Source: Cymbidium sinense
Taxonomy: Eukaryota > Streptophyta > Magnoliopsida > Asparagales > Orchidaceae
Assembly: GCA_021442155.1 (NCBI GenBank)
Contig: CM038225.1
Coordinates: forward strand, 87,680,925 to 87,744,924
Length of the DNA stretch: 64,000 nt
Direction of reading: 5' to 3'
Positions 1 to 64,000 of this stretch are shown one piece after another (position 1 is the first letter of the stretch; each line of letters starts with the position of its first letter). The notes under the pieces are model-generated. The model saw nothing but the letters and a program-made list of their open reading frames with translations, did no database searches and had not been told where the DNA came from. A program made the position numbers and the translations under genes.

Positions 1-349
1 AGTCATTAGTTTCAGTTTCATTTAACAAGGAACTAATGTATGTCAAGTGTGGATTATCTTAGTTCCCAAGTTGATCTCTTTGAGCTCTTCGACAGTTGAC
101 TTTATTTCTTCTTCGAACTCTAGTGGTGCATCTTTAACTTTAAAATTATTTAGATCATATAAAATCTCCAAGCACACCTCCTCATATGAGTTAATGTGAT
201 TTGAAAATAACCTATCAGATTCCAAATGATTGGTGACAACTAGCAATTAGTCATCATCCTGCCTTGTACCAAATTCTAGTCTTGATAGGGAACTTTTGCA
301 ATTGTTGTTCCATATCCTTTTGAATTAGTCTGACCTGTGCTTAGAATAT
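1..349 (-). pseudogene. Protease-RT linker remnant of outer element 3 (piece 1 of 3)
   Basis: Decayed coding DNA of a Tat-clade polyprotein. The readable stretch at 43-246 (67 codons) has residues such as VVTNHLESDR and EFEEEIKSTVEELKEIN. The same protein segment occurs at 14008-14322 in element 1 and about 46190-46440 in element 2, where it lies just upstream of the reverse transcriptase in coding order. No catalytic motif is visible, so its role is unknown. The match stops at 349, exactly where LTR A begins, and resumes at 32904 on the far side of element 1. Piece 1 and the piece at 32904-33557 were therefore once contiguous. The rest of element 3 pol (RT, RNase H, integrase, 3' LTR) should lie left of the window. 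Confidence 0.75.
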
Positions 350-3300
350 TGTGGTGTTTTTATTTTATGAGAAGGTTGGACACCACGTAGATCCATAGGT
401 GTACTCATTAGGGTGATCATGCATGACATTGAGGAATGATGTAGTATCTTGAGAAACAGAAGTCACAATCCTACAATGGACCTAATCACCTAATAAGGTC
501 TCCTAAGGCCAATGGGTCTTTGAATGTACCAGAGATCTTTCCTTTACTTTACATGAAAAAGTAAAGTTGGGTTAATTTTAAACCAGGTTTGTTAAGTTCC
601 CTATGAAGGCAAGCCCCCATAGTTAATTACATCCTAAGGAATGAGATTCTTTAGGAATACTCTCAATTAAGGTAAATGATCATTGTCTCTAATGATTTCA
701 AAGATAGGACTATCAATCAATTGATTATTTTTAGAAAATCAAGTGGGAGTGAGAAGAAGGAGGGAGTTATTATTAAAACTAAAGGAAGATGAGTAGATGA
801 TGCTCATGATACTAGAAAACCTAGTGAGTATTCTGAACTATCTTATGGTTGGGCTTTATACATTTCAAATTGAGAAAATTTATTTATTTGAGTTGAAATT
901 TTATTAGAAATCTTAGGCTTACAATTCCACAATACAAGATCGTGGAAATGCCTAAGAGGTGAGGATTTATGCTTATAGGCTGTGAAGGGAAATAACAACC
1001 TTAGATCCTAAATCTAGGGAGCTTTGGTGAGGGACAAAGCACGAGCTAAATCTAAGGAAAAAATGGGTATATGGTTTACCTCCATAAGAGAGAATAAATC
1101 ACGTGACTGTTAGACTTACAATCTCCTAGGGGTAGCCGCCAACTAACTCTTCCTACGATTTTGAACACATGTAGGTAAGTCTTATGATTTGCAAGATGGC
1201 TAAATTGTTGTTTATTTAGAAAGGATACTATGTCCTTAATCATACTCCCAAAGAGACTAGATCATGAAGGACATGAATAATGACCTTTATAATGCAAACT
1301 TTGTTAAATTTTATTTTAATTTTTGGACAATGTTATTTCATATAGGCTATTGGATTTCATATGCCTAATGCATGAGTAGATTGGTTATGTCCCAAAATCA
1401 TAAAGAAGGAGGTGTGTTTCTACCATGGCTCTCAAAGGTCAAGCCATTTTCTCTAGCAAGGTGGAAGCCCTCCATTAACAAGAGTGAAATAATATGATTT
1501 ATGCATGATGTGAGGCATACAACATCCAACTAAGGAGTTGCTAAATCTTTTATTGTCTTGATTTATGTCCTAGGAATTAGGTGAGGTTATGAGTTGTTTA
1601 ATTTAATTTGATTTAATTAATTAGATAGATAATTTGTTTTTTCCTAAGATCCTAATCGCATCCAGCCATTCATCAAATAATAAAGAAATTAGGAAAATCA
1701 TGCCATCCTAATTGTGCAATCATAAACAAAATAACAATCAATTCATAAAATTAGCGCAAAAGAATAAGAGGTCGATGTGGTCGGGCTCCACCACACAAAC
1801 CCAAAAAGGAAAATGGGTAGCTGACCTCTGCCCTTATACAACCCGGATTACAAATGAATAATTATAATTAAACAAAATTCATGTTATGGGGGTCTTCATT
1901 CTTTATTCTTCATTCTTCATTTTGATTTGCTTCTTTTCTTTCTTCCTTTTGGCTTTATTGGAATATGGTTGCTCCAAAGACATCACATGGTGCATAAGAC
2001 TTGGTCTTTTGACCAATGTTCATTCTAATCTCCAATAACATTCATTCCAAATCTTAATTATAAAATTTACATCAAAATGGGAAAGGTGAATCTAACTAAA
2101 CCAGCAAAATAAATGTTAGTTAAACATACAACACAACCAAAGCAGTTATATGAATAAGTTGGACTTAGCACCCCACACATAGGTAACCAAGCCCACTTGT
2201 CCTAGTTTGGATTATTCTTAAGGGGTATAAGCCACCTACACAATAAGAGCATTTATATTTTTATTACAGCGCCACTTAAGGACAATCCTTTATAGAAGAC
2301 ATGATTAGGCTAAGGTCATCCTATCATCCAGTCTACAACATACACCCTATCATCTAGTCTAAAAATATTACATCATAAAATAAAATCAGGCATCAAACCA
2401 TGTATCGCCCTAACATAGAGCTAGAAATGGTGACTTAGCCTAATGTGTGTGCTATTTAAGGCTTGTGTGGCATGTCTTAGCTAGGCTTTAAGGTTGAAAT
2501 TTTCTAAGTGTGAAAGATTCAATTTAGTGTTGATTTTAGTTTAAGTGGTTTAGTTAATTTATCAATTTTAGTTGGTGATTTGATTTAGTTTGAATGAACC
2601 TACACTTAGAGACTACATTTGTGAAGAGAAGAAAAGAGAGGGAACTTTCTTTCATCCCTACCTTAAGGCATTTCTAAGATAGATTCATTAATGAATTTTC
2701 TTTAGTAAATTTTTTAATATGTATTTTTATTAGTCTTAAGTTTAGATTTACTATAAATAGTCTTCTTCAACAAGAAAGGCCACTAAGGATTAGTTAGGGT
2801 GAATTACTATCACATAACGCACACCCATTCATTTCTTTCCACCATGTATGTCATGCATAAGAATCATCCTAAGCATACCAGTACATGCAATGAAAATTTT
2901 AGCACACTTTGATGATGAATGCAAAGAGATATGGTTTGAAATTTTGAATATTCCATGAATGCATGTCTTTATTTTGTTGAAAAGAGGGATTTCTCATCGA
3001 TTAATTAAATGCACATCCACATGTATAAAAGATATAAGTGAGTATGGTGCAATTATTTTCTACACCAGGGGCATAAGGCACAAGACCTACTTTGGGCTAC
3101 TTAAAGCCTCACAGCCCTGAGATGTCTAGACTAATATACCACTTTTCTTAAATATATGTAAATGTACAAAAAATAAATGGATGAAGAATCATGCAAATGA
3201 TTATGTTTGATTTGGTTGAATAATTTACATGTGTAAATGTGAAGATCTTTCATTAAGTCATAACATAGAAATGTATAGGAAGAGATTTAAGCAAGTGTTG

Positions 3301-3869
3301 TGCTTTTTTCAAATAAACTATACACTTTGCATATCCTATTCAAATCTATGTTAAGAGAAGAAAAGAAAATAATATAATACACATCTTATGCTATACTCAC
3401 ATGCAAGCTTATAAGTACTTATAAGTAGTATCACTTCATTTATAATCTTTGATTTATAGGTTTTTAAAATAATTTTTGGTTTAATAGTGATAATGGCCAC
3501 TCATATTCTTAACTTTAGCCAAAACATGCTACTTGACATAAAAGAAAACATTTTTATTTAATTGAGGTTTCAAAAGAAATGAATAAATGATTTCATATGG
3601 GAAACAAAATTTAACATGCTTGATAAGAAATAAAAGAATGTAAGCACATGACTTCATTCACCCTAATTACTTCCTAAGGATAATCATATAAAATGGGATT
3701 ATTTAAAATGAATCAAAATTCTTTAAAGAGATTTTTATTTTTTGGATTTGATTTGACTTAGGAAATATGAAAAGGGTTTGCTGGTCCTAATCCATTTCCC
3801 CTATGTGTGAATTGTTTTAGTTTAATTTTAGAACAATCAGATTGATTTTATGTTTTGTTTAGGTTAATG

Positions 3870-4740
3870 TATGAATTAAATCCATTAATTATGCATTACC
3901 TATACCACTTTAACATAATTCTCTAAACAATTATGAGCCAACACATGATATGCAATCAAATAGAAATTAAATTAGCAATGCACCTACTAAATAAAGGGGC
4001 CTAATGAATTGGCTCATAATTATTGGTTAATTAAGCTAAAGGGTTTAATTTAGTACTTTTATAACCCTCCTACACATGTAGTTTGGTTATAATTTCCTTT
4101 GGAAGCCTCTTAGGTTATTGAACACCTAAGAATATACCCAAGAATTAAATGATTAAGTTCTGGAATGATTTAGTTAGGAGTTTGATTAATTGAATTAATT
4201 AATGAAGTGATTAAGCCATTAATTAATTACAACTTAATTAAGTGTTTTCCAAATGAAATGAACTTAGGGGAAAAAATTGGAAAAGAAGACCTAATCTTAT
4301 TCCCTAAGTCCATTCACTATTTAATGATGGTTAACAAGCTATATTAATGAATTTATCACTATTTAACATGTTAATTAATCATTTAATTAACTAAGAAAGT
4401 GATTAGGGATGAAACAAGAAATTACCCTAATTAATCAAGCAATAAATTTTAAGAAAATCATGGGAGGCAGAGGTCATTCAACTAATTAATCTCAGAAAGT
4501 TTGGAGTTAATTGCCCAATTAATTAAAGAGTAATTAGCTTAATTACATTTCTAATAAAACTTAAATTGAGTTAAAATCACTATTCAAAATTAATTAATTT
4601 TAATTTTCTGTTATTCTTCTCTGAATAATCTTTAAAATGAACCTGAGTTTCTATTTTTTTGGATTTTTTCTATAATTAGTTATAAATTTTGGAAGTTTCA
4701 ACATTAAAAATGAATTAATTAAGCCTAGCTAACCCCCTAA
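3870..4740. repeat. TTAATTAA-rich AT belt in LTR A
   Basis: Very AT-rich stretch with many overlapping TTAATTAA and ATTAATTA words. It is conserved in LTR B (about 23990-24820), LTR C (about 37060-38080) and LTR D (about 52480-53500). It falls in the presumed R-U5 half of the LTR. No gene is seen in it. Matrix-attachment-like behaviour is possible from composition but not shown. Confidence 0.5.
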
Positions 4741-4786
4741 TCATGTCGCCATTGGTTGGATGACACATTGAAGCTGCACTTTCCAT

Positions 4787-4800
4787 GGTTATTTAAGTTT
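4787..4800 (-). promoter_or_regulatory. Candidate TATA-like core promoter element, LTR A
   Basis: Plus-strand GGTTATTTAAGTTT, which on the minus strand reads AAACTTAAATAACC, a TATA-like A/T core. The block is kept in LTR B (24886-24900), LTR C (38137-38150) and LTR D (53564-53578) in the same setting: beside a GC-richer island and about 4.4-4.6 kb from the left LTR end. If real, the minus-strand transcript would start slightly left of it, giving a U3 of about 3.2 kb. Position and conservation are seen; the promoter role is inference. Confidence 0.3.
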
Positions 4801-6032
4801 CATCCCTTTACAAAATGTATTTCTCCATGGTCCAGATCTAAGATGGGATTAATCCCATGATTTAGGTTTAAATCAGATGGGATCTAACATGATCTAATCA
4901 CAGCCGTCCATTCCAGTTTCATAGAACGGATGACATGTGATCCTTCTCCTTTATGAGTGATGATTATTTGTCTCTCCCCATTCAATTCAAGCTCACCTGA
5001 GCTCAGATTAGGATCAAAATGATCCCACTCCTTTGAAAGGAGGGGGATGCACATCCAACGATCAAGATCCAATGGGGTGACACATTTCTTCAAAAAAGGA
5101 CTAAGCAAAATTTCCTAAGGCTACAATTTCGAGCAATTACCTCGCTGGAGGGTATCACTAGTGCTTCCAATAGAGAAGGTAGCTTCACTTTGTAGAGATG
5201 AAGCCCAATTGAAGGAATTAGATCTTGGTTTGGAGTGGATTGCTTGGTTGACCAAGCTCTCCTTCAATAGTGATCGACCTTGATCAAGGTGATGCTTCCC
5301 GTGGCATGAATACTTGGGAAATGACTTGGTTGAGCTTGATGAAGTCCATTGATGATGTGTGCAAGGTTAATTTGGTTTTGATGGAGAATTGAGTGAGTTG
5401 GGATTGGGATTGACCTCCCTTGTTTCAGCTTTGAGCAAAATAGAGAAGGAGAAATGGGGGAGCTCGGGAATGGCTTGCCAAGGCATGGAGAAGCTTTATT
5501 TCAACCTCCTTGGCTCTATTGAAGTCAATGCTTATGGTTTGAGTGAGAATGAGGGGGAGTATATCTCCCCCTCCTTGGATCGAACAGTGATGAGCTGAAT
5601 TGCCATTTTTGTTGAATGGTTAGGATTGGGTTCATAGTTTGAGCTATAAAACATCCCATATGGGTCATTTTGAGTAGTGGAGGGAAGGAGAGTGAGCGCC
5701 CATGTGCTATGTGAGTGCATTTGGTGATCCAAGTGTCCAATTTTTATTGGAGGGGTTGAATTGGCCTTGGCTTGGGTTATGGCCTACCCAAACTCATTGG
5801 GTGATGTTCACCACCTCCCTTAGTGCCTATGTGGACTAATGGGAGGATTCCAAGTGTCCTTAAGAAAGAAATGACCAAATTCTAAGTGAATATGGTCATA
5901 AGATACCCTTTGACCTAAGTTCAATGTGGTCATTTGGCCATGATTTTGATTTGGGAAGATTTGAAATGATTTGTAAGTGGGTTGGATAAATTTCAAGTGA
6001 TTTGGACTTCATTTGATTTGATTTGGCTCAAT

Positions 6033-7016
6033 TTGACCAATTTAAGTCAAGTTGGGTCAAATTGGGTTAGGTTGACCAATTGGTTAAATTGGTCAAACCA
6101 TGAGTTAGGTCAAGTTCAAATGATCGTTTGGAGCCTACGATTATCATTGGCTTGGTTCAATTTGGTTTAGAATTGGGTTTGGTTCATTTAGGTTTATTTG
6201 GGTCAAATGGGTCAAGTTGACCAATTTGACCCATTTGACCCAATTGGGTTAGGTCATGGGCCCGTTTAGGCTTGGTTGATCATTTGAAATGTATTGCAAG
6301 CTTTAGTTTCAATCAATTTTGATTTGGTTTGATTTCAAGTTGATTTGACCTTTTAGGTCAAGTTGGGTTCATGGTCAATTGGGCTAGGTTGGGTTTAATT
6401 GATCAATTGAAGCTTTAGTCAAGTTCAACAGTCAATTTGGAATGAATTTGACTCATTGGTTGCAATCATTTTAACTTAGATCAAGATTTGACCCATTTTG
6501 GCTTTTTAAGTCAATTTGGATCAACTTATGTCAAGTGGCCAATTAGGCTTGGTTTGGCTTAATTGATGGCTTCATAATGTTCAATCATTGATTATGGATT
6601 AGTTTAGATCAATGGTTTTAGTCAATTTAGCTTATTGTAAATTTTGGCTTGTTTAAGTTTCAATTGGGCTAAGTGTTGACTTGGTCAAAAGCTAAGTTTA
6701 ACTTGGTTTGACCCAATTTGAGTGATTGATCATCCTAGGATGATTGTTGCTCACAATGTGAGGCTTAGATGGGCTTAGTTTAATCCAATTTGGGTTGGAT
6801 TAGAATTTGGATCAAAAAGGTCCTTTAGGCCACTTTGGGTCAAGGGAGCCTAAATGGGTTAATTGGCTTGATCAAGGCTTGATATAAGTTTGGTTGAACT
6901 CACATATAGACTTATGATGGAAATACAAATCCAAATGCAAGTGATTTGGAGTCAAATGTGTTTTGATTCATTTAGTAATTTCAAGTCAAAAGGGTGAGAA
7001 CATGGGTTTGACTTGG
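6033..7016. promoter_or_regulatory. TTGAC/GTCAA (W-box-core) cluster in presumed U3 of LTR A
   Basis: I counted 28 TTGAC or GTCAA words here on the two strands, many extended to TTGACC or GGTCAA, and several arranged as facing pairs. TTGAC(C/T) is the known core of the WRKY-bound W-box. The same belt is present in LTR B (about 31080-31990), LTR C (39370-39970), LTR D (54840-55390) and weakly in the solo LTR (about 30520-30560). It lies on the U3 side of the candidate core promoter. It may instead be a low-complexity expansion with no regulatory role. Confidence 0.35.
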
Positions 7017-7136
7017 TTTAGTTTGATTTTGGTTTGGTGATTGTAGTTTATGTTTATATTTGGGCATGTGATTGAAGGAGTGATTATTTGAAGAGAAAAT
7101 CCAAAGGTTTGGATTGATTTGAGAATGATTTGGCTA

Positions 7137-7500
7137 AGTTCAAGAATTTGGCTTGAAAGAGTACAAATTGAGTTTAAGTTGAATTTGGAATTGCGTTTTG
7201 AATTGATTTTGGTTATTTAAATTTATATTTCATTTATATTTGTGAATATAAATGAGAATATAAATGGGTTATGAGAAAATATTTTGAGTTTGGAGTAATT
7301 TGGATTTGGTTTGAGCTAAATTCAAGGATTTGACTTGGAAGAGTATAAGTTGGATTTTGGTTAAATTTGGATTTGAGTTTTGAATTTATTTTAGTTATTT
7401 GAAGTTATATTTCATTTATATTTGTGAATATAAATGAGAATATAAATGGGTTATGAGAAAAGCTTTTGAGTTTGGAGTAATTTGGATTTGGTTTGAGCTA
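7137..7500. repeat. Two tandem 181-182-bp units, each with a perfect CATTTATATT hairpin
   Basis: Unit 1 is about 7137-7317 and unit 2 about 7318-7500; they differ at few positions. Each has the arms CATTTATATT and AATATAAATG around a 4-base loop (7231-7254 and 7413-7436). LTR B has two equivalents (near 32198 and 32373). LTR C has three (40163, 40333, 40490). LTR D has three decayed ones (near 55582, 55751, 55928). The copy number differs between LTRs, so the block has been expanding or contracting. Confidence 0.7.
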
Positions 7501-7599
7501 AGTCCATAAGATGAAATCAAAGGCTTAGGAAAGATTTTGGGATTTGAATTTAATCATGGGTTTCAATCATTTGATTTGGAATCGATTCATGATTTGGAT

Positions 7600-7765
7600 T
7601 TTGGAATTGATTTGATGATTTGAAAAAATTAATTGATTTGGAATTGATTTAAGATTTGGGGAAATTAATTGAGTTGGAATTGATTTAATATTTAGGAAAA
7701 TCAATTAAGTTGGAATTGATTTAAGATTTAGGAAAATCAATTGAGTTGGAATTGATTTGAGATTT
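7600..7765. repeat. Short tandem repeats, about 50 bp, in LTR A
   Basis: Four imperfect units built on GGAATTGATTTAAGATTT and AAAATCAATTGAGTT. LTR B (about 32560-32660) has fewer copies. Non-coding. Confidence 0.6.
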
Positions 7766-8015
7766 GATTTAAATTTGAAGTTTGACTTGAAAGAAAGAAG
7801 CAAGGATTTGGTTCAAGCTATAGGGTAAGAAAGTCCTCCTAATACCCATAAGGCATAACCTATTCCTATGGCTAAATCCTCTAAGTCTTTAGAGTTAGGT
7901 TAAGTGTTCACCTAATCACTATAAGTGTCTTAAGACTAAGGAACTCTTAGTGTCTAGAGGTGTCCTATGTCTAAGATAGAGAAGTTGAGAGGTCACTCTA
8001 AAAGTGAGATCAACA

Positions 8016-8510
8016 AAGGGTGGCCAATAGGTGTGGTGTGATTAACAAGGCATACCACACGTATTGGTGTTTACCGAGACGATCAACAACATTCGAACGA
8101 TTGCAAGCACAAATGGAAACAATCTACTCCCAAATTGGAGGTGTAAAAGGAATCAAGAGCTTAGTGCATTGCAACTCCACTTATGTAAAATACATACGAG
8201 AGTGAAGGGGGAATCCATTAGGGATTGAGCATGTGAGTCTTCCAGTAGATGAAAAGGTTCAAGCTATCTACTAGGGATAAGAGGTGGTGAAATCCATTGA
8301 AGGATTTCACTTTGGAATCCACTGGGGATAGAAGTGTGAAACCTCCTTTAGGGGAGCAAGTTCAGGTTGGATTGAATTGATTACATTGGGGGAATTGCAA
8401 AGATTTGCATCTCACTGGAGAAGCTGATTCATTTGATTGTTTAATTTGACTCCACTAGGAAGGTTGGTTGATTTTGTTTTAGATTTAAAATTTTGAATTT
8501 TGAGATGTAG
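8016..8510. other. Non-coding internal zone next to LTR A (3' UTR in coding sense)
   Basis: Starts directly after the LTR with a segment containing CAATAGGTGTGGTGT, also present after LTR C (41110-41124). It then holds several degenerate copies of TCCACTAGGGATA or TCCATTGAGGGA. I see no reading frame of substance. A polypurine tract for plus-strand priming is expected immediately beside the LTR on the minus strand; I do not see a clear one. Confidence 0.6.
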
Positions 8511-10560
8511 TCTGTTGGTATGCGATGGACTGTACTGAGTAGGGACCATGTTAGCCTTGACCTACTTCAGATTTACTAATATAAAGGGGTAGTCTACCAA
8601 CCATATGGTAAGACTATCCAACCAAAGAGGTTGCCTTTTGGTGTACAGCGGCTATTCTAGGAAGAAAGCGTAGCAGACTTACATCTTCCAAAGTAGGGAT
8701 CGATTCTTTGGGTGATCTGGCAACAATGAATCCCAACCTTAGGTACTTGAGTGAATGTCACTGGGACTTAAATCACTCAAAGATAGTCAAAATTAATTTT
8801 ATTTTAATTATATTTGATGGATCATCGGTTTGGTGGTCACTTGAGTAGGGCCATGTCGATATTCAGATTTAACTATCCAAAGGGAGTAGTTTCTTGGCTG
8901 GGGGAAGAACTATCCAACCAAAGGGGTTGCCTTTCAGTGTACAGTAACTGTACTTGGAAGAAATCATAGCAGACTTACATCTTCTAAAGTAGAGATTAAT
9001 TGATGGGGTGATCTGCTGGTGACACAATGAATCAAAACCAACCTAAGGCTGACTACTGAGTGAATGCTATGGGGGACTTAAATTTGATCAAAGATAGTCA
9101 AAGTTAATTTCATTTTTAATTATATTTGATAGATCCCATCAGTTTGTGATGGACCGTACTAAATAAGGGTACGTGTTGGCCTTGGCCAAACTCAGATTTA
9201 TCGATCTGAAGGGAGGTGTTTCCAAGCCGAGGGGAGAACTATCCAACCAAAGGGGTGCCTTTCAATTTGCAGTGGCCGATTCAGGGAGGAAAGCTCGGGG
9301 ACTCACATCTTTCTTGAATCAAAGACCACTGGGGTGTCAAATTAGAAAGGTAACATGTCAATCTGACCTAGGACTGCCCGTTAGTTTGCGACAATCATGC
9401 TAGAAAGAATGCGTAGTAGACTTACTTCTTCCAAAGTGAAATGACTGTCGGGGTAACGTGTTTGTGACAAAACATATTGAATCCGACCTAAAGGAAACTA
9501 CTGAGAGAGTGTTGTCTCGGGGACTTATCTCCACTCAAGAGTAGTAAGGAAATTCCTATAGGGAGTTCTATTGACACAGTCTAAAGATAGGATGCCTACT
9601 TGGGAAAGGGGTCGATGGGGCTTAAATTCCTAATCCATAAGCGATTAAATTTATTTATTTATTTATTTTTTTATCGTGGACCCTACTGGTTTGACAAGGG
9701 ATCATACTGAGAAGAGCTTATATTATCTTAGACCTATCTCTGATTTATTGAACTAAGGGAGAATATGTACATCCACTAAACAAATTCTCTAACCATAAGG
9801 GAGGCTACCCAAAAAGGGGGACTATCCAATCCAAGAGTAGCCCGGGTAGTGTCTAAATGGGGTTGCAAAGGACTTGATCCAAGTAGAGTGCACATAGAGG
9901 AGGGGCCACTAAAGGCTTTATCCAAAACCCTGGAGAAGATAATGTCTATATGTATTCGGTGGCCAACTCAAGGAGAAAGCGTGGGGACTCATATCTGCCA
10001 AGAGTGGTGTATCCACCGGGTGAGTTGCTGTCAGCATAGCGAATATCAACCAACCTAATGTTACGATAATTAGCCTAGAAAGAAAGCATTAGGGACTCAC
10101 ATCCTTCTACAATAGAAGTGATTACCGGGATAGTCTGTCTTCAACTTGACATGTGTTATCCGACCAAGGGTGACTATGGAGTGAATGCCATTGGGGGACT
10201 TATATCAACTCAAAAGTAGCCAAGTGGAAAGGAGCCACTTGGGGACTTATCCTAAGCTTAAAAGATACTCTACCTAGTCAGTGCATGATGGATAGTTCAA
10301 GAAGAAAGCATGTAGGATTACATCCTCTTAAACAGAGTCAACATGAGGTAGTTTACTGGCTGCACAGTGAGGTCTACCAAACTAACAAGGCACTTATCGA
10401 TTTACAATGGTCAAGTAAGGAAGAAAGTGTGAGGACTAACATCTACAGACAAATGGCCACTAGGGTGACATATTATCAAGGTAGCATGTTAGCCCGACCT
10501 AGAGCAGCTAATGAGTGAGTGCCACAGGGGGCTTGCTCCCACATTAAAATAGCTAGAGGC
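8511..10560. repeat. 3' UTR tandem-repeat array of element 1
   Basis: Large imperfect units begin near 8511, 8823, 9136 and 9680, i.e. spacings of about 312, 313 and 544 bp. Each opens with a form of TTGGTATGCGATGGAC, then ACTGAGTAGGG, then CAGATTTA, then CTATCCAACC. Smaller repeats inside it recur with words such as GACTTACATCTTC and GGAAGAAAGC. Variable tandem repeats between pol and the 3' LTR are a known hallmark of Tat/Ogre elements and a known source of plant satellites. Small frames such as 9849-10058 and 10285-10518 on the plus strand are by-products of the repeats. Confidence 0.75.
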
Positions 10561-10599
10561 AAAATATATGTGTTTATTTTTGTGCTTGTGTTAGAGGGA

Positions 10600-10830
10600 A
10601 TAGGATGCTACTCAGGTTCTCTTACACCTACCTTAAACACGTTTAAGAGTTGATGAAATGGAGCCAAGAATGGTAGTTATGATCCCACCAAGAAAGGATG
10701 CCGCTTGGGTTCTCGCACACCTATTCTAGTAGTGCTGGGGAATCGTGTTTAATTTGTGTTCATGTTATGAAGGAAGGATAGGATTCCTCTTGGGTCCTCC
10801 TACCTACCTTAAACACGTCGTGGCAGATTC
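10600..10830. repeat. Three copies of a short block spaced about 90 bp
   Basis: The block GGATAGGATGCC...TTGGGTTCTC...ACACCTACC...AAACACG occurs three times (about 10600, 10690 and 10775). Element 2 has a single copy at about 44175-44222. Local amplification specific to element 1. Confidence 0.6.
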
Positions 10831-10914
10831 GTAAACAAGCAAATAATGTTTTGAAAGAATAGAATATTTTGATGAATTTGAATGTAATTTTTGAAGATAA
10901 TTATTTTCAAACAT

Positions 10915-12070
10915 GATTTTATGGGTAGTATTTCTTCAAATAGAGTCCATTAATTGGAAGCATCAGGTGTTCCCCTTTACAATCAATAAGTTGATAAGAT
11001 CCTCCTTGGTAGGTCTTCTCTTTGACAAAAGGGCCTTCCCAAGTGGGATCAAACTTGCCTCTTATCTTTCGACGGGCAATAATTGCTCTTCTTAGAACTA
11101 AAACAAGCTCTCATACTTGAAAAGCTCTAGGGCGGACTAGCTTGCTTTGAGCTTGAATCATCTTGGCTTTGTATAACTCGAGGTTCTGGCATGCCCGTAG
11201 GCGTCTCTCCTCTAAACCTTTGAGATCTTCTAACTACAACTTGGCTTTCTACTCTGTAGTGATTTTGCTACACATTGCTATCCTTAGTGATGGGAACTGA
11301 ACTTCCAATGGTAGAATGGGGTAGATTGAGTTGGAGTTCTATATGCCCATGCTCAAATGTATTATCTTTAGTATCTAGATGAGAGTTTTTTGAATGTTGC
11401 TAGGGTCATTCAGGATAGTAGAGATGGAGTATCTCCAATATATATCATGTCTTCTAGCAAAGCTATTAATTTTTGTGCTTTTGAATGCAGTACCATTATG
11501 GAATATAATTCATCGAGGCACCCCCGAACCTATATATGATGTGGTTCCTGAAAAATTGGAGCACATGCTGAGCTGTGACCTCTCTGAGTGGGATTGCCTC
11601 TGTCCACTTGGAAAAGTAGTCAGTGACAGCTAGGATGAATCGATGACCCTTAGAAGACAGAAAATCAATAGGACCCGCTATGTTGGTACCCCAACACTCA
11701 AATGACCATGAGGCCAATATAGGATGTAGAATGTTGGGTGGTTGATGTAGGACCACACCGTGTACCTGACATTGGTGGTATTTCTTAGCTACATTCATGC
11801 AGTCTATAATCATTGAAGGCCAGTAATATCCTAGTCCTTGATCTTTACTTTCATCTTCGGACCAAATTGATGCACTCCGCATAGACCTGAATCTACCCCG
11901 GTCATGATCTTATGAGCTTTGTGTTTGTCTAAATAGCGTAACTACATTTGATCAAAAGATCGTTGGTATAAGGTGTCATCCACGAGATCATAAGAGAGAG
12001 CTCTCTGTTTCATTTGATGGGCTTGTGAATTCTCTTGAGGTAGTTTTTTCAAGTCAAGTAACCTGTGAAT
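10915..12070 (-). pseudogene. Integrase (broken), element 1
   Basis: Integrase inserts the cDNA into the chromosome. Reading right to left, an N-terminal part near 11980-11850 has LYQRSFDQM, then LCGVHQFGPK, the pre-core region typical of Tat elements. The open stretch 11496-11882 (128 codons) has CQVHG from the zinc-binding domain, then the catalytic core with FILAVTDYFSKWTEAI. The first catalytic Asp, usually in WG-x-D-I, is Asn here (WGTNIAGPI). A second, stop-broken part at 10930-11290 gives RRLRACQNLELYKAKM and the C-terminal signature GKFDPTWEGPFVKE followed by GGSYQLID. Stops and frame changes separate the parts, so it is inactive. It follows the second RNase H, as in all Ty3/gypsy elements. 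Confidence 0.85.
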
Positions 12071-12690
12071 GGTTTCCTCTAATCCAGCTCCTCATCCTTT
12101 TCGGCAACCGCAACCTCCCTTTTAACAGAATGTCTCTCGATGAGTTCAAAGTCAATAAAGGGTAGGACTTGTCTATTTTGGACCCTTATTGGAATGGAAT
12201 CATATTCTGGACATGCCAATTCTTTGGCAAGTTTGGCCAAAGCATTTTCCATGGCATTCTATCCTCGAGGGACCTCATAGATGGTGATCTCAGGGATTTG
12301 GGTTGATAGTTTCTTGGTTTACTCATGGAAATGAGAAAGCTTAGGTTTTAGAACCTTATAGATCCCAACAATATGGTTGATGACCAGCTGAGAATCCCCA
12401 TAGATATTGATGCTTTTGACACACACTATAATAGCTAACTCCAGACTGACAATCAAAGCCTCATACTCGGCTTCATTGTTGGTGCATGGATTGGAGAAAT
12501 AGTATGAGAATCTCATCATTTCGTGGTCTGGAGTTAAGTGGATGATTCCTACCTCTACTTTTCGTGGAAGAGTAGATCGTGGTTCTTCTCCTTTTTGGAA
12601 GGAAGCTGCACCATCAAAATACATCTCCTTGTAGTGATTATCAACCTCCTCTAAGTTCATGATTTGTTCATCAGGGAGATCGTCACTAAG
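12071..12690 (-). pseudogene. Second (archaeal-type) RNase H of Tat pol, element 1
   Basis: The extra RNase H domain between the RT-linked RNase H and integrase defines the Tat clade. The stretch 12319-12660 (113 codons) shows three of the four acidic catalytic positions: Asp in YFDGAAS, Glu in NNEAEYEAL, Asp in IYGDSQLV. After a stop, the frame resumes at 12315-12240 with NAMENALAKLA, where family members normally have ADALAKLA; the fourth acidic residue has become Asn. Beyond it lies a linker to integrase with ELACPEYDSIPIRV. The domain is recognisable but cannot be made as one protein. Removing the RNA strand of RNA:DNA hybrids is the family activity. Confidence 0.85.
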
Positions 12691-12811
12691 TGGAGAATCA
12701 GTAAAAAGTGGGTGTGCTGCTAAGAAATCTGTTAGTGCTTATTCTTTCACCACAACAGAGAGGTACGAATGTAATATTGAACTACGAGAGAATCATGGAC
12801 CAACATGCCAA

Positions 12812-13414
12812 TCATCCGGATAACGTTGGCCGTGTTATGAGATACTGCATTGGTTTGATTCTTGATATCAAGTTTACCTTATGAGAAAGCATGTAGTGTC
12901 GTAGCTTTTGGGATGTAAAGATTAAAGCTAGGCAATATTTCTCAATAGGTGGGTAGTTTGCTTTAGCAGGGATCACATGATGGCTGAGGTAGTAGAGAGT
13001 GTTCTCCTTGCCTTCATCATTGGTTTGGGTGAACAAAGTGCCAAGGGAGTCATCCAATGCAGTAGTGTAGAGTATTAGTGGCTTGCCCGGGATAGGGGCT
13101 GCTAGAACTGGTGGCTTCACCAAAAATTGTTTGATGCCTTCAAAAGTATGCTGACACTTATCATCCAACTTGAACATAGCATCCTTTTTGATAAGTGCTG
13201 AAAATGTCTTGCATCTCCTTGATAGGTTGGATATGAAGCATCTTAGATATGCCAATCGCCCTTGGAATGATCTAAATTGGGTTAAACTTTTAGGGGGTGG
13301 CATTTCTAAGATAGCTTTAATCTTTTCTGGTTCTATCTCTATTCCATGGTGTTGAACAACAAACCTAAGGAGCTGCACTAAAACTAGTCTGAATGCATAC
13401 TTCAGAGGGTTCAT
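12812..13414 (-). pseudogene. RT thumb/connection plus first RNase H, element 1
   Basis: A 200-codon open stretch that directly continues the RT catalytic core at 13415-13990. It starts with NPLKYAF and HHGIEIEPEKIKAIL, the conserved end of the Ty3 RT domain. KSLTQFRSFQGRLAYLRCFI and the tether CQHTFEGIKQFL follow. The gypsy-type RNase H starts with GKPLILYTTALDDSLG, where the first acidic residue is expected, and runs through YYLSHHVIPAKANYPPIEK and ALIFTSQKLRHYM. A frameshift near 13415 breaks the link to the catalytic core. Between this block and the second RNase H (12690-12812) is decayed linker. Confidence 0.85.
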
Positions 13415-13990
13415 TTTTAGATTGAATTATCTTAACCATTCAAAACTACTCCCAAGTCAAAGAGATGGTCTTCCTTTTCTTTACTTTTGACTACTAGATC
13501 ATCAACATAACATTCAATTTGATGATGAATGAGTTCATTGAAGATCTGAGTCATGGCCCACTGGTATGTAGCACTAGCATTTTTAAGGCTGAAATTCATG
13601 GCCTTATAATAATAGATTCTGATCGGGGTTTAAAAAGTAGTATTTCTTTCATCCTCAAGGGCCATCTTTATTTAGTTTTGTCTAGTTGTCCCATCCATAA
13701 AAGAGAATAATGTATGAGATGAGGTGATGTCCACCATTAATTCTGGTACAGGAAATGGAAATTTATCCTAAAGACATGCCTTATTTAAGTCCCTTTTCAT
13801 AATTGGGATGACAATGGCTAACCAGGTAGGATATTTTTCTTCTCTGGTAAAACCATCATCGATCAATTTCTAGACTTCAGAAATGACCTATTATTTGATT
13901 TCTAATCACATGCATCTTGGAGCTTGCTTGATAGGGATAGCATTAGGGTTTATTGCCAATTTGTTGACTGCTACATTAGGAGATAATCCA
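13415..13990 (-). pseudogene. Reverse transcriptase catalytic core (broken), element 1
   Basis: The RT copies element RNA into DNA. Reading leftwards from 13990, the pieces are YEDMPGLSP, then PIKQAPRCM, then EKYPTWLAIVIP, then RDLNKACL, FPFPVPELM and FSFMDG (first catalytic Asp), then SLKNASATYQ and the active-site box YVDDLVV at about 13495-13509, then SKEKEDHLFDL. The order and spacing are those of Ty3/gypsy RT, but several stops and at least one frame change interrupt it. Element 2 has YADD in the same box, so YVDD here is a substitution in this copy. The plus-strand frames overlapping this block are mirror images without support. Confidence 0.85.
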
Positions 13991-14967
13991 GGCATATCTT
14001 CATAGCTTCATGCAAAGCAGCCCTTAAACACAGTCAATAGTCTAACTAAGTCCTTAGTTTTTTCTTCATTCAATAGAGAACTTATGCATGTAGGGCACAG
14101 ATCTTCTTCTGTCCCATGGTTGATTTCTTTGAGTTTGTCCATAGTTGAATGGATTTCCTCTTCAAATTCTGGAGGTGCATCTTTGATTTGAAGGTCATTA
14201 GGATCATTTGAAGTTTCTAAACATATTTCCTCATAAGAGTTAGTGTGGTTTGATAAGATCCTATCTGACTCTAGATGATTGGTGACAACTAAAAAGTAAT
14301 CATGGTCATCGACTGGACCCACTATACTGAATCCTAGTCCTGATCATGATTATGCATCCCTATCTTTGTTGTTCCATAGCTTCTCAAAATACTCTGACCT
14401 GTGCCTGGACCATGTATAAGGAATCAAACCTTTCTTTGCAAGATTATGAATGTAAAGTGAGTATCAATCAAGAGGCAATTCCATTAAATCTTTATATGAA
14501 TTATCCTCAAGTTTTACATCTACTTTTGGACTTGAGGATGATGATCCCAATAGGAATCTCTTTTGTTTGGCATCCATGGAAGATCTAGGAGCTTCCTTAA
14601 CTATTAAACCTTTAACTTTTTTAGAAGAAAGTGTGGTTAGAGCTAAAGATCCTAACTGCTGCCTAATGGTTTTACATAATTCTGATTCAAATACTTTCAT
14701 CTTTTGTTTGGAGGCCTGGTCTTCATGATCATTTGGCTCGAGTGTCACCTCCAATGAGACCCACTAAGTGGGGTTGGTTGGTGTGCTAATCAGATGAGAC
14801 TCATCCTTCGAGCTGGATTCTAAGTCTATGTGAATAGCAGGAGTACTCCTGTGAACTAGAACATGGCCATTGTTGGCTGGCCACCAACCAGTAAGTCTTC
14901 CACCTCTAGAACAACCTTTATATCTACCTCTGCCACTGCCTAGTAGAGGTTGAGTTATCCTACCCAT
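13991..14967 (-). pseudogene. Protease-RT linker, Arg/Gly-rich at its start, element 1
   Basis: Three open stretches, 14764-14967, 14464-14754 and 14008-14322, share one reading frame, so this was a single coding segment of about 320 codons. It opens with an Arg/Gly-rich basic stretch (GSGRGRYKGCSRGGR), continues through AIHIDLESSSKDE and an acidic Ser-rich part, and ends with the conserved block NHLESDR...EFEEEIHS...LKEINHGT before FKGCFA at the RT start. RG-rich stretches often bind RNA, but I do not recognise a named domain. Ogre elements are reported to have an intron between protease and RT; I could not identify splice sites here. Homologues: 1-349, 32904-33557 and 46130-47151. Confidence 0.65.
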
Positions 14968-15039
14968 ATGTCCGTATGGTGGAACAAACCATGGGTGGAA
15001 TGTGACATGCGGATCTACCTCTTACTTAGTGTCTCTTTC

Positions 15040-15960
15040 TCGTGCACTTATACTTTCTTTCTTCTTTTGTTTTTCTCTTTCTTTTTCTTCCTTTTCTTTT
15101 TCTTTTGTATTTGAATTTTGACCAAGTTTGCAAGAATAGGCACTTTGATTTTGAGGAAGATAGTAGGTCGCATCTTCATATATCTCGACCTCTCTAATTG
15201 AAAATGGCTTTTCATCTCCTTTGACATAGTATTTGATTTCATCTTTTCAAAACTTGATGCACTGATGAAGGGAGGATGGAATCATCTTGTTTTGGTGCAT
15301 CCAAGGATTTGAGCAAAGTAGTGAATGATGTATTCTAATCAATTATATAGAACTTGGCTTCAGTCTTCCAGTCATCTATTTCCAAAGGTTAGAGCTTAAA
15401 GGCCTTTCACCCTGTTCATTGAATCCTTTCAACATCATCTAATCTCCTCGGAGTTCAGAGATTTCAATCTTCAAATAGCCAAGGGATTTCAGGATCATAA
15501 TGTTCACACACCTGGATCAACCAAAACCCTAGAAAGTCTAAATCTGCCCATATCCACTATGATGTAAAGGGGATGGTTGTGCTCCACATCTCCTAGAAGA
15601 AGGTCTTCATCAGTGAATGTGACTCCCTGGGCTTCTCTTGAATAATGTGCAACCTATTCAATAATGGTCAACTGAGCTAAGCATATTTTTGGATCAAGAA
15701 GGGCCTTGATTAATGATTTTGTCATCTCTTTCGATGAGACGAGGGCATCATATATGCTTAACTTAGCTGTCAACTTTATTAGGTGAGTGAGAACATTATA
15801 ATACACTTTGGACTGATCCTCCATAAGCATATCCTTGGGTAGAGCATCCTGTGGAGGGGCTTATTGCTCATTGGTATCATAAACTTATTTTCTCTTATCT
15901 TGAGGTACTGCCCTATAAGGTAGAACCTTGCCACTACGAAGGTTAACATCAGTGACTTCT
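15040..15960 (-). pseudogene. Retropepsin protease region (broken), element 1
   Basis: The aspartic protease matures the polyprotein. The signature is seen at about 15500-15600: HPLYIIVDMGRFRLSRVLV then DPG (Asp codon near 15516), followed by a frame break and stops. Around it, in coding order, are a pre-protease part with LSIYDALVSSKEM-like residues (about 15700-15780) and a post-protease part with the Tat-typical WIH...LHQCIKF pattern (near 15260-15310). The end, 15048-15110, is a run of Lys, Arg and Glu codons from a plus-strand pyrimidine tract, giving a strongly basic tail. The element 2 insertion (33558) hit this same tract in element 3. Confidence 0.75.
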
Positions 15961-17720
15961 TGTAGAGATTTAGTGGAAGATGCTACTTGCTCATCAGGCA
16001 TACATACAGCTTGTCCTATAGGACACTTGGAATCAGATGATTCCTAGTCTATCTCAAGAGGTGAACCTGTATTATTCAGAGAAGGAAAGTCCATCCCTGA
16101 ATTAAAAAGTGGTGATCGTAGTAGTTATAATTATTTAGACTTGAAGATTTTTCTAAAGGAGTAGAATCAGATAACCCATTAAAAGTGACACAAATGTAAT
16201 TCAAATTAGCTTTATTATTTGATTTCTTAGATTTAAAAGGAGGTACATAGTGGAAATATAGTAAAGTAAGTGGGGTGAGGGATTTGATGCCCTCATCTGC
16301 TGATACAAGGTGTTTACAAGAACAAGAACTAGCTGAAGTAGAAATCTTAGTTGAAGTAATATCTGCAATGGTGGAATGGAGGCTAGACTCGGTCAGTGGT
16401 TGCGCTACTTGGCTATCCCGGGCAAGTATGGGCTACTGCTGAGCTCCCACTTTCCCTAAGTTGTCTTTGGCAACTTACGAACCTTCCTTGATGTTGGAGG
16501 TTGGAGCTGCCTCAAGCACCTTTAAGAAAAGTTTCTTGATTTTAAAAATAATCTTTTTAGAGGTTCCGGATAAAGAGATATTCCAACCTACTTTTGTTTT
16601 GAGAGGATCGCATGTATCCCCAAAGATTACCCTAACAGAATTGGATGGTTGTTCCACTAGATATTCCTTAGGGATAACTATAACACCTGACTTGTAGCTA
16701 TGCTCATGCTAGTCCTTAAATGTAAAGCAATCCTCCAAAACATGGCCTAGCATGCGATGGTAGGAGAAAAAGTTAGGATCATTACTCCTGCCCACTTCCT
16801 CGACTTTCTAGGCTCGGGTAGCTAAAAATAAGATTTCTTTAAGAGGTTCTTAAATAATTTTGTGATTACCTCCCTCTTAAATGTATAAGATTTGTTTAAT
16901 TTATCCAAAAGAATAAGTGGATGATAGCTACCTGGGGGCGGATATGTATACCGCTATTGAGTATATGGCTATGGAGGAGGCGGTGAAGTCCATAGAGGCT
17001 ATTGCGGTGATCGATAAGATGGTCTAGGTGGTGGTAGGAAAGGTGGAAGCGATGACTGTGGAGCTCGAGGTCTCTCATACTGATCTCTAGCAGGTTGCTT
17101 CCCCTTATCCAATGCTACTACTACCCCTGGCTTCTTTTCATAGGCTTTCTACGGCTTTGGCTTTGAGGACTGATCTTGAAAAGGCAACTGTTTGGCCTCC
17201 CCTTGCAGACTAGCTGACTTGTTGATTAGCTTCTCAAATATCTTGATGGTAAAACCTTTAAGCATGAAGGTGACCGAGCCATGAATATTCTTTAATAGAA
17301 TTTTAATAGCATGTTATTCAGACAGTTGTGGTTCGTATTTCATACTCAAATTATGTCATCTAAGAATATAATCAATGAGGGACTCATCGGAGAGTTGTTA
17401 TGCTACAACAAATCACCCATATTTACCTTTTACTGAGCTCTAGCAAACCTCTTAATAAAGAGTTGCTCCAACTCAGCAAAAGATTTCACTACATCATTGG
17501 GGAGTTCAGTGTACCAATCAAAAGCTATGCTGGCTAAACTGCTGACAAAAAGGTGGAATAATAGTGCATCACTGCCACCAGCATTGCAACAGCTGGCCTT
17601 GAAGTGTGCTATATGCTGCCATCAAAACTCTTGAAAGAAGGAGACACAAAACCCTTAGGATATTTGATAGCATTGAATTCTTCTAGGCAGGGTCTACCCT
17701 TTGGAATTGATGAACCACCT
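15961..17720 (-). pseudogene. Gag core, zinc-finger-like motif and gag-pro spacer, element 1
   Basis: Gag builds the virus-like particle. In coding order, the region from about 17720 gives SIPKGRPCLEEFNAIKYPKG, then SPSFK, a stop, HIAHFKASCCNAGGSDALL, and FDWYTELPNDVVKSFAELEQ with LFIKRFAR. This is the core pattern of retrotransposon gag proteins. A Pro-rich part follows (PPFLPPPRPSYRSP, about 17000-17050). Next is NDPNFFSYHRMLGHVLEDCF near 16720-16790: Tat gags usually have a C-x2-H...H...C finger there, and the first Cys is Phe here. The open stretch 16475-16657 (60 codons) with VRVIFGDTCDPLK follows. The remaining spacer to 15961 is Ser- and acid-rich. Stops occur throughout. Confidence 0.8.
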
Positions 17721-17899
17721 TGGGCTTGCGCCAGTGCCTCTTTCACTTATTTTTCAACCATGTGTTTGATATGTTTTTCTTGTATGGAGGTATTGTCCAC
17801 TACCTTTCTATACAAGCTAGTGCTGCCCTGCTCTACTGAAGGTGAACTCTTATCTTGATCCAGGACATGCAACAATTCAGGTTGACTTGTCTCCACAAT

Positions 17900-19690
17900 G
17901 GTAGGATGTGGTGTTGGGGCTTAATTCTGAAGTGCTAGAACTGCCGCTAGCAAATCTTCAAGTCTCTTTCCCATCCTATTAATCTGCTCATCCTTTTTTT
18001 AAGTTATTGGAAGAGTTGTTGGGTCAAATAGGGTGTATCATCCTGTTTGGCCACAACACCTTCCAAACTCTGGTGATCTCGAAAGAGAGAATTTCTAGTA
18101 TCAACCATATGCACCTCTACTGAGTCTTCCAGTAAATCATCTTTGTTGGGGTCAAAGCTAACCATCTCCTCTTCAAGGTCGTCATACCCTAGGATTTTTC
18201 CCTTCTCAGTGAGATACTGTGCTACAATATCATCCAAGGAGCGGTCCAACTATGCAAGCATAAATGATCGTGGCTGACTGGTGGTGGAATCTTATTCATG
18301 AACAGAGATACATCTGACCTCCTCTGCTACTGGAGTGCTAATCTTGTGAGGGCTACGCTCATTGAAGGATACATGCTTATGACTATCACCAATTATGGGT
18401 GGAGTTCTGCCCCTGGGAGGATCTATCGCTATAGGGACAATAGAATTGTCTCCTTCTCACTTTATTATTACTATATCCATGATCTGTTGTGGTAGTGGTG
18501 GTGATGGCATGACTATGATGCTATGAGGTTGCTAATCCCTCTTCACCACAACTGAAGTAGGAGGTCGAGCAGGAGAGCTCACCCTCACCTCAGTCAATGG
18601 TGTAGATGAAATGGGATCCCTTGGCCATAGCTGGATCACTAATGGGGCTTTCTTCTCCCCTGATGTTACCTTCATGGCTTTAAATGAAACTATAGAAGAT
18701 GGAACTTGCATTGGCGATGGCAGACATAGAGTAGAGCGGTGTGATGGAGGCACAACTGACTCTCTCTATGCAAGGGCCCTCCTCCCATGATGGGTAGCAC
18801 CGGTCAATACAATATTATCATTATGATCGGCACTGGTATCATGCCGATCAAGGAAATCTATGAGGGTGGAGGTTGCTTACTATCTAGGATACCTTCACCT
18901 ATCTCTGCTAGTAACATGAACATGATCTCGCCCTCTCTTGATAATATGCTCACTTTGTGAGTGAATCATAGATCAAACAGAGCTTTAGTATCTAACTATC
19001 TATAAGCCTTGCCAACTTGGCACAGAACTATCCTAAGGCCAACATATAGCCTGCTCCTATCTCTGATAGGTGCCTCATAATGAACTGTAGGTGGAGGTGA
19101 CACTGTTATCCTCCTGACATCTTCCTCTCCATCAGAACTGGAAAGAGGATGGAGCTTGTTTTAAGTGGGCAAAGGGGAGACTACTCTGGGTGACTCCTCT
19201 ACTGTAGTGTGAGACAATATCTCCATCTCCTTGGTAATGCGTACATGATGTTGCTTGATCTTATTGTGCATGGTCTGGTGGAGCGATAGAGAGCTCCTAT
19301 ATAGGTTGGGGAGACTATAATTGAAGTGAGGGTAGCCTTCCCCTTGGAAGAAGCCAATTAGTGGGTACTAGCCCGCACTAGAGCTATGATGGGAACAACT
19401 GACTGTGTGGGCACTAAAACTATAGCTGCTATGGGAACTTCTATCACCTTCCTCTTGAGTGAGGGAAATTTAGAATCTGAGGGCATCTTAATATGGATGG
19501 CTGGCTTCTACCCAGTCACTGCATTCCTATTGATAGCGGTGAGGGTTTCCCCCTCACAAGTGATCATGACCCCCTCAAATCCTCGACCAAAGTGTTTCAA
19601 ATGGGCAAAATTGGTTTGGGGGCGGCTAGCCCAATCCAAGACCAAATCCATCCAAAAGGGGAAAGTGAACAAATACTTTTGAGAATCCAT
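17900..19690 (-). pseudogene. Long N-terminal extension upstream of gag, element 1
   Basis: Decayed coding sequence between the leader and the gag core. Conserved islands shared with element 3 show it was translated: 19508-19690 ends in CEGETLTAI (element 3: CEGPTLTTI near 60920); then SKFPSLKRKVI at about 19440-19480 (also near 60810-60840); then an acidic SSSEGEED-like segment near 19110-19140; and 18004-18249 with DRSLDDIV and FDPNKDDLLEDSVEVHMVDT. I do not recognise a domain. Ogre elements have an extra ORF upstream of gag (ORF1) of unknown function. This could be its counterpart or a gag N-terminal extension; the frames are too broken to decide. Confidence 0.55.
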
Positions 19691-19904
19691 TTGTACTGTA
19701 CTAAACTTGTGAAAAGTTGACTGAAACTGAGTTGAAATTCTGCAATTTTTGAAAATAAACTCAAACCAGATTTTCTGCTTTGGTATTCTGCTAACTTTTT
19801 GAACTTTGATTTAGAGTTTGAACCCACAATCATCAATTTGAATATGTTAAGTGGGGCTCATTGAATTTATGAGATAGATTTTGAATGAATTGGAGAAAAG
19901 ATTT

Positions 19905-21310
19905 TTGAGTTTAGAATCTATTTTCAACAAATTTGTGTATATTGAAAGTGGGTTCAAATATTTTGAAAGATTTTTGATGCTTCCATTGGTTCATATTTGA
20001 ATTTGATTTTTATGTTTGGGGACCCATTATTTAACAAATTTGAGTATGTTAAATAGAGGGTCATTTGATTCTGTTCTAGATTACTCATTTAGCAATTTTG
20101 GGTATGCTAAATGAGGTGTTTGAAAATAATTTTTTTTTACTTGTTTGCCCATGATGTGTATCATGTGTTAATTTAGAAATGAAATCTTTACTTAGCAAAT
20201 TTGTGTATGCTAAATAAAATCCAAATCTAATTTTGATTTTGATTTTGAAAATGGGATCTTTACATAACAAATATGTGTATGCTAAATAAAGTCCAAATGT
20301 GTTTGATTTTTTGTTCTTTTGAAAGTGGGATCTTTACTAGAAAATTTGTGTATGCTAAATAAAGTCCAAATGTCTTTGATTTGAAAAATGGGATCTTTAC
20401 TTAACAAATTTGTGTATGCTAAGTAAAGTCGAAATATATTTGATTTTTGTTTTGATTTGAAAAATGGGATCTTTACTTAGCAAATTTGTGTATGCTAAGT
20501 AAAGTCCAAATGTATTTGATTTTTTTTTTGATTTTGTGTTATTTTTGAAAAGAGGGATTTCTATTTAACAAACATGGTGTGTTAAATGGAATCCAATTTA
20601 TTTTAAATTTTCTTTGGAAAAATGAAACTCTCATTTGACACATTTGGGTATGTCAAATGGAATTCTAATGTATTTTCATACTCATGATTTTTGCAAAGTA
20701 GATTTCCATTTAACAAATTTGGGTATGTAAAATGGAAGTCAATTTTTATTTTTATTTTTCAAAGATGAAATTTTTGTGTGTGATTATTGCTTTTTTAAAA
20801 GAAGAAAATTCCAACTTTAGCACATGTGAAATGTGTTGAGTGGAGTTTTAAATTGTGTGATTTTGTTTGAAGATAAAGCCTCCTTTCAATAAGTTTGGAT
20901 ATATTGAATGAAGAGGCTTATCTTTAAATTTGTAATTTTTGCAAAGGGAAAATCTCCAACTTTAACATATGTAAGATATATTGAAATGGAGTTTCAATTT
21001 TATGATATGATTTTATTTAGAAATGGAATCTTCATTCAATAAATTTAGGTATATTGAATGTGGATGTTCATATGTTCTTTTTGAAAGATGGTTTTGATTT
21101 TATTTGGAAATGAAATCTTCATTCAATAAATTTGGGTATATTGAATTAGGATGTTCATATGTTCTTTTCGAAAGATGATTTTGATTTTATTTAGAAATGA
21201 AATCTTCATTCAATAAATTTGAGTATATTGAATGAGGATGTTTATATGTGCTTTTTGAAAGATGATTTTTTATTTTGATTTTGAAAAGATCCTACATTTA
21301 ACAATTTGGA
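19905..21310 (-). repeat. Tandem stem-loop array in the leader of element 1
   Basis: About 17 imperfect units spaced roughly 60-95 bp. Each has a 9-13-bp inverted repeat around a loop of the type AATTTGGGT. Stem sequences vary but stay paired: CTCATTTAGCA with TGCTAAATGAG (near 20085), CTTTACTTAGCA with TGCTAAGTAAAG (near 20470), CATTTGACA with TGTCAAATG (near 20627), CATTCAATA with TATTGAATG (near 21030 and 21207). Between stems is a T-rich spacer with TTTGATTTTGAAAATG. It lies between the PBS and the coding region, so it would be in the 5' leader of the genomic RNA. Elements 2 and 3 have equivalent arrays. Confidence 0.8.
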
Positions 21311-21521
21311 AGATTATTAGATGAGGTTAAGTTATATATATTTTTTGAAAATTTTTGTGCAAGCATTTTATTGTGTGAATTTTGGAAAAGTGCTTTTGAA
21401 AAGTGATATTTTTTATTATAAAGGATTTATTCTTTATTATTTTTGGAATGAGCTTTACCTTACCATAGGGCTAGCAAGAAAAAGGTCTTTAGTCATCTCT
21501 TTTTATTAAATTTTGTTTTCA

Positions 21522-21622
21522 CCTATTGGTGGACCCAATAGGGGTTTTAAGACCTACATGGAGTGAGGTCCTAAAACTTAAAGGATGTTGGCTAGCTTAG
21601 CTTATGAATGAAATGAGCTAAG
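21522..21622 (-). promoter_or_regulatory. Three conserved leader hairpins near the PBS, element 1
   Basis: Hairpin 1 (21522-21542) has arms CCTATTGG and CCAATAGG. Hairpin 2 (about 21544-21577) has arms GTTTTAAGACCT and AGGTCCTAAAAC with one mismatch. Hairpin 3 (21596-21622) has CTTAGCT and AGCTAAG. Element 2 (50960-50980 onward) and element 3 (62313-62333 onward) keep the first two. Placed 100-200 nt from the PBS, they sit where retroelements carry packaging or dimerisation signals; that role is inference. Confidence 0.5.
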
Positions 21623-21722
21623 TGCCAACGAAAAAGAAGGATAGTCTCAAACTCATATGAAATATAAATCTACTATTATACTTAGAGACAATGATCATTA
21701 ACCAAAGATGGAGAGAAGAACC

Positions 21723-21741
21723 ATCCCCAGCAGAGTCCCTA
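21723..21741 (-). promoter_or_regulatory. Primer-binding site, element 1 (decayed)
   Basis: On the minus strand this reads TAGGGACTCTGCTGGGGAT, 8 nt from LTR B. It differs at two positions from TGGCGACTCTGCTGGGGAT, the kind of PBS known from Ogre/Tat elements and complementary to the 3' end of a tRNA-Arg. It fixes the transcription direction as right to left. Confidence 0.7.
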
Positions 21742-21749
21742 GAAAAATC

Positions 21750-24700
21750 TATGATAATTTTATTTTGTGAGAAGGTTAGACACCACGTAGATCAACAGGT
21801 GTACTTATTAGGGTGATCAGGTATGACATTGAGGAATGATAAACTATCTCGAGAGATGGAAGTCACCATCCTACAATGGACCTAATCGCTTAATATGGAC
21901 TTTTAAGGCCAATGGTTCTTCGAATATACCAAAGATTTGTCCCCTACTTTACATGGAAAAGTAAAGTAGGGTTTATTTTAAATCGAGTTTGCTAAGTTCC
22001 CTATGGAGAAAAGCCCCCATAGTTAATTACATCCTAAGGAATACTATTCTTTAAGAATACTCTCAATTAAGGTAAATCATCATTATTTTTAAAGATTTAA
22101 AAAATAGTACTATCAATCAATTGGTTATTTTTAGAAAATCAAGTGGGAGTGAGCAGAAGGTGGGAGTTATTATCAAAACTAAAGGAAGATGAGTAGAGGA
22201 TGCTCATGATACTAGAAAACCTAGTGAGTATTCTAAACTACCTTATGGTTGGGCTTTATACATTTCAAATTGAGGAGATTTATTTATTTGAGTTGAAATT
22301 TTATTAGAAATCTAGGCCTTACAATTCCACAATACAAGATTGTGGAAATGCCTAAGAGGTGAGGATTTATGCTTGTAGCCCACGAAGGGAAATATCAACC
22401 TCATATTATAAATCTTGGGAGCTTTGGTGAGGGCCAAAGCACGATCTAAATATAAGGCAAAAAAATGGGTATATGGTTTACCACCATAAGAGAGAATAAA
22501 CCACCCGACTGTTGGACTAACAACCTCCTGGGGGTGACCGCCAACTAACTCTTCCTACATTTTAAATATATGTAGGCAAGTCTTATGCTTTGCAAGATGG
22601 CTAAGTTATTATTTATTTATAAAGGAGACTAAGTCTTTAAACACACTCTCTAAGAGGCTAGATCATGAAAGGCATGAATAATGACCTAATCTAATGCAAA
22701 CTTTGTTAAGTTTTATTTTGATTTTTAGACATTGTTATTTGAAACAGGCTATGAGATTTCATATGCCTAATGCATGAGAAGATTGGTTATGGGCCAAAAT
22801 CAAAAATAAAGAGGTGTGTTTTAACCTTGGCTCTCAAAGTTCAAGCCATTTTGTCTAGCAAAGGTGGAAGCCCTCCATTAATAAAAGTGAAGCAATATGA
22901 TTTATGCATGTGTGAGACATATAACATCCAACTAAGGGGTTAATAAATCTTTTATTATATTGATTTATGTATTAAGCTTTAGGTGAGGTTATGAGTTATT
23001 TAATTTAATTTTGAGTTAATTAATTAGATAGAAAATTTATTTTTCCCTAAGAGCCTAATCGCATCCAGGCCATTCATCAAGCAATGAAGAAACTAAAAAA
23101 AATCATGCCATCATAATTATGCAATCATATATAAAATATCAATCAATTTATAAAATTGGTGCAAAAGAATAGGAGGCCGATGTGGTTGAGCTCCACCGCA
23201 CTAACCCAAAAAGGAAAATGTGTAGCCAAGCTATACCCTTATACAACACGGATTACAAATGAATAATTATAATTAAACAGAATTCATGTTATGGGGTTCT
23301 TCATTATTCATTCTTCATTCTTCATTTTGATTTGCTTCTTTTCTTTCTATCTTTTGGCTTGATTGGAATATGGTTTCTCCAAAGGAATAAATTTAAGCAA
23401 GTGTTGTGTTCTTTTCAAATGAACTATACACTATGCAAACCCTATTCAAATCCATGTTAAGAGAAGAAAAGAAAGTAACATAATACACATCTTATGCTAT
23501 AATCACATGTAAGCTTATAAGTACTTATTAGTAGCATCACTTCATTCATAATCTTTGATTTATAGGTTTTAAAAATAATTTTTAGTTTAATAGTTATAAT
23601 TCTTACACATATTCTTAACTTTAGCCAAAACATGTAAATTGACATAAAAGGAAACATTTTTATTTAATTAATTTTTTGAAAGAAATGAATACATGATTTC
23701 ATATGGAAAACAATATTTAACATGCTTGGAAAGAAATAAAGGGAAGTAAGCACATGGCTTCATTCACACTAATTACTTCCTAAGGACAGTCATATAAAAT
23801 GGGATTATGTAAAATGAATCAAAATTCTTTAAAGAGAATTTTATTTTTGGATTTAATTTGACTTAGGAAATATGAAAAGGGTTTGCTGGTCCTAATTTAT
23901 TTCCCCTATGTACAAATTGGTTTAGGTTAATTTTAGAATAATTAGGTTGATTTTATGCTTTATTTAGGTTAAAGTATGAATTAAATCCATTAATTATGCA
24001 TTACCTATAACACTTTAACATAATTATCCAAATAATTATGAGCCAACATATAATATGCAATCACATGGAAATTAAATCAGCAATGCACCTAAGAAATAAA
24101 GGGGCCTAATGCAATTGGATCACAATTATTGGTTAATTAAGCTAAAGGGTTTCATTTAATGCTTTTATAACCCTCCTACACATGTAGTTTGGTTATAATT
24201 TCCTTTGAAAATCTATTAGGTTATTGAACACTTAAGAATCTACCTAAGAATTAAATGATTAAGTTCTGGTACCAATTGTTAGGAGTTTGATTAATTGAAT
24301 TAATTAATGAAGTGATTAAGCCATTAATTAATTATAACTTAATTAAGTGTTTTACAAATGAAATGAACTTAGGGGAAAATATTGGAAAAGAAGTCCTAAT
24401 CTCATAACCTAAGTCCATTCACTATTTAATGATGGTTAGCAAGCTTAATTAATGAATTTATCATTATTTAACATGTTAATTAATCATTTAAATAATTAAG
24501 AAAGTGATTATGGATGAAATAAGAAATTCTCCTAATTAATCAAGCAATAAAATCCATGAAAATCATGGGAGGCAGAGGACATCCCACTAATTAATCTCAA
24601 AAAGTGTGGAGTTAATTACCTGATTAATTAAAGAGTAATTAGCTTAATTACATTTCTAATAAAATCTAAATTAAGTTAAAATCACTATTTAAACATAAAT

Positions 24701-27700
24701 AACTTTAATTTTCTATTTTTCTTCTCTGAATTATCTTTAAAATGAACCTGATTTGTATTTTTTTTGGATTTTCTACAATTAGTTATGAATTTTAGAAGTT
24801 TTAGCATTAAAATTATTAAGCTTAACCCCTAATCTGTCGCCATGTGGCGGTTGGCCGTGCGCTTTTCACATGAAATGATGGGATATGTTATTTAAGTTGT
24901 CACATCCGCTTACTGAGTTAGGATGGTGGACGTGCTTTCTCTAAAGGTTGTATGATCTTAAGATCAGGTTGCTAAGATTAATCTCATGATTTAGGCTTAA
25001 CTTAGATGGAATCTAGTGTGATCTGTCTCATTCCAATCATGTGGAGCCGGTGATCCTTGTCATTCATGAGCAGCGAGAGAGATGAAGTTCATCTCTTATT
25101 CATGAGCTAACCCAGCTCTTGGGATCAAAATGATCCCACACCTTCAAAAGGAGGGGGATGCACATCCAACAGTCAAGATCCAATGGGGTGACACTTTTCT
25201 TCAAAAAGGACCAAGCAAAATTTCCTAAGGCTATAGTTTTGAGCAATTACCTCATCGGAGGCTATCACTAGTGCTTCCAACGGAGGAGGTAGCTTTGTCT
25301 TATAGAGATGAAGCCTTGTTTCAAGAATTGGATCTTGGTTTGGAGTGGATTGCTTAGTTGACCAATCTCCCCTTCAATGGTGATCAGTCTTGATAAAGGT
25401 GATGCTTCTTGTGGCTTGGAGACTTAGAAAATGACTTGGTTGAGCTCGATGAAGCCCACTGATGTTGTGTACAAGGTTAATTTAATTTTGACATAGAATT
25501 AAGTGAGTTTGGATTGGGATTGACCTCCCCTATTTCAACTTTGAGCAAATTCGAGAAGGAGAAATGGGGGAGCTTAGGAATGGCTTGCAAGGCTTGGAGA
25601 TGCTTCGTTTCAACCTCCTTGGCTCTATCAAAATCAATGCTTATGGTTTGAGTGAGAATGAGGTAGAGTATATCTCCTCATCCTTGAATCGGATGGTGAT
25701 GAGCTGAATTGCCATTTTTGATCAATGGTTAGGATTAGGTTCACAGTTTGAGCTACAAAACACCCCATGTGGGACATTTTGAGTAGTGGAGGGAAGGAGA
25801 GTGAGTGCCCATGTGTTTGGTGATCCAAGTGTCCAATTTCCATTGGAGGAGTCAGTTTGGCCTTGGGCTAGGTTATGGTCGACCCAAGCTCATTGGGTGA
25901 TGTTCACCACCTTCCTTGGTGCCCATGTGGACCAATGGGAGGATGCCAAGTGGCCTTGAGAAAGAAATGACCAAATTCAAAGTAAATTTGGTTATAAGAT
26001 ACCCTTAGACCTAAGGGCAAAGTGGTCATTTGGCCATGATTTTGACTTGGGTAGATTTGAAATGATTTGATAATGGGTTGGGCCAAATTTCAAGTGATTT
26101 GGACTTCATTTGATTTGATTTGGCTCAATTTGACCCATTTAGGACAAGTTGGGTCTGTTGGTTTTTTTTTCTCTCTAATGGAATAGAGAAAAGAAATGAC
26201 ACCACATAGAGTTTAGGAATATTTTATTTAGATGATCAAATATGATATTAAGGAATAAACATATTATCTCAAAAGATAAACATGCTTTCCTGTAATGGAT
26301 TCAATCATTTTAATAAAAGACTCCTAAGGCTAATGGGTCTTTTGTTACTAAAGTATTTTCCCCTGAACTACATAGAAAAGTAGAACAGGGTCAACTTTAT
26401 CTTAGGATCCTGGTTCCCTATAAAGGCAAGCCTCTATAGTTAATTACATCTTAGGAAGAGTCTCTTCCTAAGAATACTCTCGATTAAAGAAATAAGTGGT
26501 TATTCCTAAAGACTACTAAGGTAGCTTTCAAACGATTGGTTTTTGGAAATTCAATTGGGAGAGGTCCAAATTGAGAGAGTTATTTTAATATTCAAAGCGA
26601 GTAAGAAATTTCTATTGATCTTGAGATGCCCAGACATTTCATCTATCTTATGATTGGGTTTCAAATTTGGGATTTAATTTTAGATTTCAAGTTATCATTT
26701 TCTTAGAAATCTAGGACTTAGATTCAGTGACAAGATTGAAATGCCTAGGGTTGAAGACTTATTCTAAAAGGATGCTTCCTAGTCTACAGGTGCTTTTAAC
26801 ACATGTCAGATACTCGACCTAGTTCTATTCTTGGAAATCATTGGTCGTTCTCTTCACTTGAAGGAACTAACCTATCCTTGACTCTTCTAGGCTTACAAAC
26901 TGCCTGGAGAAGGCTGCCAGCTAACACCACCTAATCATATTTTAAAATCATGAGGCTAAGTCATATGAATGCAAGATGGATGGGCTGTTATAGTTTTAGG
27001 AAAGAAATCTATGAACCTAGACTTACTCCCTAACCCCTAAGATTATGTAGGGTATAAAGATGTACTTAAATAATGCATATTTTTCAAATTTTATAATTTT
27101 GACCCAAGGTTCATTTTAGGCCATAGGAATGCAATTTATGCCTAATGCTTGCAATTAGAAAAAGATCATGGAACAAATCAAAATAGAAGAAAGCGTACTT
27201 CCATCATAGGCTCTCAAAGGTCAAGCCAAGGTAAAGATGAGATTCCTTCATTAATCAAGAGTGAAACAATATGTTTATGCATGACATCCAGCTAAGGGGT
27301 TGCTACATATTTTATCTTGTTTTAATACCTAGGCTTTTATGCAAATATTATGAGTTGTATTTATTTTTATATTTCATTTGATTTAGTTGGGTAGAAAATT
27401 TAGATCCTATCAGCTCGTGCATACATCAGACAAACATAGCAGAAAAAAAAACTTAAGAAAAGCATGTTGTTTCTATTACCCAAAATAAATCAAGCCAAAT
27501 TAAATTATATAAGAAAAATGGCAATATCATGCTTGTTGTACACCAGGAAGAGAGAAAATTATAGAGTTAGCCCTTATACAACCTAGAATTATAAGTTTAG
27601 ATCTATGGGTCTTCTTTCCGGGAAAGTCTCCTTGGACATCCATCGGCTCTACAGGGGACCACCGCACCATCTCCTGGTTGGGTCAACTCCTGCTAATCCT

Positions 27701-30700
27701 AGACCCCATAGATCCTAACCTAATTCTAAGCTTAAATTTCCATTTAAAATTTAAAGAAAGTCCTAAGCCCTGTCAAACAGATGTTAGAAAATACACATAG
27801 CACACCAAGCAATTTATATTTTCCAAACATATGGGCTTAGCATTAGTTACTTGCCAAGCCCACCTGTCCTATGGACTATGTTAAGAGATTTTCACGCAAA
27901 AACGACAATTTTATGATTTATTTATTACTGATCCCTTTAACACGGTCCCAGAGAAAATAATGTTAAATCTAGAAAGAGCATCTTTCCTAACGAACAAACA
28001 AATCTAGACATCCAATCTAAAGCAATACACCACACAGACATGTGAAGCACATCACAACATATCACAGGAGATTAAAAGAAAATCACGCAGAATGATCTAA
28101 CTTAGATCTAGGGTCCAATAAATAATCTAGTGTTAGTAGTGGGGTTTGTGTGGTAAGTCTTTCTAGGGCCTTTAAGTTTAAGTTTTGAAGTTTGAAATTT
28201 GAATTAGTTTAATTTTACCATTGGTTGGTTTCAATTCAAATGATTTAATGATTTAATTCTTATTTTTTATGTTCATTTTATTTGGTTAAAGTTGTATAGG
28301 TTTTCAAGAATGAAGAATGGAATGATTCCATTTTTGGATGGAGCTCTTTCCATTCAACATCCTAAACCCTAATGAATTTTCCAAAAGGCTAATTAAAATC
28401 CTTAAGTACTTTAATTAATCCTTTTGATTTCAATTATGTTTGAATTTCATTAAGTATTGATTTTCTTACAATTTTGATATTTGATTAAATTCTCTGACTT
28501 AGAAAGTTTTAATGAATTACCTAAGTTTTTTGATGTTTATTTTGATTGGTTCAATTTATTTATTGATTTAATGAATTAATGATTATTCTTAATTATTATT
28601 TAGTTCATATTAACCTAGAGATTTGGAAATTCAAGAATTCCAAATTTATAGACTAATTGGGTTTCACATAATTATGAAAAGTGGGGTTTCATGCCAATTT
28701 TATGTTATTAAAGTTTCAGTTTAATTAGAGATGTAATTAGGGTGTAATTAAGGTTTTAATTATTTCATCAAAACCTAAATTAATATTAATTTATTAAAAT
28801 TAATTAAGAGATTTTATTTTTTACATATTCTACACTGAAATACCTTTCCAATGAGGGTTTATTCATAATTTTTTTTTGGTTGCTGTTGATTTATTATGAT
28901 TTAATTAAGTTCAAGTAATTTAATTGAATTATTTTATTCTTTTAATTATCAAATTAAATTAATTAAGTTCATATTAAGTTCATATTAGTTTAATTAAGTT
29001 AAATTATCATTATGATGTTCATTATTTTGATTTAAGATTATTAAATTAAAATTTTATAATTATTTTATTAAAGGGTAATTAATTTATTTAATTTAAGGGT
29101 TAACTCACATAAAATTTTAATTTCATTTTATTTCAAAGAATTAAATCCCCCAAAAAATTACCTAAGTTATGTTTTAAGCTTAATTTCATTTCCCCAAAGT
29201 TTCAAATTAATTGGATTATTAATTTAAGAGTAATTAAGGTTTAATTTGTTCAAATTAAACCTAAATTAAGGAAAACTCATCTAATAAAAATTGGGGATTT
29301 TAATTTCAGTGAATTTCTCTCATCAAGATGAATCCATAGAGCTTTTATTTATATTTTTATGATTTTTCTTTGATTTGTTATGATGTTTTGAAGTTTTCTA
29401 AATTTTTTTAAAATTAATTAAATCGTTGCTTAACGGTTTTTAACGGTTTTTAAGTTACGGGTCTCACGCGTTTTAACTAAAATGAACAGGATTAGCTTTG
29501 GACCGTCCGATCAAAGATCGAACGGTTCCTGATGATCCTTGGGATCAAGAGCATGTCACAGCGGGTTGATCTGCATGATCTAGTCGTCGATCGCAGATCG
29601 GACTGTCCCTATCATTCTCGTGATTCCTAAAAGGATTTAATCAGAATTAACAGTCTAGATCTAGACCGTCCATTTCTTTTTAACAGATGGTCTTGATTTC
29701 ATCTCTCCCGATCTCTCTGGGAGCCGAGGACCGTCCAACTTGTTTTGCTAATAACTTTTATTCTACGCAACCAAATTGGATGATTTAAAGTGCTACATGA
29801 TCATTCTAAGATCCTCTTTCAATCCATACGGCTTGAGCTCACTGAAGAACAATCTTTGTATGGAAAGGATCAAGGCCAAAAGCTTTAAATAAAAAGAGGG
29901 GTTGTTAATGGCATACCTCGACTTAGGGAGCTTTAGACGTTGAAATCAATTACACTAGTTTTGTTTCTTCAAGGGAAAGTCCTGCTCTAGAAGAATTGAG
30001 CTAATTCCTTGTGGGTTGATCTCTTGCCCAAACTTTAGATTGAATTTTCAGTTTTGGTGTTCGCAATGGTTGAGAGCACTTGGAAGGAAGGGGGGATTTC
30101 GTTTGGCTTCGGATTTGATGTGGGATGGTGTATGTGAGCTTTTCTTTCCTTGAGAGAGTGTGTATGTCTTCTTTTTTTTATGCATGGCCGAAACCTCTTA
30201 TGGCTTTTTTTTTAGTTCCTCTTGATCAGTTTGGATGATGGAAGATGCTTGGAACTTTGTTATATCACTTCTCTTTGCATTCCATCTGTCCTTAGGGGAA
30301 GAGGTGAAGAGGTGATGAGGCAAAGGAATTTTCTCTTTATCCATTTTTTAATCTTTTTTTTCATTTTTCATTTTGTTATTTGATTTATTAATCAAGGAGA
30401 TTAATATTAACTTATTAATGGTGTTTAAGATGATTAATCTCCTATGCACATTCATTGGTTAAGGTGGTTTTGAATTTTCATGCTTTTATGTTTTGTTTAA
30501 CTTACTTAACCCAAATTAGGTTAAGTTGAGTCAAGCTTGTTTTATTATGGGTCAAATGACCCATTTGACCTAACCACACCCAATAGGTAGTTAGGTTATG
30601 TCCTATTATCATTCTCATATGATTTAGGACAATTAGTGTGACGTTATTTTGATTTTTCTTCAATTTGAGTTCAATGTGGCTTATGTAAGTTATTTTGTTT

Positions 30701-32903
30701 TAAGGAATTTAATTTACTTAATCTAGGCCTGAAAGAACTCAAATTTATTTGTTATTATAATTAAAACTATTTATTTAATTTTAGAAATATTTTTGGTGAT
30801 TTTATTTAGTCAAATTTTTAGTGGGTTGATTTCTTGACCAAGTGGGCCCACTTAAATCAATTCTAGATTAACTAGGGTTGACTTTAGGTTTGACTTTTAA
30901 TCATTTTGGATTGATGATTATTGATTATTTAATTAGTTGATTTTGAATTTGGATGCTTGAGTTGATCCTACCTAAGATGAATATGTTAGATCCAACCCAA
31001 GGTGAATTCTCTAGGTCACTAGATATAGTGTCCTCAGCATGCTAAATTAACGTCATCCAAAAATGAGGTCAACAGGGTCAAATTAGGTTAGGTTGACCAA
31101 TTGGTCACATTAGGTGAAGTTCAAATGATTATTTGGAGCCTATGGGTATCATTTGTTTGGTTCAATTTGGTTTAGATTTGGTTTTGGTTCATTTAGGTTT
31201 ATTTGGTTAAATGGGTCAAGTTGATTAATTTGACCCATTTGGCCCAATTGGGTTAGGTCATGGGTTGGTTTAGGCTTGGTTGATCATTTGAAATGTATTG
31301 CAAGCTTTAGTTTCAATCAATTTTGATTTCGTTTGATTTCAAGTTGATTTGACCTTTTAGTCAAGTTCATGGTCAATTGGGCTAGGTTGGGTCAATTAGT
31401 TAATTGAAGTTGTTCAACAATCAATTTGGAATGAATTTGATATGGTGGTAATTTGGCTTAGATCAAGATTTGACCCATTTTAGCTTTTTAGGTCAATTTG
31501 CATCAACTTAGGTCAAGTGGCCAATTAGGCTTTGTTTAGCTCAATTGATGGTTTGATCATGTTCAATCATTGATTATGGATTAGTTTAGATCAACTGTTT
31601 TAATCAATTTGGCTTATAGTAAATTTTGGCTTGTTTAAGTTTCATTTGGGCTAAGTGTTGACTTGGTCAAAAGCAAGTTTGACCCAATTTGAGTGATTAA
31701 TCATCCTAGGATGATTGTTGCTCACAATGTGAGGCTTAGATGGGCTTAGTTCAATCCAATTTGGGTTGGATTAGAATTTGGCTCTAAAAGGTCCATTAAG
31801 TCACTTTGGGTCAAGTGAGACTAAATGGGTTAATTGACTTGATCAAGGCTTGATTTAAGTTTGGTTGAACTCACATATGGACTTATGTTGAAAATATAAA
31901 TCCAATTGCAAGTGATTTAGAGTCAAATGTGTTTTGATTCATTTGATAATTTCAAGTCAAAAGGGTGAACATGGATTTAACTTGGATCAGTTTGATTTGG
32001 GTTTGATGATTATAGTTTATGTTTATATTTGGGCATGTGATTGATGGAGTGATTGTTTGAATAGAAAATCCAAAGGTTTGGATTGATTTGAGAATGTGGC
32101 TAAGTTCAAGAATTTGACTTGAAAGAGTACAAATTGGATTTAAGTTGGATTTGGATATGAGTTTTGAATTAATTTTGGTTATTTGAATTTATATTTCGTT
32201 TATTGTCAATATAAATGAGAATATAAATGGGTTATGAGATAATATTTTGTTTGGAGTAATTTGGATTTGGTTTGAGCTAAATTCAAGGGTTTGACTTGGA
32301 AGAGTATAAGTTGGATTTTGGCTAAATTTGGATTTAAGTTTGAATTAATTTTGGTTATTTGAATTTATATCTCATTTATATTTGTAAATACAAATGAGAA
32401 TATAAATGGGTTATGAGAAAATATTCTGAGTTTGGAGTAATTCGGATTTGGTTTGAGCTAAGTCCATAAGATAAAATCAAAGGCTTAGGAAAGATTTTGG
32501 GATTTGAATTTAATCATGGGGTTCAATCATTTAATTTGAAATTGATTCATTATTTGGATTTTGGAATTGATTTGATGACATGAAAAAAATAAATTGAGTT
32601 GGAATTTATTAAGATTTGGGAAAATCAATTGAGTTGGAATTGATTTGAGATTTGATTTGAATTTGAAGTTTGACTTGAAAGAAAGAAGCAAAGATTTGGT
32701 TTAAGCTATAGGGTAGGTAAGTCCTGCTAATACCCCTAAGGTATAACCTATTCCTATGGTTAACTCTTCAAAGTCTCTAGGGTTAGGTTAAGTGTTCACT
32801 TAATCACTAGAAGTATCTTAAGACTAAAAAACTCTTAGTGTCTAGAGGAGCCCTATGTATAAGATGGAGAAGTTGAGAGCTCACTCCAAAAGTGAGGTCA
32901 ACA
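21750..32903 (-). repeat. LTR B (right LTR of element 1; 5' LTR in coding sense), interrupted by a solo LTR
   Basis: Aligns with LTR A from its first base (TATGATA for TGTGGTG) to its end (GGTCAACA at 32903). It is split by the solo LTR at 26156-31074, flanked on each side by gggtc. It also lacks about 1.3 kb that LTR A has at 1985-3275; the junction is near 23383. Without the insertion it is about 6.2 kb. By eye it is more like LTR A than LTR C or D in shared indels, which supports pairing it with A. Confidence 0.87.
26156..31074 (-). mobile_element. Solo LTR (4.9 kb) of a related Tat subfamily, inserted in LTR B
   Basis: Starts TGTTGGTTTTT, ends ATGAGGTCAACA, and is flanked by perfect 5-bp direct repeats gggtc (26151-26155 and 31075-31079). 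The surrounding LTR sequence continues across it. Its first few hundred bases resemble the other LTRs (ACACCACATAGA; CTCCTAAGGCTAATGGGTC) and its last bases are nearly the same, but the body is strongly diverged. I see no internal coding region or second LTR, so unequal recombination between two LTRs most likely removed the rest. A GC-richer island with GATC-rich inverted repeats lies at about 29450-29790. No gene is seen inside it. Confidence 0.85.
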
Positions 32904-33557
32904 ACCATGTATGTGGAATTAAACCTTTCTTTGCTAGATTAGGAACACTAGGCGATACCAATCAAAAGGTAATTCTATTGATTCTTTACATGAATCATCC
33001 TCAAGTTCTACATCAACTTCTTTACTTAAGGATGATGCTCCAGGATAGAACCTCTGAATCTTTGCAGCTGTGGATGATTTTTGAGTTTCCTTAACTACCA
33101 AACCCTCAACTTTTTATGAGAAAAGTGGGGTTAGAGCTAAGATTCCAACTGATGCCTAACCATTTCACATAATGATGACTTGAATACACTAATACTTTGC
33201 TTGGGAATCTGGTCTTCATCACTGTCTGGCTCGAGTGTCTCCTCCAATGGGATCTGTTGTCGAGAAGAGTTGGCTTGTGTGCTAACCGTATAGGACACAT
33301 CCTCTTAACTAGATTCTAAGTCTATATAGATAGCAGGTGTACTCCTAGTAGCTGGGAAAAGTCTCAGTGGTTGGTAAGTATGAAGGTATTCCACCCCTAG
33401 GACTTCCTCTAGACTTGCCTCTTCCTCATCCTAGTAGAGGTCGTCATGCTCCCCACTTGTCTGAATGAAGTAACAAACTATGGGTGGAATCTAATTTTAG
33501 TTTCAACTTCCTCCCCAATGTCCTCTTCTCACTCCCTTTTCTTTTATGTTTCATTCT
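32904..33557 (-). pseudogene. Protease-RT linker remnant of element 3 (piece 2 of 3)
   Basis: Continues the sequence broken off at 349 and leads into the piece at 56543. It aligns with 14420-15060 in element 1 and 46560-47180 in element 2, i.e. the RT-side linker, the RG-rich part and the beginning of the Lys-rich tract. Recognisable words include, on the plus strand, TCTAAGTCTATATAGATAGC, equivalent to the IHIDLES codons of the homologues. Frames are broken; the 64-codon stretch at 33106-33300 is only partly in the ancestral frame. The piece lies between the two nested elements, whose target duplications (accat at 32904-32908, attct at 33553-33557) mark its edges. Confidence 0.75.
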
Positions 33558-36500
33558 TGTGATGTTTGTTTTCGATTATGTGTATGGGAAACACCACGTA
33601 GATGTGAGAGTATACTTATTGATGTGATCAGATAAGACATTAAGGAATGTTGCACTACCTCAAAAGATTGAAATAACCACCCTACAATGGACCTAATCAC
33701 CTAATAAGGACACTTGAGGCATGATGAGTCTTCAAATATACCAGAGATTTGTTCCCTAGTTTACATGGATAAATAAAGCAGGGTTTATTTAAATCGTTCT
33801 AAAGTTCCTTATAAGGGAAAGCCCTCATAGTTAATTACATCCTAAGGAAGGTGAGTTCCTTAGAAATAATCTCGATTAAAGTTGGCAATTATTATCTCTA
33901 AAGATTTCAAAAAAATGACTATCAATAAATTGGCTATATTTGAAAAATCAACTAGGATAGATAAAAAAGGAGAGACTTATTATCAAAGCTAAAGGGAGAT
34001 GAATAGAGAATGCTCATGATACTAGGAAACCTAGTAAGCATTTAAATTTATCTTATGGTTGGGCTTTATATGTTTAAAATTGAGTATAATTAAATGTTTG
34101 AGTTGGATTTTTATTAGAAAACTATGACTTGTAATCTCATAACACAAGGTTGTGGAAATGCCTAATAGGTGAGGACTTATGCTTGTAGCCAAGAAGAAAC
34201 ATCAACCATAGATAATAAATCTAGGTAGATTTAGCGAGGGCCATAGCACATCCTGAATCTAAGTGAAGATATGTATATGGTTTACCTCCACAAGAGAGGG
34301 TAAACCATGTGACTATTAGACTTATAACTGCCTGGAGTGGTAGTCAGCTAACTCCTCCTATGCTTTAAAACTATGTGGTCAAGTCATATATTTTGCAAGA
34401 TGGTTAGGTTATTATTATTAGAAAGAAAATTAAGGTCCTTAATCCCACTCCCTAAGAGACTAGAGCATGAGTGGTATGAATAATGACTTATTTAATGCAA
34501 ATATTTTGAATTTTTATTTGATTTTGTGCTCTTCATTTTGACAAAGGCTATAAGATTTTTATATGCCTAAATGTATGTTGAAATGAGTTATGGGTCAAAT
34601 TAAGAGAGAAGTGGGTGAAATTTTGCCAGTAGGAGTTGCTCTCACAGGTCAAGTGGTTCCCATATGTGCAAGAATGGAAGACCTCATTTTACAAGAGTGA
34701 TTCAAGATGATATGCATGATATTAAACATACAACGTTCAGCTAAGGGGTTTCTAAAATTGTTTAATTATCCTAATTTAATGCCTAGGTTTTATGTGAGGT
34801 TATGAGTTATAGTTGGGGTAGAAAATTTATTTTTCCCTAAGAGCCTAATCGGATCCAAGCCACACATTAAATCACCATATATAAAGAAACTAGGAAAAGA
34901 CATACCATTTCTATTGCACACTTGTAAACAAAACATCAAATAATCTATAAACCCAACATAAAAAAATGACAGGCTGGTGCGGTTGGGTACCACCGTACAA
35001 CCCAAAAAGAGACATGGGTAGCCGAGCTCTACCCTTATACAACCAAGTATGTGAAAGAGTAATTACAATTATAGACAAATAAATGCTTTGGGGGTTTTAT
35101 TATCTTCTTTTTTCATATCTGCTCCATTTCTTCATTTGGCTTTGCTTGCTCCAAAGGCATCATAGAAGCCTCCTAGGACTAAGCCTTCTAGCCTCCGCTC
35201 ATCTTAATCCCCTCATAACACTAATCCTAATTCCTAATGCATAATTAAATTAAAAATAGAAAAAGTAAATCTAGCTATAGCTGTAAAACAAGTATTAGCT
35301 AAAAACACCATACAACGCAAGCAATTATATGTATAATTTAGACTTAGCACCCTGCACATGGGTAACCAAGTCCACCTGTCTTAATTTAGATTATGCTTTG
35401 GGGTTAAGCAACCTCCAAAAGAGAGCATTTATATTTATTTTAAGCACCCCTTAAGTACAATCTCCTATAGAAAGAATAATAAGGCTAATCACAGCCTAAC
35501 ATCCAGCCTACAAAGAATACAACCTAACATCTAGTCTATAATAATAAATCATAAAATCAAACATACATCAAACCATGCACTACCCTAACATAAGGCTAAA
35601 AGTGGTGACTTAATTTAAGGAGTGTGTATTAAGGCTTGGGTGGTATGCCTTAACTAGGCTTTGTTATAATTTTCTAAGTGATAAAGGATGATTTCACTTT
35701 AAGTGGCTTAATTGATTTGTAAGCTTTACTTAATGTTTTCTTTTGTTTTACTTGGTTTACACTTAACAACTAAGGGTTATAAATAGAAGAGATAGGATCA
35801 CCCACCTTTATCCCTACCAAAGGCCACATTTAAAGCATATTAATTAATCAATTCTCTTTAATGAATGGCTTATTACATATTTTAAATAATCTTAAGTTTA
35901 GGTTCACTTTAAATAATCTCATTCAATAAGAAAGACATCTTAATATTAATTGGAGTTAATCACTATCTCACAACACATGTTTGTTCAATTATTTCTATCA
36001 TATGTAGCATGCATATGATTAAGTCCTAAACATATCTACGCATACAATATATTTTTGGCACACTTAAATGCAAGATGCATGAATGATTTTATAGAAAAAG
36101 AGGATTCTCATTCATTAGTTAAATATACATTCAAATATATGAAAGTTCTAAGCAAGTACTTTGCCATTGTTTGTCCAAGAGAATGAGGTAGCAACCTCCT
36201 AGGGGCTACTTAAACCCGTGCGTCCCCAAGTGTCCAGACTAGATATACTCGCTATTCTTAAATACATGTGGATGTATAAACAACTATAAAAATGCAAATC
36301 ATGGAAAATTTGTATTTTTGTTTTGAATTATGCATATGAAATAAGGTGAGGTTTTCACTCATTAGCCAACTGCATGCAAAATTGTATAAAAGTTATAAGC
36401 AAGTACTTTGCCATTCTTTGACCAAGGGAACGAGGTAGAAACCTCCTTAAGACTACTTAAAGCCGTGCATCCCTAAGTGTCTAGACTAGATATACTCACT

Positions 36501-39500
36501 TTTCTTAAATACTCATGAGTGTACAAACAACTATAAGAATATAAACCATGCAAGAATTGTATCTTGATTTACTTATACATGTGAGCTAAAATTCTATCTA
36601 AATTCAAACATGGATATATATAAGCAAGTGTTGTATCTTTTTCAAATGAACTATACATTTGTTTATATTCATATCCTTATGTAAATTCATGAAAATTAAA
36701 GAAAAGAGAACTTCATATCACATGTTCTAAGTTTTAAGCACATACAAGCTTATAAATACTCATAATTATCATTATTCTATGCCAATACATGCAATTTGAC
36801 ATAAAAGAAATCATTTCATTTAATTAATTTTTGAAAAGGAGGAATGCATGATTACAAGTGGCATACAACATTTAATACAATTCTAGAGAAATAAAGAACA
36901 TAAGTACATAATTTGATTCAATCCAATTAACTCCTAAGGACAATCATATTAAATTAGATCATTTAAAACAAACCAAAGTTCTTTAATGCCATTTTTTAAT
37001 TTCATGTTTGATTTGATTTAAGAAAGGTGGGAAAGGTTTGTTAATCCTAATCTTAAACACATGCAATTAATTTGATTTAATGAAAAATCATTAGGTTGAT
37101 TTTATGAATTGGTTAAGTTAAGCATGGATTAAACCAATTAATTAAACCCTTACCTATGTTACCTTTAAGGTAATTAATTAAACTATTATGAGCTAATATG
37201 ATATGCAAATAATTTGAAGAGTAAATAGTAATGCTCCTACGAAATGAAAGGGGCCTAATGTAATTAGCTCATAATCATTAATTAATAAAGCTTAAGAAAC
37301 TCAATTATTTTTATGGTTTTCTCACACATGTGAGCTAACCATAATTTCATTAGCTCTTTTTAGATTATTGAACACCCAAAGTACTACCCAAGGATTAATT
37401 AGGGAAATCTTATTTAATTATAATTTTAATTTAGTTGATCAAAGGATTAATCCATTAATTCATTTTTCCCTTTCTTAATTCCATAAGCTATCCATTTAAT
37501 TAAGCATAAATTCATATAATTTGAGTTTTAATTTAGCCCATTAATTCATTGATTAATTAATTAATCATTAATTAACATTTTTTTGGTTGAAAAGAGAGGG
37601 AAAATTAGGGAAAGGACTAGGGGAGAAGCTCTAATCTAATTCGTTAAGCCTCCTTATTGTTTAATAGTAATTAAGGAGTCCAAATAATTAAGTATTTATT
37701 GTTAATATACTAAATTATTACTTAATTAAGTTAAGAAGGTAATTAGAGCTTAATCAATCCATTTCCCTAATTATGCAACCAATAAATTTTAAGAAAAATA
37801 GGGGAGGCAGAGGTCATCTCCCAAAACATCCTCAAAAAGTTTGAAATCAATTGGATGATTATTTATGGAGTAATTAAGCTAATTAAGTTTTAATTAGACC
37901 TTAATTAAGCTAAAATTACTATTTAAAATTAAATAAGGATTATTTTAATTAATTCCTCTTTGAAATACCTTTAAAATGATCCCTCATTTGCATTTTTGGA
38001 TTTTTCTATAATTAATTATGAATTTTGGAAGATTTAGCATTAAAAATAGATTAATTAATACTAATTAAAACCCTAATCCCATCAGGGCCACATGACACGC
38101 TGATGTGGTGCGCTTTCCATGTGGTACCATGGGCTTGGTTATTTAATTTATAACATCCAAAGGCTGAGTGAGACGACGACTGGACGCTCTTTCTTGTGAG
38201 CCGTCCGATCTAGGATCAGACGACCATGATCAAACGCTCAGTTGAGTAGGATTAATCTGATTGATCTAGCATGATTTGATCAGAACCATCCATTCTAATC
38301 ACGTGAAACTGACGGTCCATCATCTGTGTCCTCCAGAGCGGTGATAGACAAAGACCGTCCATTGTTCATCGCTCGATCCAAGCTCACCCAAGTTCGAATG
38401 GAGATCAAATTGATCCCACACCATTAGAGAAGCAAAATAAAGAAATCAAATGATGGAAATCTTGTGACATGTAACTTTTCTTCAAAAACCTCCAAACCAT
38501 TTTAAGCTAAAGCTCAGTTTCAATGGCATACCTCACCAGAGCTTAAGACTGGCGTTCCAACAATTGAGAAAGCTTTGTTTAGTAGAAATGAATCCCTGTT
38601 GAGTAGCACGAGCTTTAATTTGAGGTGGATTGCTCAGAAGGTCAAGGCATGAGATGGAAGTGGTCATCTTCGATTAAACTCCACCCTCTAGTCGTCGGGA
38701 AGATTTAGGGATGATTTATTCTCGCTCGTTTGGCTCTAAGGATGGTGTGTGCAAAGTTAATTGCACTTTGATGGAGGTTTGAGCAAATGACATTTGGATA
38801 GGGGCTCCCCTATTTTGGTTTTTCATAAAATTGATAGATGAAGAGTTGGGGAGCTCAAAAAACCTTGGAAAATGCTATGGGATGTGCATCTTTGGCTATT
38901 AGGATTGAATTAAGTGTGTGTCTGGATTTGAGTGAGAATGAGGAGGGTATACCCCCTCATTCCTTAGATTGAATGGCTAGCCATATTTGGCCATTTTGAT
39001 AAAATGGCTATCATGGGGAGCTCGATTTGGGCAGGGAATCACCTTAGTTGGCTTCACTTGAGTGGAGGAGGGTGTGAGAGTGGCTGCCATGGGAGTAGTG
39101 GCTCTCCTATGGCTTTCCAGGTGTTCCAATAGGAATGAGGAGGTGATTTCACTTTCCCATGAGTCATGGATGACCCAACCACTCTTGGGTCAGGTTATCC
39201 AGTGTCCTTGGTGACTAAGTGGACTAATGGATGGGTGCCAAGTGGCCAAGGAAGAGAAATGACCATCCTGCCAAGTGATTTGCCTCATGTGATGCCCTTA
39301 GCCCAAGGGTATCTTGGTTATTTGGTATTAGATTTGATTTGGGCAGATTTAAGATGAGTCAAAAGTGGGTTAGGCCAAATTTCAAGTGATTTTGAGTTCA
39401 TTTGATTTGATTTGACATAATTTGACCAATTTAGGTCAAATTGGGTTAGGTTGGGTCAAGTAGACCAATTGGTCAAATTGGGTGAAACCAAGGGTTGGGT

Positions 39501-41098
39501 CAAGTTCACATGACCATTTAGAGTGTATTGGTGTCATTGGTTCAGTTCAATTTGCTATGGATTTGATTTTGGCTCTTTTGGATTCATAAAGGTCAAATGG
39601 GTCAAGTTGACTGATTTGACCCAAGTGGCCAAATTATCTTGGGTTGGGTGTTGGTTCACATCCAATTAGTTAATTGAAAATGATTGTAGGCTTTGGTTTG
39701 AATTAATTTGGATTTAATTTGGATTTTGGCCAATTTGATCCTTTAGGTCAATATGGGCTAAGATGGGTTAGGTTGACCAATTGATCAAATTGGGCTCAAT
39801 TATGGCTTTGGTCAAGTTCAATAATCAATTTGGAATGAACTTGAGCCATTGGTTGCAATCAATTTGGTTTATTTTATAATTTGGCTAGTTTGGGTTCATA
39901 TGGGTTTTAGTTCATTTGAATATTTTGAGTTATATGGGCTAGGTTGGGTTTGACTTAAGTTAATTTTGATTTGGCTTTGTGATTATAGGTTTCATTTATA
40001 TTTGGATAGATGATTGAAGGAATGATTAATTCAAGAGAAAATTAATTAGTTTTGACTTGATTTGGATAGGATTTGGTTTAGTCTAAGAAATTGGCTTAAA
40101 GAGTATAAATTAGATTTTTGGTTTGATTTTGGATTTGGTTTTCGTTATTTGAATTTATATTTCAATTATATTTGGGAATATAAATGAAGATATAAATGAT
40201 TCATGAGAAAGTAATTTGAGTTTGGAGTGATTTGAAAGCAAATTTGACCAAGCTTAAAGATGTAGGTCAAAAGGGCTTAAGTACGGAAATTAATTTAGTT
40301 TGATTTAGTTTTGGTCATTAGAAGGTGGGTTTCATTTATATTTATGAGTATAAATGAAGGATTAATTGTTTATAAAGAAACCAATTGATTTTGGGTTAAT
40401 TTGTATGAGATTTGGCTAAGCTTATGGAGATAGGGCCAAAAGAAGTAAGAGGGGATTTAGCTTGGTTTTGGTCATTTAGGTATGGATTTCATTTATATTT
40501 GTGAATATAAATGAAGGAATAATTGATTTATAAAGAAATCAATCAAGTTTGGGTAATTTAGGCGGAGATTTGGCTAATCTTATGAGAGTGGGTCATAAGG
40601 CTTAAGGAGGAATTTTGATTTCATTTGATCTTGTGATTGAATTATTTGGTCTGGAATTTGGATTTAGATTTGATAAATGATTGAGAGATTGAATTGGTCT
40701 TAGAGAAAGTCAATTGAATTTTGATTGAGTTGAATTTGGTTAAGGCTAAGTCCATAAGATGAAATCAAAGGGTTTATGAAGTGTTTCGATTTTGGATTTC
40801 ATTATGGGTTTTAATAATTTGGTTTGGAATTTAGATTTAGATTTGGTATTTGGGTTGAATTTGAGGTTTGATTTGAGGATGAATGTATGGATTAAGTTTT
40901 GGCTATAGGGTAGGAAAGTCTTCCTAAGTCTCTAGGGCACAACCTGTTCCCTTAGCTAACTCTTCTAAGTTTCTAGGCTTAGGTTAAGTGTTTACTTAAT
41001 CACTAGAAGTGTCTTAATACAAAGGTGCTCTTAGTGTCTATAAGAGTTCTAGATCTATGATGAGGAAGTGAGAACTCACTCTAAAAGTGAGGTCAACA
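33558..41098 (-). repeat. LTR C (left LTR of element 2; 3' LTR in coding sense), 7.54 kb
   Basis: Begins TGTGATGTTTGTTTTCG and ends GTGAGGTCAACA. It is full length by comparison with LTR A and holds the same belts: an AT-rich TTAATTAA belt (about 37060-38080), a GC-richer island with candidate core promoter (38137-38150), a TTGAC/GTCAA belt (39370-39970) and three hairpin repeats (40163, 40333, 40490). An inverted repeat CCGTCCGATC...GATCAGACGA lies at 38201-38220. A CACGTG (G-box) word occurs near 38299. No coding frame is supported. Confidence 0.88.
36105..36590. repeat. Tandem duplication, about 240 bp, in LTR C
   Basis: Two units (about 36105-36350 and 36351-36590) share GTATAAAAGTT-like starts, GCAAGTACTTTGCCATT, GGCTACTTAAA, GTGTC(C/T)AGACTAGATATACTC and ATTCTTAAATAC. 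LTR D has the same duplication (about 51470-51960), while LTR A has one unit (about 3020-3190). It therefore marks the C/D subfamily. Confidence 0.65.
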
Positions 41099-41730
41099 AA
41101 AAGACCCCCAATAGGTGTGGTGTAACTGACAAGGTACATAGCATGTATTGGCATTGATCGAGATGATCAACAAAGTCCAAAGGATCACAAGTGCTAACGA
41201 AAATGGTTTATCCTTAAACTCGAGGTGTTGATAGAGTCAAGATCTTAGTGCAATGCAACTCAACTTATTCCAAGGGAATAAGAGAGGAAGAAAGGATCCA
41301 CTGAGGGATCAAGTATGTGAACCTTCACTAGGGAATCAGGTTCAGATTATCCATAGAGAGGATAAGGGTTTAGTTTGATCATAAACATGATTTGAGGGGA
41401 AAAGATCCACAGGGGATTAGGATTTATATCTCACTGGGGATGAGTTCATGAACCTTCCACTAGGGAAGAAAGTTAGATTATCTACTGGGATAGGGATTTG
41501 ATTTGGTTTGATTTTGTGGGGAGGATATGATTTTCCCCTTATCGGGGAGAAATTTGATTTGATTTTGAGGCCACATTCGCTAAAGGTAAAAGCTCAGATC
41601 TGCTAGGGATAAGGTGGATTTAATTTATTATTTTCTTTGGTTTTTTTGGGCAAGTATCCACTAGGGATAAGAATGGATGGATTTAATTTAGACTCCACTG
41701 GGGAAGGATGGTGGATTTAATAAATGGACC
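41099..41730. other. Non-coding internal zone next to LTR C (3' UTR in coding sense)
   Basis: Equivalent of 8016-8510. Starts with AAAGACCCCCAATAGGTGTG and then carries many degenerate TCCACTAGGGATAAG blocks. On the minus strand the sequence abutting the LTR has a short G run (TTGGGGGTC) that is the best, weak, candidate for a polypurine primer. No gene is seen. Confidence 0.55.
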
Positions 41731-44120
41731 CTGTCAGTGTGCGATGGATCTACTGAGGAGGGGCTAAATCAACCTAGGCCTATCTCAGATTTACAAATCC
41801 AATGGAAAGTCTACCGGCCACTAGGTAGAACTAACCAACCTAAAGGTTGCCTTTTGGTGTGCAATGGTCAAGTCAGGAAGAGAGCTTGTAGACTTACATC
41901 ATCCTAAATAAGGAACCACTTGGGTGATCGGTTAATATCATAATAAACTGAATCCAACCGAAGGTGGCCCGTTGGTGTGCAACGGTCATGTTGGAGAGAA
42001 TGTGTGATTGACTTATATCTTCCAAAGTAAGGACAATCACCGGGGTGACCTATTGGTGGCACAAAAATCAGACCCATTCTGGGTGACTATTGAGCGAATG
42101 CTTCTATGGACTCATATTGACTCAAAAAATGGAAAAATTAATTTCATTTTAGATGGATCCTATCGGTGTGCAATAGATCCACTAAGAAGGGGCAATATCA
42201 GCCTTATCCTATCATAGATTTATAAATCCAAAGGGATAGTCTACCATCTACGGGGTAGGGCTAACCAACCTAAGGGATGCCTTTTGGTGTGCAATGGTCA
42301 AGCTAGAAAAAAAGCTTGTAGACTTACATCATCCTAAATAAGGAACCACTGGGGTAATCGGTTGATAGCACAATAAATTGAACTCGACCAAAGGCCGCCA
42401 ATCAGTGTGCAACGGTCATGCTGGAGAGAATGCGTGATAGACTTATATCTTTTGAAGCAAGGACGACCATCGTGGTGATTTGTTGGTGGCACAACAAGTC
42501 GAACATGGTATAAGGGCAACTACTGAGTGAGTACTAACCTAGGGACTTATCTTAACTTAAAAGTTGTCAGGAGATTCCTATAAGGAGTTTTGCTTGCACT
42601 ACCCTAAAGATTGGATGCCTGCTTGGGAAAAGGTATCGCTGGGGGTGTCCTCTTAATTCACAAGTAAAACTATATATTTTATTTATATATTTGTGTAGAT
42701 CCTATTGCTCTATGAGGGACCACACTGAGAAGGGGCTCATATTAGTCTAGTCTTATTTTAGATTTATAAATCCAAAGAGATAGTCTACCAGCTGCGGGGT
42801 AGAGCTAACCAACCTAAGGAGTGACCTTCGATGTGTATAGTGAAGTTAGGAAGAAAGCTTGTAGACTTACATCCTCCTCAATAAGGAACCATTGGGGGTG
42901 ATCGGTTGATAGCACATTAAATCAAATCTGACCCAAGGCTGCCCATCAGTGTGGAACGGTCATGCTAGAGAGAATGAATGATAGACTTATATCTTCCAAA
43001 GCAAAGATGGCGGCCAGGGTGACCTGTTGGTGGCACAATAAGTCAAACCTGACCTAAGGGCGACTACAGAGAGAGTACCAACCTGGAGACTTATTTCAAC
43101 TCAAAAGTAGTCAGGCAATTCCTATAGTTGACACTGCCCTAAAGATAGGATGCTTGCTCAGGAAAAGGTATTGCTGGGGGTTTCCTCCTAATCCATAAGC
43201 AAATATATATTTTTTGTTAATATGTTTGTGTGGACCTTGTTGGTGTGTGAGGGACCACACTAAGAAGGAGCTTATATCAGCTTAGTCTTATCTTAGACTT
43301 ACTAGACCAAGGGAGAATCTGCATATCCGCAAGACAGATTCTTCAACCATAAGGGTGGCTACTAAGAAGGGGGACTGTCCAATCCAAGAGTAACTCAGGT
43401 AGTGTCTAAATGGGGTCGTTAAGGATGTGAGCCAAATATAGTTCTCATAGGGGAGGTGGTGCTAGGGGCTTTATCCAAGACCCTATAAAAGAAAACTTAT
43501 AGGTATACAATGGCAACTCTAGGAGAAAGCTTGTATACTTACATTTATCATGGGTGGGGTATCCATCAGGTGGGTCACTGTCAACATAATGATGACCAAC
43601 CAACTTAAGGAACCATCAGTTTGCGATGATCAATCTAAGTAGAAGTCTTGTAGACTTACATCCTCATAGACGAAAATGATCATCGGGATAGTCTATCACC
43701 GGCGGAACATATGCTATCCGACCTAGGGTGATTACTAAGCGGGGAGTCTCATGTAAGGACTGGACCCAGACTTAAAGTAGTCAGGAGGAAAGGAGCCACT
43801 CAGAGACTTACCCTAAGCCTCCATTATACTCGACCCAATCAGTGCATGATGCCTAGTTCAAGAAGAAAGCGTGTAGAGTTATATCATCTTAAACAAAGTC
43901 AACATGGGGTAACTTCATGCGAGACCAATCAAACTAATAAGGTGCCCGTTAGTTTGCAATGATCAAATTAAGATGAAATCTTGTAGACTTACATCCTCTA
44001 GACAAGGAACCACTGGGGTGTCACACTAGTAGGGTAGCATGTCAGCACGACCTAGAGCATCTAATAAGTGAGTTCCATAAAGGGATTTATCCCACATTAA
44101 AATAGCTTGAGAGAAAAGAT
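41731..44120. repeat. 3' UTR tandem-repeat array of element 2
   Basis: Large units start near 41731, 42161, 42701 and 43237 (spacings about 430, 540 and 536 bp), each opening with a form of CGGTGTGCAATAGATCCAC then GAGAAGGGGC. Inside each is a sub-repeat (TTGGTGTGCAACGGTCATG...GACTTATATCTTCC). The words are clearly related to the element 1 array (8511-10560), but unit number and length differ, as expected for fast-changing Tat 3' UTR repeats. The frame at 42008-42217 is a repeat by-product. Confidence 0.75.
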
Positions 44121-44329
44121 ATGTGTTTATTTTATATGTGGTTGTGTGTAGCTTGTGTTGATGTTGTGTTACTAAAGGATAGGATGCCGCTTGGGTTCCT
44201 CACACCTACCCTAAACACATCATGGAAAATTCACAAACAAAGGTGTTTCTCAACACATGAAGCAATGGGATTTGAGATAAAAAGGAGGTTTTATTGATAA
44301 TTGATCTCAAACAAGATTTATGGATAGTA

Positions 44330-44800
44330 TTTCTTTAGGTAGAGCCCGTTGATTAGAAGCATCAGCGGTCTCCTTTATAATTTATAAGCTGATAAGATCC
44401 TCCTTAGTAGGACTTGTGTATGGCAAAAAGGCCTTCCCAAGTGGATTCAAACTTTCCTCCCATCTTTCGATAGGCAATAATTGGTCTCCTTAGAACTAAA
44501 ATAAGCTCTCCTAATTGAGAATCCCCAAAGATGTTGATACTCTAGATGCATAGTGTAATGGCTAACTCTAGAACATAAATCAAAGCCTCATATTTGACTT
44601 CATTGTTGGTGTATAGATTGGACAAATGATATGAGAATCTCATCACATCATGGTCTAGAGTTAGGAGAACTATTGATACCCCTACCTTTCCTAGAAGAGT
44701 AGATCATGGTTCTTCTCCCTTTTGAAAGGAAGTCGCACCATCAAAATATATCTCTTAGCGGTGAATGTTAGTATCCCCTAAGTTCATGATTTATTCATCA
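44330..44800 (-). pseudogene. Second RNase H fused by deletion to integrase C-terminus, element 2
   Basis: Right to left: RNase H remnant with SINIFGDSQ (third acidic position), then at about 44516 a direct jump to the integrase tail with ELILVLRRPIIAYRKM and GKFESTWEGLFA. In element 1 these two points are about 1.3 kb apart. The end of the RNase H domain, the zinc-binding domain and the whole catalytic core of integrase are therefore missing. The join lies in the shared short word TGAG, consistent with a microhomology deletion. The result reads in frame across the join for some codons, but the product would have no integrase activity. Confidence 0.75.
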
Positions 44801-44999
44801 GGGAGGTCATCACTAAGCAGGGAAACAGCAGGAAGTGGGTGTGCTCCTAAGAAATTCGCTAGTGCTTATCCTTTCATTGTATGGAGGGATATGAAAGTGA
44901 TAACAAACTGTGATAAAATCATGGACCAACACATCAACCATCCGGATAGCATTGACCATGTCATGAGTTATTACAGTGGATTTATCCTAGAGATCAGAT

Positions 45000-45521
45000 T
45001 CACCTTATGAGAAAGCACATAATGCCAAAGATTAAAGCTAGGCAGTGCTTTTTAATATGTGGATAGTTTACCTCAACAGGGATTAGATGATGACTAAGAA
45101 AGTAGAGTGCATTTTCTTTCCTTTCATCATTAGTTTGGGCCAACAAAGCATTGAGGGAGTCATCTAATGCGGTAATATATCGTATGAGCGACTTTCCCAG
45201 GATAGGGGCTGCTAGAACTGGCGGTGTCATCAGATATTGTTTAATGTCTTCAAAGGCATGTTGACACTTATCATCCCACTTGAACTTGGCATCCTTTTGG
45301 ACAAGTTCTGAGAATGAGTAACTCTTTGATAGGTTAGAAATGAAGCATCTAAAATATGCCAACCACCCTTGAAATGATTTGAGTTGAGTTAGACTTTTAG
45401 GGAGTGGCATTTCTAATATCTTCTTGATCTTCTTCGAATCAATTTCTATTATACGGTGCCAGACAAAAAACCCAAGGATTTTCCCTAAATATACTTCGAA
45501 AGCGCACTTCAAGGGATTCAT
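45000..45521 (-). pseudogene. RT thumb/connection plus first RNase H, element 2
   Basis: A 173-codon open stretch: NPLKCAFEVYLGKILGFFV, EIDSKKIKKIL, SLTQLKSFQGWLAYFRCFI, then CQHAFEDIKQYLMTPPVL, then the RNase H start GKSLIRYITALDDSLNALL and ALYFLSHHLIPVEVNYPHI. It matches 12812-13414 of element 1 and ends earlier by a stop. It continues the RT core (45534-46130) after a small break at about 45525. The RNase H is lost after about LALIFGIM. Compared with element 1 it is slightly closer to a typical RT sequence (GKILGFFV retained). Confidence 0.85.
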
Positions 45522-45533
45522 TTTAAGGTTAAA

Positions 45534-46130
45534 TTATTTTAACCATTTAAAAACTACTCTCAAGTCAAAGAGATGGTATTTCTTTTCTTTATTGTTGATT
45601 ACAAGATCATCGGCATAACATTTGACTTGATGATGAATGAGTTCATTGAAGATCTGAGTCATGGCATGCTGATATGTAGCGCATGTATTTTTAAGGCCAA
45701 AAGGCATGGACTTATAGTAATAGATTCTGATTATGGTTTGAAACATAGTGTTTCTTTTATCTTCAGGGGCCATCTTTATTTGGTTATAACTAGATGAGCC
45801 ATCCATAAAAGAGAAGACTGCATGAGATCAGGCAATGTTCACCATCAGTTTTGGTATTGGTAGTGGAAATTCGTCTTTTGGACATGCCTTATTTTGATCC
45901 CTAAAATTGACTCATATGCAAATTTAGCTATTCTTTTTCTTAACTAGAATGACACTAGCCAAACAGGTAGGGTATTTTTCTTTTCTGATGAAGCCAGCAT
46001 AAATCAATTTCTTGACTTCAGAAATGACATGCTATTCAATGTCTAATTGCATATGTCTAGGAGCTTGCTTGATAGGGTTAACACTAGGCTCTATTGCTAG
46101 TTTGTGACTACGTCAGGAGATAAACTTGGC
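45534..46130 (-). pseudogene. Reverse transcriptase catalytic core, element 2
   Basis: The best-preserved RT in the window. Upstream part (about 46100-45810): PIKQAPRHMQLDIE, HVISEVKKLIYAGFIRKEKY, ASVILVKKK, FRDQNKACPKDEFPLPIP, with a few stops. The open stretch 45534-45806 (90 codons) starts in FMDG (first catalytic Asp) followed by SSSYNQIKMAPEDKRNT, then SMPFGLKN and the active-site box YADDLV (about 45602-45617), then KEKKYHLFDL. This is a clear Ty3/gypsy RT palm. Stops upstream and the break at 45525 show that it is no longer functional. Confidence 0.87.
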
Positions 46131-47151
46131 ATCTCTTCATAACTCCATGCAAAGCAGTCATTAAATTTGGTCAATATCTTAACTAAGTCATCAGTTTTAG
46201 TATCATTCAACAATGAATTGATGTATGTCGGACATGGATTATCTTTAGTTCCTAAGTTGATTTCTTTGAGCTAGTCGATGGTTGATCTGATCTCCTCTTC
46301 AAACTCTGGCAGTGCATCCTTGAATTCAAGGCCATTTAGATCATCTCAAGTTTCTAAACACACATCTTTATATGAGTTAGCAGGATTTAAAAAGAACCTA
46401 TCAGATTCCAAGTGATTGGCGATGACTAGGCAATGATTATCATCATCGACTGGACCCACTGTATCGAATCCTAGTGCTGGTCTTGATTAAGGATGTCTAC
46501 TTTGGTTGTCCTATAACCATTTAAAGTAGTCTGACTTATGTTTAGACCAAATATTTAGGATTAATCCCTTTTTTGCTAGATTAAGAACACAAGGCAAATA
46601 CCAATCAAAAGGAAATTGTATTAAATTTTAATATGAATTATCCTCAAATTCTACATTTTCATCTTGAATTAAGGGTGATGCTCCCAAAAAGATCCTCTAA
46701 GTTTTCCCATCTATGAATGACTTAGGAGCTTTCTTAACTACCAAACCCTCAACTTTCTAGGAGGAAAATGGGGTTAGAGCTAAGGTTCTCAACTGACTCT
46801 TGATATTTTATATACAGACTTGGATACATTTATGCTTTGCTTTAGAGCCCAGTCTTCATCACTATCATGCTCAAACGTCACCTCAAAAGGGATCCACTAT
46901 TGAGAAGAGCTGACAGGTGTCCTAACCATATAAGACGCATCCTCTAAACTAGATTCTAAGTCTATGTGGATAGTAGGTGTACTCTTCGTGCCTGGGACAT
47001 ACCTTCTATTGGGTGGCCAATAGGGAGGTTTTCCAGCTTGGGGGTTGCCTCTGAATTTTCTTCTACCTCTGCCTGGTGGAGGTCGGATCCTCCTACCCAT
47101 ATGATCGAATGGAGTAAAAAAACTGTGGGTGGAATATAATGTTAGGCTCAA
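46131..47151 (-). pseudogene. Protease-RT linker with Arg/Gly-rich start, element 2
   Basis: Counterpart of 13991-14967. The open stretch 46897-47151 (84 codons) has GRRIRPPPGRGRRKFRG and PPNRRY, then IHIDLESSLEDASY; the Arg/Gly/Pro-rich nature is shared with element 1 although exact residues differ. The rest is decayed. The block equivalent to NHLESDR...LKEIN lies at about 46200-46420. No known enzyme motif. Its conservation in all three elements shows it was part of the expressed polyprotein. Confidence 0.6.
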
Positions 47152-47159
47152 TATCTTCC

Positions 47160-47990
47160 CATGAGTCCATGTCTCCCTCTCTTTTATTTTCTTCTTCTTT
47201 CACTCTTTTTCTTTTCTTTTTCTAATTATTTTTCTTTTTCTTTTTTTTCTTTTTATCCCTCTTGGGGATCTTGACTAGATTCTCGAGAATGGACTTGTTA
47301 ATTTTGGGGAAGAAAATAGGCTGCATCTTCATATATCCCGACCTCATAGACTGTGAAGGGTTTGAGATATCCTTTGATGCAATACTCAGTTTCACCTCTC
47401 ATGAACTTCATGCACTGATGTAGAGAGAATGGAACTATATTTTTCTCATGTATCCATGGTCTCCCAAGCAAAGCATTGAAAGATATATCTGAGTCAATAA
47501 TATGAAACTTGGCTTCAGCTGTCTAATCATCTATCTCTAATGGCAACACTATGGAGCCTAAAGCCCTCTCTCCTTATTCATTGAATTGTCTTAACATCAT
47601 TCTCTTTTTTGAGTTTGAAGATGTTAATCCTCAAGTAGGCAAGGGTTCTTAAACTCATAATATTGATTGATGCACCTTGGTCAACCAAAACTCTTGATAA
47701 CCTGTATCTGCCAACATCCACAGTGATGTAAAGAGGGCAGTTATGATTGGTCATTCATAGAAGCAAATCTTCATTGCTTAATGTAACTCCTAGGATGTCC
47801 TTTAAGCTGTGCGCCTCCTCTTCAATAGCATTTAGCTAAACTAAGTATTTCTCTAGATCAAGAAGATCCTTTACTAGAGATTTCATCATCTCTTTGGATA
47901 AGACAAGGGCGTCATATATGCTTAACCTAGATGGCAACTTTCTAAGATGTGCTAGGATGTTATAATTGACTCTGACTTGGTTCTCCACAA
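47160..47990 (-). pseudogene. Retropepsin protease region, element 2
   Basis: In coding order: ILAHLRKLPSRLSIYDALVL and KEMMKSLVKDLL (about 47850-47980), then NHNCPLYITVDVGRYRLSR and VLVDQGASINIMSLRTLAYL (catalytic Asp codon near 47684). The family-typical continuation SILSTSVHEVHE, IKGYLKPF and VYEVGIYEDAAYFLP follows at about 47300-47420, and then a Lys/Glu-rich tail from the pyrimidine tract at 47165-47265. Several stops and frame changes are present. Of the three proteases this copy has the best-kept active-site neighbourhood, though a Gln follows the Asp. Confidence 0.78.
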
Positions 47991-47999
47991 GCATATACA

Positions 48000-48757
48000 T
48001 AGGTGGAGCATCCTATGGAGGGGTTATCTGCTCACTGAAACCAATGACTTGTTTACCCTTATCCTGAGGTGCTACCCTTGGAGGTAGAACTTTGCCACTA
48101 CACAGGTTGACTTCAGTGACATGGAATGATGAACTTGTGGAAAGTTCTAACTTCTCATCAGGTATACCTATAGCTTTCCCTATGGGATCCTCGGAGTCAG
48201 TTGACTCCAAGTTAATCTCAAGAGGTGAACCCAATTGATTTAGAAAAGGAAAGTCAAATTTTGAATCAAAAAAGAGTGGATCGGAAAGACTAGAGTTATT
48301 ATTATTTTTTAGACTTGAAGAGTTTTCAACAAGAATAAAATCTAGAGAATTAGAAGTGGATAAGATGTAAGTGATAGCTTTCTTCATTAATATCTTTTAG
48401 GGTGGAGGTACATGATAGAAATCCAACAATGTAAACGGGGTAAGGGATTTAATGCACTTGTCCGCTGATACAATGCTCCTACTGGTAGAAGAGGAGTTAC
48501 CGCAAGAAGATGTAGTAGTTGTAACTGTGGATGGAGTGTTGGACTCAGATGTTGGTTGAGCTACTGAACTATCCCAGGAAAGTAGGGTAGACTACTGCTG
48601 TTGGGTTGTCACCTTCTTCAAGTTATCTTTGGCAACTTGCAAACCTTCTTTGATGTTCGAGGTTTGAGTTACCTTAAAGACAGTTTCTTGATCTTAGAAA
48701 CTACTTTTTCAGAGGTTCGAGATAAGGCAAAATCCCAACCTTCTTTTATCTTGAGAG
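48000..48757 (-). pseudogene. Gag-pro spacer and gag C-terminal fragment, element 2
   Basis: The open stretch 48013-48387 (124 codons) is Ser/Asn-rich and acidic (NSSSLKNNNNSSLSDPLF; INLESTDSEDPIGKAI), ending in DKGKQVIGFSEQITPP, which leads into the pre-protease part. Upstream, 48600-48757 matches the last part of element 1 gag (SKKIIFKIKK-like region at 16475-16620). At 48757 the match stops and the leader follows almost at once. The gag core, zinc-finger-like motif and N-terminal extension (about 3.2 kb in element 1) are thus deleted. Confidence 0.65.
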
Positions 48758-48835
48758 CTGTGTGGTGTCCCTTTCCTTTGATTGCTTCAATTATTATTAC
48801 TTGATTTTATCTTTTGATCTTGAGTCAGAACACAT

Positions 48836-50690
48836 ATTTCAACAATTTTGGTTATGTTGAATGGGGTTCAAATTGCTTGGAGAGATTTGTAGAATTGGAG
48901 GAGAAGCTTTTGTCTTGATGTTGACTTGAATTGTTCATTTTGATTTATCTTTTTGAATTAGAACCCTCATTTAACAAATTTAGATATGCTAAATGGGATT
49001 CTATTGGAGAGATTTAAGATGTGAGGAGAGACTTTGCCATAAGATTTTGATTTAGAATCCATACTCAACCAATTTTAAGTTGGTTGGGCAAGGTTCAAAT
49101 ATTTGGAGAGACTTTTGGAAATATTTGTATTTATGTCTTGTTTGAAATTTTGATTTGGAAAACCTTTATTTAGCAAATTTAGGTATTCTAGAAAGGTTAT
49201 GATTATTTGTTTGAAAATTTTGTGAAAACATCTTTGCTTGTGAAGATTGGTTGTGTGTGATATATGTTGCTTGATTTGAAAGTGGGGCTTCTTACTTAAC
49301 AAATTTGGTATGTTAAGTAGAGGACAAATGTGTTTGAAAATGAGACTCTCACTTAACAAATTTGGTATATTAGGTGGGAGCCAAATGTGATTGATTTGTA
49401 TTTTGAAAATGAGACTCTCACTTAACAAATTTGGTATGTTAAGTGGGAGTCAAATGTATTATAATTTGTGAATGAGATTCTTTCTTAGCAAATTTGGTAT
49501 GTTAAGTAGGAATCCAATGTGATATGATTTAAAAATGAGACTCTTACTTAGCAAATTTGGTATGTTAAGTGGGAGTCAAATGTGATATGATTTAAAAACT
49601 AGATTTTCACTTAACAATTTTTGTATGTTAAGTGGGAATCAAGTGTGATTATGGTTTGTGTTTTGAAAATGAGACTTCACTTAACATATTTGTTATGTTA
49701 AGTGGAAGCCAAATGTGATTGATTTGTTTTGAAAAATGAGACCTACACTTAACAAATTTGGTTTGTTAAGAGGAAGCCAATTGTGATTGATTTGTTTTTG
49801 AAAAAGAGGCTCACACTTAATAAATTTGGTATGTTAAGTGGAAACCAAATGTGATTTGATTTGCGTTTTGAAAATGAGACTCTCACTTAACAAATTTGGT
49901 ATGTTAAGTGGGAGTCAAATGTGTTAAGATTTTTGAAAATGAGACTCTTACTTAACAAATTTGGTATGTTAAGTAGGAGTTAAGTGTATTATGATTTCAA
50001 AATGTGACTCTCACTTAACAAATTTGGCATGCAAAGTAGGAATCAAGTGTGATTATCATTTGTGTTTTGAAAATGAGACTCTCACATAACAAATTTGGTA
50101 TGTTAAGTGGGAGCCAAATGTGTTATGATTTATTTTATTATTATTATTATTTCTTTTTTGAAAATGAGACTCTTACTTAACAAATTTTGTATGTTAAGTA
50201 GGAGTTAAGTATATTTATGATTTTTTTGAAAGAGAGGAAATCTATTTAACAATTTTGGGTAAGTTAAATAGAGTTCAATTTTTTTTTTTTTTTTGACTTT
50301 TGGAAATAGGACACACATTTGACAAATTTGGGTATGTCAAATGGAGTCCAAAATATGTCTTAATTTCATGTGTGTGAATTCTTGCTTTTGAAAAGAGGGA
50401 AACTTCAACTCTAGCATATTTGAAATATGTTAAGTGGAGTTTCAATTTTATGCTATGATTTTATTTGAAAATAGAATCTTCATTCAACAAATTTGAGTAT
50501 GTTGAATGGAGGTGATCATTTTCAAAAGTGTGCTTTTGAAAAAGAGAGAAACTCCAACTTTAGCATATATGAAATATGTTAAGTGGAGTTTCAATTTTAT
50601 GCTATGATGTTATTTAAAAATAGAATCTTCATTCAACAAATTTGAGTATGTTGAATAGAGATAACTATTTTCAAAAAGATGTTTTAAAAA
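48836..50690 (-). repeat. Tandem stem-loop array in the leader of element 2
   Basis: About 25 units, mostly spaced 60-70 bp. The dominant unit has arms TCTCACTTAACA and TGTTAAGTGGGA around AATTTGGTA (for example near 49345, 49414, 49880). Variants keep pairing: TCTTACTTAACA with TGTTAAGTAGGA (near 49944 and 50170), CATTTGACA with TGTCAAATG (near 50312), CATTCAACA with TGTTGAATG (near 50490), CAACCAA with TTGGTTG (near 49070). Homogenised units in the middle and diverged units at the edges suggest recent tandem expansion. Confidence 0.82.
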
Positions 50691-50959
50691 ATGATTTTTA
50701 TTTTGATATTGAAAAGCACCACCATTTAACAATCATGTGAATTTTTTGGTTATATGAGTTTTGTGATTGTTTGAAAGTTTTCTTATGAATTTTGTGCAAG
50801 ATCTTTTATTAAGTGAATTTTGAAAGAGTTCTTTTGGAAAGTGACATTTTACAAAAGAGTTTATTTCTCAAATATAAGATGAACCTTACCTCACTAAGCT
50901 AGTGGTAAAGATGTTCTAAATTTTAGTCATCAACTTTTATTAGTTAATTTTATCTTTCA

Positions 50960-51045
50960 CCTATTGGGAGACCCAATAGGGGTTTCATGACCTACAAGGA
51001 GTGAGGCCATAAAATCTAGAGGATGTTGGCTAGCATTGCATACCA
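50960..51045 (-). promoter_or_regulatory. Conserved leader hairpins, element 2
   Basis: Hairpin CCTATTGG...CCAATAGG (50960-50980) and the following GACCTAC...GTGAGGCC pair, equivalent to 21522-21577. Sequence resembling the leader ends at about 51045 (GGATGTTGGCTAGC) and is followed by rearranged DNA instead of the PBS. Confidence 0.5.
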
Positions 51046-51247
51046 CACTGATTTGAGGGTGGTCATTTTCAACAAATTTGAAAATAGAATCTTCATTCAA
51101 CAAATTTGAGTATGTTGAATGGAGGTGGTCATTTTCAAAAGTGTGCTTTTGAAAAAGAGAGAAACTCCATTTTACTAAGTGAATTTTGAAAAAGTGCTTT
51201 TGGAAAGTGACATTTTACAAAAGAGTTTATTTCTCAAATATAAGATG
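51046..51247. other. Rearranged leader duplicate replacing the PBS, element 2
   Basis: After GGCTAGC the expected leader is replaced by CATACCACACTGATTTGAGG. Then come second copies of leader pieces: 51080-51170 repeats about 50465-50555 (including one stem-loop unit), and 51171-51247 repeats about 50805-50882. The segment then joins LTR D at its base 2340. The first 2.3 kb of the LTR and the PBS are gone. Confidence 0.65.
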
Positions 51248-54200
51248 TTTAGGCTCACTTTAAATAATCTTATTCAACAAGAAAGACATCTTAATATTAA
51301 TTGGAGTTAATTAATATCACACAACACATGTTTGTTCATTTCATTCCATCATATGTAGCATGCATATGATTAAGTCTTAAACATATCTACTAATACAATA
51401 TATTTTTGGCACACTTAAATGCAGGATGCATGAATAATTTTTTTAGAAAAAGAGGATTCTCATTCATTATCTAAATACACATTCAAATATATGAAAGTTC
51501 TAAGCAAGTACTTCACCATTGTTTGACCAGGATAACGAGTAGGAATCTCTTTGGGACTACTTAAAGTCGTGCATCCCCAGGTGTCCATATTAGATATACC
51601 CACTATTCTTAAATACATGTGGATGTATAAACAACTATGAGTGGAAATCATGAAAAAATTGTATTTTTTGTATTGAATTATGCATATGAAATAAGGTGAG
51701 GTTTTCACTTATTATCCAAATGCAATAAAAGTGTATAAAAGTTATAAGCAAATACTTCGCCTTTGTTTGACCCAGGGAATAAGGTAGAAACCTCCTTGGG
51801 GCTACTTAAATCCGTGCATCCTTGGGTTTCCAGGCTAGATATACCTGATATTCTTAAATACTCATGAGCGTACGAACAACTATAAGAATGTAAACCATGC
51901 AAGAATTATATATTGATTTATTTATACATGCGAGCTAAAATTCTATCTAAATTCTAACATGGATATAGAAAAGAATAAACCCATGCAAGTGTTGCGTCCT
52001 TTTCAAATGAACTATGTACTTGTTAATATTCATATCCTTGTATAAATTGATGAAGATTAAAGAAAAGACAAATTCATATCACATGTTTTAAGTTGTATGC
52101 ACATATAAGCTTATAAATACTCATAATTATCATTACTCTATGCCAACACATGCAACTTGACATAAAAAGAATTATTTCATTTAATTAATTTTTGAAAAAG
52201 ATGAATGCATTATTACAAGTGGCATACAACATTTAATACAATTAGAGATAAATAAAAGAACATAAGCACATAGTTTTATTCAATCCAATTAATTCATAAG
52301 GACAATCATATTAACTAAGATCATTTAAAACAAACCAAAGTTCCTTAATGCCATTTTTTCATTTCATGTTAGGTTTGATTTAAAAAAAAGTGAGAAAGAT
52401 TTGCTAATCCTAATCCCATTCCCCATATGTAAATTAATTTAATTTAATGAAAAGCAATTAGGTTGATTTTGTGAATTGGTTAAGTTAAGAATGGATTAAA
52501 TCAATTAATTAAACCATTACCTATGTTACCTTAAGGTAATTAATTAAATAATTATGAGCTAATATGATATGCAAATAAATTGAAAGGTAAATACCAATGC
52601 TCCTATGAAATAAAAGGGGCCTAATGTAATTGGCTCATAATCTTTAATTAATTAAGCTTAAGAAACTCAATTACTTTTATTATTTTCTCAGACATGTGAG
52701 CTAACCATTATTTTTTAGCTCACTTTAAGTTAATAAACACCCAAAGAAATACCCAAAGATTAATTAGGAAAATTAGATTTAATCAAAATTTTAATTTAAT
52801 TGATTAAAGGATTAATCCATTAATTTATTTTTCTCTTTCTTAATTATCAACTTTTGATTATCTTCTGAAAATGAGATGGACTTAAGGGAAAAAGGTTGGA
52901 AAAGAGGTCCCAACCTAATTCCATAAGCTATCCATTTAATCAAGCATGAATTCATTTATTTTGAGTTTTAATTTAGCCAATTAAGTCATTGATTAATTAA
53001 TTAATCATTATTTAACATTTGTTTTGGTTGAAAAGAGACGGAAAATTAGGAAAATGACTAAGGGAGAAGCCCCATTCTAATTCTATAAGCCTCCATACTA
53101 TTCAACAGTAATTAAGGAATCCAAATAATTTATTAATTAGTGTTCATATACTTAATTATCACTTAATTAAGTTAAGAAGGTAATTAGGGGTTAATCAATC
53201 AATTTCCTTAATTAAGAAACTAATAAATTCCAAGAAAAATAGGGAAGGCAGAGGTCATCCCCCTAAACATCCTCAGAAAGTTTTAAATCAATTGGATTAT
53301 TAATTAAGAAGTAATTAAGCTAATTATTTTTTTGGTTAGACTTTAATTAAGCCAAAATTACTATTCAAAATTAATTATGGATAATTTTAATGAATTCCTC
53401 TCTGAAATGCCTTTAAAATGACCCTATTGGATTTTTCTACAATTAGTTATAAATTTTGGAAGTTTCAATATTAAAACTAGATTAATTAACTCTAATTAAA
53501 ACCCTGGTCCCGTCGGTGCCACGTGGTGCACGTGGTGCGCTTTCCATGTGGCACTGCGGGATAGGTTATTTAAGTTGTAAATTCTAAAGGCTGAGTTAGC
53601 TGACTGTGGGACACACTTTCTTATGAGCCTTCCGATCTAAGTTCAGATGGCCATGATCAAACTAGCAGTTGAGAAAGATTAATCTAGTTGATCTAGAGTG
53701 ATTTGATGAGGACCATCTATTTCGCTAATGCAGAACGGATGGTCCATGACCTGTCCCCTCTAGAGCAATGAGAGATAGAGATTGACCGTTGTTCATCATT
53801 CGATCCGAGCTCACCCGAGCTCGAATGGAGATCAAATCGATCCCACACCATTAGGGAAGCAGAACAAAGAAATCTAACGGTGGTGATCTCATGACATACA
53901 ACTTTTCCTTAAAAAGTTCCAAACTATTTTAAGCTAAATGTCGATTTTAATGGCAAACCTCACCGGAGCTTAGGACCGGCAGTTCCAAAGATTGAGGAAG
54001 CTTCATTTAAAAAAATCTCTATTTAGTGACATGAGCTTTTATTTGAGGTGGATTGCTCAGAAGGCCAAGGCATGGGATGGAAGTGGCCAGCTTCAATTGA
54101 ACTCCACCCTCCACTCATTAGGAAGCTTATGGGATGATTCGTTCTTGCTCATTTGGCTTTAAGGATGGTGTGTACAAAGTTAATTGCACTTTGATGGAGG

Positions 54201-56537
54201 TTTAAGCAAATGGTAATCAGATTGGGGCACCATCATTTTAGTTTTCTGTAAAACTGATAGATGAAGAGTTTGGGAGCTCAAAAAACTTTCAAAATTACTC
54301 TGGGATGTACGACTTTGGCTGCTAGGGTTGAATCAAGTGTGTGTCTGGATTTGAGTGAGAATGAGGAGGGTCTACCCTTCTTTGGATCATATGGCTATCT
54401 CCTTATTTGGTCATTTTGATAAAATGGCTATCATGGGGAGCTCAATTTGGGCAAAGATTCACCTTAGCTAGCTTCACCTGAGTGGAGGAGGGTGTGAGAG
54501 TGGCTTCCATGGGAGTAGTGAGTGTCCTATGGCTTTTCAAGTGTTCCAATAGGAATGTGGAGGTGATTTCACCTCCCCATGAGTCATGGCTGACCAACCA
54601 CCCTTGGGTTAGGTTATCTAGTGTCCTTGGTGCCTAAATGGACCAATGGATGGGTGCTAAGTGGCCAAAGAAGAGAAATGACCATTCCCCCAAGTGATTT
54701 GTCTCATGTGATGCCTTTAGCCCAAGGGTATCTTGGTCATTTGGTATTGGATTTGATTTGGAAGATTTTAGATGAGTCAAAAGTGGGTTAGCCCAAATTT
54801 GAAGTGATTTGGAGTTCATTTAGTTTGATTTAGATTAATTTGACCTATTTAGGTCAAATTGGGTTAGGTTGGGTCAAGTTAACTAATTGGTCAAATTTGG
54901 TCAAACCAAGAGTTGGGTCAAGTTCACATGACCATTTGGAGTGTATTGGTGTCATTGGTTTGGTTCAATTTGCTTTGGATTTGATTTTGACTCTTTTGGA
55001 TTCATAAAGGTCAAATGGGTCAAGTTGACCAATTTGACCAAATTGGCTAAATTGTCTTGGGTTGGGTGTTGTTTCAAGTTCAATTGGTTAATTGAAAATT
55101 ATTGTAGACTTTGTTTTGAATCAATTTAGCTTTAGTTTGGATTTTGGCCAATTTGATCCTTTAGGTCAATTTAGGTGAAGTTGGGTTAGGTTGACCAATT
55201 GGTCAAATTGGGCTCAATTATGGCTTTGGTCAAGTTTAATAATCAATTTGGAATGAACTTGAGCCATTGGATAAAAGCAATTTAGTTTAGGTTGCAATTT
55301 GGCTTTTTTGGGTTCATATGGGTTTTGGTTCATTTGAATATTTCCAATCAAATGGGCTTGATTGGGTTTGACTTGACTTGATTTTTGATTTAGCAAGATT
55401 ATTATAGGTTTCATTTATTTTTGGATAGATGATTGAATGAATGATTGATTCAAGAGAAAATTCATTGGTTTTGACTTGATTTTGATAGGATTTGGTTAAG
55501 TCCAAGAAATTGGCTTAAAGGGTATAAATTAGATTTATGGTTTGATTTTGGATTTGGTTTTGGTTATTTGAATTTATATTTCATTTATAATTGGGAATAT
55601 AATTGAACATATAAATGATTCATGAGAAAATCACTTGAGTTTGTAGTGATTTGGAAGCAAATTTGACCAAGCTTAAAGATGTAGGTCAAAAGAGATTAAG
55701 TAGAGAATTGATTTAGTTCGATTTATTTTTAGTCATTAGATGGTGGGTTTCATTTATATTTTTGAGTATAAAAGAAGGAGTAATTGGTTTATAAAGAAAC
55801 CAATTTTTTTGGATTGATTTGTATGAGATTTAGCTAAGCATATGGAGATAGGTCCATAGTGCTTAAGAGGGGATCTGGCTTCATTTGATTTAGTTTGGAT
55901 TGGTTTTGGTCGTTTGGGTATGAATTTCATTTATATTTATGAACATAAATGAAGAATACTTGATTTATAAAGAAATCAATTAAGTTTGGGATAATTTAAG
56001 TGGAGATTTGGCTAAGCTTATGAGAGTGGGTCATAAGGCTTAAGGGGGAATTTTGATTTCATATTTGATCTTAGGATTGAATTATTTGATTTAGAATTTG
56101 GATTTGGTTTTGGTAAATGATTGAGAGATTGAATTGGTTTTAAGAAAGTCCATTGAATTTGGATTGGTTTGAATTTGGTTAAGGCTAAGTCTACAAGATG
56201 AAATCAGAGGGCTTAGGAAGGGTTATGATTTTGGATTTGATTATGAGTTTAATCATTTGCTTTGGAATTTGGTTTTAGATTTGGTATTTGGGTTGAATTT
56301 GAGGTTTGGTTTGAGAAGGAAAGTATGGATTGGGTTTAAGCTATAGGGTAGGCAAGTCTTCCTAAGTCCCTAGGGTACAACCTATTCCAGTAGCTAAGTC
56401 TTCTAAGTGTCAAGGCTTAGGTTAAGTGTTCACTTATTCACTAGAAGTGTCTTAAGACTAAGGAGCTCTTAGTGTCTATAAGAGTCTTAGATCTATGATG
56501 AGAAAGTTGAGAACTCACTCCAAAAGTGAGGTCATCA
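51248..56537 (-). repeat. LTR D (right LTR of element 2; 5' LTR in coding sense), truncated, 5.3 kb
   Basis: Begins at the equivalent of 35897 in LTR C (TTTAGG...CACTTTAAATAATCT) and runs to GAGGTCATCA at 56537; the usual CAACA end is changed to CATCA. It keeps the 240-bp duplication, the AT belt, the GC-richer island with core-promoter candidate (53564-53578), the TTGAC belt and three decayed hairpin repeats. Two overlapping CACGTG words (G-box/ABRE-like) occur at about 53520-53533. Closely similar to LTR C by eye. Confidence 0.87.
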
Positions 56538-56542
56538 ATTCT

Positions 56543-57480
56543 CTTTTTTTCTTTTCTTTTACTCTTTTATTTATTTTTCTTTTTTTCACACATGGGGATT
56601 TTGACCAAGTTCGTGAGAATAAACTTTTTGGTTTCGGGGAAAGTAGTAGGCCGCATCCTCATATATCCCGACATCATGAAGTACAAAGGGCTTGAGATCT
56701 CCTTTGATGTAACACTAAATTCCACCTCTTAAGAACTTGATGCACTGATGTAAAGAGGATGAAACCATATTATTCTCATGTATCTATGAACTCCCAAGCG
56801 AAGCATTGAAAGATGTATCTGAGTCAATCATGTGAAACTTGGCTTCAGTCTTCCAATTATCTATCTATAGTGGTAACACTATAGATCCTAAAGCCCTCTC
56901 TCCTAATTCATTGAATCCTTTCAACATCATCCTCTCCTTTTGGAGTTTAGAGATGTGAATCCTCAAGTAAGCAAGGGTTCTTAGACTCATAATGTTGACT
57001 GATGCACCCGGGTTAACTAGAATTCTAGATAGCCTAAATCTGCCAACATCCACTGTAATATAAAAAGGGTAGTTGTGCTTGATCATTCCTACCAGTAGAT
57101 CTTCATCACTGAAGGTAACTCCTATGATCTCCTTTGAATGGCATGCTTTTCTTCAATAGCGATCAGTTGACCTAAGCATATCGCTGGATCAAGCAAAGCT
57201 TTGATTAGAGACTCCCTCATCTCTTTGGATAAGATAAGGGCATCAGATATGCTTAACTTAGTTAGTAACTTTCTAAGGTGAGCGAGGATGTTGTAATCAA
57301 CTTTGGACTAATCCTCCATAAGCATATCCGTATGTGGAGCATCTTGTGGAGGGGCTATCTGCTCACTAGAATCAATGACTTATTTACCCTTATCCCGAGG
57401 TGCTACATTAGGAGCTAGAACTTTGTCACTGCGGAGGCTGATTTTAGTGACTTCTTGAAATGATGAGTTTATACCTGCTC
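56543..57480 (-). pseudogene. Retropepsin protease region, element 3 (start of piece 3)
   Basis: Resumes element 3 directly after the attct duplication, inside the Lys-rich tract (plus-strand pyrimidine run 56543-56590). The open stretch 56865-57086 (73 codons) has HNYPFYITVDVGRFRLSR, ILVNPGASVNIMSLRTLAYL and LQKERMMLKGFNELGERA. The catalytic Asp of the V-D-P-G box is Asn (codon near 57013), so this copy is inactive. Downstream, FILTNLVKI-like residues and VGIYEDAAYYFP (about 56600-56690) match element 2. Upstream pre-protease residues (LISDALILSKEM-like) lie at about 57170-57250. Confidence 0.78.
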
Positions 57481-59120
57481 ATCGGATATACCAACAACTT
57501 CTCCTAGAGAATCTTCAGAGTCAGATGACTCCCAATCAATCTTAAGAGGTGAACCCGATTAATTCAGAGATGGAAAATCTGATTCTAAATCAAAAATGAA
57601 TGGATCGAATTATTCAAGTTATTATTATTTTGACTTTGAGAGCTTTCTATAAGAATAAAATTAGAAGCATCAAAAGTAGAGAGAATATAAGTGGAATCAA
57701 TTTTCTTCAATAATTTCTTTAATTTTGAAAGAGGTACATAGAAGAAATCAAGTAAAGTAGGGTGAGGGGTTTGGTGCCCTCATCCATATATACAATGCTC
57801 TTGTTAGGTGGAGCTGGTAGAGGTGGTAGTAGCTACAATGATAGAAGGAGTGTTGGACTTAGACGGTGGTTGTGCTACAGATATATTTGGGCAAGTGATG
57901 TAGGCTGTTGCTACTGGGGTCCCACGCTCCCCGAATTATCCTTCATAACTAGCAAACCTTCCTTCATGTTGGAGGCTCGAGCTGCTTTAGGCATGCATAA
58001 AAAGTTTTTTGATTTTAGAGATAATCTTTTTAGAGGTTCGGGATAAAGAAATATCCAAACCTTCTTTTATCTTAAGAGAATCAAAAGTATCCCCAAGGAT
58101 TACTCTAACAAAATAAGATGGTTATTCTATTGGGTATTCCTTAGGGATAACTATAGCTCCTGACTTATTGTTACCCACATGCCAATCCTTGAAGGTAATG
58201 CAATCCTCTAAGATGTGGCCTAACATGTGGTGGTAGGCATAGTTAGGATCATCGCTCCTTCACTTCTTTTGATTTTTTAGGCTCATTAGTTGGAAATCAG
58301 GCTTCTTCAAGAGGTTGTTGAAGATCTTCCTAACTACCACCTTTTTGAATGAGTATGGATTACTTAATTTTTTAATAAGAGTAGGTGGAAAGTAGCTATC
58401 TGGTGGTGGATACAGATTCTGCTACTGAGTAGGTTGCTATAGAGGTGGTGGTGGCCATTGTGGCAGTGGTGGTAGCTGGTATAACAGTCATGGTGGTGGA
58501 TGAGGAGGTGGCAGTGGAGAATACTAAATCTGGGCCTCTCAAATTGTGCTCTGGCTTAGATGATTGGTCTGAAAAGGGTAACTATTTGGCTTTCTCTGGT
58601 AGGTTAGCTGCCTTTCTGATTAGCGTCTCAAATATCTTAATGATAAAGCCCTTAATAATGAATGTGACTGGGCCATGGATATTCTTAAGTAGAATCTCAA
58701 TGGCATGCTGCTTAAACAACTTCATATTTTATACTCGGGTTGCACCATCTAGAATTTAATCAACAAGAAACTTATTGGGTTTTTGTTTCTCTACAATGAG
58801 GTCACCTACAATTATTTTTTGTTGAGCTCCTACGAATCTCTTGATGAAGAGATGCTCTAACTCTGCAAAGGTCTTCACCAAACCATTGGGTAGTTGGCAT
58901 ACCAATCAAATGCAACACCTGCAAGGCTACTCATAAAGAACCAAAAAAAAGTGTGTCACTACCACCGAATTTGCAACAACTAGCCCTGAAGTGTGTTATG
59001 TGCTACCTTGGGTTCTCAATGCCATCAAAAACCTTAAAGGATGGTGGCACAAAACCCTTATGGTATTGAACTACATCAAATTCCTCCAAGTAAGGCCTAC
59101 CCTTTGGAATAGAGTTCCCC
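57481..59120 (-). pseudogene. Gag core and zinc-finger-like motif, element 3
   Basis: Coding order: SIPKGRPYLEEFDVVQYHKG, then FVPPSFKVFDGIENPR (59110-59000), then HITHFRASCCKFGGSDTLFF, a frame change, and SSLAGVAFDWY (about 58890-58930). This is the clearest gag core in the window. Further on come a Gly/Thr/Pro-rich low-complexity part (58440-58520) and DPNYAYHHMLGHILEDCI at about 58180-58250, a Tat gag finger with the first Cys missing. VIVIPKEY-like and SLSRTSKKIISKIKKLF residues follow (58000-58140), and then the acidic spacer to 57481. Frames change several times. Confidence 0.8.
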
Positions 59121-59943
59121 TAAGCTTGTGCTAATGCTTCTTTCATTTACTGCTTTACCATCTACTTTATTTCCTTTTCATGCATGGAGGTGATATCGGT
59201 GACCTTCCTATGCAAGCTACCAGCACCATCTTCTATGGGAGTGCACTTCGGATGACCTAGGATATGTACTAGCTCTGGCTGATCGGCCACTATGGGGGAA
59301 GGCTATGAAACTAAGGCTAATTCTACAAGGCTGGAACTGCTGCCATCAATAACTCTACCTTCTTCTCCATCCTGCCAATCTATTCATCCTTCTACTTGAT
59401 TTATTAGAGGAGGTACTGAGTTGGGTGAGAGGTGTCACCTTCCTCAACTAAGCACCTTCCTAGCTATATGATATCTATATTGGGTTCATCAGGTATCAAC
59501 CATGTGAACTTTGGCTAAGTCATCCAGCAAGTCATCCTCATCAGGGTTGAAGTCGACCCTACCCTCTTCTTGATTAGATTGATCAGTCCCAACTATCTAC
59601 CTTACCGTGGCATGATAGTCCTCTAAGATGTCATTTAATGAGCGGCCATCTACTAGACCTTGCTCTACTGGAACATAGGTTGGATGATGACTAACCATTG
59701 GACTGTGTTGTGTAGAATATATGCATTGAATACTCTCAACTATCATGGGGACTACCTGGGAATTCCCTCCCCTCTCCTTAACCAACTATTGTGGTGGAAC
59801 GACCATGACACTCTTGGGTCGCCACTCCTTCTTCACCACAGTTGAGATGGAAGGTTGAGTAGGGGAGCTCGGCCTCACCTCAATGGATGGAGTAGATGGA
59901 GTGGGATACTTGGGTCATAGCTGGATCACTAATGGAGAGGCTG

Positions 59944-59962
59944 TCTCTCTCTCTCTCTCTCT
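59944..59962. repeat. (TC)n microsatellite
   Basis: About nine TC dinucleotides within the decayed N-terminal extension of element 3. No equivalent run is seen at the matching place in element 1, so it is likely a later expansion. Confidence 0.85.
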
Positions 59963-60203
59963 AGATGGGAGCTTGTGGAACTTGGTGGGGACTATAGATG
60001 CTAGAACCTGTACTGCTGAAGGTGGACGATGAGTGGAGTGATTTAATGGTGGGGACATCGGCTGCCTTTTTGTCAGAGATATCCTCCTATGATAGATGGT
60101 ACTAGTAAAGATAATACGATTAGAACGATCGGCTCTATCAGCTCACTAATCGAGAAAATCCATCAAAGCGGAGGCCACTAACTACCTAACAAACCTTCTC
60201 CTT

Positions 60204-60224
60204 TCTCTCTCTCTCTCTCTCTCT
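60204..60224. repeat. (TC)n microsatellite encoding an Arg/Glu repeat on the minus strand
   Basis: About ten TC dinucleotides. On the minus strand they are read as the RERERER tail of the 129-codon stretch 60186-60575. The run is probably an expansion within the old coding frame. Confidence 0.85.
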
Positions 60225-61164
60225 ATCCACTTGGGCAATAACTCTAGCCTCATTGGCCCTCTCATGGTGAATCTGATCCTTAACATTCCTAGGGATCAGT
60301 CTCCTCAAATCATGCAATGTGCCAAACTTTGAGCATCCATGGGCTCTGCCAACTCGGCAAGGAACATATCGTAGACCAGCATAGGGCTTCCTCCTCTCCC
60401 TAGTTGGTGTCTCATAGTCTGCAGGAGGTGGGGGTAATGCAACAATCTTACGATAATCCTCCTCTCCTTCTGAAGATGAAAGGGGGTGAAACTTATTATC
60501 GCCCAAGAGTGGAGAAGTCTCACGAGGGGAACCCTCCTTAGCAACATGGGAGGCTTCATCTACTTCCATGGCCACATGCTCATGCTGCTACTTGATCTTG
60601 CAGTTCATGTTATGGCATTGAGTTTTAGTGGGTGGGGTAGAATGAAAACTAGAACTGACCTCAAAGGTGAGGGAGACTATCTTAAAAGATAGGATAGACA
60701 TCCCCTTCAGAGTAGGGGGAACCATAGAGGTGGTATTATCCTGTGCTAGAACTATAACAAGGTTAACAGACCGAACTAGCACTGACACAGGTGTGGGAAC
60801 TACAATGACCTTCCTCTTCAAAGAGGGAAACTTAGAGTCAGAATGCACATCAAACTAGAGAAGTGGCTTCTTGCCTGCCACCTCCTCTCTACTAATAGTG
60901 GTGAGGGTTGGTCCCTCGCAGGAGACCTTGAATTGCTTGAATCCAAGGCTGAACTTGATGATAGGGCACCAATGAATATGGCCTAATCTAGGGCCAAATC
61001 CACATCAGATACAAAGAAAAATATCAACTTTTTGAAGGCATGATGAAAGTTGGCTGAAGAAGAGAAGAAGAAGAACTAGGCTAGTATCTCTGCATTGTTG
61101 AAAGAGAACCAGATTAAATCCTTGCTTTGAGTTATTGATTTGAATTATTGATTTGACTTTTGAA

Positions 61165-62120
61165 TTAGACCCTCATTTAACAAATTTAAGTATGCTAAAT
61201 GGGGTTCAATTATGTGTTGGAGAGATTTGGGAGATTTGGAGGAGAGACTTTATTGAATTTATTGTTGAATTTAATTTTGATGTTGGAACCCGCATTCAAC
61301 AAATTTAGCTTTGTTGAGTGGGGTTCAATCCATGTAGTAGAGATTTGTTTATGTTGATGGTATTATTTGATTTTGATTTATTGGAACCCTCATTTAACAA
61401 ATTTGGGTATATTAAATGGGATTCAATTATATGTGGGGTGATTTTGATCATTTGGGTTGCTATTTTTTTTGTTGGAGTTTGATTTTGATTTTGATTTTGA
61501 TTTTAAGTTGGAATCCACATTTATCAAATTTAGGTATGCTAAATAGGATTTTAATTGTATGTTTGAAAATTTTGAAGGCTTTTGTTTTGTTTGATGTGAT
61601 GTTTGATTGTTATATGTTGATGTTTGATGTTGATTCAGTTTTGAAAATGAAACTCTCATTTAATAAATTTAGGTATGTAAGATGGAGTTCAATTATATGT
61701 TGATTTATTGATGTGTGATTTTGTTTTAATTTTGAAAATAAGTCTCTCATTTAATAAATTTGGGTATGTTAAATGGAGTTAAATTGTATGTTGGTTGTTG
61801 TTGGTTGATGTTTAATTTTATTTTGATTTTGAAAATGGGATACTCATTTAACAAATTTGGGTATGTTAAATGGAGTTGGTTAATTTTGTTTGAAAAGGGA
61901 GTTTGATATATTTGAAGAAGAGATTTGTTGTTGTTGTTTTATTTAATTTTGATTTTATATTGGAATCTACATTCAATAAATTTATGTATGTTGAATGAGG
62001 TTCAATTATTTTGTTAAAAAAAGGGTTTGAAAATTTTCTAAGAAAAGATTTTACTTTTATTTTACTTGACTTTGATTTTAAAATAGAACCTTCACTTAAA
62101 AAATTTTATTATGTTAAGTG
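61165..62120 (-). repeat. Tandem stem-loop array in the leader of element 3
   Basis: About nine units spaced roughly 80-130 bp. Examples: CCTCATTTAACA with a partner in ATTAAATGGG (near 61390), ACTCATTTAACA with TGTTAAATGGAGT (near 61842), CATTCAACA with TGTTGAGTG (near 61293), CATTCAATA with TGTTGAATG (near 61970), TTCACTTAA with TTAAGTGAG (near 62093). Loops are of the AATTTGGGTA type. Fewer and more widely spaced units than in element 2, with the same basic design. Confidence 0.78.
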
Positions 62121-62312
62121 AGGTTCAAATGATTTTGTTTAGAAGAGGCATTTGAAAATTTTTGAAAATGATTTCATTTATTTTGTTTTGGATGTTATTG
62201 GAATTTTCTTAAATATGAGATGAACCTTGCTCCACCAAGCTAGTGGTAAGAGGTTCTAAATTTTATTTGGTTTATGTTTGATTATTTTCTTTTTTTAGTT
62301 AATTTATCATTA

Positions 62313-62420
62313 CCTATTGGAGGACCCAATATGGGTTTTAAGACCTACACAGGAGTGAGGTCCTAAAACCTAAAGGATGTTGGCTACCTTTGCTTAAGGA
62401 TGAAATAAGCAAAGTCCTAA
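62313..62420 (-). promoter_or_regulatory. Conserved leader hairpins, element 3
   Basis: CCTATTGG...CCAATATGG (62313-62333, one extra base) followed by TTTTAAGACCT...AGGTCCTAAAAC (about 62336-62370) and GCTTAAGG...AAGC. Equivalent to 21522-21622 in element 1. Conservation in three diverged elements suggests a functional leader structure. Confidence 0.5.
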
Positions 62421-62515
62421 TGGAAAGAAAGATAGTCTTGGGCTTATATAAAATATAAGGCCACTATCGATGCTTGGAGACAATGCTTGTCTACTAGAGA
62501 TAGAGAGAGGAACAT

Positions 62516-62534
62516 ATCCCCAATAGAGTCGCCA
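62516..62534 (-). promoter_or_regulatory. Primer-binding site, element 3
   Basis: On the minus strand TGGCGACTCTATTGGGGAT, eight bases from LTR E. From memory of the plant tRNA-Arg(ACG) 3' end plus CCA, the expected complement is TGGCGACTCCACTGGGGAT, i.e. two differences, both C to T. Ogre elements are known to use tRNA-Arg. This is the best-kept PBS in the window. Confidence 0.75.
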
Positions 62535-62542
62535 AAAAAATC

Positions 62543-64000
62543 TGTGGTGTTTATTTTCGGATGTGCCGAGTGGACACCATGCAGATCATAGGGGGTACTT
62601 ATTGAAGTGATCGGATAAGATATTGGGGTATCCTGTACTATCTCGAAAGATAGATACATCACTTTATAATGGACCTAATCACCAAATAAGCACTCTTAAG
62701 ACATGATGGGTCTCTATCAATACAAGATTGTGAAAATGCAAAAGAGGTGAGAATTATGCTTGTATCATAAAAAAATAGCAACCTCAGATCTTATATCTAA
62801 GAAACTTTAACACAAGTTAAAGCACGACCTGAATCTAACTGAAAGGGGACATAAGGACCTATTCCATAAGAGAAGATAGATCGGTCTAACTCTTATGGAC
62901 TTACAACTCTCTAGAGTGGCCACCATTTAACACCTCCTACAATTCAAATCATGTAGTTCAATATTATAAAATTACGAGATGGTTAGGTTTGTTATTTAAT
63001 TGGAAAGAAACTAAAGTCCTAAACTCACTCCCTAAGAGACTAGAGCATGAGTGATATGAACATGTGACTTAGTCTAAATGTAAATCTTTATAATTTTTAT
63101 TTCCTTTTGACACAATATTTTGGACAAATGATTTGATATTTTTATGACTATATGTATGATGAAAGGGGGTTGTTGCTAAATCAGTGAGAAGAGGGTGTTC
63201 TCCACCACAAGGGATTCCCTCACATGTCAAGCATTCCCCTATCATGCAAGTCCCTCATATTATTCAAAGAAGAAGGAATATGACATGCATGATGTGAGAC
63301 ATACAATTCTATAGCTATGGGGTTGCTAGATCATTTAATTATCTTGTTTAGAGCCTAGGCTTTATGATGAGATTATGAGTTTTTCAAAATTTTAATTACG
63401 AGTTGTTAATTGGGTAGAAAACTTTATTTTATCCAAAGATCCTATCGTATCTAGGCCACACATTAAAACATTAAACATAAAGGAATTATGAAAATCATGC
63501 GATCCTATTGCACAATCTAAACATAACATCAAAAAATTTTATAGACTACAACAAAAGAATAAAAGGCTGGTGCGTCCAAGTATTTTCATACACCCCAAAA
63601 AAAAAAGAAAGGGTGGGTAGCAGAGTTCTACCCTTATACAACCTAGAATATAAAAGAATAATTACAATTTAGAATTGAATACATGTTATGAGAGTCTTCA
63701 TTATTCACTTATTCTTCTTCTTTCTTTTTTCCTTTGATTTGATTTGCTCCAAGGCATTGTAGGGAATCCTAGGACTAAGCCTTCTAACCACTGCTCATCC
63801 TAATTTCTATTGCAAAAATTATATTTTATGAAAATAGTGAATCTAACTACACTTACAAAATAGTTATTAGATAAACATACATACAATCTCAAGTAGTTAT
63901 ATTTCATAATTTAGACTTAGCACCCTGCACATGGGTAACAATGCCAACCTGTCCTAATGTGGATTATACTTAGGGGCACAAGCAACCTACAAGAAAAGCA
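62543..64000 (-). repeat. LTR E: beginning of the 5' LTR (coding sense) of element 3, cut by window end
   Basis: Starts TGTGGTGTTTATTTTCGG next to the PBS and aligns with the first part of LTR C (33558 onward). It lacks about 0.4 kb near 62715, where GGTCTCTATCAATACAAG joins sequence that in LTR C is at about 34140. It follows the same order as the other LTRs to 64000. No coding frame is supported. Confidence 0.82.

Follow-up and report, generated by a model that had tools for sequence, protein, structure and literature searches.

To our knowledge, little is established about the way in which the RNA of plant LTR retrotransposons is chosen for packaging. In better-known systems, hairpins such as those of the MS2 type and the retroviral Psi signal are recognized by coat protein or nucleocapsid. 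No plant packaging signal is named in the available part of a review (PMC12786077). In the plant pararetroviruses CaMV and RTBV, as in the elements described here, a structured leader lies upstream of the main ORFs, and the packaging signal of CaMV is exposed on a stem-loop of this leader, where it binds the coat protein (PMC5902531, available part). Among the Ty3/gypsy retrotransposons, the Tat clade is recognized by an additional RNase H (aRH) beside the RNase H linked to reverse transcriptase (RT), and its Ogre/Retand part by the location of this aRH between the RNase H and the integrase (PMC6317226, available part). A described Tat-clade element likewise carries family-specific internal tandem repeats of unassigned function, and the main text of the paper reporting them contains no words beginning with "hairpin" or "stem". 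Here we describe arrays of small hairpins in the leaders of Tat-clade elements from Cymbidium sinense, identified in a stretch of 64,000 nucleotides (hereafter, the window) of its 3.53 Gb genome and compared with related copies elsewhere in that genome.

Hairpin arrays in the leaders of Tat-clade elements

Broken Ty3/gypsy elements have left several pol fragments and no fewer than three leaders in the window, and those identified lie on the minus strand. The 5' LTR of element 1 (21758..26155, minus strand, edges approximate) was delineated by blastn with the left copy, at 85-88% identity. The same method identified the 3' LTR (358..6058, minus strand), which is interrupted at approximately 1980-3276; this left LTR is broken by about 1.3 kb relative to the right one. 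A primer-binding-site-like 18-mer with two mismatches (0.01 expected by chance) adjoins the LTR edge at 21724..21741 on the minus strand. A second one, also with two mismatches and on the minus strand, was found in element 3 (62517..62534), and the search for a primer site in element 2 returned none at up to three mismatches.

The pol fragments of element 1, with broken reading frames, follow each other on the minus strand in the order RNase H, aRH and integrase. The RT-associated RNase H fragment (12812..13426) matches PF17919 and PF17917, and the second RNase H (12319..12738; PF13456, PF00075) is identified by its position as a Tat-type aRH. The integrase fragment (11496..11909) was assigned through relatives carrying PF00665 and PF17921, its direct Pfam matches being weak (E 0.035-0.036). 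The PF13456/PF00075 domain hence sits beside the PF17919/PF17917 domain, as described for the Tat clade, and between RNase H and integrase, as described for its Ogre/Retand part. Protein comparison placed the nearest relatives of the RNase H fragment in Dendrobium, and the named nearest proteins were mostly from orchids (Dendrobium, with Phalaenopsis among the integrase matches). Plant-like Tat RNase H fragments are also encoded by protein records labelled as Klebsiella pneumoniae, probably reflecting plant contamination of bacterial assemblies. In element 2, Pfam searches identified RT (PF00078) and RNase H (PF17919) fragments at 45000..45827, on the minus strand. No gag domain was identified, and a scanned subset of ten short minus-strand ORFs, all of them fragments, gave no Pfam matches at E<=0.1, whether to gag or to the plant mobile domain of the extra ORF found in 57% of Ogre elements (PMC6317226, available part). 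Further tandem repeats are present between the integrase and the 3' LTR of element 1 (7107-7766, periods 182 and 36) and at 32149-32679 (periods 179, 35 and 18); those at 7107-7766 are strongly strand-skewed and contain one weak plus-strand match to the hairpin model introduced below (7409-7440, E 0.02).

A covariance model (R1), trained on 30 units of the window that therefore match it by construction, delineated three arrays on the minus strand at E<=0.01, and no other minus-strand match was obtained in the window at this cut-off. Array 1 (19917..21327), also delimited by its repeats, comprises 16 hairpin units with a core of 36 nt each. It immediately follows the primer site and precedes the pol fragments, its sense strand being the minus strand, and it was therefore assigned to the leader of element 1. 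The initial annotation of this DNA, which had postulated about 17 tandem units in the leader of a Tat retrotransposon, is borne out by these 16 model matches, by the primer site and by the aRH. Array 2 (48831..51125, 22 units) was designated as the putative leader of element 2 on the basis of its likeness and of its place beside the RT fragments, and array 3 (61170..62124, 9 units) lies in the leader of element 3. A piece of leader 2 (51050-51240) containing one hairpin unit (51090-51125) appears to be a duplicate, displaced to the LTR side. Searches against Rfam 15 yielded no matches at the gathering score across the window, and the best sub-threshold matches in array 1 scored 22.4 and 20.1 bits.

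In sense orientation, the left and right arms of each unit enclose a loop reading TACYYAAATT (10 nt) or TACCAAATT (9 nt), and among 262 exact-loop units pairing is strongest over the first 9 pairs, declining further out. The arm cores listed originally (AGCA/TGCT, AACA/TGTT, GACA/TGTC and CAATA/TATTG) are present, as are the ACTTAG/CTAAGT and ATTTAG/CTAAAT arms. The loop had been read on the plus strand, and this reading had to be corrected: because the minus strand is the sense strand of the element, the transcript loop is UACYYAAAUU, not AATTTGGGTA. The linkers between units are poor in G (6.9%). Units were located by exact loops, after dropping a fuzzy-loop search that mixed 9-nt and 10-nt loops and returned random AT-rich matches. 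The search for hairpins by stem alone in 20 arrays identified 215 instances, 94 of them with 10-nt loops. These loops read TACYYAAATT, with eight fixed positions each showing one base in 82-97% of cases (77-91 of 94) and with positions 4 and 5 varying among C, T and A. Loops of the form TAY N1-2 AAA were found in 100 of the 215 stem-found hairpins inside arrays and in 5 of 157 outside (103 and 9 with a laxer pattern), contrasts that are partly circular, since the loop motif had served to define the array boundaries. Roughly half of the array hairpins found by stem carry a different loop, in many cases a short one due to chance.

Exact matches to the primer site numbered 501 in the genome, and the first 30 were used to sample the distribution of the arrays. 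At 19 of these loci, at least 360 nt just downstream of the site align with a window leader, and hairpins were detected in all 19. Within the 1.5-4.7 kb covered, thirteen of them present at least five exact-loop units, and the other six each have at least two sense-strand hairpins at E<=0.001 when rechecked with the model; at locus L052, at least three hairpins carry the loop TAATCAAATT. The remaining 11 loci comprise nine with short leader matches (35-232 nt) and two with none, and among them a single model match was obtained (locus L050, E 2e-4), the other ten having none. The presence of hairpins at every leader-sharing locus and their near absence from the others indicate that the array is associated with a single leader family. 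Intact homologous elements lacking the palindromic unit had been named in the initial annotation as a counterexample; no long leader homologue without hairpins was encountered among the 19 of this 30-locus sample. At least five exact units were also present at 12 of the 20 loci of a held-out set.

Paired variation of the stem arms

The suggestion that the two arms of the stem change together was assessed on the full set of 35 exact-loop units in the three window leaders, using 500 arm shuffles and slid-partner controls, and paired change was found to exceed both. Paired cells amounted to 80.6%, against 73.3% in shuffled arms (0/500 reaching the observed value) and at most 43.7% with slid partners. 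The excess of paired substitutions over shuffled arms that had been called for was likewise present, with 63 cells changed on both arms against 29.7 in shuffles (0/500) and at most 16 in slid controls, and the score was 0.380 against 0.242 and at most 0.160, respectively. Changes on both sides affect 11 of the 13 pairs, a number reached by 4/500 shuffles, and further pair types numbered 22, compared to 19.6 in shuffled arms (22/500).

The analysis of genome copies was based on 262 exact-loop units, chosen by loop only and including some random matches, from 33 of 38 sources (the three window leaders and 35 loci). For pairs 1-13, the Watson-Crick excess over the product of marginals in these units was 549 (slid controls, -76 to 75), and three tree-simulated nulls of 300 runs each (900 in total) never rose above 129. 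The excess was 444 in the 212 units left after removing 50 units of five loci fetched by a perfectly paired pattern (slid, -70 to 52), and 284 in the held-out set of 20 primer-site loci, 15 of which contributed 139 units (slid, -64 to 44). When stem types present in at least two loci were each counted once (n=42), 290 of 336 cells were Watson-Crick paired (mean 236 and maximum 256 in 2000 shuffles), and 11 of the 42 types were perfectly paired, against a mean of 2.0 with shuffled arms. For the 20 types present in at least three loci, 139 of 160 cells were paired (shuffled mean 108.9, maximum 124) and 6 types were perfect, which 5/2000 shuffles reach; in both sets, one type is evidently not a unit and is removed by a pairing filter.

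Tree-based tests yielded mixed results. On a tree built from non-stem columns, the pairing likelihood was 98.1 log units in register and at most 18.5 with slid partners. On two stem-inclusive trees, the in-register values of -2.7 and 9.0 were not above the slid controls (up to 18.7 and 17.7). Paired variation as envisaged in the initial annotation, which had advocated a phylogeny-aware covariation test, is hence recovered against the nulls simulated on three trees and by the likelihood on the non-stem tree, and is not recovered by the likelihood on the two stem-inclusive trees. The per-pair G statistic, evaluated against a parsimony null, gave a weak and partly negative outcome. Pairs 3, 5 and 12 stand out (reached by 2, 3 and 1 of 200 nulls), pairs 1, 6, 10, 15 and 16 are unremarkable (68-154 of 200) and the remaining pairs fall at 6-51; same-branch double changes were on the whole without excess under this null (pair 1: 7 vs 2.2 expected).

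Close copies were compared by matching units through their flanks, which gave 92 mutual-best pairs from the 366 of 401 units with a neighbour. Among these pairs, double changes occurred in register at 0.0426 per cell, showing no excess over off-register comparisons (mean 0.0374, maximum 0.0444). Watson-Crick pairing was kept in 16 of 51 double changes, and single steps between Watson-Crick and T.G (74) were matched by those between Watson-Crick and A.C (73). We read this independent change of the arms as neutral decay of dead copies, superimposed on old paired variation. The negative outcome on stem-inclusive trees and the independence of close pairs together indicate that the paired variation is old, and they do not fix the number of independent compensatory events. 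The earlier proposal that the folded form was selected while the element was active is thus consistent with shared stem types, which respect pairing (290/336 against 236), and draws no support from close copies or from the stem-inclusive likelihood.

Since close copies change independently and the stem-inclusive likelihood does not exceed its controls, some weight must be given to two processes that would operate without lasting selection on the fold, founder inheritance and hairpin self-correction. Under the first of these, which we consider rather unlikely, a few early palindromic types would have been amplified by array turnover and retrotransposition, so that the pairing would reflect few old events. 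The disappearance of the signal on stem-inclusive trees and the independent drift of close pairs are in line with this scenario, as is the marked amplification of some types, such as ACTTAACA/TGTTAAGT, which accounts for 41 of 401 units. It is, however, at odds with the frequency of perfect pairing among shared types (11/42 against 2.0) and with the nulls simulated on stem-inclusive trees, which fall short of the pairing excess. Founder inheritance alone leaves unexplained why so many types arose perfectly paired.

Folding strand and candidate role of the arrays

Folding was evaluated for 20 arrays, over up to 900 nt from the start of each, with 25 dinucleotide shuffles. The mean z-score of the folding energy was -10.4 for the sense and -5.1 for the antisense strand. 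The sense value stands out because the sense background is weakly structured (-104 vs -178 kcal/mol for shuffled sequences of array W1), whereas in absolute energy the antisense strand, being rich in G and U, is the more stable one in 20/20 arrays. In single units, which are not independent of one another, sense RNA is more stable in 141 of 228 and antisense in 84. The strand skew is equally strong in the 3' non-coding repeats, and the low-G sense strand is therefore not special to the hairpins. At locus L055 (1-800, sense on the minus strand), well downstream of a long array, the composition turns abruptly to G over C (C-G skew -0.67, -0.83), as from a low-complexity insertion.

Wobble pairs provide a second line of evidence on the folding strand. 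Genome-wide exact-pattern counts at pair 7 were 12,089 for T.A, 38,488 for C.G, 44,706 for T.G and 1,513 for C.A, the latter against approximately 5,600 expected from the margins. Counts of G.T and A.C at pair 3 were 10,502 and 5,710, and those of T.G and C.A at pair 5 were 1,546 and 1,246. At all three pairs tried the counts lean to the sense strand, and they are inflated by amplified types. At the level of stem types, the first set showed 15 vs 5 in shared and 82 vs 82 in private types (13 vs 4 and 62 vs 39 after the pairing filter). With held-out loci added, the values became 14 vs 9 and 79 vs 57 (p=1); the asymmetry did not replicate, and its use as proof of sense RNA was withdrawn. In a fitted model, the two wobble terms are equal on the non-stem tree (both 0.51); a second tree gives 0.37 for T.G and 0.50 for A.C, an order that speaks against sense RNA. 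The strand evidence is hence only suggestive of RNA over DNA, with sense RNA as the better guess for the folding molecule.

Taken together, a fixed loop, a variable paired stem, many copies, weakly structured linkers and a location by the primer site make up the anatomy expected of protein-binding hairpins in genomic RNA. We tentatively propose that the leader arrays of these Tat-clade elements form hairpins in the sense RNA and that these are repeated protein-binding sites, most probably for the element's own Gag in RNA packaging. Packaging by Gag is our first choice because signals of this kind are generally known to sit here in retroelement RNAs, as documented for pararetroviruses (PMC5902531, available part). 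In such a mechanism the loop would stay fixed and the stems would merely present it, so that they may change while still pairing. Many copies would confer avidity and a buffer against the loss of single units, and mispairing between units would be prevented by the low G content of the linkers. Once inserted, the copies would be dead and drift without regard to pairing. We infer that the hairpins fold in the cell, as sense RNA, and that selection acted on them while the element was active; which protein binds them, and packaging as the step that they serve, are a guess.

Other roles for the folded RNA seem to us unlikely as a group, with export and translation being the close rivals to Gag packaging among them. 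The arrays could serve as a nuclear export motif array, as a scaffold for ribosome shunting or landing, or as double-stranded RNA for or against silencing. Stems of 13 bp are short for Dicer, which counts against the last of these. The arrays contain approximately 8.6 ATG per kb, making plain scanning doubtful if they are part of an mRNA, and in plant pararetroviruses both shunting and export benefit from a structured leader (PMC5902531 and PMC12786077, available parts), but shunting in those viruses uses one large stem and not many small hairpins.

Self-correction of the hairpins, in which one arm would template the other during reverse transcription or replication and changes would be copied without selection, appears quite improbable. 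This process would yield perfect new types and a symmetric loss of both kinds of mismatch, as fitted on the non-stem tree. Against it stand the close pairs, which lack an excess of double changes, and the amplified T.G at pair 7, which speaks against frequent correction; moreover, it explains neither the conservation of the loop nor the imbalance between T.G and C.A at pair 7. We regard as similarly doubtful a function at the DNA level, with the palindromes acting as cruciforms or protein sites in the double-stranded leader, for instance as a transcription or recombination element. Palindromy is indeed strand-symmetric, and type-level wobble in the full set shows no difference between shared and private types. 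The orientation of the loop, however, is fixed (139 exact loops in sense and 15 on the opposite strand in held-out stretches), wobble counts across the genome tend to favour the sense strand, and a double-strand binder would be expected to conserve the sequence of the arms rather than their pairing. A chance tandem repeat is ruled out by the slid-partner controls.

Comparison with described systems

Beyond repeated binding sites for Gag, it is conceivable, and we put this forward with more reserve, that the arrays constitute a multivalent RNA code, in which up to about two dozen leader hairpins with the same loop and drifting paired stems would be read by Gag or by a host RNA-binding protein. 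If this were the case, the approximately 97,000 units of one stem class in a single genome would be among the most abundant plant RNA motifs known. A constant loop on very many natural stem variants amounts to ready-made mutagenesis, providing a direct way to test for the reader of the leader. The arrays also represent a case of transposon tandem repeats seemingly constrained by folding, beyond unequal exchange alone. Among the titles and abstracts listed in searches of an open-access library, none dealt with hairpin arrays in the leader of a plant retrotransposon, and a prior description is possible in subscription papers on Ogre, Grande or Retand.

The arrays resemble MS2-type hairpins and the retroviral Psi signal in presenting a fixed loop on a variable stem, the binding of a protein being a prediction in their case, and they differ in a far higher copy number per RNA. 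The repeats of the described Tat-clade element lie downstream of pol, whereas the arrays reported here are located in the 5' leader and are composed of hairpin units with covarying arms and a fixed loop. Likewise, the leaders of CaMV and RTBV form one large stem-loop with a single signal (PMC5902531, available part), whereas those of the Cymbidium elements contain rows of small, similar hairpins, with 9-22 model matches per leader.
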